DNA from: a virus
Virus record (IMG/VR): IMGVR_UViG_3300031251_000040
Span: 1-45,861 of that record
Length of the DNA stretch: 45,861 nucleotides
Direction: 5' to 3' (one strand)
How positions within the stretch are numbered: position 1 is the stretch's first letter; every line of letters begins with the position of its first letter. Below are positions 1 to 45,861 of the stretch, in pieces. The notes beneath the pieces are model-generated. The model did no database searches and was not told where the DNA came from. It was given only the letters and a program-made list of their open reading frames with translations. The position numbers and the translations under genes were made by a program.

Positions 1-111
1 ATTTAGAAAGAACACTGCAAAGATTCAGTGGGTGGACGCAGAGCTAAAGTCTCTTTGCAAAAATGCGCCCAGATCCGCGCAAGCTTTGAGGAGGGTGGGG
101 ATAAGTTATGA
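1..111 (+). CDS. Duplicate 3' end of the gene starting at 45441
   Basis: Read in frame from base 1, this is the last part of the 133-residue protein encoded at 45441-45842, repeated because of the terminal overlap. The TGA stop at 109-111 overlaps the ATG of the next gene at 108. The T at position 4 turns a CAG glutamine codon into TAG, so this copy would read a premature stop. It is not an independent gene. Confidence 0.6.
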
Positions 112-130
112 AAGAAGTTATTTGGGGAAC
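1..130. repeat. Terminal direct repeat, left copy
   Basis: Bases 1-130 match 45732-45861. Positions 5-130 are identical, and position 4 is T here but C at 45735. This is the signature of a circular or circularly permuted genome whose assembly ran past its own start. It could be a true terminal redundancy, but 126 identical bases is also about the size of a long k-mer overlap. The true unit length would be about 45,731 bp. Confidence 0.95.
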
Positions 131-347
131 GCCAATTGAAAAAGCAGAGTTTATCTTTAGCCGAGAATTTATGATTATGTCTCACAATTATTTATGTGCT
201 GTTTGCAAAGAAGCGAGCGCAGTGCAAGACACGCACACTGGGGTATTGCAACCATGTTGGCGATGTCAGGATAATTTTTCAACAATTAAGAAAAAAAGTT
301 TTATCGGGAGGCTGCTGAGCCGATATAAAAGGTTAGGGTATTTTTAA
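108..347 (+). CDS. Small zinc-ribbon-like protein
   Basis: 79 residues with no family recognised. Two Cys-X2-Cys pairs at residues 30-33 and 50-53 suggest a zinc-ribbon or knuckle fold, often used for nucleic-acid or protein contact. The C-terminal third is basic (a run of lysines, then Arg/Lys-rich). The ATG at 108 is preceded by a purine-rich GGAGGGTGGGG site and overlaps the preceding stop codon as ATGA, so it is translationally coupled to the gene that begins at 45441 on the other side of the contig junction. It opens the left end of the early block. Function unknown. Confidence 0.7.
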   Translation: MKEVIWGTPIEKAEFIFSREFMIMSHNYLCAVCKEASAVQDTHTGVLQPCWRCQDNFSTIKKKSFIGRLLSRYKRLGYF

Positions 348-389
348 AATGACCCCAAACAAACCAGACAAAGCGCAGGAGGGTGTGGA

Positions 390-575
390 ATGAAAAGCTG
401 TATGACGTGTGGATCAAATGAAAACCTTAGATCACCCCTCAAGGGTTGGGTTAAAACCGGAATGCTTCCTGAAACTATTTGCAGTAAGTGCTTGTCTGAT
501 TGGAGCGAGGGAAAAACATTGGTTGAAATTGAAGAAAAAGAAGTCCTGCCAGCCGAGAAAGGCGGCGAGGGATGA
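390..575 (+). CDS. Small zinc-ribbon-like protein
   Basis: 61 residues. Cys4-X2-Cys7 at the N-terminus and Cys31-X2-Cys34 in the middle form a four-cysteine metal site spaced like a zinc ribbon. The remaining C-terminal part is acidic (Glu-rich). The ATG at 390 follows a GAGGAGGGTG ribosome site. Its stop overlaps the ATG of the next small gene (572). This is a second four-cysteine miniprotein within 300 bp of the one at 108, but the two do not look alike outside the cysteine pairs. Function unknown; a regulator or anti-host factor is only a guess. Confidence 0.7.
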   Translation: MKSCMTCGSNENLRSPLKGWVKTGMLPETICSKCLSDWSEGKTLVEIEEKEVLPAEKGGEG

Positions 576-694
576 CTGACGAGCAATTACTGAAGGCATT
601 ACTTAATATTTTTGGTGTTACGAGGCAGCAACTTGAAGAGGTAGTCAAAGGCACTATAAGAGACGAAATTTTGCAAAGGATACTTTTTAAATGA
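572..694 (+). CDS. 40-residue acidic/helical miniprotein
   Basis: A 40-codon frame starting MTDEQLLKALL and ending ILFK. The ATG at 572 overlaps the preceding TGA (ATGA, 572-575), and its own TGA overlaps the ATG at 691 in the same way, so it fits exactly into a chain of coupled genes. The composition (alternating hydrophobic and charged residues) predicts two amphipathic helices. GGCGAGG lies just upstream as a ribosome site. No family recognised. The main evidence is the perfect fit between neighbours. Confidence 0.6.
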   Translation: MTDEQLLKALLNIFGVTRQQLEEVVKGTIRDEILQRILFK

Positions 695-1218
695 GCACAG
701 AGCGGAGAGGGATGAAAGAAGTTATTAAACACGCAGCAATACTAGGAGAAGTGACGGGTTTTGTTGCGTTAGGAAAGTCACACGGTGACTGTTTTCATCA
801 AGCTGTAAACACTGGAATTGTTTTAAGTAGACGCTACAAATCTCAAGGTTTCATGACTAGCAAAGGTCGTTACGTGGACCGTGAAGAAGCTTTTAAGATT
901 GCTGTAGATGCGGATCAATTCGATCCAACAGGAAAAGGAGGTGTTTTATGCTCTGAGGATCTTTGGTCGCCAATGCATGAAGGCCGTTATGATTATGATT
1001 CAGTAGAAGGCTACGTTTTGAGAGGTGAAGTCCTCCCCGGCGACCTAACGCCGGAGCAAGTGATCGATAGGGTTTGTGAATGGTTAGTAAATCAAGAATA
1101 TGGTGATAGAATAACCAAGGCCGAGTCATACTGGTTTTCAGATCATATTAAAGCAAACAAAGCGGAGATTCTAATAAATGCTGGCGTTTATTTTATCCAG
1201 GAACACAAAACAAAATGA
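691..1218 (+). CDS. Conserved phage hypothetical protein
   Basis: 175 residues. The central part contains the pattern GKSHGDCFHQA, then SQGFMTSKGRYVDREEA, then LCSEDLW. I recall this from many unrelated phage hypothetical proteins whose role is not established. The order Gly-x-x-His...Cys-x-His, then Ser-Lys-Gly-Arg-x-Val-Asp-Arg, with a polar pocket, might be catalytic, but that is inference. The ATG at 691 is coupled to the stop at 692-694. An alternative ATG at 712 has a closer GGAGAGGG site and would give 168 residues beginning MKEVIKHAA, so the start is uncertain. Confidence 0.75.
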   Translation: MSTERRGMKEVIKHAAILGEVTGFVALGKSHGDCFHQAVNTGIVLSRRYKSQGFMTSKGRYVDREEAFKIAVDADQFDPTGKGGVLCSEDLWSPMHEGRYDYDSVEGYVLRGEVLPGDLTPEQVIDRVCEWLVNQEYGDRITKAESYWFSDHIKANKAEILINAGVYFIQEHKTK

Positions 1219-1409
1219 GATACGCTATTACCTTCATGCACAAAGGAACAAGGACTAATGTGTTCAAAGATTCGCGTACTTACAAGAGCCAATGGAAGGC
1301 CGAACAAATTGCTGCGTACCTTATAGACGTTGTAGAGGGTCTAAGGGTAGTCAAAGTTAAGGAGAAAAAGAATGGCAGACTTGTGGCAACATCAAATAGA
1401 GGCCGTTAA
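1215..1409 (+). CDS. Small basic hypothetical protein
   Basis: 64 residues, rich in Lys and Arg, with a probable beta-alpha-beta pattern (RYAITFMHKG, then a helix KAEQIAAYLIDVV, then a strand). The ATG overlaps the previous TGA (1215-1218), and the gene ends inside the start of the helicase gene (1372), a 38-nt overlap. No family recognised. The tight coupling suggests it is made together with the helicase and could be an accessory factor, which is inference only. Confidence 0.65.
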   Translation: MRYAITFMHKGTRTNVFKDSRTYKSQWKAEQIAAYLIDVVEGLRVVKVKEKKNGRLVATSNRGR

Positions 1410-2859
1410 ACGAGCACGTTCGTTACCTTATTACGCTTTACATTTTGAAGCGGGAACGGGTAAGACCTTGACCGCTATTCAAATCATGCGTGAACGATTT
1501 AATACTAAGCGTCGTATTTTACGGACCCTTATTTTCTGCCCCCCTATTGTCATTGGTAACTGGCGTGAAGAATGGTTTAAGTTCACTAAGATTGACCGAA
1601 AAGATGTTATCGCTCTCACAGGTACAGGGGCACAAAGGCTCAAAGTATTTCAGCAGAATGCTTTCAATGAAGAGAAGCAACGTAAGGGCAAGGTGTTCAT
1701 TACGAACTACGAAAGCCTACTTATGGCTCCGCTATATAAGAGCTTTATTGAATGGGCACCGGAGCAATTTGTACACGATGAGTCTCATCGAACAAAGAGT
1801 CACTCAGGTAAAATGGCGCAAGCCTTGGACCTGTTGACAAATAAATATTCTAAGCCCTCATTACGTCTTAACCTAACAGGCACAGCTATTCTAAATAACC
1901 CAATGGATCTTTTTATGCAGTTTAAAATCCTTATGGGGGGTTTTCCAACACTTGAAAGCTTAGTAACAGGTAAGCATATTACCAATTTCTTTCAGTTTCG
2001 AATGACCTATTTTGAGGATAAAAACGCTAAATGGAGGGGACAGGAAAACTATTTTCCCGATTGGAAGCCAAAACCCTCTACTACCGAGCTTTTTGGGCGT
2101 TTACTGGCTAGTGTTAGTATGTCGGTCGATAAGGCAGATTGCCTAGACCTTCCAGGCGAAATTGACGTGACTATTCCCGTACCTTTAACCAAGGAACAAA
2201 GGGCCGATTACCATAAGTTTGAACAGGACATGGTGATCCAAAAAGAAGGCTACAATTACACTGCGGATATAGCCATGGTTAAGGCACTTCGTCTTATGCA
2301 AATTGCGTCTGGCTTTATTAGTGGCATGACTGCCCCCGATGAGAGTGAAATGCAGCCCATTAAGTACGAGTATAAGGACACAGAGCGCGAGAAGGCTTTG
2401 AAAGAATTACTTGAGCAGCTTTGTGTGGAAAAGGGTAAAAAATGCCTAGTATGGGCAGTTTGGAAGCAAAATTATGAAACTATTAAGAAGGTCTGTGATG
2501 AACTAAAAATTCGCTATGTGGAATGCCATGGGCTGGTCTCCGCTAGAGGAAAAGAGGAGGCACGTAGAAGCTTTATTCAAGATGGAGAAATTAAAGTCTG
2601 GATTGGACACCCCTATAGCGGCGGTATTGGAGTCAACCTTATTGTTGCACCTTATACTATTTGGTATAGCCGCTCCTTCTCCCTTGAACAGTACGAGCAG
2701 GCCAAAGCGCGTAATTACCGAGGGGGCCAAACCGAAAAAGTTACACACTACCATCTGGTGGCGCAGGATACTATTGAGCCTGAAATCGTCGATAGCTTGA
2801 GAAACAAGAAGAGTATCGCGGACTTAATCATGTCTAAGACAAACATCTATAGAAAGTAA
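1372..2859 (+). CDS. SNF2-family DNA helicase/translocase
   Basis: 495 residues, a superfamily 2 ATPase of the SNF2 type as found beside phage replication genes. Visible motifs are Walker A AGTGKT (27-32), Walker B/motif II DESH (136-139), motif III LTGT (about 167), and a C-terminal helicase lobe with the motif VI region QAKARNYRGGQTEKV followed by a strand and TIEPEIVD, characteristic of SNF2 proteins. It should hydrolyse ATP and translocate on or remodel DNA during replication or recombination. Its length is near the minimal SNF2 core, with no accessory domain. The ATG at 1372 follows AAGGAGAAAAAG. The next gene has its own promoter (2879-2907). Confidence 0.92.
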   Translation: MADLWQHQIEAVKRARSLPYYALHFEAGTGKTLTAIQIMRERFNTKRRILRTLIFCPPIVIGNWREEWFKFTKIDRKDVIALTGTGAQRLKVFQQNAFNEEKQRKGKVFITNYESLLMAPLYKSFIEWAPEQFVHDESHRTKSHSGKMAQALDLLTNKYSKPSLRLNLTGTAILNNPMDLFMQFKILMGGFPTLESLVTGKHITNFFQFRMTYFEDKNAKWRGQENYFPDWKPKPSTTELFGRLLASVSMSVDKADCLDLPGEIDVTIPVPLTKEQRADYHKFEQDMVIQKEGYNYTADIAMVKALRLMQIASGFISGMTAPDESEMQPIKYEYKDTEREKALKELLEQLCVEKGKKCLVWAVWKQNYETIKKVCDELKIRYVECHGLVSARGKEEARRSFIQDGEIKVWIGHPYSGGIGVNLIVAPYTIWYSRSFSLEQYEQAKARNYRGGQTEKVTHYHLVAQDTIEPEIVDSLRNKKSIADLIMSKTNIYRK

Positions 2860-2878
2860 TCTTTTAAAAAGAAAAGTA

Positions 2879-2907
2879 TTGCTTTATTTTAAAAAGGAAG
2901 CTAATAT
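2879..2907 (+). promoter_or_regulatory. Candidate sigma-70-type promoter giving a leaderless mRNA
   Basis: TTGCTT (2879-2884), a 17-bp spacer, and TAATAT (2902-2907). Only 6 nt separate the -10 box from the ATG at 2914, so transcription would begin at or next to the start codon. The AAGGAAG sequence inside the spacer is upstream of the expected transcript start and cannot serve as ribosome site. Confidence 0.5.
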
Positions 2908-2913
2908 AGCTAT

Positions 2914-3237
2914 ATGGAAACAAACTTAGACGAACAGGTTAAAAAGATGCAGGACGAAACGATTGCAACTTTTTCAAAGACTGAAAAGCTTATTATTTAT
3001 GGTATTTTAATCCAACGATACGACTTTTTTAATAAGTCATCGGACGAAATCCCCGAGGTTCTTTGGGCTCAAATTGATGAGCGCCTAAGAGATCACATGA
3101 TTTCTAATGGCACTCATGGGCTTAAAATGACTCTTAGAGTAGGGAAGGCGATGAAATCGTCTATTGAAAACCCTGTTAAACGAGAGAAAACCTTCGCAAA
3201 CGCGTTTAAAAATTCAATTAAAAGGATGTTTTCATGA
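2914..3237 (+). CDS. Hypothetical protein
   Basis: 107 residues, mostly alpha-helical by composition, acidic at the N-terminus and basic at the C-terminus (KRMFS end). No domain recognised. It is the first gene after the helicase and begins directly downstream of a good promoter, probably as a leaderless message. Its TGA overlaps the ATG of the next gene (3234), so it heads the sub-operon that carries the putative DNA-binding proteins. A role in replication or recombination is suggested by position only. Confidence 0.7.
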   Translation: METNLDEQVKKMQDETIATFSKTEKLIIYGILIQRYDFFNKSSDEIPEVLWAQIDERLRDHMISNGTHGLKMTLRVGKAMKSSIENPVKREKTFANAFKNSIKRMFS

Positions 3238-3668
3238 GCATTACAGTCGATGAAATGAATGAACTGGCAAAGTCTATCCGTGAGCAAGAAGAAAAATACG
3301 AGGCGGCTAAAAAAGAGGCTACAGCGCAGTTTAACGCCCTTGAAAAGCTTGAGAACCTGATGGGAAAAGCTCTTTTAGATCTGGGCCAGGACAAGTTTCA
3401 AACACCTTATGGAACTATGGTCCTTACTAAGCGCACTAGCTTTAAAGTGCCTAAGCTAGAAGAGGACCGCGCTATCTTCTTTGAGAAGCTGAAAGAAATG
3501 GGCGTCTACGAGGATATGATTACAGTAAATTCAGCGACCATGAATGGGTTTTTAAAAGACGAGTATAAGGCAGCAGAAGCTCGTGGAGAAGACATGGTAG
3601 TGTATAGATTCCCTGGAGTTGAACCTCCAACGGTTAGCGTGACGGCTTCGCTTCGTAAAGCTAAATAA
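3234..3668 (+). CDS. Phage recombination/replication accessory protein (coiled-coil N-terminus)
   Basis: 144 residues. Residues 1-45 form a coiled coil (SIREQEEKYEAAKKEA region). The rest shows the arrangement LxxLGQDKFQTPYGTMVLTKR, a strand SFKVP, a helix, and a C-terminal PGVEPPTVSVTASLRKAK. I recall this layout from small phage proteins encoded next to single-strand-binding or recombination proteins, whose function is unproven. It is coupled by ATGA to the gene upstream and followed 19 nt later by the 279-residue gene. Probably an early DNA-metabolism protein. Confidence 0.7.
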   Translation: MSITVDEMNELAKSIREQEEKYEAAKKEATAQFNALEKLENLMGKALLDLGQDKFQTPYGTMVLTKRTSFKVPKLEEDRAIFFEKLKEMGVYEDMITVNSATMNGFLKDEYKAAEARGEDMVVYRFPGVEPPTVSVTASLRKAK

Positions 3669-3687
3669 TAAACGAAAGAAGGAACAA

Positions 3688-4527
3688 ATGAACCAAGTAA
3701 CAACGACAGAACCAAAGACTTTGGCAGTAGCGCCGCAACAAGGGCAATTTGAAGAGATTGTAACACGGGACTTGCAAATCCCCCGTATTCTTCTCTCGCA
3801 AGCAACCAGTGATCGTGTAAAGGCAGATAAGTGCCGTAGTGGGGACTACGTGCTTACACAGGGGGACCGCGTTGTTGCTAAGAAGGGTGAGGATTTAAAA
3901 ATCATCCCTATTAAGCAACGCGCGGTATGGGTGAATTACGATATGCGCACGAAGCGCGGTAAATTTATGGGGGTAGACCCACGTACTAACATTAACGCCG
4001 ACCTTCCTTGGCAGTATAAGGCGCGTGACCCTAAGACAGGGGAAGAGTTTGACGCAAAACGTGTTCAGGCAATTGAGGTTTACGGGATGCTTCCAGACCA
4101 GCTACTTGAATTTGCTAAGCGTGTGAAAGAAGCGGAAGAATCGGGTGAAATCCCCGATTTATCATTGATTCCAACTCCAATTGGTATCAGTTTCCAGAGT
4201 ATGAGTTTTAAGCACGCAGGTAAATCAGTAGCACAATTTTTTGACCAAGTAAGAAGTGCTCAAATTCACTTTAAGAACGTACGCCCTTTTAGTTACGTGC
4301 TTACGTTAAAAGCGGTTGAAGAAACTAAGGATTCGGATACGTATTACGTGTCTAAACTTACGGACCAACAGCAAGTAGCTAAGACTTATGGGAAAGAAGA
4401 GGCAGAGATCATTTATAACAATTGTTACGCATTGTTGGAAAAACTCAATTCTTCTAATGTAGTTATGGACAGTGATGAGGAAGCAGCGACTTCTGTACCC
4501 ACGGACGTAGTCAGCGACCTAGTCTAA
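3688..4527 (+). CDS. Putative single-stranded DNA-binding-like early protein
   Basis: 279 residues. No enzyme motif. The core, about 30-230, has the pattern LQIPRILLSQATSDRV, then GDYVLTQGDRVV, then KIIPIKQRAVW, with beta-rich segments. I associate this with phage proteins annotated as putative ssDNA-binding or recombination proteins in replication modules. The last 20 residues are acidic (SDEEAATS), as are the tails of many phage SSBs, where the tail contacts replication partners. The assignment rests on layout and position between a helicase and an exonuclease/polymerase. The ATG at 3688 follows GAAAGAAGGAACAA. Confidence 0.6.
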   Translation: MNQVTTTEPKTLAVAPQQGQFEEIVTRDLQIPRILLSQATSDRVKADKCRSGDYVLTQGDRVVAKKGEDLKIIPIKQRAVWVNYDMRTKRGKFMGVDPRTNINADLPWQYKARDPKTGEEFDAKRVQAIEVYGMLPDQLLEFAKRVKEAEESGEIPDLSLIPTPIGISFQSMSFKHAGKSVAQFFDQVRSAQIHFKNVRPFSYVLTLKAVEETKDSDTYYVSKLTDQQQVAKTYGKEEAEIIYNNCYALLEKLNSSNVVMDSDEEAATSVPTDVVSDLV

Positions 4528-4543
4528 TGGTGTAAACGACCAT

Positions 4544-4568
4544 GGGGAGGGCGTTATGAACCCTCCCC
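4544..4568 (+). other. Strong intergenic hairpin
   Basis: GGGGAGGG (4544-4551) and CCCTCCCC (4561-4568) form a perfect 8-bp, GC-only stem with a 9-nt loop, between the putative ssDNA-binding gene and the exonuclease gene. No T-run follows, so a classical terminator is unlikely. An mRNA-stabilising or processing hairpin, or one that exposes the following AAAGGAAC ribosome site, fits better. Confidence 0.6.
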
Positions 4569-4587
4569 TAAACCTGAAAGGAACTTT

Positions 4588-5322
4588 ATGTACATTGGAA
4601 TTGACTTCGAAACACAAGGGTTTAGTGCCGAAAAAGATGCCCCAACCGAGATTGGATTGGTAATTTTTAATGATAAATTTGAAGAGCTTTTTTCGTTTAA
4701 CGCGATCATTAAATCGCCGCTTACGCGCCCTCAGACCCAAGAGATTGTAGAAATTACAGGCATTACAGACCAAATGATTATAGAACAGGGTATTGAAGAG
4801 GCCAAAGTTGCAAATATTGTACATGAGCATTTAAGAACAGTAGGCGCAATGTTTGCCTATAATTCCCCATTTGATATGGCTTTCTTAAAGGCTTTTTTTA
4901 GTCGCAATGGTTTGGAAATACCTAACCTTCCTGTAATTGATGTCATGCGGGATATTCCTTACCCTAAACGGTTGAACTGTAGGAAATTGAGCCATTTAGC
5001 TTATGACCATGGGATTATTGAGCCTAAGGAAAACCTACATAGAGCAGTTAATGATGTTCGCTTAATGATTAAACTCCTATCTAAGTACAATTTGCAAGAG
5101 GCCATTGCGAATGCCAAGGAACCAAAGGTTAAAATCCGTATATCGCCTCCCCCGCCTTGGGAAGACAAAAGCGCCAATGAATGGGTGAAGGCCAATGGAT
5201 TTAAGTTTGTTTCAGAAAGCAAAACTTGGGAAAAAACCGTAAGGCGCTCTGAGTACGAAAATGAAAGAAACGGGTACCCTTACCCCCATGCGAGTTTAGA
5301 AACAACAAAGGCGGTATTCTAG
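4588..5322 (+). CDS. DnaQ-like 3'-5' exonuclease (DEDDh family)
   Basis: 244 residues. Exo I is D6-F-E8, Exo II is the AYNSPFDMAFL segment with the conserved Asn and Asp, and Exo III is HRAVNDVRLM with His and Asp. All metal-binding acidic residues are present, so an active DEDDh exonuclease is expected, removing mismatched 3' ends or processing DNA ends. About 75 residues follow the nuclease domain, including a proline stretch and a WVKANGFKFV...W motif seen as a short accessory module on some phage exonucleases. The ATG at 4588 follows GAAAGGAAC. It lies in the replication block, so it may assist the polymerase, although that enzyme carries its own proofreading domain. Confidence 0.88.
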   Translation: MYIGIDFETQGFSAEKDAPTEIGLVIFNDKFEELFSFNAIIKSPLTRPQTQEIVEITGITDQMIIEQGIEEAKVANIVHEHLRTVGAMFAYNSPFDMAFLKAFFSRNGLEIPNLPVIDVMRDIPYPKRLNCRKLSHLAYDHGIIEPKENLHRAVNDVRLMIKLLSKYNLQEAIANAKEPKVKIRISPPPPWEDKSANEWVKANGFKFVSESKTWEKTVRRSEYENERNGYPYPHASLETTKAVF

Positions 5323-5537
5323 TGAATCGATACCCCATAGAAGTTTGTCAAATAATACCAATTCCATTTTGTAGAGAATGTATTGTTTTAACAACAGTAG
5401 ATATGTCTAAGGATCAGGGTAATTTTAAATTATTTGATAGTTATCAGAGCGCTGAAAAGTATATTCACGATATAAGTTTAGCGCAAAGCCCCAATTGGCA
5501 TAAAGAAAATTGCACCTACAATGGGTGTGGAGGATAA
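5322..5537 (+). CDS. Small cysteine-containing hypothetical protein
   Basis: 71 residues starting with GTG at 5322, which overlaps the last base of the preceding TAG. AAAGGCGG lies a suitable distance upstream. Cysteines occur at the N-terminal half (including FCREC) and again near the C-terminus (NCTYNGCGG), so a metal site is possible. No family recognised. It is packed between the exonuclease gene and the next reading frame and appears part of the same operon. Confidence 0.6.
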   Translation: MNRYPIEVCQIIPIPFCRECIVLTTVDMSKDQGNFKLFDSYQSAEKYIHDISLAQSPNWHKENCTYNGCGG

Positions 5538-5538
5538 A

Positions 5539-5835
5539 ATGAGAAAATATAACGAAGAATTGGTAGCGACATACGTAGAACAAGAGCTAGGCGCTTTTAT
5601 CAAGCAGCATAGTGATAAGCTCTATACTACGGTCGGAGAAACAATCCTTATTATCCAAGCGACTACGGATTATATTGAGGATTTATTACAGGGTTTAACA
5701 ACGAAAGAGCAACGATCATTGGTCGTAGATTCGACCATGGATCACACGAAAATGCTCATGCTAGCGAAGGTGGGGGCCTATGAGAAAAGAGAAGACAGTA
5801 AAAAGAATGTTCGGAATAACCGAAGAATTGGATAA
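5539..5835 (+). CDS. Hypothetical helical protein
   Basis: 98 residues from the ATG at 5539, one base after the previous TAA, with GTGGAGG as ribosome site. A longer frame would begin at 5521 but would lie inside the previous gene, so 5539 is preferred. Predicted mainly helical, ending in an Arg/Lys/Asn-rich tail (KKNVRNNRR). The 3' end overlaps the next gene by 56 nt in another frame. Unknown function. Confidence 0.65.
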   Translation: MRKYNEELVATYVEQELGAFIKQHSDKLYTTVGETILIIQATTDYIEDLLQGLTTKEQRSLVVDSTMDHTKMLMLAKVGAYEKREDSKKNVRNNRRIG

Positions 5836-5971
5836 TTGGGTAAGAGAGCAGGGGAAAAAGAAACCTTTTACGACCGCCAGTGCGTACGTTAGAGCGGTCT
5901 TACAGGCAGACTATGATAATTTCAAAGAAAGACTTTCCAGCAACCCTAAGCCGCCTAAAAAGCCTAAATAA
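5780..5971 (+). CDS. Small ribbon-helix-helix-like regulator
   Basis: 63 residues. The order basic strand (KTVKRMFGI), helix (TEELDNWVREQGKK), turn, helix (TASAYVRAVLQADY) matches a CopG/Arc ribbon-helix-helix DNA-binding protein. The end is Pro/Lys-rich. It overlaps the preceding gene by 56 nt and the polymerase gene by 59 nt, each in a different frame, an unusually compressed arrangement. The family assignment is by pattern only. Its likely role is transcriptional control of early phage genes. Confidence 0.6.
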   Translation: MRKEKTVKRMFGITEELDNWVREQGKKKPFTTASAYVRAVLQADYDNFKERLSSNPKPPKKPK

Positions 5972-7880
5972 GCTTGCAGCGGATACTGAGACCACGGGTT
6001 TACGCCCTTTCAGCGGAGATCAAGTGTTCTCCATCATTATCGCAGAGTCAGACAAAGTTGGGTATTACTTCAACTTCAACCCATTAGACACGAGGGATCT
6101 TTTGGGTGAAGAGGAGAGGCAGGGTCTAAAAGCCCTATTTGGGGACAAATCTAAGTTTTGGTACATGCATAACGCCGTGTATGACTGCCTGATGCTCAAA
6201 GAATCAATGGATATCGATGTCCCTGGGGACGTTTTCTGTACGATGGCCCAGGGTCGGGTTGAGTATAACGAACATATGCAATATGGTTTAGACGCAAGTC
6301 TTAAGCGGATTGGAATGGCTAAAGATGACGGAGTTATTAAGTATATTGAGGCTAATGGGCTGTCCTCTAAAATTGCGATTGATGATAAGAAGGAACCATA
6401 TAAAGTCCTTCATTTTGAAAAAGTACCTTTGGAAGTCATTGTACCTTACGCGATCTCCGATGTTTGTCGTACCTTTGGACTTGGTGAGCGACTTAATAGC
6501 AGCATCGAAAGTAAGTCGAAAAGAACCGAGCCGGAGCAGGTTTCATTGGATACTGTTAAAGCAAACGAAATGGCACTTCATCACACTATTTTACGTTGCA
6601 CAAGAAGAGGTTTGCTATTGGACCGAGCTTACACTGAAAAGGCGATTGATTATGAGCGCGGAAGACTTCATGACTCTATTAAAGAGTTCGAAGCTGTTTC
6701 CGGTGCTAGATACGTCAATCATTTTAAAACGTTTGAGAATGTTTTTGCAAGCGAGCGATCAAAGTTTTCTTTTGGAGAACGAACTAAAACTGGACAAATC
6801 AATCCGGTTTTCGACGAAGACGTGCTCAGAAGATTATCTAATCCTCTTGCAAAAGAGGTTTTAAAGGCTAGAGACGCACAGGGGAAGCTGAACTTCTACA
6901 ATGCATACCTTTTCTTTGCAGACAAAAATGGTGTTCTTCACCCGAATATGAACGCAGGGGGTACAAACACAGGGCGTATGAGCAGTAATGACCCTAACAT
7001 GCAAAATATTACGTCTGAGGACCTAATGACCTGTAAGGGGTGCAAAAAGGGCTATGAAACCATTGTTACGACTTGTGAAAAATGTGGTGGAACCGATTTT
7101 GACCGCCCGGAGTTTTTGGTGCGAAGAGCGTTCATTCCTCGACCTGACTATTGTTTTTTTAACCCGGATTATTCTTCGCAAGAATATAGAATGATGCTCG
7201 ATATGGCTAAAATGCTGTACGACGCTTATCGCGAACGTACTGGATTACCGCCAGTTGAAGTCGGTTACTATGAACTTTTAAGGAAAATTAAAGAGGAAAA
7301 TTATGACATTCACCAAGCAACCGCTGAACTTGTCGGAGTGTCGAGAACACATGCAAAAACTGTCAACTTTGCTCTCCTCTATGGCGCGGGAACAGCGAAA
7401 ATGGCGCTACAACTTGGGATTAGCCATGCAGAATCCGCAGCCCTTAGAGATCAATATTTCAGAGCACTTCCGTATGTCCAGTTTTTTATCCGAACAGCTA
7501 CGCGAACTGCCGAAACTCGCGGATTTGTCAAAAACTGGCTAGGTCGTTTCAACTATATGGCTAGAGACTTTGCTTATAAGGCACCTAATCAACTTATTCA
7601 AGGTGGGTGTGCCGATGTAATGAAGAAGGCTATGGTTCAGATAGATAAAATGCTCCAAGGTACGAAAAGCCATCAACTTTTAGCAATCCATGATGAGGAC
7701 ATCATTGAGACGCATTATAGCGAAATTGACACAATCCCTCATAAGATTATGGAAATCATGGAAAGCGTTTATCCGTATAACTACCTACCGCTTACTGCAA
7801 GCGCGGAATGGTCTGAAATTTCGCTTGCAGATAAAAGAAAGGGATTACCGCAATGGAACAACCAGCAATTGAGAGCCTAG
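5913..7880 (+). CDS. Family A DNA polymerase with 3'-5' exonuclease domain
   Basis: 655 residues from the ATG at 5913. A GTG at 5880 in the same frame is possible but lies deeper in the previous gene. Proofreading domain: D24/E26, D91 (HNAVYDCL) and D183. Polymerase domain: motif A with D419 (PDYSSQEY), motif B with R478, K482 and Tyr490-Gly491, and motif C with H593-D594-E595. All catalytic residues are intact, so this is the replicative polymerase. An inserted four-cysteine zinc ribbon (C374, C377, C388, C391) sits just before motif A. The length fits T7-like and Pol I-like phage enzymes that lack a 5' nuclease. Its 3' end overlaps the next gene by 28 nt. Confidence 0.95.
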   Translation: MIISKKDFPATLSRLKSLNKLAADTETTGLRPFSGDQVFSIIIAESDKVGYYFNFNPLDTRDLLGEEERQGLKALFGDKSKFWYMHNAVYDCLMLKESMDIDVPGDVFCTMAQGRVEYNEHMQYGLDASLKRIGMAKDDGVIKYIEANGLSSKIAIDDKKEPYKVLHFEKVPLEVIVPYAISDVCRTFGLGERLNSSIESKSKRTEPEQVSLDTVKANEMALHHTILRCTRRGLLLDRAYTEKAIDYERGRLHDSIKEFEAVSGARYVNHFKTFENVFASERSKFSFGERTKTGQINPVFDEDVLRRLSNPLAKEVLKARDAQGKLNFYNAYLFFADKNGVLHPNMNAGGTNTGRMSSNDPNMQNITSEDLMTCKGCKKGYETIVTTCEKCGGTDFDRPEFLVRRAFIPRPDYCFFNPDYSSQEYRMMLDMAKMLYDAYRERTGLPPVEVGYYELLRKIKEENYDIHQATAELVGVSRTHAKTVNFALLYGAGTAKMALQLGISHAESAALRDQYFRALPYVQFFIRTATRTAETRGFVKNWLGRFNYMARDFAYKAPNQLIQGGCADVMKKAMVQIDKMLQGTKSHQLLAIHDEDIIETHYSEIDTIPHKIMEIMESVYPYNYLPLTASAEWSEISLADKRKGLPQWNNQQLRA

Positions 7881-8221
7881 ACGTGGAAATGATTAAAGAG
7901 CAGCTCGAAAATATTAATGAAGAGTCTTCTAAAGAAGATCTTTTCTCCACAATTAACTTTTTAGTACGCCAGCTCAATCTTTCACACGAGCAACAAAGAC
8001 GCAATAACATGGTGATTTTAGAGGCTTTAGAAAAAGCTCAAACTAGGTACAAAAAGTATGAGCAGGAAAAAACTTCCTTTAAGGCTCGATTTAAGCTTAC
8101 GATTAAGAAAATTTTAATCGCTTGGGGCTGGTACGAGGCGAGCTACGAGGAACTTAAGGAGATCCATTTTGGCAAAACCGGAGACGTTATTCCGCAACAA
8201 TCGGGTAGTTCCGTTTCTTAA
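7853..8221 (+). CDS. Coiled-coil hypothetical protein
   Basis: 122 residues, strongly alpha-helical. Residues 10-80 have heptad-like hydrophobics with many Glu, Lys and Gln, followed by a basic segment with a possible hydrophobic patch (KKILIAWGW). No domain recognised. The ATG lies inside the end of the polymerase gene, preceded by GGGATTACCGCA with weak ribosome-site character. The 3' end overlaps the nuclease gene. The position suggests a replication accessory factor, but nothing in the sequence proves it. Confidence 0.65.
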   Translation: MEQPAIESLDVEMIKEQLENINEESSKEDLFSTINFLVRQLNLSHEQQRRNNMVILEALEKAQTRYKKYEQEKTSFKARFKLTIKKILIAWGWYEASYEELKEIHFGKTGDVIPQQSGSSVS

Positions 8222-8663
8222 GACCTTACCCTTTTGTAAGCGGTTTTCTATTCAACAAAAGGCCATAACAGGGCATCCAGACATAATTTTATGTCTATGT
8301 GGCCTATTCATCGCGCTAGAAATTAAGACCGATGATTCGAATAGTAAACCAGATGCTAGACAAATTTTGACACTTGAAGAGGTGTTAAAGGCGAAGGGCG
8401 CGGCCATAATCGTGCGCCCAAGTAACTTTGAGGCAGTAAAAGAATTACTCATCAAACTAAGTAAAGGAATCCGATATGATTCAAATGAAATACAAGGACT
8501 TACTCCACCCACAGCTCTCACCAGTACTGGGGAAAATTGCAAACACACCGATGAATCCCGCAAGAAGCTACGAATTAAACAAACTTCTGTCAGCGATCCG
8601 AACAGCCCGGAAGAGCTGTCAAGAAGAGAGCACGGAGATCCTAAAAAATTTCGTAGAATTTGA
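8169..8663 (+). CDS. VRR-NUC-like PD-(D/E)XK nuclease
   Basis: 164 residues. Residues 30-95 show the Holliday-junction-resolvase-like nuclease pattern GHPDIILCLCG, ALEIKTDD, then a Q-x-x-T-L-E-E-V helix and GAAIIVRP: Asp, Glu-x-Lys and Gln in the usual order. Such proteins cut branched or structured DNA during replication and packaging. The start is TTG at 8169, supported by a strong AAGGAG site 8 nt upstream. The nuclease fold needs only about 110 residues. The last 60 or so lie in a 188-nt out-of-frame overlap with the next gene and look low-complexity, so this tail may be non-functional. Confidence 0.8.
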   Translation: MAKPETLFRNNRVVPFLKTLPFCKRFSIQQKAITGHPDIILCLCGLFIALEIKTDDSNSKPDARQILTLEEVLKAKGAAIIVRPSNFEAVKELLIKLSKGIRYDSNEIQGLTPPTALTSTGENCKHTDESRKKLRIKQTSVSDPNSPEELSRREHGDPKKFRRI

Positions 8664-8964
8664 AAATGGCAAGCCTAAATTCCGCGCCGATCCTCCACCA
8701 GAAAAACCAGATTCAAACTATGACGGGACGCCTAAATGCGTATTTCTTAAGGACTACAGCCTTGAGCACCCCGAGTATCTTAAAGCATTCGATGAATTTG
8801 AAGAGAAAATCGCGAGTTTAAACTTTCGCCCATGGTCGTTAGAGATGCTCTCTGGTATTCTTTTATCTGCGGCTGAGTTAGACTTACTTGGTGTTTTAAT
8901 TACCGATAAGCCTTTTTTACAGGCTGTAACTGAGACTTACGACGGTAGTGCCAAAACAAACTAG
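8476..8964 (+). CDS. Conserved phage hypothetical protein
   Basis: 162 residues. The N-terminal third (KDLLHPQLSPVLGKIANTP...AYELNKLLSAIRTARK-like pattern) resembles a recurrent phage protein with a helical hairpin that begins 'LPALxxLxxxxLP' and is of unknown function. The C-terminus ends with a helix-strand unit LSAAELDLLGVLI. The ATG at 8476 has AAAGGAA in good position. It is the last gene of the early block and is followed 10 nt later by the terminator hairpin. The 5' part overlaps the nuclease gene by 188 nt. Confidence 0.7.
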   Translation: MIQMKYKDLLHPQLSPVLGKIANTPMNPARSYELNKLLSAIRTARKSCQEESTEILKNFVEFENGKPKFRADPPPEKPDSNYDGTPKCVFLKDYSLEHPEYLKAFDEFEEKIASLNFRPWSLEMLSGILLSAAELDLLGVLITDKPFLQAVTETYDGSAKTN

Positions 8965-8974
8965 GAAAAGGAGT

Positions 8975-9004
8975 GCCCCGTGGTTTTTAATCACGGGGCT
9001 TTTT
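8975..9004 (+). terminator. Rho-independent terminator between converging blocks
   Basis: GCCCCGTG (8975-8982) and CACGGGGC (8992-8999) pair as a perfect 8-bp stem with a 9-nt loop, followed by TTTTT (9000-9004). It lies between the last plus-strand early gene (ends 8964) and the last minus-strand virion gene (ends 9018). On the minus strand no T-run follows, so it mainly stops early transcription. Confidence 0.9.
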
Positions 9005-9017
9005 CATGGCCAGCAAA

Positions 9018-9299
9018 TTAACGTTGACGATAGTTAGCGTCGCCTAATAGCGAATATGGGGATAGTCCGCGAGAAGTGGCATCTACGGCTTGTGGGGCCG
9101 CCTGTACAGTTGTGCCAGTAGTACTTCCCGCCGTTTGAGAGCCTACCCCCGCAGAATTAGGGTATGTAGGGTATGCGGATAAAGTTGAAGAACTTTGCTG
9201 AGACGATTGTTGATATGTAGAAGATGGGTCAACCCCTGCTTGTGAGAGGTACCCCGCTGTTTGATCATCAATACCAAGTGAGCTATACGCGTTAGCCAT
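9018..9299 (-). CDS. Low-complexity small virion-block protein
   Basis: 93 residues, Ser/Thr/Gln/Ala-rich and apparently disordered, with a short conserved-looking end (RGLSPYSLLGDANYR). The ATG overlaps the stop of the upstream gene (TAATG, 9297-9301). It is the last gene of the long minus-strand virion operon. Disordered small proteins at this site are common in podoviruses and may be minor ejection or tail components, which is inference. No family recognised. Confidence 0.6.
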   Translation of the reverse strand: MANAYSSLGIDDQTAGYLSQAGVDPSSTYQQSSQQSSSTLSAYPTYPNSAGVGSQTAGSTTGTTVQAAPQAVDATSRGLSPYSLLGDANYRQR

Positions 9300-9721
9300 T
9301 ACTCATTCCCGAACATTTTATTTTTAATCTTTTTCTTAGCAGATCGAATGTCGTCAATGGATTTTGCCTCTTTTGGGGTTTCGTCCTCATCCATTTGATT
9401 ATCTAGCATCTTAGTAGCATTACTAAGCTCATTCTTCTTCTTTTTAGCGTGCTTGTGAACAGCCTTCATTAAGTGCGGATCGTCAGCAATTTTCTGTGCA
9501 TCAACCAAAGTCCTAACATGACCGTCTAACTCGTAGTCTTCGTAAGTTTTTTTATCTTTTTTACTCGGCATTGCCGCTGATGTTTCTAATTTCATTTTAT
9601 GCTCCTTATTAGCATGTTTAGGAAGGTTCTTCTGATTAGGATACTCGTCTGCCCACTTCTTTGCAATATTTGGATGCTTGGCCCACATTAATTTTCGTTG
9701 CGATTCACTTTTGAACGGCAT
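9299..9721 (-). CDS. Phage protein with MPFKSxxQRxxMWAKHP N-terminal motif
   Basis: 140 residues. The first 38 carry a motif (MPFKSESQRKLMWAKHP, then IAKKWADEYPNQKNLP) that I recall in many small phage proteins, with no proven role. The rest is highly charged, Lys/Asp/Glu-rich and helical. It overlaps the upstream ejection-type gene by 17 nt. It is probably a virion-associated or assembly protein because it is co-transcribed with virion genes. Confidence 0.7.
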   Translation of the reverse strand: MPFKSESQRKLMWAKHPNIAKKWADEYPNQKNLPKHANKEHKMKLETSAAMPSKKDKKTYEDYELDGHVRTLVDAQKIADDPHLMKAVHKHAKKKKNELSNATKMLDNQMDEDETPKEAKSIDDIRSAKKKIKNKMFGNE

Positions 9722-11831
9722 TATCGCCCCCTGACTCTGTTAAGTCTTTACTCAACAGAATTCGACCCCAGGGAGTAGTTGTAATCGCATTTTCAGGTAT
9801 TTTTGAAGCAAAATATGGAATAGAATCACCCACCAGCTTACCCGCTTTAGTGGCTGCGTATGCTTGAGCAGCATGGGAAACAGGCCCTAATGAACTCCAA
9901 GTAGCAAAGTTATAAAGGTCTTTGTTAGACGGAAGAATACTAAACCGTTTCTTTCCAAAATCAGCTAATAGCTTGGCATTTTTAGCATCAATTTTAGCCC
10001 TAGTTGCTGCATTTTGAGCAGAAACATCTGAAATGCCTTTTAGATAATCTTTTTGATCTTGTAAATGCTTCTCTGCCGCCGTCCGTAAATCGGATCTTTC
10101 AAGTAACTGAGGCAAATTGTACTTTTCGGCAAGCTCTTGAAACATCGCTCGCGTATCACCTAAATCTTTACCCCGATTGATAAGGGCCATTTCCTTATCT
10201 CCGCGAGCAATAGGGGCTAAATCTTCCTGCATACCAATTCGTTTAGTTGTATCGTTACGAAGACCCTGAATCTTTTCTCCAGTAGTCCCATCAACATTGG
10301 TACGCAAAAGATTTTGCATATCTTCCGTGCTTAGTTGTTCTGGAAGAGGGGCTTTAATACCTTTTAAGGTTCCGCGAAGCTCATTAGCCACGTCACCAAA
10401 ACGTTTCTCACGAGCCTCCATAGCCGCTGGCTCAAGGTTCTGAGGGGCGTAACGTGCGTGCTCATTGGAAAGCTGTAATAATTTATAGAAATCAGGATTA
10501 GACTCAAACGGTAAAAACATCTGAGCACCGCCTTGAGCTTGTTCAAATTCAGGTGCATGCCAATGTTCAGGTTCAGCCCCGACTAAACTTTGTTCAGAAT
10601 ATAGCTTTTCAGCCCCTTGATTTCCCGTTCTTGGATTCTGAAAAGAGGCCTCACCAACATCAGGGGCAAATGGGAAAGAAGTCTGCTCCATTGCGTCTTG
10701 GTAGTGCGTTTTAAAACGTGGGTCATTACCGTAATCAAGTGTTGCACCTGGATGAGGCTCACCGATTACTGGCTCTGACGTGGGTACTGTTTTAATTGGT
10801 GTGCGTTCGCCTCTATCAACCACAAATTGCTCTGATGGATTTATTAAATTGCCTTTTGTGCGCGCCTCTCCAGTAGCCGTTCGTTCCATCGCCGTTTTGA
10901 GCTTTTGGACCTCTGGATGATCAGGAAACGCATCAATTAACGTCTGCGCAGACTCACCTGAGATTGGTAGGTTGTAAGAATTTACAAGTCTAGCGGCTGT
11001 CTGCGAGTTAGAAATACCCTTCTCTTTTAGATCTTTTAAAGTGTTTTCTAATGCTGAAGAATCGCCTTGTTGAATAGCCCTAGCATCATTACGAGCCATG
11101 GCATCTGCTAATTCTGCAACTTCAGGACGTGCGTAAGGTTTTAAAGGCGGTGGAAGCTCTTTTGGGTAAGTACTCAACGCTGGCTTCATACTTTCAGCCG
11201 TATTTTTAATCCCTCTGCCAGCGGCACTAATAGCCGCCGGAGACATCATATCAGCAGTCATTCCCGCCAAATCGCGAACACTTGGGTCCATGCCGATGAA
11301 ACGTGCTAAACTTGGAGAAAGGCTAGAAATTGGACGAGGGCCTTCGGGTACTTTGGCAGCCTTTAAAACGCTTCCAAAAGAAGGCACGGAAGTCATGCTA
11401 GATAATAAATTTAACGATTTTGCGAGTTCTGGATGTGTTAATAAACGCGGGTTATCGCGGAAATCTACTTGAGGCTCATTAGCTCTTTCAGAAATCCATT
11501 TATCGGCTGCACGCGCCGGAATACCGAGAGCATTAACCCCCGGAGGAAGATACTTAGCATAAGTGCCTTCCTTTCCCTTCTGATAGTCTTGCAATTCTTC
11601 CGGGGTAAGGTCTTCAAGCTTTTTCTTAGGTAAAACTGTATCTAAAATAGCATTCTCAGCGGTATCTCGCATGTTAGATAGTTTATCGAGAACATTTGGC
11701 TCTCCCGCCGAAGCTTCTTCATGCTCATTAATCATTTTATACGCGGATTCAATCTCTTGATCGGTAAGATCAGAGCCCTTGTGTTCACGTAAAGCCTGTA
11801 AAGCGGAAATTAATTTTGGAGACGGTTCCAT
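9705..11831 (-). CDS. Putative internal virion / DNA-ejection protein
   Basis: 708 residues. It is rich in Ala, Glu, Lys and Pro, with long helices, no signal peptide and no enzymatic motif. Two moderately hydrophobic, small-residue-rich stretches are visible (about 195-215 and near 650-680). Position at the distal end of the structural operon, after nozzle and adaptor genes and beside Gly/Ala-rich proteins, fits podovirus ejection proteins (the P22 gp7/gp16/gp20 or T7 gp14-16 type), which form a trans-envelope channel. No sequence match is claimed. The ATG overlaps the previous stop (TAATG, 11829-11833). Confidence 0.6.
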   Translation of the reverse strand: MEPSPKLISALQALREHKGSDLTDQEIESAYKMINEHEEASAGEPNVLDKLSNMRDTAENAILDTVLPKKKLEDLTPEELQDYQKGKEGTYAKYLPPGVNALGIPARAADKWISERANEPQVDFRDNPRLLTHPELAKSLNLLSSMTSVPSFGSVLKAAKVPEGPRPISSLSPSLARFIGMDPSVRDLAGMTADMMSPAAISAAGRGIKNTAESMKPALSTYPKELPPPLKPYARPEVAELADAMARNDARAIQQGDSSALENTLKDLKEKGISNSQTAARLVNSYNLPISGESAQTLIDAFPDHPEVQKLKTAMERTATGEARTKGNLINPSEQFVVDRGERTPIKTVPTSEPVIGEPHPGATLDYGNDPRFKTHYQDAMEQTSFPFAPDVGEASFQNPRTGNQGAEKLYSEQSLVGAEPEHWHAPEFEQAQGGAQMFLPFESNPDFYKLLQLSNEHARYAPQNLEPAAMEAREKRFGDVANELRGTLKGIKAPLPEQLSTEDMQNLLRTNVDGTTGEKIQGLRNDTTKRIGMQEDLAPIARGDKEMALINRGKDLGDTRAMFQELAEKYNLPQLLERSDLRTAAEKHLQDQKDYLKGISDVSAQNAATRAKIDAKNAKLLADFGKKRFSILPSNKDLYNFATWSSLGPVSHAAQAYAATKAGKLVGDSIPYFASKIPENAITTTPWGRILLSKDLTESGGDNAVQK

Positions 11832-12973
11832 TATTTATTCCCCTTGTTTACGATGCCTTTCAACTTTTCCATTAATACTGGATCGATAGCTCCGCTAGTT
11901 GGAGCTTGTGTAGCCTCTGGATCACGTAAATTCGCAGCATACGAACCCTGTATATAATCGTCAGGAGTTAGTTTGCCAATTTGGTCCGGCCCGATACCAA
12001 AACCACTTACAGTATCGCTTAACATTTTAGCACGATTCCTACGATCAGAGCCCATAGCCTTTAATGCACTATTTGCTGATTCTTTGAATTCCGCAGCGTC
12101 GGTGTCAGTAATACTTGTTCCTTGGGTAGCTTTTGTAATGACCTTATCCAAACGATTCAGCAAGCTCAAGTTACCAGAGTCCATGAGTACTTCTGCCAAT
12201 GCGGGGCGGTTGCCTTGCATATCAATCATAGCTCTTTGAATAGCGAGACGATTTTTATCAGAGGCAATACCGCCTTTAAGCTCTCTAAGAACGGTGCTTA
12301 AAGAGTTCATCGCCTGATCAGACTTATCAAATAGCTTGTGTTTCTCAGCAACCGCGCGTGCCCAAGCATTTTGATCGAGACGGCCTTGCTGAATATTGAT
12401 ATTCAATGGAGTATTGCTTCTTTGGACGCCATTTTCATCGATTGTCTGCCCAAATTTGGCTGCTTTAATAGCGTTAATAAATTCTTTGGCTTGGTCAGCC
12501 CTACGTCTCTGAATTTCGGCGTTATTCTTGAGGGCATCATTTTCCACAGGTTGCCCTTTAAGGCCCTCGGCGTAGTTACTCTTTTCACCAAAACGAGAAT
12601 TTTGAGCATCTAGGTAAGAGCCTAATGGAGAAAGATCAACATCAAACTTTTTAGCCTTATTTTGTGCTTCAAGTTTTACTAGGGTATCAAGATCATTTAG
12701 ACCTTGCGATTGGCGCTGCCATTCAGGTAATTGACGTAAAGAATCTCCGATATTTTGATAATAACCCGTATCCACGGGTGTTGGCGTTTTAACGGTAGTT
12801 TTATTATTGGCAGTTGTACGAATACCATTAGGAATCCCGCCAATACCTACACGACCGTAGGAAGACACTGGTACAGTGGGTGCTTGAGGTTGCATTGGAG
12901 CTTTAGGCCCTTGCGCATTAGCAAAGGCAATTAGGCTTTCTAAATCGTCATTTTGAGGAGTGTAGTCTGCCAT
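11831..12973 (-). CDS. Putative internal virion protein
   Basis: 380 residues. The N-terminal 90 are Pro/Gln/Thr-rich and probably disordered. Residues 90-360 are helical with many Lys, Ala, Asp and Asn. No recognisable enzyme motif and no signal peptide. Its place in a run of coupled genes upstream of the 708-residue protein suggests a partner in the ejection apparatus. The ATG at 12973 is followed by a typical MADYTPQ start. Function inferred from context only. Confidence 0.6.
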   Translation of the reverse strand: MADYTPQNDDLESLIAFANAQGPKAPMQPQAPTVPVSSYGRVGIGGIPNGIRTTANNKTTVKTPTPVDTGYYQNIGDSLRQLPEWQRQSQGLNDLDTLVKLEAQNKAKKFDVDLSPLGSYLDAQNSRFGEKSNYAEGLKGQPVENDALKNNAEIQRRRADQAKEFINAIKAAKFGQTIDENGVQRSNTPLNINIQQGRLDQNAWARAVAEKHKLFDKSDQAMNSLSTVLRELKGGIASDKNRLAIQRAMIDMQGNRPALAEVLMDSGNLSLLNRLDKVITKATQGTSITDTDAAEFKESANSALKAMGSDRRNRAKMLSDTVSGFGIGPDQIGKLTPDDYIQGSYAANLRDPEATQAPTSGAIDPVLMEKLKGIVNKGNK

Positions 12974-12981
12974 GCGCCCTT

Positions 12982-13191
12982 CTATTCTGTTTGATCTTTA
13001 AGGAACTCTTTATCAAAACTTTTCACAGGGTCTTCCTGCTTTTGCTCGCCATTCATTTGTAATAACCCATATGGATTATAAGGCTTTTTCTTAAGCATAT
13101 CATGCCCAATATTTTGAGCAACATCCACTGGTCCTTTGGCTCCTTGTTGCTGTGCCATTGCTGCCATCATTAATTGTTGATAGGGGTTCAT
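12982..13191 (-). CDS. Small Met/Gln-rich virion-block protein
   Basis: 69 residues from the ATG at 13191, which overlaps the upstream stop (TGATG). A GTG one codon earlier (13194) is possible. The N-terminus is Met/Gln/Ala-rich (PYQQLMMAAMAQQQG) and the remainder is charged. A GGAGATGAG purine-rich site precedes it. No domain recognised. Similar short Met/Gln-rich proteins occur among podovirus ejection genes. Confidence 0.6.
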   Translation of the reverse strand: MNPYQQLMMAAMAQQQGAKGPVDVAQNIGHDMLKKKPYNPYGLLQMNGEQKQEDPVKSFDKEFLKDQTE

Positions 13192-13568
13192 CACTCATCT
13201 CCAAAAGTATTTTTGTTAAGGAGCCGCCAAGGGGAGCTACCAACTGCTGGGCTTGGTCTGGAATCGGTAGTAGGTTGATTGGCCGTATAGTATTTTGCCA
13301 TTTGTTTTGCTAAATCTTGGTCGGCCATTGCATTCTCAAAATTGAGCCCTGTTTTACCCAGTGCCGCTGCCCCCGCTAATCCGCTTGAAGTAGCGGAAGG
13401 AGTGGCATAGTTATTACCTGCAAATTTATCGGCGCTAATACCTGACCAAGGACTATAGCGGATCATAGCAGCGTCTCGAATGGCTTGCGCTTGCTTGTCC
13501 TTTTTCTGTTCCTTTGAATCCTCCATACCTTGAAGAAGACCTGCACCTGCTAGAAGTAATGGTAGCAT
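13191..13568 (-). CDS. Putative minor internal virion protein
   Basis: 125 residues. The N-terminus is hydrophobic and small-residue-rich (MLPLLLAGAGLLQG), the middle is charged, and the segment RYSPWSGISADKF resembles the SPWSKLA segment of the neighbouring 242-residue protein, suggesting a shared binding element. Ala/Gly-rich composition resembles ejection-complex proteins. It starts one base after the end of that neighbour, so both are co-translated. The hydrophobic start might be mistaken for a signal peptide, but it lacks a basic n-region. Confidence 0.6.
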   Translation of the reverse strand: MLPLLLAGAGLLQGMEDSKEQKKDKQAQAIRDAAMIRYSPWSGISADKFAGNNYATPSATSSGLAGAAALGKTGLNFENAMADQDLAKQMAKYYTANQPTTDSRPSPAVGSSPWRLLNKNTFGDE

Positions 13569-13569
13569 C

Positions 13570-14298
13570 TTATAACCCCAATCCTAAAAACCCACCATGT
13601 CCAAATAGACCTGAGTGAGCATCGTTATACGCGGTCTGATTCGCGTAGTTAGTCGTTGCATTTGCAGATTGATTTGCACCAACCGCACTATTCAGCATAT
13701 TTGTAATCAATTGACTATAGGAATTCTGCCCTTGAGTATTCGCAGCGTTCATAGAATTCAGTTTATTAGTAGCATCTCCAAGCATACTGAGTCGTTGTTT
13801 AGCATCCTCAACACCGATATTAGCGATGTTGTTACCCGCAGTTTGATTGTTTCCTTGGACCATTGATAAAACATTTTTGCCTGATTGTTCTTGAGCACGC
13901 TCACGAGCACCAGAGGTTAATCCACCTTGTTGTGCTAAACGTGAGGCAGTTGTTGCTGCGGCCCCTTGTGCTTCGGCTTTAGCTGCGGAGTTTCCTTGTG
14001 AGGCTAGGTTATTTTGTTGAGCAACGGCTAGTTTGCTCCAAGGAGACATCGAATCACCAGTAGCAATCCCATAGTATTTTGAATTTTTAAATCCTTGAGT
14101 ATCGTACGGGTTTTGATAGCTTGGTAATGTCACGCCATTATATGCGGAAATACCTAAACGACCACCGACCGAATTAGAATTTGGATCCATGGATTGATCG
14201 GTTGCAGGAGTTGGAGTATAGCCAGATCCATTGTTAGCGGCTAGATTAGCACCCCCTGAAACCCAAGAAACTGGATTTAAAACATCAAAAAATCCCAT
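13570..14298 (-). CDS. Putative internal virion / ejection protein
   Basis: 242 residues from the ATG at 14298, which overlaps the previous stop as TAATG and follows GGGAGATGAG. A TTG at 14313 is less likely. The protein is Ala/Asn/Gln/Ser-rich, with an N-terminal MGFFDVLNPVSW segment of the kind seen at the start of podovirus internal proteins, a long helical centre (about 95-200) and a Gly/Phe-rich, hydrophobic C-terminus (HGGFLGLGL). It is probably packaged in the capsid and ejected with DNA. No specific family is claimed. Confidence 0.65.
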   Translation of the reverse strand: MGFFDVLNPVSWVSGGANLAANNGSGYTPTPATDQSMDPNSNSVGGRLGISAYNGVTLPSYQNPYDTQGFKNSKYYGIATGDSMSPWSKLAVAQQNNLASQGNSAAKAEAQGAAATTASRLAQQGGLTSGARERAQEQSGKNVLSMVQGNNQTAGNNIANIGVEDAKQRLSMLGDATNKLNSMNAANTQGQNSYSQLITNMLNSAVGANQSANATTNYANQTAYNDAHSGLFGHGGFLGLGL

Positions 14299-15323
14299 TA
14301 GCTCATCTCCCAATATGTGCTCAAATCCATTTGAATTTGAGTGTCATCGTCTTGCTCTTTCTCAGTAAGAGCGGCAACAAAGTCATCATAGAGACCTTTT
14401 CTATCACCGATTGCTACTGGTAAACGAGCATCATTTTCTTTTGTATAGACTTCGCATCGCATGACCTGAGCCAAATATTCCTGGCATTCAGGTAGATCAA
14501 TGATGGTATTGTCAATGGTGTTTTGACTTGCGGTAATACCAAGACTCATAACCCCACTTCCTTGTGAGGTTAGAGTCACTTTGGTTCCAGCTTGGGCATT
14601 CGCTAAACTGGTCGCAAAAGAAATAGTACCATCGTTATTTAAAATTGCATAGTACTGAGTTGAGGTTGTAAGGCCCCCAGGAACTACACCCCCGTATACC
14701 CCTACTGTAATTTTATCGCCCGTTACATAACTCTTTTCTACTGCTACAGAACTGTTAGACACAGAAACTTGAAAAGCCCCAAATTGCTCGTATACGGGTA
14801 CAATTTGACCTAACAAAGGTACTCTATTCGCATGGCGAATGTAGTACATTTTCATTGGGGCAGCAGTTTGATTTAAAGATTGCGGGTAGGTAACTTGAGA
14901 GGTTTCCTGACTACTAGGCACTAAGACGATTTTGGCCTTCCCATCAGCAGCTTTATTAATCGTCGTATAGGCGTACCAGTTATTTACCGGGTAATAATTG
15001 GCAATCTCTACGGCATCGAATTTATTCATACGCTTAAAGCGTTTAACCGGGTAAATTGTAGCCCCTGCCGCATATTCGATACCACGAATTTTGTAGGCAT
15101 AGATATCGTAGGGATAGGCATATTCAGCCACACCACCTACTAATGGTATGTGGTATACTGATAGGAAATAATCTTCGTCAATTTTTAAAACCGCGCTCTC
15201 AGCTAAAGAAATGGCTTTATTCGCATAGCCAATAAGCTCATCGGGAGTCACAAAGATTTCATCTTCGAGATCCAGCTCAAGCTCTACTTTATTTCTTAAT
15301 TCAGCGTAAGTCCACAGTTTCAT
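14298..15323 (-). CDS. Head-tail adaptor protein
   Basis: 341 residues. The N-terminus (TYAELRNKVELELDLED...TPDELIGYANKAISLAESAV) has the helical layout of podovirus adaptor proteins (DUF6682 or P22 gp4/T7 gp11 function), which attach the tail to the portal. Residues about 185-265 contain an inserted beta-sandwich unit with the repeat-like text TTSTQYYAILNNDGTISFATSLANA, common in phage virion proteins. It is followed by the ejection genes and preceded by the nozzle gene, the expected order. The ATG at 15323 is separated from the upstream small gene by 19 nt. Confidence 0.75.
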   Translation of the reverse strand: MKLWTYAELRNKVELELDLEDEIFVTPDELIGYANKAISLAESAVLKIDEDYFLSVYHIPLVGGVAEYAYPYDIYAYKIRGIEYAAGATIYPVKRFKRMNKFDAVEIANYYPVNNWYAYTTINKAADGKAKIVLVPSSQETSQVTYPQSLNQTAAPMKMYYIRHANRVPLLGQIVPVYEQFGAFQVSVSNSSVAVEKSYVTGDKITVGVYGGVVPGGLTTSTQYYAILNNDGTISFATSLANAQAGTKVTLTSQGSGVMSLGITASQNTIDNTIIDLPECQEYLAQVMRCEVYTKENDARLPVAIGDRKGLYDDFVAALTEKEQDDDTQIQMDLSTYWEMS

Positions 15324-15342
15324 AGTTCAATCCTACCCCATT

Positions 15343-15507
15343 TTAAGATAACGCTGCAACCTGCTTTTGCAACTGAGTGACTTGATCTTGCAGGGTTGAA
15401 ATCAAGGAATTTAGTTGGTTTATATACGCCTGTGCCTTCTGTAATTCGGACCTTTGTGCGTCTAAATCAAACACATTAAAATTAATTGCTAGACTAGGAT
15501 TACTCAT
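15343..15507 (-). CDS. 54-residue coiled-coil protein
   Basis: A short frame between nozzle and adaptor genes. The ATG at 15507 overlaps the nozzle stop (ATGA, 15504-15507) behind a GGGGGAGG site, and TAA is at 15343-15345. After a short start (MSNPSLAINFNVFDLD) the rest is a regular heptad coiled coil (QLNSLISTLQDQVTQLQKQV). Leu and Gln dominate, and there are no Cys or Trp. Conserved spacing and coupling argue for a real gene. It may be a minor tail component or assembly chaperone, which is a guess. Confidence 0.7.
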   Translation of the reverse strand: MSNPSLAINFNVFDLDAQRSELQKAQAYINQLNSLISTLQDQVTQLQKQVAALS

Positions 15508-18500
15508 TTATTACCTCCCCCACCTTGATCGGAGCTATAGCCTCTATATTGCGAGCCAAGATTTCCTTGCTCTTCAAACCAGATGGTAAGTGCGTCTAAA
15601 GAGAAAGCTTGGTCTTTCATAAAGCCTCTAATTTCCCACTGTAGCGCCAATAATCCGTTAACTTTATTAGTTGCATCATTTACAACTAACATCGTATTCC
15701 CAGAATCAACATAGGTGCTCACAACTAAAAATTCAGTCGAGTAGTTATCTGTTGCAAAACAAATAGACATTCTTTCGGTATCGGTTGGAAGTATTGTCCC
15801 TACCATCCGTAAAGTAGTTTTGCCCCCAGTATTTGACACAAAAATAGGTACATTCGGATAAGTGTCAGAGTTATAAACGGTAAATCTACCATTTTTACAA
15901 CCAATTTGGTATAAGTCAGCCCGTAATTTCTTACCGCCAACTCTGCGCCATTGGTCTACGTTTCCTTGACCCCCATCGTCAATAAAACGCATAGGTGCTA
16001 AATTTTGAGTAACTACGTTATCTGCGCAAATATAGTATTGGATTGCCACATCACCACGATTTTTACCAACGTGATGAATCCTTGAGAAAAACTTCCGCAT
16101 TGCCGTACCGCCAAAATCCATCATTGTAGAACGCCATTCCCATGGGACATAAGTAGTATCCCAGGTATTTGGGGGATTTAAAGTGTCCTTGTAAGGATCT
16201 GTCTTAGTACTATCATCCGTATTGTATAAATAACCATCGGTATCCCCAATAAAAAGATCATGCGTATAAAACGCAATAGCGCTAGGATTCCATGAATTAT
16301 CCGCGCCTACTAGGGTTGTAAAAGTACCTGATGGACCGATCCCAAAATTAATATCAAATACAAATAGAGCATCATTGTCAGCTGATCCAGACGAAGATCT
16401 TACTGACCAATACACTCTTCGATTAGTGCGATCATACGAACCTTTGATCTGACGTTTTTGCTCAGCGGTAATCGTAGCCCCACGATAAGTCACATTTCTT
16501 TCTTGAGAAATCCTAAAACACTCGTACCCATCGGTGTAATAAAAACCATTTGTAGCAGCAAAGAAAAGTCCGATATCCGTAACTACAACTGAGGCTCCGT
16601 TGATACCTCCAATTTTATTATGGATTTGTTGTTTAACAATAGCTCCTGAGCCATCTAACCCAAAAGCCCCTTCTAAACGATATACTCCAGTTTCCGTTAA
16701 ACAAACGTTAACGTTCCTAGCGGCCCCGCCCCCAACTACTGGAGCATCGAAGTCTACAAAGTTTTGTGAAGGCACCCAATCTGGCGCTAATTGCACCGAT
16801 TGTAATACTCGGTAGGGTAGATATGTGTCACCATCATATACTCCAGCATAATATGCGTAGTCATTAGCCTTCCATAGGTATTTAGATTTAGTGGGCGTGT
16901 TAGAAGGCGTTACACCGCCATTGGTGTACAGAATGTCTTCTGAAGTATCTAAAGGGATATTCCCATTGATAGCGTATACGTCGGATACTAGGTCATAATC
17001 ACCTAGTAAATTGATTGTTTTTGGGACCGCTGGGATAACCAAAGGTGTTGCGGCTAATGTATTGATATGGAAATACGAAGTTCCATTTCCAAGAGTCCTA
17101 TACGTATTTAATAAAATATTGTTCGAATAATTAGTAGTAGAATCGTTAGTTAAAGGATCGGCTCCCAATAGCATAGCTACTGGAGTAACAATTTGATTAA
17201 TTAGATAAACGGATGTCTCACCATACATCTGCTTAACGACACCCACTGCTAGTGTCTCTTCTGAGTTTACTGGGTCAGAGAATATTGGTGCGGATTCAAC
17301 CTTATAGCTTACCCCTGAATTAATTGTATAAGTATCAGAATAAGTCCACGCATACCCATAAGACTTAATCTCAGGAATTATAAATTGAGGCTGTGCTCCC
17401 GGTAAATTAACTGTAGGTAAAAGAGAGCTTAATGGAAAGTATTGAACACCTCCCGCAGGATAAGTTTGCCCTGGCGGGGTTGGCTGAAACTCTTGGAAAG
17501 CTGGGGTTGTATGGTAATGCACATTTGGGTCAAGCTCATGCGCTTTGAAAGCATCGTAAAATCCTTCGATTAGAGGGGTCCATGACGCTAAATCATAAAT
17601 GTCTGGCGCGTATCCAAAACTAGTAAGATTTTGAGAAGTCTCAGCATATCCTGAATACGAGGAATTTGAAGTCAAAATCCCGTAAGGATGCATTACGAAG
17701 GAGCCCAGTGACACAACAGTTGAGTTCGGGAATAGCCCTGTATTGTAATTTGTCGTGTAGTTATTGGAGCCTGTATACGCCAAAATGCCGTTAAATGATC
17801 TCTTCTTAGTTAAAGTATCAATAGCAACTTGATACCCAGATTGTAAGATTTGACCTTTTACGCCTGTGGTGACAGTAGGGATAAATACGGCGTTAGCTCC
17901 TGTAGCTGTCGCCGTACCTTTATAAATCTGGGCACCTTGGTAAAGATCGAGATTATGAATAAAATACGCATATCGCGCATTAAAAATTAAAATTTTCGCT
18001 AAAATTACGTCCCATGCAAATGCAGTGTATTGCTGTCTTACTGTAGGATTTGATGGCAATTGAGCGAAATAATAACCCGCTGCCTGGAGGCCGCTAACAA
18101 TTGATGAGTTGCTGGTGGCGTGCATTGTAGGGAAAGATGCGTCCAAAGAACTAGGAATATCAGTGTTATTAGCATGGTTAGTAAAAGCCCTATTTGTAAA
18201 ATTTGCTGCGTATATAAAATTAAAAGGCGTTGAAATAACGACAGGTACTTCGCTAAGTAAAGGTGCTAAAAATTGGTACGAAAATGCTGCATCTACAAGA
18301 GTATTTCCTTGTGCATTCTGGTAGTTATAACGGTGTACGAAAGGAGCAGTTTCATGCAGGGCAAATTTTACTGCAAAATCGTCTAAAAACTTAGCAATTT
18401 GAATTAGCTTAGTTCTATATACTTTTGACTCATCAATACTAGCGTTAATAGCACTATTTGGGTCAGGGTTCTCCACTACTCGCTGCTGAATGCCTTGATT

Positions 18501-19439
18501 CATTGGTTTGGCATACAAATTAATAAAACCACTACCATAAGGAAAACCAAAGTTAGTTGTACCATCAGTATACTGCGATTGGTACCCAAGTGCATGGTAG
18601 CGGTTAGGGCCTGAAATTAAGCTAGAAAAGCCAGAGTCGCTAATTGAGGCGAATCCTGCGCTATCCTGGCGATGTTCCTCAAATGCAAGATTTAAAGCCT
18701 GAATAAGAGTAACAAGGCTATTATAATCAGTAGCGGCGGGAGCTGGGGTTGGAATGGTGTTTGGTTGCCACTGTCCTGTGGTAAAAGAAACTGATGTAAG
18801 GTAGCATTTTGCATATTTATCAATGCTCCAATGGGCATTAGTTGAAGTAACGGGTTGCTCAGTTGTAATTGAATAGGCTGGCGATGTACCGTCGCGTTCA
18901 GAGTTTGTATTTTCTGCTGAATTAATATGGGCTAAAAAATTTGTTCTTAAAGAATTTGCAGCAGCTATACACGCATTTAAAAGATCCGAATCAGTGGTTA
19001 TAGGTGTAGTTACTTTTGGGAGACCGATTTCTCGAACTTGATAGTCACCATTTTGGTCGATATAAATTTTTTGAGGCTGTAAAATTTCGTCACATGACAA
19101 AAGCAAATGCCCCTGCATTTCGGCAGATGTATATACTGCTTGGTCGGTAGCCCCTACAAAAGCAATATTTCCTGAAGGCCCAAAAATTTCAGTTCCATCG
19201 ATCTGGTAGAAATGACCTTCGCTAGAGTATACTAGATCCTCATAACTATTGAAAGTTTCAATAGAGTTAATTCTTGAAGTTTTTTTGGCGTTAGGCTGAA
19301 CTAAAGTCCCAGGTCTGGAATAGGTTTTATGGTCGATACCAATTAAGAGATTAATTAATTTTTGGGCGCGGTTCGGCTCTCCTTGAAAATAGTTATCCGT
19401 TTCTCCACCGCTAAAATCTTTAATCTCTAATGGTTTCAT
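15504..19439 (-). CDS. Tail nozzle (tail tubular protein B-like)
   Basis: 1311 residues from the ATG at 19439 (AAAGGTGG in place). A GTG at 19445 would add two residues. The start KDFSGGETDNYF...LINLLIGIDHKTYSRPGTLV is the typical opening of podovirus nozzle proteins, with a Gly-Gly-x-x-Asp and an Arg-Pro-Gly-Thr motif. The C-terminal third has beta-propeller-like repeats (VCLTETGVYRLEG, IGLFFAATNGFYYTDG, DALFVFDINFG). It should form the hexameric tube or tip below the adaptor. It is longer than T7 gp12 (about 800), the extra part being Tyr/Asn-rich, largely beta, and possibly receptor-related. There is no signal peptide, unlike the fibre-like genes upstream. Confidence 0.75.
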   Translation of the reverse strand: MKPLEIKDFSGGETDNYFQGEPNRAQKLINLLIGIDHKTYSRPGTLVQPNAKKTSRINSIETFNSYEDLVYSSEGHFYQIDGTEIFGPSGNIAFVGATDQAVYTSAEMQGHLLLSCDEILQPQKIYIDQNGDYQVREIGLPKVTTPITTDSDLLNACIAAANSLRTNFLAHINSAENTNSERDGTSPAYSITTEQPVTSTNAHWSIDKYAKCYLTSVSFTTGQWQPNTIPTPAPAATDYNSLVTLIQALNLAFEEHRQDSAGFASISDSGFSSLISGPNRYHALGYQSQYTDGTTNFGFPYGSGFINLYAKPMNQGIQQRVVENPDPNSAINASIDESKVYRTKLIQIAKFLDDFAVKFALHETAPFVHRYNYQNAQGNTLVDAAFSYQFLAPLLSEVPVVISTPFNFIYAANFTNRAFTNHANNTDIPSSLDASFPTMHATSNSSIVSGLQAAGYYFAQLPSNPTVRQQYTAFAWDVILAKILIFNARYAYFIHNLDLYQGAQIYKGTATATGANAVFIPTVTTGVKGQILQSGYQVAIDTLTKKRSFNGILAYTGSNNYTTNYNTGLFPNSTVVSLGSFVMHPYGILTSNSSYSGYAETSQNLTSFGYAPDIYDLASWTPLIEGFYDAFKAHELDPNVHYHTTPAFQEFQPTPPGQTYPAGGVQYFPLSSLLPTVNLPGAQPQFIIPEIKSYGYAWTYSDTYTINSGVSYKVESAPIFSDPVNSEETLAVGVVKQMYGETSVYLINQIVTPVAMLLGADPLTNDSTTNYSNNILLNTYRTLGNGTSYFHINTLAATPLVIPAVPKTINLLGDYDLVSDVYAINGNIPLDTSEDILYTNGGVTPSNTPTKSKYLWKANDYAYYAGVYDGDTYLPYRVLQSVQLAPDWVPSQNFVDFDAPVVGGGAARNVNVCLTETGVYRLEGAFGLDGSGAIVKQQIHNKIGGINGASVVVTDIGLFFAATNGFYYTDGYECFRISQERNVTYRGATITAEQKRQIKGSYDRTNRRVYWSVRSSSGSADNDALFVFDINFGIGPSGTFTTLVGADNSWNPSAIAFYTHDLFIGDTDGYLYNTDDSTKTDPYKDTLNPPNTWDTTYVPWEWRSTMMDFGGTAMRKFFSRIHHVGKNRGDVAIQYYICADNVVTQNLAPMRFIDDGGQGNVDQWRRVGGKKLRADLYQIGCKNGRFTVYNSDTYPNVPIFVSNTGGKTTLRMVGTILPTDTERMSICFATDNYSTEFLVVSTYVDSGNTMLVVNDATNKVNGLLALQWEIRGFMKDQAFSLDALTIWFEEQGNLGSQYRGYSSDQGGGGNK

Positions 19440-19492
19440 ATCCACCTTTCAACGCGAGCCTTGTGCTCGGGGGTTTACGCCGTTCTTATAGT

Positions 19493-19774
19493 CTACGGTT
19501 TTACCGGGGTTTTGCAAGCACTTACAACGTCATGCACCCAAATTTCCTTAATAGCTATATCCTCTGTTGAAAAGCAAGCATAGTTGGAAATATCTACATT
19601 TTGACCGTTAAATCTTCCTGTACTGCCGGGTTGTGCCACTACCGCTAAAACAATAGGTTTAGTTGGCAAAACTGGGGGTGTGCATGCAATTGGCGCAGAC
19701 ACACAACTTTGTAATAAGAAGCTAAGAATTGATAAGCGAATTAAGAGCATCTTGAGCCGCCTGTCTTTCTTCAT
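19493..19774 (-). CDS. Putative o-spanin lipoprotein
   Basis: 93 residues. A basic n-region (KKDRRLK), a hydrophobic core and the lipobox LLQSC predict an outer-membrane lipoprotein with Cys at about residue 23. The mature part is Pro-rich and contains three more Cys. Its 5' end overlaps the preceding membrane-coiled-coil gene by 53 nt in another frame, the usual Rz/Rz1 arrangement. In lysis it would join inner and outer membranes. An alternative start lies at 19750. It lacks sequence identity to known spanins that I can see, so the call rests on architecture. Confidence 0.6.
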   Translation of the reverse strand: MKKDRRLKMLLIRLSILSFLLQSCVSAPIACTPPVLPTKPIVLAVVAQPGSTGRFNGQNVDISNYACFSTEDIAIKEIWVHDVVSACKTPVKP

Positions 19775-19925
19775 CTGTTTTCGCGGACTTTACTTTGAAG
19801 GCTGCTTCACGAATATCAGTAGCAAACTTTGCGTTGTCCTTATTAGCCTTTGCGACAATCCAAACGAACCACAGACCTACAAGGGCTGAAAGTCCACCAA
19901 AGATTGTCGCAAAATTAGCTAGCAT
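19722..19925 (-). CDS. Putative i-spanin (membrane-anchored coiled coil)
   Basis: 67 residues. One transmembrane segment (about 4-25, Gly/Leu/Trp/Val-rich) is followed by a Lys/Asp/Glu/Ala-rich coiled coil (KVKSAKTDEERQAAQDAL). This is the layout of an inner-membrane spanin subunit, though shorter than classical Rz (about 150). The next gene, a lipoprotein, begins within it. The alternative is a holin-like accessory protein. Both belong to the lysis cluster at 19493-20982. Confidence 0.5.
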   Translation of the reverse strand: MLANFATIFGGLSALVGLWFVWIVAKANKDNAKFATDIREAAFKVKSAKTDEERQAAQDALNSLINS

Positions 19926-19928
19926 AAA

Positions 19929-20246
19929 TTACGCCTGAATCGCTTTCACAAGGTTGTAAGCAGCTACAGCGGCCTTTAATGACTTGTCGATAACATCCGC
20001 AGCGTGCTCGTTGGCTACACCTTTAGCTACAACAAATGCAACTAGATCCGCAACCATTGCGTCATCCATTGTTGAAAGTTCTGTTAAAACCTTTGGAGCT
20101 GCTCCGATTGCGGGTTCAGCGGTTTGGTAAAGAGGCAAAATATGTGCCGGAAATCTCTCTGGGTGAAAACCACCTTGGAAAACATCCTTCGTATTATAAA
20201 GTTCAAAACCAAATGCTAGTACTGCTTTAATATTAGTATCGTTCAT
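19929..20246 (-). CDS. Hypothetical protein in lysis cluster
   Basis: 105 residues, Ala-rich and mostly helical (DDAMVADLVAFVVAKGVANEHAADVIDKSLKA-like pattern, with hydrophobics every 3-4 residues), suggesting a four-helix bundle. No signal peptide or clear transmembrane segment. The ATG overlaps the stop of the two-helix membrane gene (20243-20246). Similar small Ala-rich proteins are found near phage lysis genes but their role is not known to me. It could be a holin regulator, which is inference. Confidence 0.6.
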   Translation of the reverse strand: MNDTNIKAVLAFGFELYNTKDVFQGGFHPERFPAHILPLYQTAEPAIGAAPKVLTELSTMDDAMVADLVAFVVAKGVANEHAADVIDKSLKAAVAAYNLVKAIQA

Positions 20247-20431
20247 TTTCTAATCTCCTTTATTTTAATTACCACGAATAAAATTGTAGCCAAAATCATC
20301 CCTACAATAAACAAAACTGGACCACAAGCTCTACGAGCATATTTAGCAGCCGCAATTTCTATAGCTAAATAAATTATCGCTGCTACGATGTACATGGTCT
20401 GGGCATGCGTTAAAGTTGGGATAGTAGGCAT
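20243..20431 (-). CDS. Putative holin (two transmembrane segments)
   Basis: 62 residues. Hydrophobic segments at about 13-31 and 36-57 are separated by a short basic turn (KYARRACG), and the C-terminus is basic (KIKEIRK). This is the size and topology of a class II holin, which forms membrane lesions that trigger lysis. It is encoded directly after the DUF5675-like protein. A second small membrane gene at 20815 may act as antiholin or vice versa. The assignment is by architecture. Confidence 0.6.
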   Translation of the reverse strand: MPTIPTLTHAQTMYIVAAIIYLAIEIAAAKYARRACGPVLFIVGMILATILFVVIKIKEIRK

Positions 20432-20434
20432 ACA

Positions 20435-20818
20435 CTATCTATCATGAATGACAATTGTAATTTTATCAACAGGCTTTGTTAGCTCCATGAATTTATCAAA
20501 AGCGTCCCTGCTTCTTACGAGTTCAAGACCTTTATCAAAGTCAGGTTGAACGGCCATTCCAAGGGCAATACACCCCAATAATTGATCTTGCCAGTTTGCT
20601 TTATGGATCTCAATATTTGTTCTTCCAGGAACATCTTTAAGTCTCCATACAATGTACCCTAAATGAGGAGAATCATACCGCTCGCATTCGTATTCTCCGG
20701 CAGGAATGATCATGTCGGTACGTTCCATAGTCGAGCATATAATAGCGCCGTTTTCATCATTTAAAGTGCCAAAACAACCTGCTTTCCCTTTATCACCCCG
20801 TTCTACAAAAAATTTCAT
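20435..20818 (-). CDS. DUF5675-like protein, possible cell-wall enzyme
   Basis: 127 residues from the ATG at 20818, coupled to the previous stop by ATGA. A longer frame to 20944 has no ribosome site and lies inside the upstream gene. The pattern GTLNDENGAIICSTMERTD, IPAGEYECERY, VPGRTNIEIHKAN and LGCIALG matches what I know as DUF5675, found among lysis genes of many phages. The His...Gly-Cys pair recalls L,D-transpeptidase-type active sites, so peptidoglycan action is plausible but unproven. No classical lysozyme, amidase or endopeptidase is visible elsewhere, so this is the best endolysin candidate. Confidence 0.7.
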   Translation of the reverse strand: MKFFVERGDKGKAGCFGTLNDENGAIICSTMERTDMIIPAGEYECERYDSPHLGYIVWRLKDVPGRTNIEIHKANWQDQLLGCIALGMAVQPDFDKGLELVRSRDAFDKFMELTKPVDKITIVIHDR

Positions 20819-20982
20819 TTTTTTACTCCGTTCAAAATATCTAGCTTTTCTTCGATTCGATCTAAGCGCGGAACGACTTCTCGGTAAGTTGCAAAAGTCG
20901 CGTGCGCGTAAGTAATCGCAACCGAAACTATTCCAATTGCCCACATTAAAAGCTCTGCTGTTGTTGCGCCTTTTTTATTCAT
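20815..20982 (-). CDS. Small membrane protein, holin or antiholin candidate
   Basis: 55 residues from the ATG at 20982, immediately behind the TGA of the 661-residue gene (TGATATG). A GTG at 21000 would lie inside that gene. One transmembrane segment (about 10-28) is followed by a coiled-coil tail (YREVVPRLDRIEEKLDIL). This N-in/C-out layout occurs in small phage lysis and superinfection proteins. It heads the lysis cluster and is followed by the DUF5675-like gene with a 4-nt overlap. Confidence 0.6.
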   Translation of the reverse strand: MNKKGATTAELLMWAIGIVSVAITYAHATFATYREVVPRLDRIEEKLDILNGVKK

Positions 20983-20983
20983 A

Positions 20984-22969
20984 TCATTTTGACCCGTCAC
21001 AAGTTACATAAAAAGCATCTGGCCCTGTACAAGCCGAGGTTGTTCCCCCTGTTTGAGACACACATCCCAGTGTCACAGAAGTAAGTGAGACTACGCTAGC
21101 ATTAGCTGAAACTACAGCAGTTGTAGTAGTTCCCGCCCAACTTGCATTACAAGTCAAATTCCCAGAAGTAATGCCTGTCGCTAAAGTTAAAGTGCATCTA
21201 TTACCCGAAATATTTGAAATACTTGTGAGCCATGCACCACCTTGAGAATTAATTGTAGAACTTGATCCACAAGTAACAACTGCTCTGCCGTGAAATTCTA
21301 CACCTGATGAAGGCGATTGGATTGAGCCAACTAAAATTGGATTCGGAAAGCTCGCAGCAGCTTGCAAGATCGACCATGAGATAGCCGCGTCCCCCGCAAA
21401 GTTAGACCCAACATAGGCAGTCACCGCGCCACTGTCGGAAGCGAGTCTTACTTTGATGTTTGGACTCGCCGTAGATGGCGTGTAATACCCGCATAGCGTT
21501 GCTTGCGAAGGGGCGTTATTCGCCGGGGATGTTAATGATTTTTGAGGACTAATTACAGTATTAGAGCCATCTGTAAGTTGAACTAAAGTCGAATGACCAG
21601 AAGTCGTTTCCCAGGCCTCTACAGTGGCGCAAATGTAATAAGGAACGCCTAGTTGAGGAAATGTAGGGGTAATTCCCATGCCAGACCCGCTCATTGTAAC
21701 AACTGAAGGAAAGCCCGTGTTTTGGCCTTGGTTCAGCGTAATACTTGAACCGTTTGTCGGATCGGTTAAAGTCGTGCTCGTAGTATTCCATCCACCAGTA
21801 TTGCCTGAAGTAGTTGTGTGGTAGCCCGTCCAAAGCGCTGGCCGAGTGTTTGGGTTTGCAACTTGAGATCCGGCGGTTGGATAATACCAAACCCGAATGA
21901 CTAAAGGCTCTGAAGAAGTACCATAAATATTTACTGTACCCGCCGAATCTGTTTTTCCATAAATCTGGAAAGTTACAGAAGAGCTTTGTGGGGTAGTGTA
22001 ACTGATGCGGCCGCTGATATTAGGAGCACCTACGGACCCACCCGCGCTATAAACTTGAGAAACTTCAGAAGCGTTATTTGTTCCGTCAGTAAACTGAAAG
22101 TACCCTACTTTGCTTGCGACGTTTTGATAGAATAGGCCTTCGCCTTCAAGTTTGAAATCTCCTTGCGGCAACGAAGCAAATTTAATGGCTGGTAAATTTG
22201 AAGACGGTTGTTGAGCGTTTCCGTAAGTAGTATACGTACATCCTGACTGAGTGCCAAACGCTCCAAATGAGGTTCCAGTCGATGCAAAAGGTGACGCGCA
22301 ACCGCTAATTAAAACAGCGCCCCAAAGCTGAGCTTGATTGAATGCACCAATGCCAGTGCTTTTACCAACGTACGTGTCGTCAACGAATACGTTACCCGTG
22401 CTCGAAGAAGTCGCTTTGACTTTGATTCCTAAAGTCGAACCGTCTGATCCCAGCATTGTCGGTGTGATCCGAGTGTAGTTTCCAGTTGAAGGAACAGGAA
22501 TGCACTGAACTTCTACGCCACCTGATAAAGAACAGACTTGGATCGTAGTCAAAGTCGTTGCGATTGCAACGCCCGCTTGCCAGTTAATACCTGTAAGCTT
22601 TCCAGTTGGAGTAACGTTCTGGACAAGCAAGTCTCCGCTTTGCGCTGAAAGCGCAAGCTTCATAGCATTCACGCCAGCACCCGCAAGAATCGTTGAGGTC
22701 TCTTTAGACGCTGTAGAGTTTGTTACTGTCCATCCCGTTGTGTAGGTCGAATGCTCGAAACTAGGGTTTACAAGAAGGTTTCCGTTTCCTGTCTCAATTA
22801 ACCGAGTACCTGCTGCCGTAGTCGTAAATTGGCTTGAAGGCGCTTGCAGGTTAAAAGTTACAGTTTTTGATGCTTCGCTTTGACTTGTGGCCGTAGTCGG
22901 CGGCAACCCCGCAAAAGCTTGTGTGCTGATTAAAAGCCCAAGTAAAATATGTTTTAGATAATTCTTCAT
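20984..22969 (-). CDS. Secreted fibre-like / carbohydrate-binding protein
   Basis: 661 residues. Residues 1-20 are a Sec signal peptide (basic start, hydrophobic core, AFA cleavage before Gly). A region at about 65-200 begins NLLVNPSFEHSTYTTGWTV, the usual opening of a carbohydrate-binding jelly-roll module. A second beta-rich domain follows, and the last 100 residues hold many cysteines in spaced pairs (TCGSS, NRCTL, LTCNAS, LGCVS, SACTG, VTCDGS), consistent with disulfides formed outside the cytoplasm. It sits between capsid and lysis genes, where tail-fibre genes are expected, yet virion proteins normally have no signal peptide. It could be exported for late assembly or coat the host. The ATG follows AAGGGGA. 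Confidence 0.7.
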   Translation of the reverse strand: MKNYLKHILLGLLISTQAFAGLPPTTATSQSEASKTVTFNLQAPSSQFTTTAAGTRLIETGNGNLLVNPSFEHSTYTTGWTVTNSTASKETSTILAGAGVNAMKLALSAQSGDLLVQNVTPTGKLTGINWQAGVAIATTLTTIQVCSLSGGVEVQCIPVPSTGNYTRITPTMLGSDGSTLGIKVKATSSSTGNVFVDDTYVGKSTGIGAFNQAQLWGAVLISGCASPFASTGTSFGAFGTQSGCTYTTYGNAQQPSSNLPAIKFASLPQGDFKLEGEGLFYQNVASKVGYFQFTDGTNNASEVSQVYSAGGSVGAPNISGRISYTTPQSSSVTFQIYGKTDSAGTVNIYGTSSEPLVIRVWYYPTAGSQVANPNTRPALWTGYHTTTSGNTGGWNTTSTTLTDPTNGSSITLNQGQNTGFPSVVTMSGSGMGITPTFPQLGVPYYICATVEAWETTSGHSTLVQLTDGSNTVISPQKSLTSPANNAPSQATLCGYYTPSTASPNIKVRLASDSGAVTAYVGSNFAGDAAISWSILQAAASFPNPILVGSIQSPSSGVEFHGRAVVTCGSSSTINSQGGAWLTSISNISGNRCTLTLATGITSGNLTCNASWAGTTTTAVVSANASVVSLTSVTLGCVSQTGGTTSACTGPDAFYVTCDGSK

Positions 22970-22978
22970 GTTATCCCC

Positions 22979-24100
22979 TTATTGAGAAATCCACTGTACA
23001 TCATAGTTTTGAGTACCTGATTCCGCTACAATTGAAACGTTTGCTCCACATGGTACAAATCCCGTATCACGACCTGGTTGAAGTTGTTGACCAACTGAAT
23101 TTGTGGCCGTTCTTCCAATAGCCCATCGAACGTTTGCAGTAGACGTGTCCAGGTTCATTAAGATAAATCCTACCGCATTTGCGGGGGCAGTTAAAGTCAC
23201 AACTGTAGAAACAGTGGAAGCTGTACCTGACCCTGTTGTGTTAATTGTTGTTTTTCCAAATGCAGTGTTTGAAACTGGTACGGCAATTCCCGATGAGTTA
23301 CCCTGAATAGTAAGTGCCTGAGAATTTGAAACCCCAGCCGTAGAGTCCATCGACTGCCCAGTAGAGCCAACAATACCTACGCGTTGAACACCCGAAGTTG
23401 CAGACACAACTGTTGAGCCATTAATTTGCGCAAGATTCATTGCGGGAGTACCAGAAACCGTTACTGAACCATTTACAGGTACGGCAACACCGGACGCGCT
23501 ACCTTGAACTGTAATAGCAGTTGCCGCTGAGGCTCCCGGCGCACTTTGTACGTTGGTTTGATTTGCCGCTGTGGATGCTCCAGTTGGCAATGGAAGTGAA
23601 GCAGCAGAAACGGTTAAAGCTGATTGATCCGAAGCAATAACAACCGGAGCAGACCCGGCCATTGTCTTTTGCCCAAGAGTACCTAATTTTCCATCAATTG
23701 AACTTAATGAAGTATTTCCAGTAGTTTGAAGAGCTGAAGTCGCGGCACCGCTTGGTAACGGGAGTGATGCGACTGTAACTGGAATAGCACTTTGGTCAGA
23801 GGCAATAACTACTGGTGCCGAACCTGACATTGCCTTCTGTCCAAGAGTACCAAACTTTCCATTCAAAGTAGAAAGTGTAGCAAGTAATGTCGCCCAATTT
23901 GAATCATTATGAGCATCAATAGTACGTAACTGTCCATTTACATCAACTTGAAGTTGAGATGTGGCACCATCACTTAAAGTGGGTAGTGATGAGTTATAGA
24001 CACCAACTTGATTAAAGTTGTTGATAGAGAAAGTTGGAAAATAGGCGGCATGAGCTGTCCCTGAAAATAACAAAAATAAGGCTAAAAATTTAATAAACAT
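22979..24100 (-). CDS. Secreted fibre-like protein with internal repeats
   Basis: 373 residues. An N-terminal Sec signal peptide (about 1-18, cleavage after AHA) is followed by two copies of a 46-residue element (about 80-125 and 137-182), each containing GTLGQK, GSAPVVIASDQSA and ASLPLP. This VVIASDQS element is familiar from many phage structural proteins. The rest is Thr/Ser/Ala/Val-rich, beta-type, ending in a small domain with NLDTSTANVRWAIGR. It is probably a trimeric fibre or surface protein. It overlaps the end of the upstream gene by 11 nt. It is the second of three consecutive signal-peptide-bearing proteins. Confidence 0.7.
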   Translation of the reverse strand: MFIKFLALFLLFSGTAHAAYFPTFSINNFNQVGVYNSSLPTLSDGATSQLQVDVNGQLRTIDAHNDSNWATLLATLSTLNGKFGTLGQKAMSGSAPVVIASDQSAIPVTVASLPLPSGAATSALQTTGNTSLSSIDGKLGTLGQKTMAGSAPVVIASDQSALTVSAASLPLPTGASTAANQTNVQSAPGASAATAITVQGSASGVAVPVNGSVTVSGTPAMNLAQINGSTVVSATSGVQRVGIVGSTGQSMDSTAGVSNSQALTIQGNSSGIAVPVSNTAFGKTTINTTGSGTASTVSTVVTLTAPANAVGFILMNLDTSTANVRWAIGRTATNSVGQQLQPGRDTGFVPCGANVSIVAESGTQNYDVQWISQ

Positions 24101-25262
24101 ACCATTGGCTCCCTACTGAAATTAAATTAACTTGTTCTCTATCTGGCAATAATCCCCAATCATCCTGCCCATCAATTTTCTGACCTGTCATATTATGGAA
24201 AATTGCATTTGCGCTTCCAATATTTTTCATAGCAATCTTATACCCAGAAGTAGTTGTTGTATCTGGTAGATTAACTTGGCATTGAGTGGCACAATTAGCT
24301 AAAATAAAGATGTCAGAAGCATTAGGTGTATAATCAGTTGTAATGGTAATAGTTCGGCTACCCGATACTGGCATACACGCGATACCAGAGCTAACAAAAT
24401 TTCCTTGAGCATCGAATACGTAACAAAAACCGGGCACAATAGGAGAATCATCAGTATTTACCAGGGTTTTATGAGTACCTGTACGATCCCATGGCTCAAT
24501 TTTATTATCATGAGTAAAACCAGCGGGCTTATCACTACCCTGGGCCATATAGATATCTGGAGCGTATAAAGCATGGGTATTATAGTCGTATCTAAGATAT
24601 GCGTCTCCCGCAAAATTCCCACCTGCACCTTTGTATTGGACCGATTTATCATACCCGGCTGCCTGCCCTACTGGATTACCAGTATCTTCTAGGTCTCCAT
24701 TTGTACCAATCTTTACACCATTACCAACGGTCCAACTACCATTCGCGGTGGCAAATTTAGTAGTTATACCTGTCTTTGTGCCCATTGCTGGCACACCAGT
24801 ACCTTGCCCAATAAGTGGATTGCCTGTAGAAAAAGTCGTATTAAGTGACCCCGCTGAACCTGTGGTATTTTGGTTAAGCGTAGGCACATCGGCTGCAACA
24901 ATAGAACGTGGGGATAATGCTCCTGTCGAGCCATTTGGAGAAGCTAAAAATTTATTGGGGGATTGAGAAGGTACGGCCAACCCTAAAGTTCCTGAGGTTG
25001 TGATCGGTCCACCCGTACCAACTAACCAAGAAGGAGTGCTACCCCAACCAACGCTAGTAACAGTCCCACTACCTCCACCTCCCCCGCAGGATGTTGGGGT
25101 AATCGTTCCAATGGGGTCAACTACAAGGCATGCAGTACCACTAGAAGGTTTGTTGGTCGGTAAGTACAATGCATTATTATCATTTCCCCAAATAATTGGC
25201 CCTTGCACTGCCGCAATCGCTTGGCTGTACAAGAGTATAAAAAGGATTAAAAGTTTATTCAT
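24090..25262 (-). CDS. Secreted fibre-like protein
   Basis: 390 residues. Residues 1-18 form a Sec signal peptide (AIA/A cleavage). A Gly-rich linker follows (SCGGGGGSGTVTSVGWG), then a Ser/Thr/Gly-rich shaft with GTGGPITTSGTLGLAVP, a motif common in phage fibre shafts, and a C-terminal beta domain (YKIAMKNIGSANAIFHN, then QVNLISVGSQWYVY) of the type that ends tail fibres. The start is coupled to the upstream 108-residue gene (ATGA). It is likely a host-recognition or surface-exposed protein. The signal peptide is the odd feature. Confidence 0.7.
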   Translation of the reverse strand: MNKLLILFILLYSQAIAAVQGPIIWGNDNNALYLPTNKPSSGTACLVVDPIGTITPTSCGGGGGSGTVTSVGWGSTPSWLVGTGGPITTSGTLGLAVPSQSPNKFLASPNGSTGALSPRSIVAADVPTLNQNTTGSAGSLNTTFSTGNPLIGQGTGVPAMGTKTGITTKFATANGSWTVGNGVKIGTNGDLEDTGNPVGQAAGYDKSVQYKGAGGNFAGDAYLRYDYNTHALYAPDIYMAQGSDKPAGFTHDNKIEPWDRTGTHKTLVNTDDSPIVPGFCYVFDAQGNFVSSGIACMPVSGSRTITITTDYTPNASDIFILANCATQCQVNLPDTTTTSGYKIAMKNIGSANAIFHNMTGQKIDGQDDWGLLPDREQVNLISVGSQWYVY

Positions 25263-25585
25263 TGCGTAACCTCAGTAAAAAGGTTGATAACAATAAACCC
25301 ATTTGTGATGTCTGTATCAACTGGTTTTAATGAAATTCGAGAAGCAGCAGGAATTGCTTGTGCCACTGCGCCATTAGTCCCTCCTCCCATTACAGTGTAA
25401 GGAAGGGCTTGCTCCTGACCATTCGGCCCTACCGCGACTTGAATAGGTGTAGTGCTTCCATTGTATACCTCAAAATATGCAGCGGCATATAAAAGTGATG
25501 ATAATACTTCGGTCCACTGTGTATGGAGAAGATTTAACGTAGCGGCATTGACTACAATTGATTTTACAGGAATTTTAGTCGTCAT
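25259..25585 (-). CDS. Small beta-rich virion protein, decoration or cement candidate
   Basis: 108 residues, no signal peptide, predicted mostly beta strands (SIVVNAATLNLLHTQWTEVL, FEVYNGSTTPIQVAVG, RISLKPVDTDITNGFIVINLF). The pattern 'vyNGsttPiqvavg' with Gly-rich loops resembles small phage decoration or fibre-base proteins. It is placed 60 nt after the major capsid gene, separated from it by a hairpin, and coupled to the first secreted fibre gene. A head-decoration role is inference. Confidence 0.6.
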   Translation of the reverse strand: MTTKIPVKSIVVNAATLNLLHTQWTEVLSSLLYAAAYFEVYNGSTTPIQVAVGPNGQEQALPYTVMGGGTNGAVAQAIPAASRISLKPVDTDITNGFIVINLFTEVTQ

Positions 25586-25600
25586 AATTGCCCTTTCTTT

Positions 25601-25633
25601 AAAGCCCCCGAATGAAATTCACTCAGGGGCTTT
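25601..25633 (-). terminator. Hairpin behind the major capsid gene
   Basis: AAAGCCCC and GGGGCTTT pair, with partial further pairing across the loop, just after the capsid stop. Only a short T-run follows in minus-strand direction, so it is probably a partial terminator that keeps capsid mRNA more abundant than downstream fibre and lysis messages, as in many phages. Confidence 0.6.
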
Positions 25634-25645
25634 GACAAAGAACTA

Positions 25646-27145
25646 TTAGCTGAACGCGGTTGCGTAGTTGATGCTGATGTCGCCCATTACGCCGCAGTAA
25701 CTTGGGCGTTCAAGGACGATATCGCCGTACAACGCGATATCCACAATGTACTGGTATCCAGTAACATCACGAGTAGTGAAATACTCAATACCATCTGGAG
25801 TTTTATGCTTACGGAACATTCCGTTAGAATAAAACTTAAGCGCACGCCAGTCGATATATGCAATCCAATCATCATTCATCTCTTGAATTCCTACGAATTT
25901 AAGAGTTTGAGAAGTTACTGAGCCAATTTTGACTTCAGTAAAGCCGTATTGAGATGCTTTGTAGCTGTTTGGGACCACGTTGAATGCACCTTTTGATGCC
26001 TCAACAATTGCCATTACAACCGCAAGGTTATTATACGACATGATAATATCGGTAGGGCGACCTTTACCGAAACGACGTGTCTGAGTGAAACCAGCGAAAC
26101 ATTTTTTCACTAAGTTAGTCGCGCTTGCACCTGAGCCATCAATATAGATAGCTTGAGTGTATGGATAGTTCGTTTTAAGAACTCCATAGATATACTGAGA
26201 CCCGGCCCCCGCTGAGGTACCTGACGCTACTCCGTAAGGGAAAAGCAAGTCTTTCAAGTTAGAGAACTGGTTAATTACAGAGGTAGCCACCCCTGTACCA
26301 GCACCCGCAACACCGTCAAGAGTACCATCCATATATAACTTGGTTGTATTCGCTGGAAGATCCCCAACGAGTGAATAGCCAGTTAATGGGGTGCCATCCG
26401 CAGTTTGTCGAGCAATTACACCCGTGAAATCAATCGGAGTAGTTAAACCGATATCAGACGTTAACACAACTGAACCAGCAGGTTGACCGCCAGAAGATGA
26501 GTTTACGTTGATCGTTTTAATGAATCCGTAGATTGGTTGAGTTCCGTGAGACGCTGCTGCCTCTGCTGCTGGAAGGTTGATTAGAACCTTCTGGCCAACA
26601 TGTAAGCGATCTGGGCGATCTACTAGAACGGTACCAGTTGTATCGGTTGTATGCGATACTGCTGCAATAACCTTACAATATGCTGGACCTTCAAGTAAGG
26701 CCGTCGAAATGTTGTACTTCATCACTTCCATGAAATCTTCTAAGTTATCTTCAAGAACATTCAAGAAGTTCAACTCAGAGAGTTTTCCGTGAACCATGAT
26801 ATCTTTGTGGTTAAAGATCAACGAACCCCAAGTCTCAGGCTGTACCAAGATCTGACCAAGCACGTAACGAGCTTGAGTGATTTGGTTCTGAGCAGTTAAA
26901 CCACCCATTTTCTGAGACGAAGCTTGAGCACCTTTGAAACGAACTGTTAACGGACCACCGAAGATACCAGAACCAGTACCTACTGCTTCACCGTTAGCGC
27001 TATCGCCTGTAGATGCGATCCATGAATCATCCTTATCAATTTGAGAAAGAATATAGTCACGTTTGACCATTTCTTCCTTGAAAAGACCATTTGGAGCAAA
27101 CTGTGCTAACATCGCACTAAAGTTTGCCTGTGTAGCGTTTGACAT
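25646..27145 (-). CDS. Major capsid protein
   Basis: 499 residues. Context decides the call: it is directly after portal and scaffold genes, has the strongest ribosome site in the operon (AAGGAGGG, 7 nt from ATG), and is followed by a hairpin terminator. The sequence fits a podovirus HK97-fold capsid protein: an N-terminal helical arm (NATQANFSAMLAQFAPNGLF), a long helix region NVLEDNLEDFMEVMKYNIST, central beta-rich segments, and a C-terminus with FYSNGMFRKHKTPDGIEYF. It forms the icosahedral shell on the scaffold. Confidence 0.82.
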   Translation of the reverse strand: MSNATQANFSAMLAQFAPNGLFKEEMVKRDYILSQIDKDDSWIASTGDSANGEAVGTGSGIFGGPLTVRFKGAQASSQKMGGLTAQNQITQARYVLGQILVQPETWGSLIFNHKDIMVHGKLSELNFLNVLEDNLEDFMEVMKYNISTALLEGPAYCKVIAAVSHTTDTTGTVLVDRPDRLHVGQKVLINLPAAEAAASHGTQPIYGFIKTINVNSSSGGQPAGSVVLTSDIGLTTPIDFTGVIARQTADGTPLTGYSLVGDLPANTTKLYMDGTLDGVAGAGTGVATSVINQFSNLKDLLFPYGVASGTSAGAGSQYIYGVLKTNYPYTQAIYIDGSGASATNLVKKCFAGFTQTRRFGKGRPTDIIMSYNNLAVVMAIVEASKGAFNVVPNSYKASQYGFTEVKIGSVTSQTLKFVGIQEMNDDWIAYIDWRALKFYSNGMFRKHKTPDGIEYFTTRDVTGYQYIVDIALYGDIVLERPSYCGVMGDISINYATAFS

Positions 27146-27171
27146 TTTAAGCCCTCCTTAAGAGCATGTTT

Positions 27172-28257
27172 TTATTTTCCGTAAGTATCCTTACGATATT
27201 TTCTAATTGCGTCCATCGAAGTGAACCCTTCTTTAGTCGGCGAGGCTTGTGTGCCTTTTACCGTTGGGATGGTGGCAACTTTTGGAGCTGTTTTTACTAC
27301 CACTTTAGCTGCTTGGGCGCTAGCCTGAGCAGGCTGCGGCTTTGGTGCCGCTTGAGCGATAGGTCCGAACTGCTTCATAATTGCCTGAATCACCTCACCT
27401 GGAGCAATGGTTTTTTGCTCTCTAAGGTAGGCGAGTTCTCCCCTATTCTTGACTTCTTCTTTGAATGCGCCCTGTTTTCCGGCCATTTTATCGAAAGCTG
27501 TCTCGAATGAAGATACTTCAGGTTTAAGCATTTCATAGTTAAATTCCATTTGCAACTGTTTCGCTTCTAAATCTTGATATTTAGTTTGGTAGTCAGTTGC
27601 TCGATCTTCTTTTTGCCAAGAATCCTGGCGCATACGATTCTGCTCATCTACTTGGCGACGATAATTTTCATCTCCCATGTAGTATTTGGCACGTTCCGTA
27701 GCCCATTTAAGAACGGTTTCTTCTGGGAGTTCCATGAGCTTTAATAGCCCGTCAATATCCCCGCGATCTCGGGTATTCTGCATATTGCGGATTGCCCCCA
27801 AATAGCGTTGAGATTCACCTCGCGCACTATCCCGTTCCGTACGAAACTGATCCCTACGGGCCGATACAGAGTCGAAACCCTCTGCTTTTGAAAGCATTGT
27901 AACGACTTTTTCCTGTGAATCTTTATCCTTGATTAAAGAGCGAAGATATTCTGGAACTTCCATATCTTGCCCATTGGCGCGATACTTGAATTCTGGAACG
28001 AAAGCTTCTCCTGCTGCAACAGCAGGCGCACTTTCTGGATCTGCGGTAACAACTGGTTCAGTTGACTCCGGCGTAACCTCAGCCTCTTCCGGTAACTCAG
28101 GAGTCGAAGTTTCTTCGATCTCTGGTGTTTCCGCATCGATTTCAACTTCTTCAGCGTTCTCCAACTCTTCCATGTCTGGCGCTGAGGTTCCTGTATCCTC
28201 TGCGGTCTGTAACTGTTGACGGCGTTCTGCTAACTGTTCTCTTAATGATTTTGACAT
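27172..28257 (-). CDS. Capsid scaffolding protein
   Basis: 361 residues. The first 90 are strongly acidic (Glu/Pro/Thr-rich). The middle (about 130-290) is helical and coiled-coil-like with many Gln, Arg and Lys. An Ala/Pro/Lys linker follows, and the C-terminus is a short basic helix (SMDAIRKYRKDTYGK). Acidic, helical and basic C-terminal clamp is the usual scaffold architecture, the basic tail binding the capsid protein. It lies between portal and capsid genes, the standard position. No protease domain is visible. Confidence 0.8.
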   Translation of the reverse strand: MSKSLREQLAERRQQLQTAEDTGTSAPDMEELENAEEVEIDAETPEIEETSTPELPEEAEVTPESTEPVVTADPESAPAVAAGEAFVPEFKYRANGQDMEVPEYLRSLIKDKDSQEKVVTMLSKAEGFDSVSARRDQFRTERDSARGESQRYLGAIRNMQNTRDRGDIDGLLKLMELPEETVLKWATERAKYYMGDENYRRQVDEQNRMRQDSWQKEDRATDYQTKYQDLEAKQLQMEFNYEMLKPEVSSFETAFDKMAGKQGAFKEEVKNRGELAYLREQKTIAPGEVIQAIMKQFGPIAQAAPKPQPAQASAQAAKVVVKTAPKVATIPTVKGTQASPTKEGFTSMDAIRKYRKDTYGK

Positions 28258-28298
28258 TTACGTCTCCTGTGGTGGGGAGTTCTAACTTTGGTAGGTTG

Positions 28299-30485
28299 TT
28301 AGAATCCTTGGTTATTAGGTGGCGGCCCACCTACGTTTTGTAAAGATGCCGCAGTCCCGTAATACTGCGCTTCCTGTGCTTGAACGTTCTGCGGTAAAGA
28401 GTGCAGTTCTTGCAATTGTGTTCCTTGTGTAGTTAATTGTTCTTTAAGCCACATCAAAGAGTCATTAGGAATTTCTAATTTCATGCTCTTACCCTTAGGG
28501 CTAGTAGGATCAGTGACATAAATATCACAACGTACCAATGCCCCCGTTGTAGGAATGAAACCTTGTTCTGCACGTTGAATTTGAGCTTTTTGGAAAGCAT
28601 CCATTTGAACGTGGACTTGTAATTTTTGCTGATAGGACATTTGAACTTGTGGAGGAAGTAAACGGAAATCCGGCTTCTTCATACGCGCATTTAATCGTTT
28701 GATTGCATAAGGATGGTTATCTGATTCTGAAACCGGAGGCTGCTCTCCGCGATCAAGCGCAAGAATTTCATTGTTCATCACTTCATCATCAATAGTAAAA
28801 TCTGAAAAAATTCCTTTAAAGTTAGCAAAAGGCATTTCAGCCATCAATTTGCCAATATCTTCTCTCGATAATTGGCTGCCCACGTATTGAAGCATATGGT
28901 TAATAGCGATTTGCTTACCAAATTTATATTCGATATCATCAGACTGAGGTTCAATCTTTACCTCATATCCGCTAGGTTCCGTCTGCTTAAACTCAGCAAT
29001 GTTAATAGCTTCATTTTTACCGATTGCAGAAATAATGGCGTCATCCGGCAAATGAATACGGGCAAGCGCCATATAGGTCTCTACAAACTTCTTCATGAAG
29101 TTTTCAAATTTAGAAATGTAGCGCTGAAAGACTTTTTTCTTCGAGGCTGAGCGATAAAGTAAAATTGCTGGGTCTTGGATTTGCTCCGCTTTATCCGCTA
29201 AGTCATCGGGGATACCCATGACTTTGTAAAGCTCTTCGATCTGAGAAAGCATGTACTGAAGATATTGCTCACCTGAACGCCCTGGTAAAACTTTAGGGTC
29301 ATCGCCGGAAACAGAAATAGCACGAACCCCAGGCATAGCTCCACTAGCGGACATTTTAGAGCCATTCTTAATAATTAATTTATCGTCACCTAATGTAACT
29401 TGATGTTCTGCAATTTTTGATGCAGATCGATTAATCTCCACTTGATAAGGGCGAATTGCTTTAATTGGTGAACGACCGCGTGCAGATGTAGGTACTTCAT
29501 CAAAAAGTTCTGAAACGATTGGAAAAATACCATTCGGTAGTTCCCCTTGCGCTAGTACAACGTCACCCGTTGTAAAAATGAACTGCCCTCTAGGATACTT
29601 GATACTTGCTCGATAAAAATATTTTTTAACTAACGTCTGATTCTTTGCATAGCTATAACCACCTTGGGTTGCGTCAAATACGAGCATCTGAGACTCTGTT
29701 CCTTCGGAACGAATCATCTCTGCGCACTTAGGAAACATCTTCTTAAGTGCTTTAACATCTACCATTTCGCGAACACAAAGCCATTCTGCTTCGCGCAAGT
29801 CTTGGCAATCTTGTGGGCGAATAAGGTTAAAACCCATGATTTCTTGGAATATAAAACGACCACCAAACACAGGTTTGCTATCATCTTGAACGTACATGCC
29901 ATATTCATCAGTTACAGGCATTCCTGATTCATCAACTTTAGCTTCATACCCAATGAAATCGCCTGTACCTTCCTCATATTGAATAAGTACATGCACTTCT
30001 CCTACTTGAACAAAACTATCAATCCAACGATAGCGGTGTGCGGCTAAGTTATAGCGATTCCAGGCATCCATCCAAACAGCATGTTGAAGTTCTGCTAGTT
30101 TTTGATCCTGAAGACTATTTTCATCTTTAGGGGCAAATCCAACATTTGGCCCTGGGGCAAGAATATTATTTGAATAAAGGTGGCAAATACGGCGTGTATG
30201 GTTTTTTGTTAAACGAAGTTTTTGGGTCTCAGAAAGCTCACGATTATCCCGAATACGGCGATTAATAATTGATTCTTTTTTAATATAATGATCACCAGCT
30301 ACGAGAAGAAGGTTTGAACGCATTTCGGCAAAAATTGCTCTATCAGCACTCTCACCGTCGCGATACCCCATGTTCAAACGCGCAAGAAGTTTTTTGTCTT
30401 CACTGTTCTTTTGTTCCTTGGCGCGGTCTTCCTGACCTGCCATGTAGTCTTGCGCAATTTGTCCTCTGTAACTAGCAGTAATCAT
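28299..30485 (-). CDS. Portal protein (P22-like)
   Basis: 728 residues, the size of P22-type portals. Recognisable sections are an N-terminal NHTRRICHLYSNNIL segment, LIRPQDCQDLREAEW, a wing region, a long helix with QYLQYMLSQIEELYKVMGIPDDLADKA, and SASKKKVFQRYISKFENFMKKF followed by a Gln-rich C-terminal tail that may form the barrel. It makes the dodecameric vertex through which DNA is packaged by TerL. The ATG overlaps the stop of the upstream gene (30482-30485). A podovirus-type virion is deduced mainly from this protein and the nozzle/adaptor set. Confidence 0.87.
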   Translation of the reverse strand: MITASYRGQIAQDYMAGQEDRAKEQKNSEDKKLLARLNMGYRDGESADRAIFAEMRSNLLLVAGDHYIKKESIINRRIRDNRELSETQKLRLTKNHTRRICHLYSNNILAPGPNVGFAPKDENSLQDQKLAELQHAVWMDAWNRYNLAAHRYRWIDSFVQVGEVHVLIQYEEGTGDFIGYEAKVDESGMPVTDEYGMYVQDDSKPVFGGRFIFQEIMGFNLIRPQDCQDLREAEWLCVREMVDVKALKKMFPKCAEMIRSEGTESQMLVFDATQGGYSYAKNQTLVKKYFYRASIKYPRGQFIFTTGDVVLAQGELPNGIFPIVSELFDEVPTSARGRSPIKAIRPYQVEINRSASKIAEHQVTLGDDKLIIKNGSKMSASGAMPGVRAISVSGDDPKVLPGRSGEQYLQYMLSQIEELYKVMGIPDDLADKAEQIQDPAILLYRSASKKKVFQRYISKFENFMKKFVETYMALARIHLPDDAIISAIGKNEAINIAEFKQTEPSGYEVKIEPQSDDIEYKFGKQIAINHMLQYVGSQLSREDIGKLMAEMPFANFKGIFSDFTIDDEVMNNEILALDRGEQPPVSESDNHPYAIKRLNARMKKPDFRLLPPQVQMSYQQKLQVHVQMDAFQKAQIQRAEQGFIPTTGALVRCDIYVTDPTSPKGKSMKLEIPNDSLMWLKEQLTTQGTQLQELHSLPQNVQAQEAQYYGTAASLQNVGGPPPNNQGF

Positions 30486-30898
30486 GTTTCAAGTTCCTCT
30501 GGTTTAATTTCGCCTGCCGCAACCATATCTTCAAGCAATTCAGGATTAGTAAGTTTTAGTTCAGATATAAATTCTCTACGTGCTTCTTCTGCATCTTTCT
30601 GAATCTGAACGTCATTCTGTCTATCATGCTCTTCATTCGTAAGAACTTGACCGCGACTATGGTTGGCCTTCGGTTCACTTGTCCCAAATTCAACAAAAAG
30701 CCCTCCAAATCGTAGTGAGGAGACTTTAGTTTGAGCGCACTCTTTTAGGATATTGCATACGTCTTGACTAGTCAACTTATTCGAGATAGCTTGCCCATTC
30801 GTCAAGCTCTGATTGGATGTCCCAGTTCGATTCCTCGTCCTCCGGATTCTCCTGGTTGCCATCGATGAATTCCCTGCGTTCTCTAAGTTGTCGCTCAT
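30482..30898 (-). CDS. Small basic-then-acidic hypothetical protein
   Basis: 138 residues. The N-terminal 30 are Arg/Asn-rich (ATRRIRRTRNRTGT) and probably disordered; the rest is helical and acidic. No domain recognised. The ATG at 30898 has a clear AAGGAGAC site, so the start is well supported even though 122 nt overlap the 3' end of the terminase gene in another frame. Conserved position between terminase and portal suggests a packaging or head-assembly role, which is inference. Confidence 0.65.
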   Translation of the reverse strand: MSDNLENAGNSSMATRRIRRTRNRTGTSNQSLTNGQAISNKLTSQDVCNILKECAQTKVSSLRFGGLFVEFGTSEPKANHSRGQVLTNEEHDRQNDVQIQKDAEEARREFISELKLTNPELLEDMVAAGEIKPEELET

Positions 30899-32339
30899 AA
30901 TCTGTCTCCTTCTTTTTATTCTCCGGTTGTTTATCTACATCATCAAATGCCCAAGGAACCATCATTACTGCGTACCTTAGTGCGTCACAAAAATCATCTT
31001 TGGCATGCCGCTTATCCGTAAATGAATCAAGAGTAGCTAATTCATTGGCCAACTTCATTAGTTCGGGTGTATCGTAAATCTGTAGCATTCCCTTAGTAAA
31101 AAGAGTGTTAACAATACCAATCCCATCTTCCCGTTTCTTTATAGCTTTAGAAAAATGTACACCATTTCGTCCAGCAATCGTACCAAAGTCCGCTGCTGCA
31201 TAGTCATAGCAAGCTTGAGTAATAGATAGGTTATTCTTTTTAACTAGGTCTTGGTACTTATCAAATACATCTCCTGCAATAGTCTTAACCCCGTCCCCCC
31301 TCCATCCAAGGAATACGCGGCCCTTTGTATATGTCGGATCAACTGCAATAAAAGCGATAGCAGAGGGGTGCGCTGGCTTTTTCATCTTGCCACCGTCCCC
31401 CGTCTCATTTTCCTCGCCACCTGAACCAAGGTCTACCCCTGCGTAGATTAGCCAATCTTTCGGTACATTGTGGTGTGCCTTAACATTCGTGAGCATGTCA
31501 AAACCGGGATAGACGCGCCCCTCGGCTTTAATAAAACGCCCGTAGATACGCTTCTGTACCTCAGTCTCGTTCTTACAGAGAGAACGCATGTGCGCAATCC
31601 ACTCAAGAGTAATAGGGGATTTTCGGCCATCCACATACTCTAAGCAGTCATAGGCCGAAATAGTACGTTTCCACGCACCAACAAGGGCCTCTTCCTCCCC
31701 CTCGCGCGGCTCCATAGCTCGACGCCAGAAATCTTGACCCTTTGTTGCTGTAAACACCATACTGAAGTAACCTTTGGTCGCAGCAGTACGAAACATTAAC
31801 TCGTCGTATAGGTCTACGTCTAACTCCTCATCGCACCCTAAATAGTGTACTGATGCAGTCTGTAGTACGTCTGAACGTTGTGAGTAAGACTTAAACAGGA
31901 GTAAAATACCAGTATTAAACGAGATACCTTTATAGTTGATACCGTCTTTAATCCATTTCCACCCATACTGTGGGTCATCTTTCATTGGTCCTCGTGGAAG
32001 GAATTTAGTCTCCCACTTAGTCGCGCACTCTTGGTTAATAACGGGTTGCGAGGGATAGAGGTACCAGAATAAATTAGGCGTCTCATCCCATAGTCTAGGC
32101 CATAACGCTGGTTCTGTGGCCCAATGTATCATCTTACGTATTTGACTTGACGACTTTGATAATTGGTTACCTGCCGTTAGTAAGGCAACTTTGTTAGTTG
32201 TGTGTAGGAAGTCTAACGCCCATTCATACCAGCCGTAGGCATAGAGATGGGGAAGCATCTGCTCGCGCTGAGCAACTAGCTCCTCTGCTGCCTTTAATCG
32301 GTTGTAATGCGCAATAAGCTGTTCTCTAGTCTGTGACAA
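30777..32339 (-). CDS. Terminase large subunit
   Basis: 520 residues. The ATPase domain has a deviant Walker A (AGNQLSKSS, 56-64) and Walker B HYLGCDEE (165-172, catalytic Glu). The RNase H-like nuclease domain has D303 (AGVDLGSG), an Asp in CYDYAAADFG (379/384) and the HAKDDFCDALRY acid cluster (446-456). All are in the expected order, so packaging motor and DNA-cleavage activity are intact. The start is TTG at 32339 with AAAGGT about 7 nt upstream, overlapping the previous gene by 14 nt; the next ATG would remove 27 residues. The fold points to headful or podovirus-type packaging, not decided here. Confidence 0.92.
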   Translation of the reverse strand: MSQTREQLIAHYNRLKAAEELVAQREQMLPHLYAYGWYEWALDFLHTTNKVALLTAGNQLSKSSSQIRKMIHWATEPALWPRLWDETPNLFWYLYPSQPVINQECATKWETKFLPRGPMKDDPQYGWKWIKDGINYKGISFNTGILLLFKSYSQRSDVLQTASVHYLGCDEELDVDLYDELMFRTAATKGYFSMVFTATKGQDFWRRAMEPREGEEEALVGAWKRTISAYDCLEYVDGRKSPITLEWIAHMRSLCKNETEVQKRIYGRFIKAEGRVYPGFDMLTNVKAHHNVPKDWLIYAGVDLGSGGEENETGDGGKMKKPAHPSAIAFIAVDPTYTKGRVFLGWRGDGVKTIAGDVFDKYQDLVKKNNLSITQACYDYAAADFGTIAGRNGVHFSKAIKKREDGIGIVNTLFTKGMLQIYDTPELMKLANELATLDSFTDKRHAKDDFCDALRYAVMMVPWAFDDVDKQPENKKKETDYERQLRERREFIDGNQENPEDEESNWDIQSELDEWASYLE

Positions 32340-33141
32340 TTGGCGTACCTTTCACAGTGAACACATCGGACATAGCTGCTCTCGTGGTATCTCTTGCTTT
32401 CTTTTTATCCACAAGCTCTTGCATTTTCATTATAATTTGTTCCTCTGAAAGCTGCTCTTGCTCTGCCTGTGTCGCTGGGTGAAGCGGGGCAATAACATGG
32501 GCATTCATTGTCTTTTGGATGACCTCCCCCTGCACGCGACGCTCTAAAATATGATAGATACCCATTTGAGCCTTTACTACGCTCATGTCTACGTCGCCAT
32601 TGGGTTTGCGAGACGGAAGGTCCAAAACTTGTCTAAGTTTATCTAAGGCAAAAAGTAATGTCTCCTCTTGCTTCACCTTGAAATTGATAGGGGGAAGCAT
32701 AAGGTAGGCAACCATGAACTGATTGGCTAGAAACGTCTCTCTAAAAAATTTAAACGAGCACACCCCTCTAATTACTTCGTTAATTCGAATAGAGGGGAAC
32801 CCCCCTGTCACTGCATGGTCATACTCAAGCCAGAAGCGATTTCGCAATAGATTTTCAGTGGACGAAGGATCAAAACCCATTGCGCTCATATGGTTCAATA
32901 GGTTACGTTCAGACATCTTAAATACATCTGGGTTACGCTTTGTGTGGGTTTCAATAATGAAACGTTCTTCTGGCGGTAAAAGTGAAATAGCAGATTGAGA
33001 AGTACTGTCTGAGGTATCTAGTGGGTTGCGGAGGACTTCCTTCGTATAATTAACAATTTGAGGGGTTCCTTGGATCATTGATCCATCGGGCATACCGACT
33101 AGAGGTGCTAATGTTTTCTCGCCAATTGGTGTTTTTGACAT
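32326..33141 (-). CDS. Putative terminase small subunit or packaging-associated protein
   Basis: 271 residues, first gene of the virion operon and adjacent to TerL, the usual site of a small terminase. The N-terminal part (about 45-130) is helical with ERFIIETHTKRNPDVFKM; the middle contains FETFLANQFMVAYL-like hydrophobic helices; the last 60 are Gln/Glu/Lys-rich helices (QEQLSEEQIIMKMQELVDKKKAR). It is larger than typical TerS (about 150), so the call is tentative. Its transcript starts in the non-coding region 33142-33953; a TAATAT -10-like box lies about 20 nt upstream of the ATG, which lacks a clear ribosome site. Confidence 0.45.
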   Translation of the reverse strand: MSKTPIGEKTLAPLVGMPDGSMIQGTPQIVNYTKEVLRNPLDTSDSTSQSAISLLPPEERFIIETHTKRNPDVFKMSERNLLNHMSAMGFDPSSTENLLRNRFWLEYDHAVTGGFPSIRINEVIRGVCSFKFFRETFLANQFMVAYLMLPPINFKVKQEETLLFALDKLRQVLDLPSRKPNGDVDMSVVKAQMGIYHILERRVQGEVIQKTMNAHVIAPLHPATQAEQEQLSEEQIIMKMQELVDKKKARDTTRAAMSDVFTVKGTPIVTD

Positions 33142-33222
33142 ACTACGATCAGCATTGCCATATTATTAATGTATTGCAAGTACAAAGTTAAAGAGTCAGG
33201 TATTATATTTGGTGAATCGAAC

Positions 33223-33511
33223 CTATGGGCCTTTGGCACTATACGTATACTCTTGGAATAGAAGACCCCCCTCCCCCCGTAAAGAAATCCTTTGGCTCCG
33301 TGACACACTGCCTCTTTGCACCACGTTACCAAAGGCCCTAAGAATCCCTTTACAGAGTATCTACTCGCGACATATACAAAGGCCCTAGTGTCCACGTTAA
33401 ACGCGCTACAGCGGGCACGCAGGGCCTATGGGCCAAGGGTTAAGGCAAGCCGTGGCCGTGGGTTAAGTGGTTCATTGGTTGGGGGCCTGGGAAGAGACTA
33501 TGGGCCTTTGG
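33223..33511. repeat. Repeated GGGCCTTTGG-type motifs
   Basis: CTATGGGCCTTTGG occurs twice exactly (33223-33236 and 33498-33511). A third partial copy, CTATGGGCC, is at 33426-33434. CCAAAGGCCCTA (33329-33340) and ACAAAGGCCCTAG (33376-33388) are inverted versions. Fourteen-base identity within 290 bp is unlikely by chance. It may bind a regulator or an initiator protein. Confidence 0.7.
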
Positions 33512-33917
33512 GCCAATGACACATAGCGCGCAGGTTGGCACGATTCTTTCGCTCGGGGTTATGACGCAATTGCTCAGTGCAAAATGGTTCAGCGACTTTG
33601 ATCGGCTGGCTACTGAGATATAGTAGCATAGGGGGGTTCGTATTGCGGTGCGGTGTGCCTATGGAATAACTTTTTTTACATAGAGTAGAAAAAATGGTTT
33701 TACTCTTCTCTTAGTGTTTTCGAGCCTTTGGGCGGGGGAATTTTTACACAATGTTTTACTCTTTTTCCTAACACTCGTTAGGCATTGTGCGGTGCGAATA
33801 GGGGGCGCGTCAGAGATTGCTGAATCTTGCGTCAAATTAAAGAATTGCCAAAACCCATTTATTACACAACAAAATACATAGGCACAAAGGCACTATTTAA
33901 AATAGCTAAAAATATGC

Positions 33918-33946
33918 TTGCATTCATATTCTTCATGGTATATCCT
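33918..33946 (+). promoter_or_regulatory. Candidate promoter giving a leaderless regulator mRNA
   Basis: TTGCAT (33918-33923), a 17-bp spacer, and TATCCT (33941-33946), then only 7 nt to the ATG at 33954. The predicted transcript would start at or within a base of the start codon. No ribosome site is seen upstream. This resembles phage repressor genes transcribed without a leader, such as lambda cI from PRM. Confidence 0.5.
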
Positions 33947-33953
33947 AGCCTCT

Positions 33954-34166
33954 ATGCATATAAAAACCGTTTCCGATTTCCGCTTCCTAGTTTCAGGCGC
34001 ACGCCAAGCCAGACCTATGACTCAAGTAGATCTGTCCATAGCTTCTAAAGTCTCACAATCGGCCATCAGTAAGCTAGAGAGCGGCGTAACCGATCAGCTC
34101 ACACTTGAATCCTTCCTTAAGATCTCAAAGGCCCTGGGGTACGAAGTAACCCTTAAAAAGGTATAG
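33954..34166 (+). CDS. XRE/HipB-like HTH regulator
   Basis: 70 residues. A compact HTH domain spans about 8-60: FLVSGARQARPMTQVDLSIA, then the recognition helix SQSAISKLESG, then LTLESFLKISKALGYEV. The ATG at 33954 is chosen because the next Met would remove helix 1, and a TTG at 33918 is part of the -35 box. It probably dimerises and binds operators in the adjacent non-coding region, controlling the switch between the divergent blocks. It resembles a Cro-type or antitoxin-type regulator. No toxin partner is recognised unless the next gene serves as one. Confidence 0.75.
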   Translation: MHIKTVSDFRFLVSGARQARPMTQVDLSIASKVSQSAISKLESGVTDQLTLESFLKISKALGYEVTLKKV

Positions 34167-34170
34167 CCAG

Positions 34171-34500
34171 ATGAAAAAACAAGCATGCAATTTTGGCGAA
34201 AAGAAATTTAGAGCATTGATTGAAGGAATCAACGGGTCCGCATTCACGCATATCGATTTAGAAAGAACAACGGAAGACCTGGATGAAATTTGGGAAGCAC
34301 TTGCCGACTTTAAAAAGTTAAGTTCTAAGCAAAGAATATCAATCATCGATGAATTCAGAGATGAAAGAGATTTATTCGATAACTTCGACCAATCTGACGT
34401 CGCCTGGATTGTTTGCCGACTAATGGATGATAGTGAGCTTGACTTCGCGCAAAGTAACGCAAGTACGGCGCAAAGATGGACGACTGAAAAAGGCCGCTAA
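34171..34500 (+). CDS. Hypothetical protein after HTH regulator
   Basis: 109 residues, starting 4 nt after the HTH gene and so in the same transcript. The N-terminus is basic (MKKQACNFGEKKFR); the remainder is acidic and helical (EDLDEIWEALADF, ISIIDEFRDERDLFDNFDQSD, CRLMDDSELD). No family recognised. Its close pairing with an XRE/HipB-like gene could indicate a toxin-antitoxin-like or regulator-cofactor pair, but no toxin motif is visible. It is followed by a terminator at 34564-34591. Confidence 0.6.
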   Translation: MKKQACNFGEKKFRALIEGINGSAFTHIDLERTTEDLDEIWEALADFKKLSSKQRISIIDEFRDERDLFDNFDQSDVAWIVCRLMDDSELDFAQSNASTAQRWTTEKGR

Positions 34501-34563
34501 AATTTAAAACCCGAAGCAGGGGGCAGTAATTAAAAAAAGCGAAGGCAAACCAAAGTAACTAAG

Positions 34564-34591
34564 GGCCGGGGCCACAATCCCGGCCTTTTTT
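34564..34591 (+). terminator. Rho-independent terminator
   Basis: GGCCGGG (34564-34570) and CCCGGCC (34579-34585) form a GC-only stem with an 8-nt loop, followed by six T residues. It ends the two-gene HTH transcript and isolates it from the operon that begins at 34918. Confidence 0.9.
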
Positions 34592-34730
34592 ATTCCCAGC
34601 AACCCTCAACACATCATGTAAACATGGGTAGTCATTGAACATTTTGCAACTTTTACCTGGCTATTCTTGTAATAAATTCTGACTAACCAGCGTCAATATC
34701 ATGTCAAATCGTTTATAGATCGTCAGAGGC

Positions 34731-34747
34731 TTGGCACGAGGGATGCA
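34731..34747 (+). promoter_or_regulatory. Sigma-54-like promoter
   Basis: TTGGCACG-AGGG-ATGCA has the -24 GG (34733-34734) and -12 GC (34745-34746) with exactly 10 bases between, and matches the TGGCACG-N4-TTGCW consensus with one mismatch. A TATAAT box (34749-34754) overlaps its downstream edge but has no good -35 partner. Transcription would start near 34757 and read into the 34918-40643 operon. Confidence 0.4.
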
Positions 34748-34758
34748 CTATAATCCTG

Positions 34759-34882
34759 TACAAAGGCACTAATGAGCAAAGGCGCAGAGGCTAAGATTAG
34801 TCTATATAAGTCCGAATCTGAGGGAATAATCCCCATAACTGACGACTAAACGTGCGGCCATATGCAACCTAGTGCCTTTGTA
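34759..34882. repeat. 13-bp inverted repeat flanking a 98-nt segment
   Basis: TACAAAGGCACTA (34759-34771) is repeated exactly in inverted orientation as TAGTGCCTTTGTA (34870-34882). The first 12 bases also occur, less the leading T, at 33884-33895. The arms could bind a regulator cooperatively or close a large RNA stem in the leader of the operon. Nothing coding is seen between the arms. The rest of 34592-34917 shows no other clear feature. Confidence 0.8.
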
Positions 34883-34917
34883 TTTAGATTAACGTATTAA
34901 GCATCACAGGGGGTAGC

Positions 34918-35052
34918 ATGCCAGAAGTAAACACCGATTTTTTAAATCAAGCAATCAAAGCACAGGGCGAGGACTACGACGATTTTCTAGCGCATCCATT
35001 GGATGACATGGAAGACCTATTCGACCTTAACCCTGTTAGCGACGAGGAGTAG
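34918..35052 (+). CDS. 44-residue acidic protein
   Basis: Starts with ATG at 34918 behind an AGGGGG ribosome site, ends TAG at 35050-35052. Of 44 residues about 14 are Asp or Glu (QGEDYDDFLAHPLDDMEDLF, then SDEE) and only one is Lys. It has the look of a DNA-mimic or inhibitor miniprotein, but that is inference from charge alone. It is the first gene of the operon that leads to the ubiquitin-like cassette. Confidence 0.6.
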   Translation: MPEVNTDFLNQAIKAQGEDYDDFLAHPLDDMEDLFDLNPVSDEE

Positions 35053-35054
35053 TT

Positions 35055-35156
35055 ATGCCGAAGCAGAGAATAGTTTTAGTTGGCCTATTCGTGGGAACAT
35101 TGTTTTTAACCGCAATATTCATGACCTATGGCATGGCCCTAAGAGGAGTAATGTAG
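35055..35156 (+). CDS. 33-residue single-pass membrane peptide
   Basis: ATG at 35055, two bases after the previous stop; TAG at 35154-35156. A basic start (PKQR) is followed by a hydrophobic helix from about 6 to 28 ([20 protein letters not shown]). The function is unknown; candidates are superinfection exclusion or a lysis modulator. The main evidence is the exact fit between two ribosome sites and neighbours. Confidence 0.5.
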
Positions 35157-35157
35157 C

Positions 35158-35415
35158 ATGTTCGAGCAACAAAAAGAGCGCAAGAAACGCCCGCAAAACC
35201 CAGACGCACCAAAGGCACCCGTGGACGGCGTGGTCAAATGGTTCAATGAACCAAAGGGATTTGGTTTCATCACGCATGAGGGAAAGGACATATTTGTCCA
35301 CTACTCAGAGGTACGCGGCAACGGTTTCAAGACCTTGCACGAAGGCCAAAAGGTTCAATTTGATCTATACGAAGGTGCCAAGGGACCAATTGCTAAATCC
35401 GTGGAGGCCATCTAA
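35158..35415 (+). CDS. Cold-shock domain protein
   Basis: 85 residues. An N-terminal basic extension (about 1-22) precedes a complete cold-shock domain: [13 protein letters not shown] with RNP1, then DIFVHYSEV with RNP2, and [12 protein letters not shown]. The aromatic residues that stack on bases are intact, so it should bind single-stranded RNA or DNA and act as an RNA chaperone or antiterminator. Phage-borne copies are less common than host ones. GAGGAG lies 9 nt before the ATG. The next gene starts by TAATG overlap. Confidence 0.93.
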
Positions 35416-35699
35416 TGAGCATATTTAAACAAGCGCTCGTAACACATTTACCCACATTATCCGAGGATGAGGCTAGACAATTAACAGAGCTACTTTTAAG
35501 TTTGAGGAATTCCCGTAAAGAAGGGGCTAAGTTTGTCATCGTGGGGCTCGTGGGGCGAGGTGCCACTACCTATGCCACTGAAGAGGATGCCTTGAATGCG
35601 GCTAAACGTTTCACGGCCAGTGAGGGATATGAGTACTATGTGTGCAAAGCGACAAAGCACGTAGCTAAGGGTGAACCTATTGTAAAGGATTTAGTGTAA
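35415..35699 (+). CDS. Hypothetical small phage protein
   Basis: 94 residues. The N-terminal half is helical (PTLSEDEARQLTELLLSLR); the C-terminal half has an alpha-beta pattern (KFVIVGLVGRGATTYATEEDALNAA, then YEYYVCKATKHVAKG) of a type I recall in short phage proteins with a 'V-x-x-G...Ya-T-x-x-E-A' layout. No activity known. The ATG and TAA overlap neighbours at both ends, so it is a tightly coupled member of the block. Confidence 0.65.
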   Translation: MSIFKQALVTHLPTLSEDEARQLTELLLSLRNSRKEGAKFVIVGLVGRGATTYATEEDALNAAKRFTASEGYEYYVCKATKHVAKGEPIVKDLV

Positions 35700-36115
35700 T
35701 GCTAATGGCAAAAGACTCTTTAAGAGAAGAACTATCCGGTTTTCCGTTAAAACCTGATGTTTTTCTGAGGGCTAAGAAAAAACTAGCTAAAGCTATTAAG
35801 TCTCATAAATATGGGGCATTTAGCTCAAAATCACGATTAGGGATTGGGCTTTGTCGAGCTGTTCGCGAGACTTGGCAAGATGTTTGTCCACCTTTTTTAG
35901 ATGACTACCATACTTTTTTGAAGCTCACCTCATACGCGGCATATCACCGAGCTGAGCTGAGTAACAATGCGTATTGGTGGCCGCGTACTCGCAAAGGCGA
36001 CAAGGCACGAATGGAAGCGCTTGATAGAGCATACGAAAAGGCCATTGAGTACAACGCTAAATTGAAGGCTTTGGAAAAGGCGACAAAGAACTTAAATGGA
36101 TCGAACAGAAGGTAG
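35699..36115 (+). CDS. Hypothetical basic helical protein
   Basis: 138 residues, Lys/Ala/Arg-rich, all-helical by composition, with a central Trp/Tyr-containing part (RAVRETWQDVCPPFLDDYH, then NNAYWWPRTRKGDKARM) and a C-terminal coiled coil. No family recognised. The ATG at 35699 overlaps the previous TAA, and a second Met lies at residue 3. It is unclear whether it belongs functionally to the ubiquitin-like cassette 600 bp downstream. Confidence 0.65.
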   Translation: MLMAKDSLREELSGFPLKPDVFLRAKKKLAKAIKSHKYGAFSSKSRLGIGLCRAVRETWQDVCPPFLDDYHTFLKLTSYAAYHRAELSNNAYWWPRTRKGDKARMEALDRAYEKAIEYNAKLKALEKATKNLNGSNRR

Positions 36116-36122
36116 AGGCATC

Positions 36123-36323
36123 ATGAAACCATGGCTTTTAATTTTACTAAGCTTAACAGCTTGCGGCAATGACCAATGTCAGCGAATGCCTATCATTCAA
36201 TGTCGAGGGCCGTTACTTTACGGTCAGTGTACATCTACGCAATTAGAGGGCTACAGCCAGTGTTTGCTGAATACGCCGCCTTCAAATGCGTATCAGTGCA
36301 AAGACTACTGGGGGGTTTATTAA
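36123..36323 (+). CDS. Small cysteine-rich lipoprotein
   Basis: 66 residues from the ATG at 36123. A short basic start, a hydrophobic core and the lipobox LTAC place the lipidated Cys at residue 14. The 52-residue mature part has five further Cys (DQCQ, IQCRG, GQCTS, SQCLL, QCKDY), which probably form disulfides in the periplasm. Small lipoproteins of this kind in phages often protect an infected host against further phage (T5 Llp-like) or act as spanins. The spanin role looks already filled, so exclusion is a reasonable guess. Confidence 0.7.
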   Translation: MKPWLLILLSLTACGNDQCQRMPIIQCRGPLLYGQCTSTQLEGYSQCLLNTPPSNAYQCKDYWGVY

Positions 36324-36493
36324 TGTTTAAAGTATTACTTAGTTTATCGCTTTCGTTAACCTTCGTCATTCTATTTTGCCTGCAAGACGAGTGTGCTACT
36401 CGCGCAAGCAAATTAGGTGCCCAGCATCGATGGACTGTTAGGGACGGCTGCAAAATTAAAACGGCTGAAGGGTGGAGGCCCTTAGCTAAATAG
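36323..36493 (+). CDS. Small secreted/membrane phage protein
   Basis: 56 residues from the ATG at 36323, which overlaps the previous stop (TAATG). A hydrophobic N-terminus (about 4-19) acts as signal peptide or anchor, followed by DECATRASKLGAQHRWTVRDGC and a W-x-P-L end. This short Cys...Gly-Cys...W-x-P-L layout is familiar from many small phage proteins of unknown role. One likely disulfide forms outside the cytoplasm. It is coupled to the lipoprotein, so the two may act together. Confidence 0.65.
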   Translation: MFKVLLSLSLSLTFVILFCLQDECATRASKLGAQHRWTVRDGCKIKTAEGWRPLAK

Positions 36494-36530
36494 GTTGAGC
36501 CCTGGGCGAAGTCTAACGCTCGGTAGTCTA

Positions 36531-36725
36531 ATGACAAATACCGTTCAAAGTAACCCAAAGCCTCAAAGCCGTAGCGAAAGAAACCTTTTGAGCGCGTGCC
36601 TGGCACAAGCAATAGAAGAGGCGAGGCATTCGTTACGGTCATTGGGTTTTTGGCTCGGGCAATGGTGCCCGTTTCAATACCATAAACGAGCAAGGCAGGG
36701 GCTTTACACCTCCAAAGGAACATAA
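36531..36725 (+). CDS. Uncertain 64-residue reading frame
   Basis: A frame starting ATG at 36531 and ending TAA at 36723-36725, three bases before the ubiquitin-like gene. The N-terminus is Asn/Pro/Ser/Arg-rich, followed by NLLSACLAQAIEEARHSLRSLGFWLGQW and a basic end. There is no good ribosome site and no family recognised. It fills the only larger gap in the operon, which is the main reason to list it. The alternative is that 36494-36727 is an untranslated leader of the ubiquitin-like gene. Confidence 0.4.
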   Translation: MTNTVQSNPKPQSRSERNLLSACLAQAIEEARHSLRSLGFWLGQWCPFQYHKRARQGLYTSKGT

Positions 36726-36727
36726 TC

Positions 36728-36931
36728 ATGGCAAAGAACATCACAGCACAAGTATTAGGCGGCTCACCAAAAGTTATCGAAGCTGAAACCGTTCGCGACG
36801 CTTTCGACCAACTCGGTCTATCAGGCAATTACACGGCAGCAATTAACGGCGAGACTGCGTTAATGGATAGCTCGTTAAAAGACTATCAGCACGTATCTTT
36901 CGCGCTATCTGTCAAAGGTGGCCGTAAGTAA
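36728..36931 (+). CDS. Ubiquitin-like (beta-grasp, ThiS/MoaD-type) protein ending GG-RK
   Basis: 67 residues. The strand-helix-strand pattern ITAQVLGGSPKVIEA, TVRDAFDQLGL, YTAAINGETALMDSSLKD, VSFALSVKGG matches ThiS/MoaD/prokaryotic ubiquitin-like proteins: a strand, a 'Thr-Val-x-x-Ala' helix, the 'Val/Ile-Asn-Gly' turn, and a C-terminal strand leading into Gly-Gly. Two residues (Arg-Lys) follow the Gly-Gly, so a peptidase must trim it before activation, and a JAB protease is encoded 1.7 kb downstream. The ATG follows AAAGGAAC. A terminator lies between it and the enzymes, hinting at higher expression. The fold is called from pattern, not computed. Confidence 0.72.
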   Translation: MAKNITAQVLGGSPKVIEAETVRDAFDQLGLSGNYTAAINGETALMDSSLKDYQHVSFALSVKGGRK

Positions 36932-36974
36932 TTTTACATTCAATCGAGTAGATTGATTAAAGAATGAACCCAAT

Positions 36975-37007
36975 AAAAGGGCTAGAGGTAACACTTTAGC
37001 CCTTTTT
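36975..37007 (+). terminator. Attenuator/terminator between tag gene and enzymes
   Basis: AAAAGGGCTA (36975-36984) pairs with TAGCCCTTTT (36997-37006), a 10-bp stem with a 12-nt loop, followed by TATTT. It ends or attenuates transcription 40 nt after the ubiquitin-like gene and just before the pentapeptide-E2 gene, so the small protein may be made in excess over the enzymes. Confidence 0.75.
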
Positions 37008-37023
37008 ATTTAGAAAGGTTTAC

Positions 37024-38667
37024 ATGGATTCGCAGGAAAATTCTGGGACTGAGGCAGCCCAAGACATTTTTAGGGCTCAAACGTTAGTTTTGGCAAGTCT
37101 TTATAATGATGGGCCCAGACCCATAGTGGAATCTCGACAATATCAAAATTTTTTGACGCAAGCCCTAGCCGCCCGAAATATACGTTTTATAGACCTATTT
37201 AATGCGTTAGGCACGGAAAGAAACAATATGGAAGAAATCAAAGAAATGAAAGCAGAGGAAAACTCAGAGCCAATTAAACCTCTTTTCAGTGAGGCTAAAT
37301 TACAATTATTGGAGAGGGCCCACAGGAACAAGGGGGATGTTACTTTTGCGAATCTTGATCTTCGTGGGGTTAACTTTTCTGGGAGGAGTTTTGCGGGTGC
37401 GGATTTCTCGGGTTCAAATTGTGAGGGAGTAGACTTTGACCGCAGCCAGTTGAAAGCTTGTAATTTCCAAGGGGCTAACCTTAGAAAGGCTGAATTTAGG
37501 TTTACAGATTTAACTGAGTGCAATTTTGAGGGTGCCGACCTGTCCGGCGCAGTAATCTATACGAACAATGCCGTTAGTCTAAAAGCGAGAGATGCTAATT
37601 TTGAGGGAGCAGAATTAGGGCCCTCAATTTTTGACCGTAGCGACTTTAGAGGGGCCTCTTTTGTAAATATCATAGGCCATAGGGCATGTTTTTCATACTG
37701 CGATTTTACGGGTGCTGATTTTACGGGTGCTAGATTAGATGAGGCAAATTTAATAGGGGCAATTTTAAACAATGCCAATATGACTGACGCTACCATGCGA
37801 AAGGCTCACTTCTCGACTGACCCCTCTATCGACGGATGGATTCTTAAGAACACGATTTTACTAGGGACATCTTTAGAAAAGCTTACCCCTCGCCCGTTCA
37901 ATAAAGCAAATTTCTTGCACGTAATCGCTGCGACTGCGGAAGTAAGAGAGCTTGTTAAAGACCTAACCACAGAGGAAGAGGTTCTTAAGGCCATTTTTGA
38001 ATTCAATCAAAAACCTAAACCCAAAGCACCAAAGCGACGCCAGAATAGAAGCTCCGTTCTTTTCGTCAAGGCTTATAACGAAAAGATTCAAACCGACTAT
38101 ATTGCCCAGCTACTTCGGATTACTGAAGCTATTAAAACAGCGGACCGCAGGACATCCATTGGCACTATCCGTCTATCATTTCAAACGCCGCAACCGTTGC
38201 CGCCACTCATTTCACCAGATATTTTTGAGCACCCTCTTTTCAAAGTGAGACGCATCAAAGAAATTATTAAGCGTGGCAGATCTCTAGGTACGGTTATTCG
38301 GGTTGAGACACTGGAAGACGTTTTCTACACCTGGGAGGGCAATAAAATAAACGCTGGTAAGTTTAATTTCATCATTTCTTTGGACCATCTAAATATTCGT
38401 TTCATTCCGATAGAGGAAAACTTTACAGCTAGCGCAGGGCCCTACATCCATAATCAAGATGTTTGCTTGGGCGCTAACTCTGACTCAGTTTACTCTAAAA
38501 TTCGGAATGGCCAGATTTGCGATGCCTTAACCGAGCTATACACGACGATGACTCGTTTTAACACTTCAAGTACCCCTTACGTTGGTATTGACACGTTATT
38601 TCAGAGTGCAATCGATAAGAGATTATTCCGTAATAACGGCAATTTAGTGAAAGTAGAGGCTATTTAA
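37024..38667 (+). CDS. Pentapeptide-repeat protein with E2-like C-terminal domain
   Basis: 547 residues. N-terminal helical part (1-100); a right-handed beta-helix of pentapeptide repeats at about 105-263 (LDLRG, VNFSG, ADFSG, CNFQG, ADLSG and so on); a Lys/Pro/Arg linker (about 325-345); then a domain at about 410-547. The last domain has strands KFNFIISLDHLNIRFIPI, then PYIHNQDVCLGAN with H476 and C481, and a helical tail ending with SSTPY. The His-x4-Cys-Leu-Gly element preceded by a beta meander resembles prokaryotic E2/UBC-like families of ubiquitin-like operons. A pentapeptide-E2 fusion is unusual; the repeat could select targets. AAAGG precedes the ATG, and it overlaps the JAB gene (TAATG). 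Confidence 0.7.
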   Translation: MDSQENSGTEAAQDIFRAQTLVLASLYNDGPRPIVESRQYQNFLTQALAARNIRFIDLFNALGTERNNMEEIKEMKAEENSEPIKPLFSEAKLQLLERAHRNKGDVTFANLDLRGVNFSGRSFAGADFSGSNCEGVDFDRSQLKACNFQGANLRKAEFRFTDLTECNFEGADLSGAVIYTNNAVSLKARDANFEGAELGPSIFDRSDFRGASFVNIIGHRACFSYCDFTGADFTGARLDEANLIGAILNNANMTDATMRKAHFSTDPSIDGWILKNTILLGTSLEKLTPRPFNKANFLHVIAATAEVRELVKDLTTEEEVLKAIFEFNQKPKPKAPKRRQNRSSVLFVKAYNEKIQTDYIAQLLRITEAIKTADRRTSIGTIRLSFQTPQPLPPLISPDIFEHPLFKVRRIKEIIKRGRSLGTVIRVETLEDVFYTWEGNKINAGKFNFIISLDHLNIRFIPIEENFTASAGPYIHNQDVCLGANSDSVYSKIRNGQICDALTELYTTMTRFNTSSTPYVGIDTLFQSAIDKRLFRNNGNLVKVEAI

Positions 38668-39626
38668 TGAAAATTTCAATACCGTACCATATTTATGAGC
38701 AAATTCAGTTTTACGTCGATAAGTCAGACATTGAGTGTTCAGGCCTAGGAAAGGTTGTTGTAACCCCGGAAGGATACGCCGTTACAGAGATTACCCTTCT
38801 AAAGCAAGTGAATACCTCAACGCATACGGAAATCGATTCTCATGCGGTAACGAAGGCCATGTATGACCTTCGAAACTCAGTAGGGGGCCTATATTTTTGG
38901 TGGCACTCACACGTAAACATGGGAGTTTTTTGGTCTAATACTGACATTGACACGATCAAAGAAATTGGAGCACAGGGGCTTTGTGTGGCCGTTGTGTTTA
39001 ACAAGAAAAAAGAAATGAGGGGAGCAGTATGGCTCAAAGGTACAGAGTTAAGCCCCCATCTTTATTTTGATAATGTCGCTACTCAAATTGTTCACAATAT
39101 CGCTACCGAGGAAACTAAGAAAGCGTGGTCAGCCGATTTTGAGGATAAATGTAAGCCAAGGGCCGTAAATGTCGTTGACCCCTTTAACAAAGATTACACG
39201 GGGAGCAACTTAGCTAGAATCGGGCATCAAGCGGTAGAGAATGCCGCCAGAAATGCCCCTAAAGCTTACTTTGACCTGCCCCATTTTGAGACAAAGCTAG
39301 AAGATGCAGATAGAAAGCTTCTGAATGCTTTAAGTCAGGATTTAGTTTTTGCTATCTCTGAAAGCGCTGTGGATTCGACGTTAGAGCAAATTATCCCGAT
39401 TTTAAAACGGGCTAAAGCAAGCAAAACGGATCGTCGTAACGCGATTATCGAGTATAAAAACATGGCCCTAGAGCAAAAAGAGTTCCTAATGGAGCGAAAT
39501 GATTTAATTGAAAAGGCGTGGGGCCAAAGGGACGCAGACGATGTGGACGCCGAATATGACCCAAACGAAGAGAACTATGCCCATCATGATGATATTCCCG
39601 TTCATGACCGAAACAAAATGCAATAA
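38667..39626 (+). CDS. JAB/JAMM-family metalloprotease
   Basis: 319 residues. E23 (IECSGLG) and the HSH-x7-S-x2-D motif (H80, H82, S90, D93) form a complete JAMM zinc site. Residues 1-135 are the MPN/JAB domain; the rest is helical and acidic with an Asp/Glu-rich tail. In ubiquitin-like operons such enzymes trim the tag precursor or release it from targets. Here the tag needs removal of Arg-Lys, which fits. It begins one base into the stop of the preceding gene and is followed 11 nt later by the E1-like gene. Confidence 0.88.
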   Translation: MKISIPYHIYEQIQFYVDKSDIECSGLGKVVVTPEGYAVTEITLLKQVNTSTHTEIDSHAVTKAMYDLRNSVGGLYFWWHSHVNMGVFWSNTDIDTIKEIGAQGLCVAVVFNKKKEMRGAVWLKGTELSPHLYFDNVATQIVHNIATEETKKAWSADFEDKCKPRAVNVVDPFNKDYTGSNLARIGHQAVENAARNAPKAYFDLPHFETKLEDADRKLLNALSQDLVFAISESAVDSTLEQIIPILKRAKASKTDRRNAIIEYKNMALEQKEFLMERNDLIEKAWGQRDADDVDAEYDPNEENYAHHDDIPVHDRNKMQ

Positions 39627-39637
39627 GGAGAAATCAA

Positions 39638-40345
39638 ATGTTAATTATGAGTAATACACCTTTAGAAGTTGCTAACGACCTACGAGACAAGAAACACTTA
39701 ACGCGTCATTTTGATTTAATTTCAGGCGATGGGCTCAAAAAACCCATCACAGTTATTGGGGCGGGCGGTATCGGCTCGTGGGTAACTTTTGCACTGGCTA
39801 AAATGGGCTTTGAGCATATTCGAGTCTATGACCCCGATAAGGTAGCCATTGAGAACGTCGGCAATCAACTCTATGGCATTAGCGACATTGGCAAATACAA
39901 GGTCGAGGCTTTGCGCGAAATTTGTTTAAACGTGGGATGCGAAATCAAAACAGTGCCCATGTTATTTTCACCCTTAGATGCTTGCGCAGTCGAGGGCATC
40001 GTGGTGTTAGCCGTTGATTCAATGAAAGCCCGTGCCGAAATTACAGCGGACCTTTGCGAGGATGTTGTCATGATTGATGGCCGCATGGGGGCTGAAAAGA
40101 TTCTCCTTTATACGGCCTTTGATGAGCCTACGCGCGACATTTACGCTAAAAGCCTATATTCTGACGACGAGGCCGAAAAGACGCCTTGCACTGCCAAGGC
40201 CACGAGTTACTGTGCTTTAACTATCGCGGGGCTTATCGTTGGGCAGATCAAGTCTTTCATCCAAGGGCAGCAAACTATCAAAAATATGAGTATGGATGCG
40301 GCTAGTGGGGCATCCATTCGCTTCGCTCATGCCGCTATCCAATGA
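39638..40345 (+). CDS. E1/ThiF/MoeB-like adenylyltransferase
   Basis: 235 residues. A Rossmann nucleotide loop VIGAGGIGS (39-47), an ATP-binding acidic pair D65/D67, the ENVGNQLYGISDIGKYKVEAL segment with K88, and PCTAKATSYCA with C184 and C192 (a candidate thioester cysteine) are all in E1-like order. The Arg usual in the N-x-x-R-Q motif of MoeB/ThiF is Asn76 here, a change I recall in other JAB-linked prokaryotic E1-like proteins. It should adenylate the exposed Gly-Gly end of the ubiquitin-like protein and form a thioester. AAGGAG lies before the ATG (39638). It is too short for an E1 with a separate adenylation-cysteine insertion. Confidence 0.88.
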   Translation: MLIMSNTPLEVANDLRDKKHLTRHFDLISGDGLKKPITVIGAGGIGSWVTFALAKMGFEHIRVYDPDKVAIENVGNQLYGISDIGKYKVEALREICLNVGCEIKTVPMLFSPLDACAVEGIVVLAVDSMKARAEITADLCEDVVMIDGRMGAEKILLYTAFDEPTRDIYAKSLYSDDEAEKTPCTAKATSYCALTIAGLIVGQIKSFIQGQQTIKNMSMDAASGASIRFAHAAIQ

Positions 40346-40506
40346 AACTAGGGCAACGGGTGAGGATATTAAGCCCCGTTTTAAAGGGGCACATAGGCAC
40401 AATTAGACAACGGACGGGAGAAGGAAATTTTGTGGTGGAGGTTCTTAAATGGGGCTCATCGCAACAATTTGTTTTCTCCCGTAAAGAATTAGAGGTTATT
40501 CAGTAA
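40342..40506 (+). CDS. 54-residue KOW/SH3-like small protein
   Basis: The ATG overlaps the TGA of the E1-like gene (ATGA, 40342-40345); TAA is at 40504-40506. The sequence pattern GQRVRILSPVLKGHIGTIRQRT, FVVEVLKWG, FSRKELEVI matches a KOW/SH3-like barrel as in small phage proteins and translation factors, where it binds RNA or protein. Coupling suggests co-expression with the cassette. Whether it participates is unknown. Confidence 0.65.
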   Translation: MKLGQRVRILSPVLKGHIGTIRQRTGEGNFVVEVLKWGSSQQFVFSRKELEVIQ

Positions 40507-40547
40507 GTTCCTCATAGCATAACCAACCGAGGAAAACGGGAGGCTTT

Positions 40548-40643
40548 ATGCGGCATCATCAACATAATGAGCATGGGGGCGGTGTCTCCTTTATCATTAT
40601 CTTTTTCATGGCCTTACTAGCCGCGATTAAGGGCAGAAAGTAA
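40548..40643 (+). CDS. 31-residue membrane peptide
   Basis: ATG at 40548 behind GGGAGGC; TAA at 40641-40643. His-rich start (RHHQHNEHGGG) followed by a transmembrane helix (VSFIIIFFMALLAAI) and a basic end (KGRK). It is the last gene before the terminator. The role is unknown; the strong ribosome site is the main support. Confidence 0.5.
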   Translation: MRHHQHNEHGGGVSFIIIFFMALLAAIKGRK

Positions 40644-40645
40644 CT

Positions 40646-40682
40646 AAACCCCTATACGGTTGACGACGTATAGGGGTTTTTT
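40646..40682 (+). terminator. Terminator ending the cassette operon
   Basis: AAACCCCTATACG (40646-40658) pairs perfectly with CGTATAGGGGTTT (40667-40679), a 13-bp stem with an 8-nt loop followed by more T residues. It lies between converging plus-strand (to 40643) and minus-strand (to 40712) genes; the A-run on its left side makes it potentially bidirectional. Confidence 0.92.
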
Positions 40683-40711
40683 CATGCCTTTTGGTTGTGT
40701 GGCCGTGGGCA

Positions 40712-43063
40712 TTAAATCTCTTGATTGCCTAATCTAACCGTTAAATTGGCAAAGTATACAACCCCGCTACTTGCGTGTTCGTAAACCCCATTTTTAAAAA
40801 GTTCTTTAAATAGCAAATGCTTTCTAAATTGCTGGCCGATGACTTTCTTAGCCGTTCGGTACACTAGGGGCCTCATCGCCATTTTGCCTACCTCATAGAA
40901 TAATCGATCCCCGGTAGACTTACCGTCATCATCGTAAACGGGCACCCCGTCACTTTTTAATTGGTCCCAGAAATCCTTTTCAGGTGAGCTTGCTAGCTCC
41001 CAGTCCCTCAGAGACTCCTTTTTAGCCTCAGTCTGTAGGTACGCCCCTCCCGACTCACTAAGGCTCAAAGCGCCTTGAATAGCGAAGTTTAAAACGTGCT
41101 CTAGCTCCTTCTCTAAAATTTGCTCGTGAAGGTTTCGAATAGGCTCCCTGATCTCTTGAGACTTTACTTCAATGAAGCTTACCCGACGTTCGAAAGGTTT
41201 AGCGTTACCCTCCCCAAGATTCGGTAAGTCATTCCCGGCGTAAAGATGGACTGGCGGGAGAGTAGCTTGCACGGCGTCACGGTTCTTTCTCTCAATTTGA
41301 ATAGGCACTTGATCGATAACTTTCTTTAGAACGTCATCAGTGAGAGGGAACTTTGTAGGGATATCGAGGTCATAGTTAACTCTCTTACCCATCGTCTGAT
41401 GCAAATTGAAGCCGAATAAACGATTTGGGGAGACGCTGGAGCAGTTTTGAATACCCACGAGATTTAAAGCAACCTTAGCAATTGTAGACTTACCACTATT
41501 AGCTTTGCCTAGGATAAAGAAAATCTGAGGATGTACAGGAAATAGAAGGGCACCATACATTTGAGCAAGTAGTCTCAAAGTTTCAGGGTTATCTTGAGAG
41601 ACTTGTCTGAGTAGCCCTCGAAATAAACCTTCAGGAGGGGAATAATCCCCCCCTTCCAGTTTGTTCGCCGCATTAAGTGGGCACAAAAGAGGCAGCGAAT
41701 AAGTAAGTAAATCGCGCTTGTCATGAGGCTTTAGCCATACTTTGCCCTCATTTAGCACGAGCGTCCCATTTTTAAAATTACAGAGGTGTTTCTTTTGAGT
41801 AAAAATATCCTGGCTAACTTGCGAGATACAGACTCGGAACAAGTTAAAAGCCCCTTTTACTTTCTTATCCGTGGCAGAGTCCCCAAAAAAACGAATAATA
41901 ATCTGCATAATACTTTGGAAATTGCCCTTCTCCAAATGCTTCCAATAGCCATTACCGGAATCCCAGACGAATAAGTCTTCGCCACAAGCTATGATGGAGT
42001 CTCCAAAATGCGTCACAAGCTTACGTGCTACAGAAATTTCCGTCTCATCTTCGCCGCTAATATTGGCCGATAGCGCCGCCTCTTCTCGTTTCTTTGTCGC
42101 GTTATTAATAAGCTCTAAGCCGCCGTGAATCTGACGGTAGACCTCACCTAGAGACATAATGGTATGGAGGTCATTAAAATCGGTTGGCTTTAAAGCCTGA
42201 ACCGCTTCGTCCTCTAAATTAAATTGAGGAGTAATAAAAGCCTCACCGCATTTTTGTGCAGTTAGAATGCCAGTGTTTCTTTCTTTCCATTGGTCATTAT
42301 CAGCTAATACAATGATTTTCTTGTCAGGGTGTAGCGCCTTCATCGCCTTAACGACATGAGGCATGTTCCCCGAATTGAACGCGCAGATAACGATAGGGCG
42401 TTTATTCTGTTCTTTGAAGGCCATGGCAACACTAGCGCAAGTTACATAGCCTTCGCCAACAAAAATAGTGTTAGTCGTTCCGGTTGAAACGACATGATAA
42501 CAGCCGGAAATTCGGCCCCCAGCAAGAAAATATTTATCGCCCTCTGGTGTAATTCGTTGATAGTTCCAAACAAAGCCGCGTTCGGCAACCATAGGAATGA
42601 TTAAGGTGCCGCTTTGGTCTATGTAAGTACCCTTTTGGGTCTCAATTTTCTTTCGGGTTAAATAAGGGCTATTTACAGCGTTAACATAACCGCTAGAGCG
42701 CAACTGTTCGATGAACTTTTGAGCTTCACGAGCTACTCGCTCGTTAATAACTAGCTTCTCTTTCTTCTGTCTGACATCCTCTTCTTTCACCCCTTTCTCA
42801 ATCTCTTGGATAATTTCAAGGGGGTCAATACTACCCTCTGGAAGCTCGTCAACGGGCTCCCAGAGGGTAAGTACGCGGTTTCCATCCTCCCCTAGTTCTA
42901 ACCCTGAGTAGGAACCGACGATTAGAACATTAAATAAAATCATCCTAATGGTTAGCGCATAGTGCTTTACCCAAACGGTACCATGGTTTGATTTAGTTGA
43001 AACTGTAGTGTTTGGTTTGATAGACGATGGATCAATGCCTAGTTGAATTAATTTTTCGTTCAT
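40712..43063 (-). CDS. Primase-helicase (TOPRIM plus SF3/D5-like helicase)
   Basis: 783 residues from the ATG at 43063; an upstream ATG at 43090 lies inside the likely promoter. A TOPRIM domain has VGEG (Glu about 204) and LADND (Asp 255/257). A D5-like N-domain (about 380-500) precedes a superfamily 3 helicase with Walker A GKANSGKS (519-526) and downstream NDLPN-type sensor (GNDLPNLGEG). The protein should prime DNA synthesis and unwind the fork. No zinc-binding N-terminal domain is visible. It is the only gene on the minus strand in this part of the genome, with its own promoter and convergent terminators, so its expression is separate from the other replication genes. Confidence 0.88.
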   Translation of the reverse strand: MNEKLIQLGIDPSSIKPNTTVSTKSNHGTVWVKHYALTIRMILFNVLIVGSYSGLELGEDGNRVLTLWEPVDELPEGSIDPLEIIQEIEKGVKEEDVRQKKEKLVINERVAREAQKFIEQLRSSGYVNAVNSPYLTRKKIETQKGTYIDQSGTLIIPMVAERGFVWNYQRITPEGDKYFLAGGRISGCYHVVSTGTTNTIFVGEGYVTCASVAMAFKEQNKRPIVICAFNSGNMPHVVKAMKALHPDKKIIVLADNDQWKERNTGILTAQKCGEAFITPQFNLEDEAVQALKPTDFNDLHTIMSLGEVYRQIHGGLELINNATKKREEAALSANISGEDETEISVARKLVTHFGDSIIACGEDLFVWDSGNGYWKHLEKGNFQSIMQIIIRFFGDSATDKKVKGAFNLFRVCISQVSQDIFTQKKHLCNFKNGTLVLNEGKVWLKPHDKRDLLTYSLPLLCPLNAANKLEGGDYSPPEGLFRGLLRQVSQDNPETLRLLAQMYGALLFPVHPQIFFILGKANSGKSTIAKVALNLVGIQNCSSVSPNRLFGFNLHQTMGKRVNYDLDIPTKFPLTDDVLKKVIDQVPIQIERKNRDAVQATLPPVHLYAGNDLPNLGEGNAKPFERRVSFIEVKSQEIREPIRNLHEQILEKELEHVLNFAIQGALSLSESGGAYLQTEAKKESLRDWELASSPEKDFWDQLKSDGVPVYDDDGKSTGDRLFYEVGKMAMRPLVYRTAKKVIGQQFRKHLLFKELFKNGVYEHASSGVVYFANLTVRLGNQEI

Positions 43064-43079
43064 ATTTGTGCCCGTACTT

Positions 43080-43108
43080 AGGTTAGGCATAAATTTTTAT
43101 GAAGGCAA
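43080..43108 (-). promoter_or_regulatory. Candidate promoter for the primase-helicase gene
   Basis: Read on the minus strand, TTGCCT (43108-43103), a 17-bp spacer and TAACCT (43085-43080) form a sigma-70-like promoter with a predicted start near 43073, about 10 nt before the ATG at 43063. It faces away from the promoter at 43121-43129, so the 70-bp gap is a divergent control region. Confidence 0.4.
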
Positions 43109-43120
43109 ACAAAATCTGTG

Positions 43121-43129
43121 TGCTACAAT
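43121..43129 (+). promoter_or_regulatory. Extended -10 promoter giving a leaderless mRNA
   Basis: TG-C-TACAAT (43121-43129) is an extended -10 element; only 6 nt follow before the ATG at 43136. No convincing -35 box and no ribosome site are seen. Transcription would start at the start codon. Confidence 0.45.
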
Positions 43130-43135
43130 ATAAGC

Positions 43136-43405
43136 ATGGATAAGGCGTTGAAACACCGTGGCTATATCTACTTCCTACTCGCTGAAAAAACAGATTGCGT
43201 GAAAATTGGATTCACTCGGACGACGATGGAGCGGCGTTTAAAGCTGCACACTCAATACTCTCCATACGATTATGACGTGCTAAAGGTCATTGAAGGCACT
43301 ATGCTTCAGGAGAGAAATCTACACAAAAGATTCATAAGGCTTAAGATTCGTGGGGAATGGTTCAAATATTCCGATGAGTTAAAGGATTATATCGAATCTC
43401 TCTAA
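43136..43405 (+). CDS. GIY-YIG-type (T5orf172/MUG113-like) protein
   Basis: 89 residues from the ATG at 43136; a GTG at 43118 lies inside the promoter. The pattern GYIYFLL, VKIGFTRTTMERRLKLHTQYSP, LQERNLHKRF, IRGEWFKY matches the GIY-YIG-fold family T5orf172/MUG113: first strand GYIY, second KIGFT, conserved Arg, conserved Glu and the EWF end. Many members are predicted nucleases. It is a short stand-alone protein, leading the plus-strand early block that runs across the contig junction. The stop codon lies in a hairpin (43400-43425). Confidence 0.82.
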   Translation: MDKALKHRGYIYFLLAEKTDCVKIGFTRTTMERRLKLHTQYSPYDYDVLKVIEGTMLQERNLHKRFIRLKIRGEWFKYSDELKDYIESL

Positions 43406-43425
43406 AAAAGCTTGCTTTTTTAGAG
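43400..43425. repeat. Near-perfect 12-bp palindrome at the GIY-YIG gene stop
   Basis: CTCTAAAAAAGC (43400-43411) and GCTTTTTTAGAG (43414-43425) are exact reverse complements, separated by TT. It includes the TAA stop codon and overlaps the -35 box of the downstream HTH gene promoter, so it may act both as a terminator and as an operator. Confidence 0.75.
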
Positions 43426-43440
43426 AAAGCTTGTTATTCT
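43412..43440 (+). promoter_or_regulatory. Candidate promoter for the HTH gene
   Basis: TTGCTT (43412-43417), a 17-bp spacer and TATTCT (43435-43440), predicting a start near 43447. An ATG at 43448 sits exactly there, but an AAGGAG-led ATG at 43484 is preferred for translation, giving a leader of about 36 nt. The box overlaps the palindrome at 43400-43425. Confidence 0.45.
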
Positions 43441-43483
43441 TTGTTGCATGAAACAAAATAATTGTAGAAGGAGCGTTTATAAA

Positions 43484-43684
43484 ATGAACTCATTGAAGAT
43501 TGGTAAAAACTTACAAGAAATACTGGACTTTTTAGATATTAACCAAAAACAATTTTCTGAAAAAACAGGGTTATCACAGCCTCATGTGTCCTTAATTTTA
43601 AAGGGAGATAGAGGGATTACAGTAGATACCCTAGCTAGAATTTTGGATTTGATCCCAGTTACTTTTGAAAGGCTTACACGATGA
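43484..43684 (+). CDS. Cro/XRE-like HTH regulator
   Basis: 66 residues from the ATG at 43484 with AAGGAG upstream; an alternative ATG at 43448 would add 12 residues. The HTH domain spans nearly the whole chain: IGKNLQEILDFLDINQKQF, then SEKTGLSQPHVSLILKG (recognition helix), then VDTLARILDL. It should bind operators near its own promoter, where a palindrome lies, and perhaps elsewhere in the genome. With the regulator at 33954 it forms a possible pair. Its TGA overlaps the next ATG. Confidence 0.85.
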   Translation: MNSLKIGKNLQEILDFLDINQKQFSEKTGLSQPHVSLILKGDRGITVDTLARILDLIPVTFERLTR

Positions 43685-43803
43685 GAGACTGTAGCCTACA
43701 AGATATGGTAATTAGAGAAGTAAAGATTCTTAGAGCGGTTTCTAAGATTGATCTTGGAAATCATGAGATATTGATTGGAACCCTGAAAATTTCCCAGCAA
43801 TAG
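43681..43803 (+). CDS. 40-residue hypothetical protein
   Basis: ATG at 43681 overlaps the HTH gene stop (ATGA); TAG at 43801-43803. It starts RDCSLQDMVIREVKIL and ends with LIGTLKISQQ; no motif recognised. Coupling to the HTH gene is the only argument that it is real. Confidence 0.45.
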   Translation: MRDCSLQDMVIREVKILRAVSKIDLGNHEILIGTLKISQQ

Positions 43804-43825
43804 TTACTATACTAAGGAGCGATGT

Positions 43826-44191
43826 ATGAACGAAAATAAGTATCAAGTAAACACTTGGGGTGTTCTTTTTAATAAGAAGTTCCAGATTACAGAGGTTCAA
43901 TTAAGGGAAGGACTTTGGGCATATCATTTAAAGCTTTATACCGACTTAAAAGGACCAAAGGCAGAGTGGGTGACTGAAATGATGCTAAGTCGGCATGCTC
44001 GTTTCTTAGACCAAAAGATGAGCCTTTACGATGCGGGGCAAGAACTTATTAAAATTGCAGATCAGCTTTCCACGGCCTCTCGCTATTTAAAGGGCCATGG
44101 CCACACTGATTACGAGTATGCGATTGATAGAGCTAGACGAGTTTTAGCCCATGCTTTCAACAAAAGGAACGATCATGATTTCAGAATCTAA
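43826..44191 (+). CDS. Hypothetical protein
   Basis: 121 residues. ATG at 43826 with AAGGAG 7 nt upstream. The N-terminal half appears beta-rich (YQVNTWGVLFNKKFQIT, WAYHLKLYT), the C-terminal half helical (DAGQELIKIADQLSTASRYLKG, YAIDRARRVLAHAF). No family recognised. The 3' end overlaps the following small gene by 17 nt. Confidence 0.7.
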   Translation: MNENKYQVNTWGVLFNKKFQITEVQLREGLWAYHLKLYTDLKGPKAEWVTEMMLSRHARFLDQKMSLYDAGQELIKIADQLSTASRYLKGHGHTDYEYAIDRARRVLAHAFNKRNDHDFRI

Positions 44192-44309
44192 CGCACTTAG
44201 TATAACAAAAGAAGCGTTCGCGAAGTTGAACGAATTGCACGAAGATTTTAAACGCCGTAAAAACAAACGCAAAGCGCAGAAGACTGCGAGAAAGAAAAAC
44301 AGAAAATGA
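44175..44309 (+). CDS. 44-residue highly basic protein
   Basis: ATG at 44175 behind AAAGGAAC; the TGA (44307-44309) overlaps the next ATG as ATGA. After an N-terminal helix (NALSITKEAFAKLNELHED), the second half is Lys/Arg-rich (KRRKNKRKAQKTARKKNRK), probably binding nucleic acid. The coupling at both ends supports it. Function unknown. Confidence 0.65.
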   Translation: MISESNALSITKEAFAKLNELHEDFKRRKNKRKAQKTARKKNRK

Positions 44310-44695
44310 AAACAGAAATCAATGAAATTGCAATCAACGGGGAAGTTTACGTTAAAAAAGGAATTGAATCAAAAACAGCTTTCAATTCCGAAGGTAAAAA
44401 ATATCAAATCATTCGCACTTATTCGGCAGGTGTATTCGCCGGATATGTTGAAAGCGAAAAAACGGAAGGTGGATCAACACAAATGGTAGTTCGCGACGCG
44501 AGACGACTATGGTCTTGGGCCGGGGCCGCTTCGCTTTCTGAATTAGCGAAAAAAGGAACATCGAAACCAAATGAATGTAAATTTCCATGCGCGGTAGACC
44601 GCGTGGAACTAAAGCAAGTTATCGAAGTTTTAGATGTAACTGAAGCGGCTAAAAAATCAATTGACGGGGTTAAAGTATGGACGAATCACAACTAA
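44306..44695 (+). CDS. DUF6948-like phage protein
   Basis: 129 residues. The sequence IAINGEVYVKKG, IIRTYSAGVFAGYVES, RDARRLWSWAGAASLSELA, CKFPCAVDRVELKQVIEVLD matches a phage-specific domain that I recall as DUF6948: a beta-rich protein with a conserved AGVFAGY...RRLW-x-W...AASL core and Cys residues. The biochemical role is unknown. It directly precedes and overlaps the glycine-rich gene, a pairing I recall from other phages. Confidence 0.75.
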   Translation: MKTEINEIAINGEVYVKKGIESKTAFNSEGKKYQIIRTYSAGVFAGYVESEKTEGGSTQMVVRDARRLWSWAGAASLSELAKKGTSKPNECKFPCAVDRVELKQVIEVLDVTEAAKKSIDGVKVWTNHN

Positions 44696-45024
44696 ACGGC
44701 AGCGGCTTCAGCTACGGCGGCGGTTACGGCAGCGGCAGCGGCTTCAGCTACGGCGGCGGTTACGGCGGCGGCAGCGGCGGCGGCAGCGGCAGCGGCGACG
44801 GCAGCGGCTTCAGCTACGGCGGCGGCTTCAGCTACGGCGGCGGTTACGGCGGCGGCAGCGGCAGCGGCAGCGGCGACGGCAGCGGCTTCAGCTACGGCGG
44901 CGGCTTCGGCTACGGCAGCGGCAGCGGCTTCGGCGACGGCAGCGGTTACGGCTACGGCGACGGAGACGGCGACGGCAGCGGCAACGGATTCGTCTACGGC
45001 GGCAGCTACGGCGGCGGCAACTAA
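44677..45024 (+). CDS. Glycine-rich repetitive protein
   Basis: 115 residues. After MDESQLN almost the whole chain is built from Gly with Ser, Tyr, Phe and Asp (FSYGGGYG, SGSGFSY, GDGSGFSYGG), in a hexanucleotide-like DNA repeat (GGCGGCGGTTACGGC). Such sequences could form extended, sticky or phase-separating chains. The base composition is far richer in G and C than the rest of the window. It overlaps the DUF6948-like gene by 19 nt. Opposite-strand and other frames are long only because of the repeat. Function unknown. Confidence 0.75.
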   Translation: MDESQLNGSGFSYGGGYGSGSGFSYGGGYGGGSGGGSGSGDGSGFSYGGGFSYGGGYGGGSGSGSGDGSGFSYGGGFGYGSGSGFGDGSGYGYGDGDGDGSGNGFVYGGSYGGGN

Positions 45025-45030
45025 TAAAAT

Positions 45031-45060
45031 TTCGCACAAGCGAAGCCCCGGCTCAGGGGC
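45031..45060 (+). other. Two tandem hairpins after the glycine-rich gene
   Basis: TTCGC (45031-45035) with GCGAA (45040-45044), and GCCCC (45045-45049) with GGGGC (45056-45060), form adjacent stem-loops in the 88-nt gap before the next gene. No T-run follows, so their role may be mRNA stability rather than termination. Confidence 0.45.
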
Positions 45061-45111
45061 CAAATTGTTATTCACCAAGAAGTCTTGGGCCGGGTTAATC
45101 GAAAGGAAAAT

Positions 45112-45444
45112 ATGAAGCTAAGAGTAAGCGCATTTAAAAAAGCTAAGGAATGTCAAAAGAAAGAAAATTTCGTCGTTTGCTATGCAATGCGTGTTGCGGA
45201 AGCAAACGCAGGAGAAAGAGAGTTTTTTAAAACTTTATTTGAGCCAAAAAATCGACCAGTATTTTGGTTCGGAGATGGATACTGCACAGCAAGAGAAAGC
45301 ACCAAAATACGTCAAGAAGCTTTGCGGCTCATGATACTCGCCGTACGCATGCGAAACAAAGGCGCGACGATTACGGAGATCAGAAAGAAGTTAAACATTC
45401 CAAAGCGCAAAACGCGCGAGGGACTTTTCGGGAGGTTGAAATGA
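45112..45444 (+). CDS. Hypothetical protein with possible C-terminal HTH
   Basis: 110 residues from the ATG at 45112 (GAAAGGAAAAT upstream); a TTG at 45085 is less likely. The N-terminus is Lys-rich; the middle contains FFKTLFEPKNRPVFWFGDGY; the end AVRMRNKGATITEIRKKLNIPKRKTREG resembles a helix-turn-helix. A DNA-binding role is inferred. Its TGA overlaps the next ATG (ATGA, 45441-45444). Confidence 0.65.
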   Translation: MKLRVSAFKKAKECQKKENFVVCYAMRVAEANAGEREFFKTLFEPKNRPVFWFGDGYCTARESTKIRQEALRLMILAVRMRNKGATITEIRKKLNIPKRKTREGLFGRLK

Positions 45445-45842
45445 GCAGCGAGAAAAAGCCTAGAGAATGGTTTGGGTACATTGATAATCAAGACGGAGTT
45501 CTTCGTGATACTAAAATGGACGATTTTGCTAAGTATAAATGGGTTGAAGAAGTAATTGTCCGCGAAGTAACCCCATCCGACGAGCGCAAAGACGCGTACA
45601 TTGCGATGTTGGAGGAGCAATTGAAGAATATGAGTGAAGCTTTAAAGTTTTATGCAGATGAAACAGCATGGGATCATTCAGAAGAATACCACGATTGCGA
45701 TGACTTTTTAAAGATATCATCGAGTGATGAGATTCAGAAAGAACACTGCAAAGATTCAGTGGGTGGACGCAGAGCTAAAGTCTCTTTGCAAAAATGCGCC
45801 CAGATCCGCGCAAGCTTTGAGGAGGGTGGGGATAAGTTATGA
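45441..45842 (+). CDS. Acidic hypothetical protein across the contig junction
   Basis: 133 residues. ATG at 45441 coupled to the previous stop. A charged N-terminal region (SSEKKPREWFGYIDNQDG) is followed by a coiled coil (YIAMLEEQLKNMSEALKFYADE) and a His/Asp/Glu/Cys-rich part (HSEEYHDCDDF). Its last third, at 45732-45842, is duplicated at the start of the window because of the terminal repeat, where one base difference creates a stop codon. Unknown function. Its stop overlaps the ATG of the zinc-ribbon gene (45839, equal to 108). Confidence 0.65.
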   Translation: MSSEKKPREWFGYIDNQDGVLRDTKMDDFAKYKWVEEVIVREVTPSDERKDAYIAMLEEQLKNMSEALKFYADETAWDHSEEYHDCDDFLKISSSDEIQKEHCKDSVGGRRAKVSLQKCAQIRASFEEGGDKL

Positions 45843-45861
45843 AAGAAGTTATTTGGGGAAC
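45732..45861. repeat. Terminal direct repeat, right copy
   Basis: Matches bases 1-130 apart from C at 45735 versus T at 4. It contains the end of the preceding gene and the start of the zinc-ribbon gene, which reads on at 108-347 in the left copy. This supports a circular map for the sequence. Confidence 0.95.

Follow-up and report, generated by a model that had tools for sequence, protein, structure and literature searches.

By the accepted view, tailed phages produce their virion proteins and put them together in the cytoplasm, and the question raised by this locus is why three proteins encoded among virion genes begin with what appear to be Sec signal peptides. The window, by which the whole stretch of DNA analysed is meant, comprises the 45,861 bases of an IMG/VR virus record. 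Its virion operon runs on the minus strand in the order TerL, portal, scaffold, capsid, 108-aa, 390-aa, 373-aa and 661-aa proteins, lysis-like cassette and 1313-aa protein (Table 1). The 390, 373 and 661 genes, named here after the length of their products, sit between the capsid and tail genes, a position expected of genes for fibres or RBPs. The stop codon of the 108-aa gene overlaps the start of the 390 gene (ATGA), and the lysis-like cassette comprises small membrane proteins, a DUF5675 protein and a 93-aa Rz1-like lipoprotein. Elsewhere in the window, the 792-aa protein is a primase/helicase and not a fibre, and fibre features were looked for and not found in the 708- and 380-aa proteins. 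The window has no fibre gene free of a signal peptide, and its fibres, if any, are therefore to be sought among the proteins predicted to be exported.

Table 1. Coordinates of the virion operon genes, predicted signal peptides and protein domains in the window.
Feature	Position	Strand	Basis or remark
TerL	30777-32339	minus	
Portal protein, landmark for finding relatives	28299..30485	minus	phrog_156
Major capsid protein, landmark	25646..27145	minus	position behind the scaffold gene conserved; L002, L003 and other relatives
108-aa protein without signal peptide, between capsid and 390 genes	25259..25585	minus	
390-aa Sec-signal fibre-like protein	24090..25262	minus	ORF, signal-peptide score, signal-peptide-bearing ortholog
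Predicted signal peptide of 390-aa protein, residues 1-17, cleavage after AIA, before A	25212..25262	minus	Sec scorer, SD, shuffles
373-aa Sec-signal protein	22979..24100	minus	ORF; family with and without signal peptide
Predicted signal peptide of 373-aa protein, residues 1-18, cleavage after AHA, before A	24047..24100	minus	Sec scorer, SD, shuffles
661-aa Sec-signal putative adhesin	20984..22969	minus	CBM, two TNF/C1q-like domains and Cys-rich C-terminus
Predicted signal peptide of 661-aa protein, residues 1-20, cleavage after AFA, before G	22910..22969	minus	Sec scorer, SD, shuffles, family
CBM-type beta-sandwich, 661 residues 56-205	22355..22804	minus	structure Z 14-17; 2XOM profile match E=2e-4
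TNF/C1q-like domain, Bd2734 MAT tip homologue, 661 residues 213-363	21881..22333	minus	8OKW matches
Second TNF/C1q-like domain, 661 residues ~379-538	21356..21835	minus	Z 13
Cys-rich C-terminal beta domain, 661 residues ~557-661	20984..21301	minus	also in other proteins
Lysis-like cassette directly downstream of 661 gene	19493..21000	minus	putative function
1313-aa virion structural protein, landmark	15504..19445	minus	phrog_3287

Signal peptides were scored with a rule-based Sec scorer (our own script, not SignalP). All three proteins have the n/h/c architecture of Sec substrates cleaved by SpI, with a positively charged n-region, a hydrophobic h-region and small residues at -3 and -1; the predicted peptides are MNKLLILFILLYSQAIA followed by A in the 390-aa protein, MFIKFLALFLLFSGTAHA followed by A in the 373-aa protein and MKNYLKHILLGLLISTQAFA followed by G in the 661-aa protein. 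Their scores (14.7, 12.8 and 12.2 for 390, 373 and 661) were the highest among the larger ORFs of the window and were equalled by shuffled N-termini in 1, 29 and 14 of 20,000 trials, respectively. These shuffles, together with the core-gene controls given below, ruled out chance hydrophobic N-termini. SD-like motifs lie 5-9 bases 5' of each start (GAGG, GGGAG and AGGGG for the 390, 373 and 661 genes), the starts overlap the preceding stop or follow it shortly, and the open frame of 661 is 664 aa long, leaving hardly any space for an alternative start; misassigned start codons were ruled out by the SD motifs and the frame limits. The original prediction, made from the window alone, had named Sec signal peptides ending in AFA, AHA and AIA on the 661-, 373- and 390-aa proteins and had proposed signal-peptide prediction as a check, which proved positive for all three, with scores above those of shuffled controls.

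Whether such signals recur was followed in related podovirus contigs, some 85 in all, that share this gene order and were collected with portal and capsid alignments. Genes of at least 100 aa were counted in the variable region between the capsid and the 1313-type (tail-nozzle) genes, hereafter the slot. Signal peptides were predicted for 39 of the 251 slot genes (15.5%, against 0.6% after shuffling), for 8 of 430 other ORFs and for none of 357 core proteins (capsid, TerL, portal, scaffold and 1313-type). Slot proteins with a signal peptide are also richer in Cys (0.92% vs 0.55%, pooled, p=0.002), and up to five or six of them are found in one genome (L044). In the portal tree, the window falls in a supported clade of nine, eight of which have signal-peptide-bearing slot genes; over the whole tree the trait requires at least eight changes, yet it is clustered (0/500 shuffles were as low). 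A few of the 39 genes encode small lipoprotein- or spanin-like proteins of the lysis region.

The families concerned include likely virion components. Within a post-capsid family of 160-200 aa, a signal peptide is present in seven relatives (L003, L008, L011, L014, L022, L044 and L091) and absent from six (L090, L009, L024, L027, L054 and L079). The model of the post-capsid 188-aa family (pLDDT 78) resembles capsid cement proteins (Pam1, Z 10.5; GP4, Z 9.8; KHP30, Z 9.4), and its predicted jelly-roll fold and gene position after that of the MCP are those of a cement protein. The fold is that of the Pam1, GP4, KHP30 and BPP-1 cement proteins, for none of which, to our knowledge, has a signal peptide been reported. 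This family is absent from the window. Dozens of related S74 fibres begin like 'MKVYxQLEKAQLEN'. The slot proteins of L033 and L036, which are PF13884 members, share both this domain and the N-terminal domain with ordinary Peptidase_S74 tail fibres, and they add a signal peptide before the first residue, ending exactly where the first Met of an ordinary S74 fibre would be. The 373 family has a signal peptide in the window, L014, L031, L058 and L084 and none in L034, L051, L070, L080 and L152. Because the cement, S74 and 373 families occur both with and without it, the signal peptide appears to be an added N-terminal unit, gained or lost repeatedly. Altogether, the predicted signal peptides are real sequence features conserved in relatives, and an extracytoplasmic role is for that reason the best reading of the proteins that carry them.

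The domains of the three proteins suggest what such a role might be. The 390-aa protein contains a phage-fibre GTVTSV...TTSGTL repeat and a fibre-tip-like C-terminus, and it gave a partial match to a phage tail fibre (tblastn); its ortholog in L002 keeps the signal peptide and L003 has a similar signal-peptide protein, the letters of the peptides being different. No relatives with solved structures were found for 390 and 373, and for 390, 373 and 661 there was neither a useful match among Pfam and PHROG families nor full-length similarity to characterised phages. The 661-aa protein was modelled as a monomer from a 14-row alignment (pLDDT 70, pTM 0.42). Its CBM region resembles CBM61/CBM16/CBM4-type modules and phage tailspike domains (VIA structure comparison), and model residues 210-541 align with single-chain TNF-family/adiponectin trimers (Z 13). 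Twelve Cys are present in 661, six of them in the last 100 residues, compared with six in 390 and one in 373. The three proteins had been described beforehand as fibre-like or carbohydrate-binding, with many C-terminal Cys in 661; the first term holds for 390 by its partial tail-fibre match, the second for 661 by its predicted CBM fold, and the Cys count agrees.

The first TNF/C1q-like domain of 661 matches PDB 8OKW both as a single sequence (phmmer, E=8e-6) and as a family profile (E=8e-22), and the modelled tip superposes on that structure with Z 19.6 and an rmsd of 1.9 over 145 aa at 27% identity. 8OKW is the tip of Bd2734 of B. bacteriovorus, an exported and surface-displayed MAT predation fibre whose deletion makes predation on E. 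coli slightly slower (PMC10769870). The full Bd2734 gene, recovered from a Bdellovibrionota genome of 3,782,950 bases, encodes 843 aa with a signal peptide and the tip at 692-827. MAT fibres and 661 thus share a Sec signal peptide, a TNF/C1q-like tip family and a phage-fibre-like character. However, 661 is phage-encoded in a late virion operon, has a CBM before the tip, and lacks the beta-rich N-terminal domain of about 130 aa; moreover, its tip is internal and followed by the second TNF-like and the Cys-rich domains, unlike that of Bd2734. The MAT N-terminal domain was not found in phage proteins, phmmer with Bd2734 residues 25-170 matching only chromosomal MAT proteins. Full MAT membership was ruled out by the absence of this domain; the N-terminal part of 661 has a CBM. 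Without the domain, 661 falls outside the published definition of a MAT, although by its sequence it is predicted to work like a MAT tip adhesin. The S74 subgroup of MAT fibres resembles in turn the signal-peptide-bearing S74 proteins of L033 and L036.

Signal peptides are widespread in the 661 family, with 17 of the 20 viral members that have an N-terminus passing the rule and the remaining three having a hydrophobic N-terminus by eye. The peptides themselves are divergent in sequence, and three members (L115, L125 and L129) deviate from the canonical form. For the viral scan a closer subset was used, the family alignment of eight being too variable. In Bdellovibrionota the 661 profile gave tip, C-terminal or near full-length matches, whereas in Acidobacteriota it matched through the common CBM part only (9/357 genomes, all within profile 21-178). 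CBM-region matches alone are therefore not specific.

The phage lineage points to the same bacteria. When the portal alignment was compared with the genomes of 84,980 species, the matches were two Bdellovibrionales MAGs and one Acidobacteria bin, and portal relatives numbered 7/368 in Bdellovibrionota vs 1/396 in Acidobacteriota (the seed itself). In genome contigs, relatives emerged with the portal alignment and none with that of the MCP. The nearest row to the window in the portal tree, L091 (G001), is an integrated prophage: it lies in a Bdellovibrionales contig of 212 kb, has a serine recombinase at one end, and gives way to bacterial genes that appear from their sequence to be of the metal-efflux type. 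The lineage belongs to Bdellovibrionota hosts, one relative being integrated in such a genome, and the window virus itself, judged from this lineage, probably infects Bdellovibrio-type predatory bacteria. This host range and the Bd2734 tip domain in 661 are together the strongest clue to function; the shared tip points to surface adhesins common to phage and predator and to an action of the phage proteins outside the cytoplasm.

Homologues of 661 with signal peptides also occur in prophages of other kinds, namely L152 (distant podovirus-like), L153 (phi1422-like) and L108/L109 (tape-measure-type), in each case just before lysis-type genes. By sequence comparison, the family is common to three unrelated phage types of Bdellovibrionota. 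In the cultured bdellophage phi1422, gp68 (JQ177062, annotated hypothetical) is a protein of 614 aa with a strong signal peptide (score 13.8) and a CBM-like 'NPSAE' start, whose gene follows immediately on that of the tail fibre and precedes lysis-like genes. It is linked to 661 via the L153 protein, which matches gp68 at 3e-26 and the 661 profile at about 2e-17, the direct comparison of gp68 with the profile being weak (hhalign probability 60%). Unlike the window virus, to which it is unrelated, phi1422 is contractile-tailed, and gp68 has no detectable Bd2734-type tip. No large exported-type fibre gene like 661 was seen in another bdellophage, phi1402, and no signal-peptide gene was present in the tail region read of Aeromonas phage 56, which belongs to the phi1422 morphotype group and has a non-predatory host.

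The reading that we favour, to which we give close to an even chance, is that the three are late adhesins of a podovirus infecting predatory-type Bdellovibrionota, that they bind glycans and leave the cytoplasm through Sec, and that they most likely join the particles outside it at lysis. Produced along with the capsid, the adhesins would pass through SecYEG, lose their signal peptides to signal peptidase I and fold in the periplasm, 661 and 390 probably with disulfides. They would serve as fibre or adhesin decorations of the particle surface, separated from the particles under assembly up to the moment when lysis by holin and endolysin mixes the two, and would then attach to the particles externally. 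Where the predator is intraperiplasmic, the closed bdelloplast would keep them at high concentration. Through 661, the particle would gain a CBM and a Bd2734-type tip, which may bind surface glycans of prey or predator. Particle decoration is favoured because families of cement and S74 type gain signal peptides and because the window lacks a fibre gene without one. A wider proposal, tentative and somewhat less likely than not, is that tailed predator phages send part of their surface proteins (cement proteins, S74 fibres and MAT-tip adhesins) through Sec to fold in the periplasm, for assembly on finished particles at lysis in the bdelloplast, and that the predator exchanges the same tips with them. 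The original prediction had offered host-surface masking, superinfection exclusion or late assembly outside the membrane as the purpose of export. An extracytoplasmic role is supported by the conservation of the signal peptides, masking and exclusion gained no specific support, and outside-membrane assembly fits best of the three because cement-like and S74 proteins carry added signal peptides in relatives.

Some observations speak against a role on the particle. The 661 gene adjoins the lysis genes, and the closest relative of known structure works at the cell surface rather than in virions; homologues without signal peptides show that a route through the cytoplasm serves cement and S74 proteins as well; and the window itself has no cement gene. 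Ordinary fibres free of signal peptides are found together with one 661-type protein in L113, L116, L117, L119 and L121, and a protein of the 661 type is thus not necessarily part of the particle.

It is this coexistence, the signal peptides throughout the 661 family, its spread over three unrelated phage types and the tip shared with a surface fibre needed for predation on E. coli at full speed (PMC10769870) that would be accommodated if the proteins were MAT-like adhesins which never enter virions. Displayed on the surface or in the periplasm of the infected or lysogenic predator, they would change its contact with prey or its handling of them, the tip and CBM binding prey glycans or the bdelloplast to the benefit of the phage. 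We consider this the main rival, unlikely but far from negligible. Lacking the N-terminal MAT domain, 661 has no known surface anchor; a late operon position directly before lysis genes suits release better than the search for prey; and the signal peptides of cement-like and S74-fibre proteins are left unexplained. These last signals are equally unaccounted for if the proteins were egress helpers or secreted lectins, which, exported before lysis, would help to loosen or coat the envelope of the predator or of the bdelloplast, or would mask receptors to keep progeny from binding debris. The position immediately 5' of the lysis cassette, constant across several phage types, and the presence of CBM and TNF/C1q-like domains, which are typical glycan binders, are consistent with such a function, but searches of the proteins found no hydrolase domain, and we regard it as improbable. 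Superinfection exclusion or receptor masking, in which the exported proteins would bind the phage receptor of the predator and block further infection, could draw on the same adhesin-like domains and signal peptides; a late operon position, large multidomain build and as many as five or six exports per genome are unlike small exclusion proteins, and searches of Pfam and PHROG gave no homologue among known exclusion proteins; we hold this to be very improbable. It is least credible of all, with hardly any probability left to it, that the N-termini are not working signal peptides and represent a hydrophobic segment for virion assembly or membrane contact, or a relic of host MAT fibre genes, since, although export is here a prediction from sequence and the three non-canonical members would fit, many unrelated families show n/h/c architecture with AxA/AxG ends despite sequence divergence, all the core proteins lack it, and a signal peptide is cleanly prefixed to S74 fibres.

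If true, virion assembly outside the cytoplasm would be categorically new, and the open-licence full-text literature yielded no report of a tailed phage whose tail-fibre or cement proteins are exported by Sec. Conserved Sec signals on fibre, adhesin and cement-like proteins would either break the cytoplasmic rule or reveal adhesins supplied to the predator, and both readings tie phage fibres to the MAT fibres of Bdellovibrio prey recognition. With cultured phi1422 and a laboratory predator, it thereby becomes directly testable where the predation fibres came from and how phages spread them. Lambda Bor and Lom are like the window proteins in being phage genes with exported products (here predicted); they are prophage morons encoding small envelope proteins and lie outside the virion fibre module. 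The Cys-rich C-terminal domain of 661 also stands alone in short exported-type proteins of Bdellovibrionota.

Among the genes of the slot, the variable stretch between the capsid and 1313-type protein genes, signal peptides were most numerous in locus L044, which exceeds all other loci seen in this respect (see table); a 156-aa gene there also carries a signal peptide, though a weaker one. The C-terminal domain of the 661-type adhesin family was found alone in short Bdellovibrionota proteins of 176-222 aa (L136, L138, L139, L146 and L151), which are predicted to be exported. In the cultured bdellophage phi1422, gp75 is a second fibre-like protein whose export is predicted from its sequence.

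Coordinates of features in the window and compared loci (SP score, rule-based Sec scorer)
Locus	Position	Strand	Feature	Remark
L044	9869-16849		five slot genes (187, 179, 944, 529 and 120+ aa)	signal peptides
L130 (phi1422)	44298-44810		gp75, fibre-like, 170 aa	SP score 14
L092	7743-11583		truncated portal gene of the window's phage lineage, then AbiE-like genes	Bdellovibrionales chromosome contig
Window	20435-20944	-	DUF5675/phrog_1501 protein	within lysis-like cassette
Window	37024-40345	+	three neighbouring genes	547-aa pentapeptide-repeat, 319-aa JAB-like and 235-aa ThiF/E1-like proteins

A close relative from an Acidobacteria bin (L090, contig CAILAZ010000305) encodes cement-type proteins without signal peptides. 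Because this 30-kb contig looks wholly viral across the portion read, its binning-based assignment to an Acidobacteria host is uncertain. The genes that follow the truncated portal in L092 look like an AbiE-type toxin-antitoxin pair.

Within the window, the DUF5675/phrog_1501 protein is a candidate for a cell-wall function, and the plus-strand trio resembles a small ubiquitin-like or counter-defence module. A similar gene, of 275 aa, occurs in L002.

Follow-up and report, generated by a model that had tools for sequence, protein, structure and literature searches.

Ubiquitin-like protein conjugation in bacteria is mainly known as an antiphage defence. In the Bil system (BilABCD), BilA contains two Ubl domains, the E1 consists of two adenylation domains and a Cys domain, and BilB carries a CEHH motif (PMC11354881). 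A gene set resembling Bil was found in the window analysed here (45,861 nucleotides of virus record IMGVR_UViG_3300031251_000040): a Ubl, an E2, an E1 and a JAB-type DUB are encoded by four genes in one small operon. However, the phage set has one Ubl domain (67 aa), a single-domain E1 of 235 aa and an E2 of the HPH-x-C family, and it resides in phage genomes; the CEHH motif of the Bil E2 was present in 0 of 35 phage E2-like proteins.

At positions 36728-40345 of the window, the genes for the tag, the E2-like protein, the JAB protease and the E1 were adjacent, as the earlier note had described, and all on the plus strand (Table 1); each family profile matched ubiquitin-system proteins. All four ORFs start with ATG and are preceded by an A/G-rich ribosome-binding-like stretch, and the start of the JAB gene overlaps the stop of the E2-like gene. 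For the 54-aa ORF that follows, no conservation was seen in relatives. Promoter-like sites around the cassette were no more frequent than expected by chance. Neither a RING-type E3 nor terminal repeats, Rfam families or tRNAs were found in the window. A PADLOC search of the cassette returned only E1-E2 and weak JAB matches, and a PHROGs search returned only E1 and pentapeptide families, to which no function is assigned there. At the level of sequence, the identity of the four protein families, the presence of their active sites and the common inheritance of the genes are established, and there is a good probability that the cassette encodes a complete ubiquitin-like conjugation pathway of the phage, with proteins near replication as the best guess for its substrates.

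Table 1. Features of the cassette and its surroundings (window positions).
Feature	Positions	Strand	Basis or remark
UBL, 67-aa ubiquitin-like beta-grasp tag (predicted)	36728..36931	+	AF2, Foldseek, profile A2
Stem-loop + U-tract, 13 bp stem (AAAAGGGCTAGAG/CTTTAGCCCTTTT)	36975..37009	+	terminator/attenuator-like; fold z -5.7
547-aa E2-like protein: pentapeptide repeats at the N-terminus + UBC-like domain at the C-terminus	37024..38667	+	Pfam, alignment
Pentapeptide-repeat (beta-helix) region, residues ~105-290 of E2-like protein	37336..37893	+	Pfam Pentapeptide E 5.7e-31
E2-like core, residues 409-530, Cys481 in PYIHNQDVCLG	38248..38613	+	profile A4, AF2, alignment
JAB/JAMM isopeptidase, 319 aa	38667..39626	+	E23, H80-S-H82, S90, D93
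E1-like enzyme for tag activation (235 aa; one adenylation domain, Cys184)	39638..40345	+	Pfam ThiF 3e-21
Possible operon member, 54-aa ORF	40342..40506	+	4-nt overlap with the E1 stop; weak resemblance to KOW

The earlier note had made its reading depend on the 67-residue protein being a beta-grasp, and the prediction agreed. The AF2 model was a beta-grasp with a mean pLDDT of 84, and its top Foldseek matches were Mth1743, TtuB, NEDD8, SUMO, ubiquitin and MoaD. In the PDB, the tag profile A2 matched SAMP2/PF1061 (E 1.2e-4 to 1.9e-4). The tag ends in LSVKGGRK (VKGG-RK), and trimming after Gly65 is predicted. K63-G64 was invariant in 20 phages, and the tags of some relatives close with KGA instead of KGG; a beta-grasp modifier with C-terminal Gly-Gly, as in ubiquitin-like conjugation systems, was thus found, with GA in those relatives. 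When the window tag was used as the sole query, 19 homologues were detected within loci that had been fetched by the JAB search, and the set therefore exceeds chance.

In the window E1, the GxGxxG loop and residues R23, D65, K88, D127 and C184 were present, so that both adenylation residues and a catalytic Cys were found. R23, G41, G43, D65, K88, D127 and C184 were invariant in an alignment of 34 sequences, and the proposed E1/ThiF-like enzyme with an intact Gly-rich loop was confirmed, Cys184 being conserved in 34/34. The E1 profile A6 matched UBA5 (3e-19), UBA6 and UBA1, which ranked above ThiF/MoeB, and it also matched the adenylation domains of Cap2 and BubCD.

The tag and the E1 also resemble ThiS/MoaD/TtuB and ThiF/MoeB, and a sulfur carrier was considered, in which the E1 would thiocarboxylate the small protein, sulfur would be donated to a cofactor or tRNA base, and the JAB would serve in maturation only (in the style of ThiS/ThiF, TtuB/TtuA or Mec+/CysO). 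This explanation is improbable. An E2-like gene with an invariant Cys accompanies the set in the main group, and the E1 profile places UBA5/UBA1 ahead of ThiF/MoeB. Furthermore, no ThiG, TtuA, rhodanese, NifS or cysteine synthase was seen among the scanned window proteins, although host genes may supply them, and such partners were not noticed among the recurrent neighbours.

The JAB was the JAMM protease with all metal ligands that had been proposed: E23, H80, S81, H82, S90 and D93 were invariant in an alignment of 29 sequences. Its profile A3 matched Rpn11-like proteins (1.7e-9), JAMM1 (3.7e-7) and CSN5, and the window JAB matched Prok-JAB with an E-value of 2.8e-6, which is under the curated cut-off. 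JAMM1 from PDB entry 5lda was matched by the JAB profile, and the SAMP2 chain of the same entry was the one matched best by the tag profile.

The E2-like protein had been credited with a His/Cys motif, of which the Cys stood and the histidine did not. Cys481 was invariant in an alignment of 35 E2-like proteins. In many relatives the UBC-like domain is internal, and the E2s were brought into register by anchoring on the Cys motif. The HPx histidine was replaced in the window E2 (GPYIHNQDVC), which thus lacks a histidine of the HPN type, and its nearest relative, L011, likewise lacked it (CPYISHNRVC). Most other relatives retained HPH or HPN, typically 10 residues ahead of the Cys. All 60 of the 60 best matches listed for the E2 profile A4 in the PDB were ubiquitin E2s (best E 0.0016), in agreement with the proposal that the C-terminal domain of the 547-residue protein is E2-like, and the matches were in register across HP-x-C and the subsequent helix. 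Because controls with reversed proteins reached E-values down to 0.0018, the E-values of this profile are not decisive alone. The domain was modelled by AF2 with a pLDDT of 85.5 and a pTM of 0.77. In a Foldseek comparison with the PDB, 15 of the 16 best matches were E2/UEV domains, and these were non-significant (E 0.16, TM up to 0.44); among viral models, the best matches were phage proteins, the named ones being uncharacterised. An E2 fold with a catalytic Cys was thus recognised by profile and motif, the fold search alone being weak.

The modules flanking the E2 domain varied by lineage, with a pentapeptide beta-helix in the window protein and cysteine-rich zinc-finger-like tails in others. 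Pentapeptide repeats were detected only in the window protein among the 35 E2-like homologues scanned. These N-terminal repeats, like the strong stem-loop in the tag-E2 gap, are features beyond those given in the earlier note. SSB-like acidic C-terminal tips occurred on some E2s (4/32 versus 8/388, p 0.009), as did F/Y at the C-terminal end (8/32 versus 30/388, p 0.0045); both enrichments were weak, and the window E2 had no such tip.

A strong hairpin was found in the tag-E2 gap of 15 of 19 cassettes, compared with 11 of 50 other gaps. Stem-loops of unrelated sequence occupied this gap in most cassettes (p = 8e-7), which suggests that the output of the tag exceeds that of the enzymes.

The full four-gene set was found in about 25 divergent environmental virus records, and the gene order proposed for the window (tag, E2, JAB, E1) was kept in 20 of them. 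Mean pairwise identity across 23 four-gene records was 22-38%, and in these the four genes co-diverged (Mantel r 0.35-0.72, p = 0.0005). When the JAB signature was used to scan 85,000 species of bacteria and archaea, only two contigs were found, and tblastn gave no match for the tag and JAB in named phage records or for the JAB in plasmids. The lytic-type character ascribed to the genome was borne out as far as can be seen: no integrase was seen in the window, and a tyrosine-integrase gene was present in 0 of 17 four-gene records tested. The recurrent neighbours of the cassette in unrelated phages included primase, helicase, RecA or uracil-DNA-glycosylase genes. A phage set of these four genes was not reported in the literature searched, and a jumbo-phage survey of protein-modifying enzymes in 224 genomes does not mention such a set (PMC7824862).

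The following course of events may be proposed. The JAB would first remove the two residues beyond Gly-Gly of the tag. The E1, with ATP, would adenylate the tag C-terminus and then hold the tag as a thioester on Cys184, from which it would move onto Cys481 of the E2-like protein. This protein would attach the tag to targets, presumably at lysines, and its lineage-specific flanking module may pick the target proteins. Later, the JAB would strip the tag off again, and the stem-loop 3' of the tag gene would hold the tag in excess of the enzymes. The substrates are the least certain part; proteins in or around the replication machinery are the best guess, given that in unrelated phages the set is found again and again close to the replication-type genes named above. 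The vicinity of replication is probably the site of action of the pathway.

The target, and not the chemistry, is what differs in an overlapping explanation, in which the set serves as a superinfection weapon or in counter-defence, tagging structural proteins of competing phages in the manner of Bil or tagging and inactivating host immune proteins. Bil has the same four activities (PMC11354881) and, judging by a paper title (Hor et al., as cited in PMC12135933), interferes with phage assembly; many accessory enzymes of phages act by modifying host proteins (PMC7824862), and changing targets would fit the variable E2 flanks. However, the set is retained across very different lytic-type phages near replication genes, and the Bil E2 and E1 are of other types. 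Such a role is possible but rather unlikely.

From the recurrence of the set, with its active sites intact, in very different environmental viruses, it is probable that some phages tag proteins while infecting their hosts. If a phage-side pathway with four activities exists, protein tagging is also a viral tool. The phages would then hold a reservoir of stand-alone E2s with a near-eukaryotic HPH-x-C active site, relevant to E2 origins, and would offer compact conjugation enzymes. Since Lys directly precedes Gly-Gly invariantly in KGG-ending tags, trypsin would leave a Lys-epsilon-GG remnant, detectable by routine proteomics.

The Iyer type 6d operon is presumably the same as PRTRC. The phage cassette resembles PRTRC/Iyer 2006 type 6d in that Ubl, JAB, E1 and E2 are separate genes, but in type 6d the classical His is missing from the E2, where a later one is found, the JAB has an N-terminal domain, and an alpha-helical protein is present (PMC1779556). 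The likeness to PRTRC that had been noted thus held for composition and not for membership, which was rejected: PRTRC_A, B, C and E were not among the matches listed (for relatives, the 25 commonest of 67 families; window proteins were checked separately), and the window had no ParB_N match, consistent with the reported absence of ParB. Capture of a PRTRC-type plasmid operon by a phage would explain the similar protein classes and the E1 match to PRTRC_ThiF (46 bits). This score falls short of the PRTRC_ThiF cut-off (144.75) and of the score for ThiF itself, and the absence of PRTRC_A, B, C and E from the matches listed also argues against capture. In addition, the JAB motif begins so near the N-terminus that there is no space for the 6d N-terminal domain, the phage E2 family retains the classical HP-x position, and ParB_N was matched in only 3 of 17 records. 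Capture is very unlikely.

In lambdoid phages, a Ubl (TAPI) adjoins a JAB protein (PMC1779556), so that Ubl and JAB are likewise carried by a phage. The lambda TAPI/TAPK set as described has neither E1 nor E2, its JAB is fused to NlpC/P60, and it lies in a tail gene context (PMC1779556). The cassette proteins gave no NlpC/P60 match, and the set lies outside the structural genes and on the opposite strand; a tail assembly pair for virion maturation is thus extremely unlikely.

CBASS Cap2/Cap3 and the E2-E1 fusion operons (Iyer types 6a-6c) share the E1, E2 and JAB chemistry. In contrast to Cap2/Cap3, E2 and E1 are separate genes in the phage set and the Ubl has its own gene; no CD-NTase or metallo-beta-lactamase partner was noticed, and CD-NTase-like proteins were not a recurrent family among cassette neighbours. 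The archaeal SAMP2/JAMM1/UbaA set is similar in its small tag with C-terminal GG, SAMP2 being the closest PDB sequence to the tag and JAMM1 among the closest to the JAB. No E2 is known from the SAMP set of archaea, whereas in the phage set an E2 gene is adjacent.

ThiF and metalloprotease genes of crAss-like (Steigviridae) and Flavobacterium phages, annotated as 'thiamine biosynthesis protein', have the same gene order, with a beta-grasp-like gene with an extension, an HSH...C E2-like gene, a JAMM gene and an E1; the crAss-like set adjoins primase and uracil-DNA glycosylase. Their tag differs by a KIKSGA or KSGG end with a long extension, and profile comparison with the window family was weak (E2 E 9e-4, tag 0.06); the crAss E2 profile had no match in the PDB. 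Bacteroides intestinalis is the host of crAss-like phages with the similar set, and Flavobacterium phage FpV4 is another cultured relative. The chances appear about even that a complete virus-owned tag/E1/E2/isopeptidase pathway, distinct from every bacterial operon type tested, is old and recurrent in lytic tailed phages, perhaps with crAss-like gut phages among them, and that replication-associated or host proteins are its targets during infection, chosen through interchangeable E2 flanks.

In the window, a 45,861-base IMG/VR virus record, open reading frames were found at precisely the coordinates at which an earlier note had claimed four genes (tag, E2-like, JAB and E1). These genes were located between the terminase and primase genes, and plausible ribosome-binding sites preceded all of them. 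The JAB start overlapped the E2 stop, JAB and E1 were spaced by 11 bases, and a gap of 92 bases separated the tag gene from E2. Terminal repeats were looked for in the record and none were found; the record may be incomplete. Two strong terminator-like hairpins possibly mark the limits of the plus-strand region and of the primase gene.

Features of the window and of loci or records of relatives fetched in homologue searches (L numbers)
Record	Positions	Strand	Feature
Window	9-33 kb	minus	Structural genes (large terminase, portal, virion protein)
Window		plus	Replication genes (SNF2-type helicase, RNase T-like exonuclease, family-A DNA polymerase)
Window	33918-34500		Small HTH regulator, then 109-aa ORF; toxin-antitoxin-like pair
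Window	34561-34588		Terminator-like hairpin
Window	36728-40345	plus	Tag, E2-like, JAB and E1 genes
Window	40646-40679		Terminator-like hairpin
Window	40712-43090	minus	Toprim/D5 primase
Window	43118-43405		Protein with T5orf172/MUG113 GIY-YIG-like domain, adjoining primase
Window	44677-45024		Gly/Ser/Tyr-rich low-complexity ORF, GGGSGSGDGSGFSYGG repeats; several frames open
L007	4616-8540		Tag, motif-less E2-like with cysteine-rich finger, E2 with long RBR-like cysteine-rich tail, JAB, E1
L019	9582-10334		Second E2-like gene directly after E1, HPY...C motif intact (HPYVSSSGGICFGD)
L021	12042-13525		Second tag-like ORF without usual GG end, then adenylosuccinate-synthetase-like gene
L043	193-6047		JAB-E1 pair at contig end, Candidatus Vogelbacteria MAG

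The window E1 matched Pfam ThiF at 3e-21. With a profile made from 34 E1s (phage and related), UBA5 (3e-19), UBA6 and UBA1 were closest, and ThiF and MoeB were slightly behind. R23, G41, G43, D65, K88, D127 and C184 were invariant in this family; we take them to match the known catalytic positions of E1/MoeB, the PDB alignments shown ending before the Cys region. In the JAB family (n=29), E23, H80, H82, S90 and D93 were invariant, and the profile matched Rpn11-type isopeptidases (1.7e-9), JAMM1 and CSN5. As a single protein, the window JAB scored under the Prok-JAB curated cut-off and would therefore be missed by routine annotation.

The 67-aa tag ended in VKGGRK, and K63-G64, followed by G or A, was invariant among 20 aligned tags. 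Its AF2 model (pLDDT 84) consisted of strand-strand-helix-strands with a loose tail and was matched by Foldseek to Mth1743, TtuB, NEDD8, SUMO, ubiquitin and MoaD; the best PDB sequence matches of the tag profile were archaeal SAMP2 and PF1061 (E 1e-4). The adenylosuccinate-synthetase-like gene of L021 is PurZ-like, possibly pointing to Z-genome DNA. In the window, the tag-E2 gap holds a hairpin of 13 bp (z -5.7) with a U-rich stretch behind it. The corresponding gaps of relatives also form strong hairpins, whose sequences are unrelated: z was below -2 in 15 of 19, and their median was -3.5, while 50 other same-strand gaps of comparable length in these loci had a median of -0.7 (Mann-Whitney p 8e-7). 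Since U-tracts followed in some gaps only, termination, attenuation and mRNA end protection are all possible; the simplest reason for the stem-loop would be production of more tag than enzyme.

Pfam recognised pentapeptide repeats in the 547-aa E2-like protein and nothing in its C-terminal domain. Alignment with relatives gave the motif G...HP(H/N)xxxxGxxC(W/L)G...L..L..Y...PY, and the His-to-Cys distance in the HPHVxxxGxxC form was 10, as it is in HPN..C of eukaryotic UBC enzymes. The E2-like His/Cys motif previously claimed for the window was borne out for its Cys; the HPx histidine has been lost, as in L011, the nearest relative. All 60 best listed PDB matches of the core profile were ubiquitin E2s (best E 0.0016), with alignments spanning HP-x-C and the helix after it. 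Because a reversed-protein control reached E 0.0018, the E2 claim is based not on that E-value but on the specificity of the hits, the register of the motif, the operon context and the secondary structure predicted by AF2. In the AF2 model (pLDDT 85.5) the Cys immediately precedes a helix, and E2/UEV structures dominated the weakly scoring Foldseek matches.

The window pentapeptide region found no match in 34 other E2-like proteins. Cysteine-rich tails or N-termini occurred in L007, L040, L036, L041, L015, L018, L027 and L011. Two E2-like genes were present in L007, one of them with a cysteine-rich finger, and two in L019, the second with an intact motif. From these sequences, it looks as if target or partner modules are swapped around a fixed catalytic core. 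The cysteine-rich E2 parts of L007 are a candidate built-in E3 module. SSB-like acidic C-terminal tips were seen on the E2-like proteins of L013, L020, L028, L031 and L029 (EEDNADSDEGAPF, DDSDVF, DEEESGF, SDDDSNVPF, HADIPY); they were weakly enriched (p 0.009) and could be a replisome docking tail.

The window JAB alone retrieved 31 viral loci and E1 five; the window tag, used alone in these loci, found 19 tags. By family-profile search, all four genes occurred in 25 records, and the proposed order tag, E2, JAB, E1 recurred in 20, counting three with the tag some distance upstream (L014, L023, L042), a weak tag (L040, E 0.02) and an E1 ORF covering just 115 aa (L012). The order was tag-E2-E1-JAB in L016 and L017, and E1 came first in L030, L031 and L033. 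In the large records L032, L034, L036 and L041, E2-JAB-E1 followed a gene with, as judged by eye, a tag-like stretch that ends in AGG or SGG plus further residues. Across 23 of the sets, the sequence distances of the four genes correlated with one another (Mantel r 0.35-0.72, p = 0.0005). Phage_integrase was matched in none of 17 records and ParB_N in three. When 85,000 species of bacteria and archaea were scanned for the JAB signature, two matches emerged, L042 and L043; as a single seven-residue pattern was used, more distant bacterial relatives may exist. The L043 pair, with genes downstream that read as those of the S12 and S7 ribosomal proteins and of elongation factor G, is likely a relative located on the chromosome of CPR bacteria.

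Six other cassette loci (L011, L014, L016, L018, L022, L023) also carry a primase of the window's D5/DUF5906-type family. DnaB-like and DnaG-like genes lie upstream in L031 and L033, with HIRAN additionally in L031, and L032 and its kin carry RecA-like and ParB-like genes. In crAss-like Steigviridae, E1 and JAB sit between DNA primase and uracil-DNA glycosylase, preceded by genes resembling a tag with an extension and an E2 (HSH...C), for which profile comparison is no more than suggestive of kinship to the cassette families. Because this replication neighbourhood recurs, replication-linked substrates are favoured; the evidence is moderate, as timing, too, brings phage genes together in clusters. 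In Flavobacterium phage FpV4 (L003) and the crAss-like phages L002 and L052-L057, the genes annotated 'thiamine biosynthesis protein' and 'metalloprotease' probably encode the E1 and the JAMM enzyme of a related system for tagging; upstream of them, hypothetical genes resemble a tag with an extension and an HSH...C-bearing E2.

Judged by sequence and models, the cassette is predicted to work like a ubiquitin-like conjugation system. No description of the phage four-gene set was found in the literature searched, which covered only a minority of subscription papers and preprints. The specific PRTRC models did not fit the cassette. Bil is equal to it in composition but differs in the types of parts; CBASS and types 6a-6c have E2-E1 fusions, which are absent from the phage cassette; lambda TAPI/TAPK lack the E1 and E2 present in it. 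On the tested features, the cassette is outside Bil, PRTRC, CBASS, types 6a-6c and TAPI/TAPK.

Follow-up and report, generated by a model that had tools for sequence, protein, structure and literature searches.

The window, by which we mean the whole stretch of 45,861 nucleotides that was analysed, is a virus record in which portal, terminase and primase genes lie around a cassette of four genes on the plus strand. The first gene (36728–36931) has the sequence AAAGGA upstream of its start codon (36714–36719) and encodes a protein of 67 amino acids, here called the tag, with the translation MAKNITAQ...SFALSVKGGRK. An earlier note on this DNA had stated that the tag ends with Lys-Gly-Gly-Arg-Lys. 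This is correct, as these residues and the stop codon occupy exactly positions 36914–36931 (Lys63, 36914–36916; Gly64, 36917–36919; Gly65, 36920–36922; Arg66, 36923–36925; Lys67, 36926–36928; stop, 36929–36931). The final Arg-Lys (36923–36928) is unconserved in the homologues and, from the family comparison given below, is predicted to be a propeptide; its removal by the JAB protease is inferred.

The AlphaFold2 model of the tag (pLDDT 86.6) is a beta-grasp with the order beta-beta-alpha-beta-beta, with the C-terminal tail modelled at low confidence. Its neighbours in a Foldseek search are MTH1743, TtuB, MoaD, ubiquitin and NEDD8, the last four with TM scores of 0.6–0.7 and the best E-value being 1e-3. 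The family profile leads to the archaeal modifier SAMP2 (E = 3e-9) and aligns VKGG on the terminal VSGG of SAMP2; a chain from the solved JAMM1–SAMP2 structure (5lda) is among these matches. Judged from model and profile, the 67-residue protein is a ubiquitin-like beta-grasp protein of the ThiS/MoaD/SAMP2 type, and it satisfies the fold criterion for ubiquitin-like modifiers. It has no match in Pfam, PHROGs or PADLOC and none below E = 0.1 in NCBIfam, and phage records searched directly with its sequence yielded nothing. The alignment of ubiquitin-like proteins is moreover too diverse to support a pattern search.

The second gene (37024–38667, plus strand) lies between the tag and the JAB gene and is not mentioned in the finding of the earlier note. 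Its product of 547 amino acids consists of pentapeptide repeats at about residues 100–265 (Pfam Pentapeptide, E = 6e-31) and a C-terminal domain (38089–38667) which, according to fold prediction and sequence profile, is E2 (UBC)-like, so that the gene is taken to encode an E2-like enzyme. The model of this domain has a pLDDT of 86.4. A plain Foldseek search gave weak E-values, and the identification needed VIA-align together with the sequence profile. With VIA-align the top 50 hits were all E2/UBC chains, with middling but consistent Z-scores of 6.7–7.8 over 120–133 aligned residues. The profile of the family matches E2 enzymes (E = 3e-5) and places the Cys of the family on the catalytic Cys, with HPHvsesgtiCwG aligned over HPNVYADGSICLD of real E2 enzymes. 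This candidate catalytic residue (Cys126 of the domain, codon 38461–38463) is invariant in 34 homologues; both the UBC fold and the catalytic Cys required of E2 enzymes are present. Most relatives have HPH..CWG or HPN before the Cys. An HPN-type motif is absent in the window and in a close relative, L002 (PYI..VCLG); the motif of the window is degenerate (PYIHNQDVCLG) with the Cys retained. The fusion to pentapeptide repeats (37024–37820) is a feature of this locus, and at other loci the E2-like proteins carry different, long N- or C-terminal extensions. Such extensions may act in target choice.

The third gene (38667–39626) encodes a JAB/JAMM metalloprotease of 319 amino acids and the fourth (39638–40345) an E1-like adenylating enzyme of the ThiF family of 235 amino acids (E = 3e-21), both on the plus strand and at the positions which the earlier note had implied. 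The JAB protein meets the zinc-site criterion for JAMM proteases, E-x(n)-HxHx7Sx2D, with residues E23, H80, H82, S90 and D93, all of which are invariant in 21 homologues. Prok-JAB is matched by 17 of these 21, and the exact HxHx7Sx2D motif is found in 128 of the 133 JAB copies at the loci (some contigs counted twice). The best match of the JAB profile to a solved structure is the archaeal CsRpn11 (6fjv, E = 2.4e-6), a protease which cuts the 9-residue tail of a ubiquitin precursor exactly after Gly-Gly (PMC6043591).

The E1-like protein likewise satisfies what is expected of its class: the GxGxxG nucleotide loop, the Asp and Lys of the ATP site and a catalytic Cys. Invariant in 21 homologues are GxGxxG and the candidate Cys184 (codon 40187–40189), which stands in a CTAKAT-type motif, as well as G41, G43, G46, D65, K88 and D127. 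The E1 profile matches UBA1, UBA3, UBA5, ThiF, MoeB, Cap2 and BubCD. One residue deviates. The Arg of the NxxRQ motif, which corresponds to Arg73 in the ATP site of MoeB (PMC12355090), is absent in all 21 aligned relatives, where N, S, C or P is found instead; residues 73–77 or so of the window protein (N at this position) read NVGNQ as compared to NLNRQ in classical E1s, among them UBA1, which has this motif at the corresponding position.

Between the tag and the enzyme genes we found a terminator-like hairpin with a U run (36976–37012, plus strand; dG –19.3 kcal/mol, z –5.7). Similar hairpins are present in 13 of 45 homologous gaps, whereas 0.3 are expected from shuffled sequences. The earlier note had placed the tag and the JAB protease in the same operon. 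The genes do neighbour each other, but the hairpin separates the tag from the three enzyme genes and the term operon is thus only appropriate if there is partial read-through. The simplest reading is that the hairpin causes partial termination, so that more tag than enzymes is made.

Since the tag does not match any profile family, relatives of the cassette were gathered via the JAB and E1 proteins. Searches with the JAB protein of the window, the JAB alignment and the E1 alignment yielded about 100 viral contigs, in most of which the ubiquitin-like protein, E2, JAB and E1 co-occur. The usual gene order is that of the window, with E1 sometimes before JAB or before the ubiquitin-like gene. A single pattern scan of bacterial genomes, which may have missed others, returned only two MAG contigs, and the family therefore looks mainly viral.

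The C-terminal ends were scored for 86 distinct ubiquitin-like proteins. They are Gly-Gly in 66, Gly-Ala in 11 and Ala-Gly in 9 cases, so the criterion of a C-terminal Gly-Gly (or Gly/Ala) after the last strand is satisfied. This end is followed by a tail in 62 proteins: one residue in 36, two residues in 16 and 3–37 residues in 10, with no common tail sequence, while 24 proteins have no tail. Gly-Gly within the last six residues is seen in 32 of 48 ubiquitin-like homologues as compared to 51 of 2558 open reading frames of similar size from the same loci (2%), a frequency well above chance. L001, which is the closest homologue and shares 72% of the aligned residues, ends with VKGGNL and the next one (L002) with VKGGL; compared to VKGGRK of the window, this means that Gly-Gly is kept whereas the tail varies. 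In our core alignment of 21 sequences Gly64 is invariant and position 65 is either Gly or Ala. A lack of conserved Gly-Gly with unrelated ends would have refuted the earlier note; instead GG or GA/AG is kept in nearly all homologues and only the residues which follow are unrelated.

The tails themselves show some regularities. Of 53 short tails, 25 have a basic residue (Lys or Arg) at the end, compared to 18% of long open reading frames at the same loci (p = 1.5e-6, uncorrected for kinship). Tails are also commoner on GG ends (55 of 66) than on GA/AG ends (7 of 20; Fisher p = 7e-5). Considering kinship this association is unconfirmed; there are only two independent supported pairs on the tree, which is too few, and we regard it as a lead only. 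On the E1 tree a tail was gained or lost about 18 times.

In four relatives (L021, 6236–6649; L040, 9621–10031; L110, 5489–5905; L136, 9163–9636) the gene encodes a head-to-tail pair of beta-grasp copies, each of which ends with GG, for example ...VPKVKGG-QKLVKVARLG...VPKVKGG-K. This layout resembles a polyubiquitin precursor or ISG15. Provided that the tag works as a monomer, its release requires endoproteolysis behind the first GG, and the co-encoded JAB protease is placed to make this cut, although such a cleavage is inferred.

We suggest that the tag is a precursor of a phage-encoded ubiquitin-like modifier which is matured, conjugated and removed in the following steps. The JAB protease, whose gene is the second one downstream of the tag, would cut after Gly65, whereby Arg-Lys is lost. 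The E1-like enzyme would then adenylate the freed Gly-Gly carboxylate, and the tag could be passed as a thioester first to Cys184 of E1, then to the conserved Cys in the E2-like domain and finally to target proteins, from which the same JAB protease would probably release it later. We assign a probability of roughly 0.78 to this reading. The degenerate motif in the E2-like domain of the window and the Arg missing from its E1 speak against it. The sequence, the conservation, the tandem genes and the catalytic residues are observed and the folds are predicted; cleavage, conjugation, deconjugation and the targets are inferred without biochemistry. The proposal of the earlier note that the JAB protease is the enzyme which processes the tag gains support from the conserved Gly-Gly with its variable tail, from the tandem genes, from the invariant catalytic residues and from the match to CsRpn11.

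Is tail removal the job of the JAB protease at all? It could be an isopeptidase acting in deconjugation only, with the tail trimmed by a host carboxypeptidase or another protease, or with the tag maturing otherwise. Nearly all tail-less cassettes still carry a JAB gene, the many gains and losses on the E1 tree make the tail look dispensable, and basic tails of one or two residues would suit a carboxypeptidase. Such an enzyme does not account, however, for the tandem genes and for tails of up to 37 residues, which need an endoprotease at the Gly-Gly, and CsRpn11 as the closest characterised relative does both jobs. There is also a cassette without JAB. Xanthomonas phage PhiXhv-12, a jumbo phage (L066, 805–4681), has a ubiquitin-like protein which ends with SGG without a tail, alongside an E2 domain and E1, and no JAB was detected by profile in its whole 227 kb genome. 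This single case points in the direction predicted if the JAB protease processes the tag. We consider an exclusive role in deconjugation unlikely. What we do take from the JAB genes beside tail-less tags is that tail removal is probably not the sole job of the protease: it probably also removes the tag from targets, and this deconjugation, itself inferred, is probably its more general function.

A second alternative leaves the unmasking of the Gly-Gly to the JAB protease but sees the tag as a sulfur carrier, which donates a thiocarboxylate as in the ThiS/MoaD or siderophore pathways. The nearest folds of the tag include ThiS, MoaD and TtuB, the E1 is ThiF-like, and sulfur-transfer operons with JAB, a ThiS-like protein and E1 are described in a comparative study (PMC1779556). 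Conjugation is favoured over sulfur transfer by the E2-like gene which accompanies the set in most loci, by the E1 with its invariant Cys in the CTAKAT-type motif and by the absence of a rhodanese or biosynthetic enzyme among the neighbouring genes scanned. A sulfur-carrier cassette therefore appears improbable to us.

The position of the cut has also to be weighed. As in single-glycine modifiers, cleavage could follow Lys-Gly64 and residue 65 would then already belong to the tail. This would agree with the core alignment, where only Gly64 is invariant, and every protein in that alignment would have a tail of at least one residue. The wider set, however, includes the ends VKAG, IDAG and SAG, where the upstream residue is also Gly or Ala, and it is the terminal GG of SAMP2 which aligns with VKGG. 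Moreover, Ala at the last position is no obstacle to known enzymes. CsRpn11 still processes a Gly78Ala variant of its precursor, but it cuts Gly77Ala slowly and Gly77Val not at all (PMC6043591); this tolerance, strict for the penultimate Gly and permissive for the last residue, mirrors the core alignment. The bacterial Cap2 conjugates via a final Gly or Ala (PMC10097602). Because both enzymes accept Ala as the last residue we prefer a cut after position 65 and give little credence to one after position 64. That the tail merely reflects neutral drift of the stop codon without any need for processing would explain its unconserved sequence and its length of 0 to 37 residues, but this is very unlikely as the substrate of E1 enzymes is a free carboxylate at the C-terminus (which is established for pairs of E1 and ubiquitin-like protein), most GG-ending homologues are tailed and the short tails are enriched in terminal Lys/Arg.

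The proposed maturation of the tag by the JAB protease has its closest parallel in the archaeal CsUb/CsRpn11 system of Caldiarchaeum subterraneum, where a short precursor tail follows Gly-Gly, a JAMM protease cuts there and also deconjugates, and E1 and E2 are co-encoded. That system is cellular and its tag is ubiquitin, whereas the phage tag is a ThiS/SAMP-type protein. In contrast to the CsUb/CsRpn11 operon, the phage E2 is fused to pentapeptide repeats, and we noticed no RING E3 in the window.

The same four functions are also known from bacterial operons encoding a ubiquitin-like protein, E2, JAB and E1 (Iyer et al. 2006, rows 6a–6e; later the ISG15-like BIL and Bub systems). Multi-ubiquitin-like proteins occur there too (PMC1779556). 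BubCD is one of many E1s matched by the E1 profile of the window (E = 4e-9), while PADLOC gives no match for the ubiquitin-like protein, E2 or JAB of the window. In BIL the gene order is also ubiquitin-like protein, E2, JAB, E1. Several of the bacterial operons serve in anti-phage defence, whereas the phage cassette lies between packaging and replication genes. We conclude that the cassette is a viral variant of the known prokaryotic systems. The accessible part of the 2006 survey does not show the four-gene version in phages, which appear there with lambda-type tail proteins. The literature we found on phage cassettes of this type is limited to the 2006 comparative study and to reviews; subscription literature was outside our scope and a prior description is not excluded.

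Two other known cassettes were considered and rejected. The PRTRC cassette of plasmids and mobile elements comprises a ubiquitin-like protein, an E2-like protein, JAB and ThiF proteins. The E1 of the window reaches only 46 bits with PRTRC_ThiF (cut-off 145), JAB matches PRTRC_A in one of 21 relatives (E = 0.01), and neither the ubiquitin-like protein nor the E2 has a PRTRC-type match. Type II CBASS (Cap2/Cap3) does not apply either: E1 and E2 are separate genes here, the neighbouring genes scanned do not match a CD-NTase and PADLOC shows only partial E1–E2 matches to the window E1.

Trimming of a ThiS-like protein by a JAB protease such that a glycine is exposed is predicted or known for QbsE/QbsD (thioquinolobactin) and for TAPI/TAPK of phage lambda, again according to the comparative study (PMC1779556). 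Both are without an E2 and serve sulfur transfer or tail assembly, not conjugation. QbsE has a two-residue tail.

Divergent forms exist in crAss-like and Flavobacterium phages. In Kolpuevirus, Fpv3 and bajarodcaudo virus, JAB adjoins E1 in cultured or complete genomes, and the genes carry no annotation beyond metalloprotease and thiamine biosynthesis protein. Near JAB and E1 are proteins (L063, 2968–3753; L064, 1526–2287; L065, 1607–2476) with an N-terminal ThiS-like stretch ending with KIKSGA or QVKSGG and then roughly 150–200 more residues. The predicted precursor would thus be a fusion, unlike the tag of the window, and it is possible that cultured phages encode tag precursors in fused form. 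In these phages the E2 candidate has diverged beyond the reach of our profile.

Ubiquitin-like conjugation serves bacteria as a defence against phages; in the present case the same four functions are encoded by phages. Going beyond the single locus, we think it reasonably likely, with less assurance than for the precursor itself, that diverse tailed phages encode a complete and self-contained ubiquitin-like pathway, consisting of a precursor, E1, E2 and a JAB protease for both maturation and removal, in some cases with a head-to-tail dimer as tag, and that they modify host or virion proteins with it during infection. Should this hold, a modifier pathway carried by phages, with a precursor which matures much as ubiquitin does in eukaryotes and archaea, would exist outside the genomes of cells. 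The natural variation, that is tags without tail, with long tails, in tandem copies or with Gly-Ala ends, would then be useful for learning how JAB proteases recognize their substrates.

Apart from the cassette, we observed in the window a reading frame at 44677–45024 which consists almost entirely of Gly-Ser-Tyr-Phe-Asp repeats (GFSYGGGYGSGSG...).

Follow-up and report, generated by a model that had tools for sequence, protein, structure and literature searches.

The window analysed here is the whole stretch of 45,861 bases making up the virus record IMGVR_UViG_3300031251_000040, and it belongs to a tailed phage with a genome of about 46 kb, as seen from its terminase, portal-like and primase genes, the former two having been named by eye. 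Between the packaging and the primase genes there is a set of four genes (36728–40345), all on the plus strand, encoding in this order a candidate ubiquitin-like modifier (Ubl; 36728–36931), a pentapeptide-repeat/E2-like fusion protein (37024–38667), a JAB/JAMM metalloprotease (38667–39626) and an E1/ThiF-type adenylating enzyme (39638–40345). The fusion gene thus lies beside E1 and JAB genes; an earlier, sequence-only reading of this DNA, which mentioned an E1-like protein, had seen the set just in part and missed the Ubl candidate that completes it. Related loci are present in other phage contigs: L012, from a phage whose terminase is 76–77% identical to that of the window, L002, and L031, found by the search with the Ubl and coming from a more distant phage. 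The Ubl gene adjoins the E2 gene in the window, L002 and L012, and the order Ubl–E2–JAB–E1 is shared by the window and L002; in L031 the order is Ubl–candidate E2–JAB–E1, with several open reading frames (ORFs) lying between the first two. The Ubl and fusion genes of the window are separated by a hairpin resembling an intrinsic terminator, read from the sequence as AAAGGGCTA / TAGCCCTTT followed by a T run (36976–37007, plus strand), and hairpins with a T run, differing in sequence, are found also between the Ubl and E2 genes of L012 and L002. The hairpin is read as a putative terminator that would let the Ubl outnumber the enzymes; the site scan revealed promoter-like sites at the chance level only.

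Concerning the other genes nearby, an ORF upstream of the cassette (35158–35415, plus strand) is conserved in L012, where its counterpart at 2341–2703 encodes a protein of the cold-shock-like kind (KWFSDTKGFGFL) with 49% identity. Just upstream of the Ubl, the window (36096–36323, plus strand) and L012 (1863–2132, minus strand) contain related small ORFs, the copy from L012 being lipoprotein-like (LLLFTSCGDN). The window further encodes a protein of the GIY-YIG/T5orf172 type adjoining the primase gene (43118–43405, plus strand) and, at 44677–45024 (plus strand), a low-complexity ORF rich in glycine, tyrosine and serine, with GGGYGSGSGFSYGGG repeats and open in several frames, which could represent a glycine-rich protein of the phage or else an artefact of tandem repeats.

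The ORF of the fusion protein is open throughout its 547 codons. Residues 105–264 (37336–37815, plus strand) consist of 32 pentapeptides in a single register, with the central residue being L, F, M, I or V in 28 of the 32 and the position two before the centre being small in 27. This region matches the Pfam family PF00805 with an E-value of 5.7e-31, and in the AlphaFold model of the full-length protein it adopts a four-sided β-helix, i.e. a coil with one bridge per five residues, with pLDDT values mostly of 80–92; residues 1–104 are modelled as mostly helical with low confidence. Foldseek retrieved pentapeptide proteins for the repeat with E-values down to 2.7e-12, the neighbours including QnrB1, AlbG, MfpA and NleL, and the NCBIfam Qnr/MfpA matches of the fusion protein are weak, far below the family cut-offs. 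The repeats proposed from the sequence for residues ~105–263 are therefore well supported by the Pfam match, the register, the model and the structural neighbours.

That the repeat module is joined to an E2-like domain in a single chain, as the sequence-only reading had also claimed, is borne out by a second phage: L012 encodes ~30 near-consensus pentapeptides in frame with the same C-terminal domain, and since this contig is independent, faulty assembly does not account for the fusion. The pentapeptide/E2-like fusion is thus real and present in at least two phages. In L002 the E2 domain is kept, and the place of the repeats is taken by a Cys-rich segment in which the unit CxxC-x6-CxC occurs twice. 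With pentapeptides in the window and L012 and the Cys-rich segment in L002, the N-terminal module therefore varies and appears to be exchangeable. No report of a pentapeptide/E2 fusion was found in the literature searched, which comprised open-licence papers only. As a separate observation, the Cys-rich units of L002 (5659–5970) resemble the Cys-rich ends of an 892-aa protein from the Xanthomonas phage PhiXhv-12 (L007, 2307–4985), and the two could possibly represent a shared zinc-binding adaptor.

The C-terminal domain covers approximately residues 291–547 (37894–38664, plus strand), and it is 38–40% identical to its counterpart in L002 and 30% to that in L012, the latter copy ending with the contig just past the cysteine motif. 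For residues 301–547, the searches of Pfam and NCBIfam yielded no family above chance, and none of the E2 families of Pfam was listed at an E-value of 10. The AlphaFold model of the domain, built from the three-sequence alignment, is of modest quality (mean pLDDT 66.8, pTM 0.56) and shows N-terminal helices followed by an antiparallel β-meander, a cysteine loop and further helices. The first ten Foldseek matches of this model in the PDB are all UEV domains of TSG101 (best E-value 0.068), and when the Foldseek candidates were aligned by VIA-align, the top 41 rows were all UBC or UEV domains, the best one having a Z-score of 7.1 over 118 residues at 3.6 Å, where a Z-score under 8 can be due to chance. 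Since this value is not decisive alone, the fold is assigned from the fact that the list is unanimous, in combination with the gene neighbourhood; taken together, the C-terminal domain is a probable E2 of the UBC fold, with the UBC-like core at about 38209–38586 (plus strand). The structural comparison suggested by the earlier reading has placed UBC/UEV domains, and not other folds, at the top, with the reservation that the model is modest and that the Z-scores do not exceed 7.1.

Within this domain, H476, C481, L482 and G483 are all found at the positions given by the earlier reading, which had proposed an H476-x4-C481-Leu-Gly motif after a β-meander; in the model, the cysteine is followed by helices. 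The residues around the cysteine are YIHNQDVCLG (window), YISHNRVCLG (L002), YLSGEAVCLG (L012) and PFSAFRSFCFG (L031), the C481-L-G being thus kept in both close homologues—L002 and L012—whereas the L031 candidate has C-F-G; a cysteine aligned with C481 occurs also in PhiXhv-12. H476, on the other hand, is absent from the equivalent place in L002, L012 and L031, and a conserved histidine of the HPN type before the cysteine is lacking, as it is in some accepted prokaryotic E2s. It follows from the alignment that C481 is conserved, which makes the cysteine of the V-C-L-G motif (38464–38466, plus strand) the candidate catalytic residue, and that H476 is not. Of the E2-like character ascribed to the domain, the structural neighbours and the conserved cysteine have thus stood, whereas the role of H476 as the conserved E2 histidine is not supported. 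It should be noted that the candidate E2 of L031, a protein of 655 aa with a β-meander followed by CFG, is only marginally similar to the E2 domains, the shuffle fraction being 0.018 against L002 and 0.44 against the window.

The candidate modifier was recognised by comparing small ORFs: in the window, L012 and L002 alike, a single conserved gene immediately precedes that of the E2. In the window it encodes 67 aa, and in the four phage contigs the protein has 66–67 residues and ends with VKGG plus a tail of one or two residues: VKGGRK in the window, and VKGGNL, VKGGL and, in L031, NVKGGC in the others. The sequence from the window is conserved at 74, 65 and 55% in L012, L002 and L031, respectively, and the copies differ mainly at the third codon position (33 differences versus 17 and 10 at the other two, and 40 versus 12 and 8); owing to this bias, the ORF is regarded as a real gene. 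A profile of three Ubl sequences searched against the PDB gave SAMP2/PF1061 as the top two entries—in effect one protein—with E-values of 0.23–0.3, and the alignment, although the match is weak (E-value 0.23), runs exactly through the terminal GG. The top two NCBIfam models (E-values 0.13–0.14) are ThiS or ThiS-like, one of them being uncharacterised and presumably ThiS-like, and the Pfam comparison did not reach PF02597. ThiS from E. coli was rejected as a relative, both the pairwise comparison and the shuffle test being negative. The SAMP2 fragment did give a high shuffle score, but the value is inflated, a search having been used to choose the fragment. Conservation, third-position bias and the SAMP2 profile match together point to a candidate ubiquitin-like modifier of the ThiS/SAMP2 kind.

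The JAB/JAMM protein (319 aa, plus strand) has its motif intact, comprising E55 within HTEID and H80-S-H82-x7-S90-x2-D93. It matches the Pfam family Prok-JAB with an E-value of 3.6e-4, below the Pfam cut-off, and its profile matches Rpn11-family chains down to an E-value of 8.8e-4; the corresponding motif in L031 is WWHSHVN...WS.TD. The E1 (plus strand), with its GAGGIGS motif and the cysteine of the P-C-T-A motif, is by its sequence clearly a ThiF-family protein, the Pfam ThiF match having an E-value of 3e-21 and 76.1 bits against the cut-off of 28.1. It is 61% identical to the copy from L002, with the P-C-T-A cysteine, which is of the catalytic type, conserved, and 39% to that from L031.

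With regard to a wider distribution, scans of bacterial genomes gave no match to the E2 domain or the terminase, and the phages of INPHARED gave none to the E2 domain, the Ubl or the terminase. A similar gene order is seen in crAss-like and Flavobacterium phages, in the form of a hypothetical protein, a metalloprotease or another hypothetical protein, and a ThiF protein, as well as in PhiXhv-12, where a 140-aa protein ending with SGG is followed by the Cys-rich 892-aa protein (HPH...CLG) and an E1. Both the protein upstream of the JAB–E1 pair in the former phages and the ~892-aa protein of PhiXhv-12 were tried as homologues of the E2 domain and rejected: the position and the C-x-G agree, and the hhalign and shuffle tests are negative. 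Sequence tests did not connect these phages to the Ubl of the window either. Due to these negative results, the genes are taken as leads only, and the sets may have arisen in parallel or be remotely related. Independently of that, crAss-like phages including crAss001 (L006, 2968–7216; L022, 4250–8660) share a conserved gene run consisting of a candidate Ubl-like N-terminus, an H...C-x-G protein, a metalloprotease and a ThiF protein, which may be another Ubl cassette, annotated just as hypothetical or thiamine biosynthesis proteins.

Bacterial ubiquitin-like conjugation is known chiefly from operons and from anti-phage defence. Against that background, the region 36728–40345 is likely to be a phage-encoded ubiquitin-like conjugation cassette, the E2 of which would possess an exchangeable target-binding module. 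The gene order, the homologues, the motifs, the fold resemblance and the coding constraint on the Ubl are observed; beyond them, we infer all of the chemistry, what is targeted and how the phage would profit. The Ubl would be synthesised with a tail of one or two residues past its Gly-Gly, and that tail would present an obvious task for the JAB protease, which would trim it and possibly also strip the Ubl from targets. The ThiF-type E1 would then adenylate the Ubl glycine and hand the Ubl to its own cysteine, from which C481 of the UBC-like domain would take it and transfer it to a lysine of the target protein. The pentapeptide β-helix would bring the target and do the work of an E3, this module being regarded as exchangeable because L002 has the Cys-rich segment in the same place. 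The fusion protein is therewith a plausible candidate for a combined E2/E3. A more far-reaching version, in which a self-contained phage system modifies proteins of the host or of the phage itself in infected cells by means of an E3-free, single-chain E2/E3 with an exchangeable N-terminal module, is put forward tentatively, its chances being judged as somewhat below even.

The part played by the repeats could be read differently even if the conjugation cassette as such is accepted. The presence of QnrB1, AlbG and MfpA among the Foldseek neighbours, together with the NCBIfam Qnr/MfpA matches, would agree with a DNA mimic of the Qnr/MfpA/AlbG type by which the enzyme docks on gyrase or on some other protein that binds DNA; alternatively, the helix might be a spacer or a dimerising rod. 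Such matches are, however, to be expected for this type of repeat in general and do not come near the family cut-offs, the repeats of L012 are plain consensus units and L002 has none; moreover, docking on gyrase would itself be a choice of target. Such a role is therefore considered unlikely.

The remaining two alternatives concern the chemistry itself. In one of them, the Ubl would be a sulfur carrier, with the E1 making its thiocarboxylate, the JAB protein trimming its tail and the UBC-like protein acting as a scaffold, so that sulfur would be moved in place of protein tags. This would suit both the ThiS-like character of the nearest Ubl profiles and the minimal, ThiF-type E1. An E2-like partner with a conserved cysteine would, however, be unexpected there, and neither a sulfur-metabolism gene nor a rhodanese or a cysteine desulfurase was seen in the ORF lists, inspected by eye with the family scan covering the vicinity of the cassette, so that this possibility is held to be quite improbable. 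In the other, the C-terminal domain would be an inactive Ubl-binding domain of the UEV/RWD kind with C481 serving a structural role, as the catalytically dead TSG101 UEV domains at the top of the structural matches and the absent or non-conserved HPN-type histidine might suggest. Against it speak the location of C481 between the meander and the helices, its retention in every close homologue, the cysteines aligned with it in L031 and PhiXhv-12, and the failure to recognise a further E2 among the genes of the cassette, so that it is considered very unlikely. If the reading as a conjugation cassette is true, a phage of ~46 kb encoding a Ubl, E1, E2 and JAB for itself would show this chemistry at work on the attacker's side, and an E2 with a swappable rod-like module would offer a simple test of target choice without a separate E3, the whole cassette being small enough to be rebuilt in vitro in one experiment.

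Among the known systems, bacterial operons for Ubl, JAB, E1 and E2 were described as early as 2006, some of their E2s being devoid of the classical histidine (Iyer et al. 2006; PMC1779556, Table 1, rows 6a–6e). The present cassette shares with them the four functional parts—a small Ubl, a JAB, an E1 and an E2-like protein—and is by its composition of this known prokaryotic kind, although it differs in being borne by a phage, in having a pentapeptide β-helix at the N-terminus of the E2 and in the E2 matching no E2 family of Pfam. As for the PRTRC system, the E1 weakly matches PRTRC_ThiF (E-value 3e-12, far below the cut-off) and the C-x-G is in register by hhalign, whereas the Ubl and the E2 match neither PF14454 (Prok_Ub) nor PF14460 (Prok-E2_D), respectively, and no other PRTRC genes were recognised near the cassette. 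PRTRC_B/Prok-E2_D was accordingly rejected as the identity of the E2, the cysteine being aligned but the hhalign probability of 0.12 not being significant. The archaeal SAMP2 is likewise a small ThiS-like modifier, and the phage Ubl matches it better than any other PDB entry; it stops, however, at the GG in the aligned chain, whereas the phage Ubl has a tail. The archaeal SAMP conjugation is not known to require an E2.

The CBASS proteins Cap2 and Cap3 represent an E1-E2 fusion and a JAB (PMC10097602). CBASS and Bil have the E1, E2 and JAB activities that are predicted for the cassette, and the E1 of the window is locally similar to the E1-E2 models of PADLOC, whereas here the E1 and the E2 are separate chains carried by a phage, with no CD-NTase or effector recognised. 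Membership in CBASS was rejected, PADLOC having revealed just the local similarity of the E1, and by the tests made here, all at the sequence level, the cassette appears to be neither PRTRC nor CBASS. Finally, the E3 ligases of the NleL/SopA type combine a β-helix of the pentapeptide type with a ubiquitin-transfer domain on one chain; theirs is a HECT-like E3 domain using host ubiquitin, whereas here an E2-like domain would act with its own Ubl. By analogy, NleL is a precedent for the pairing of a β-helix repeat with ubiquitin transfer.
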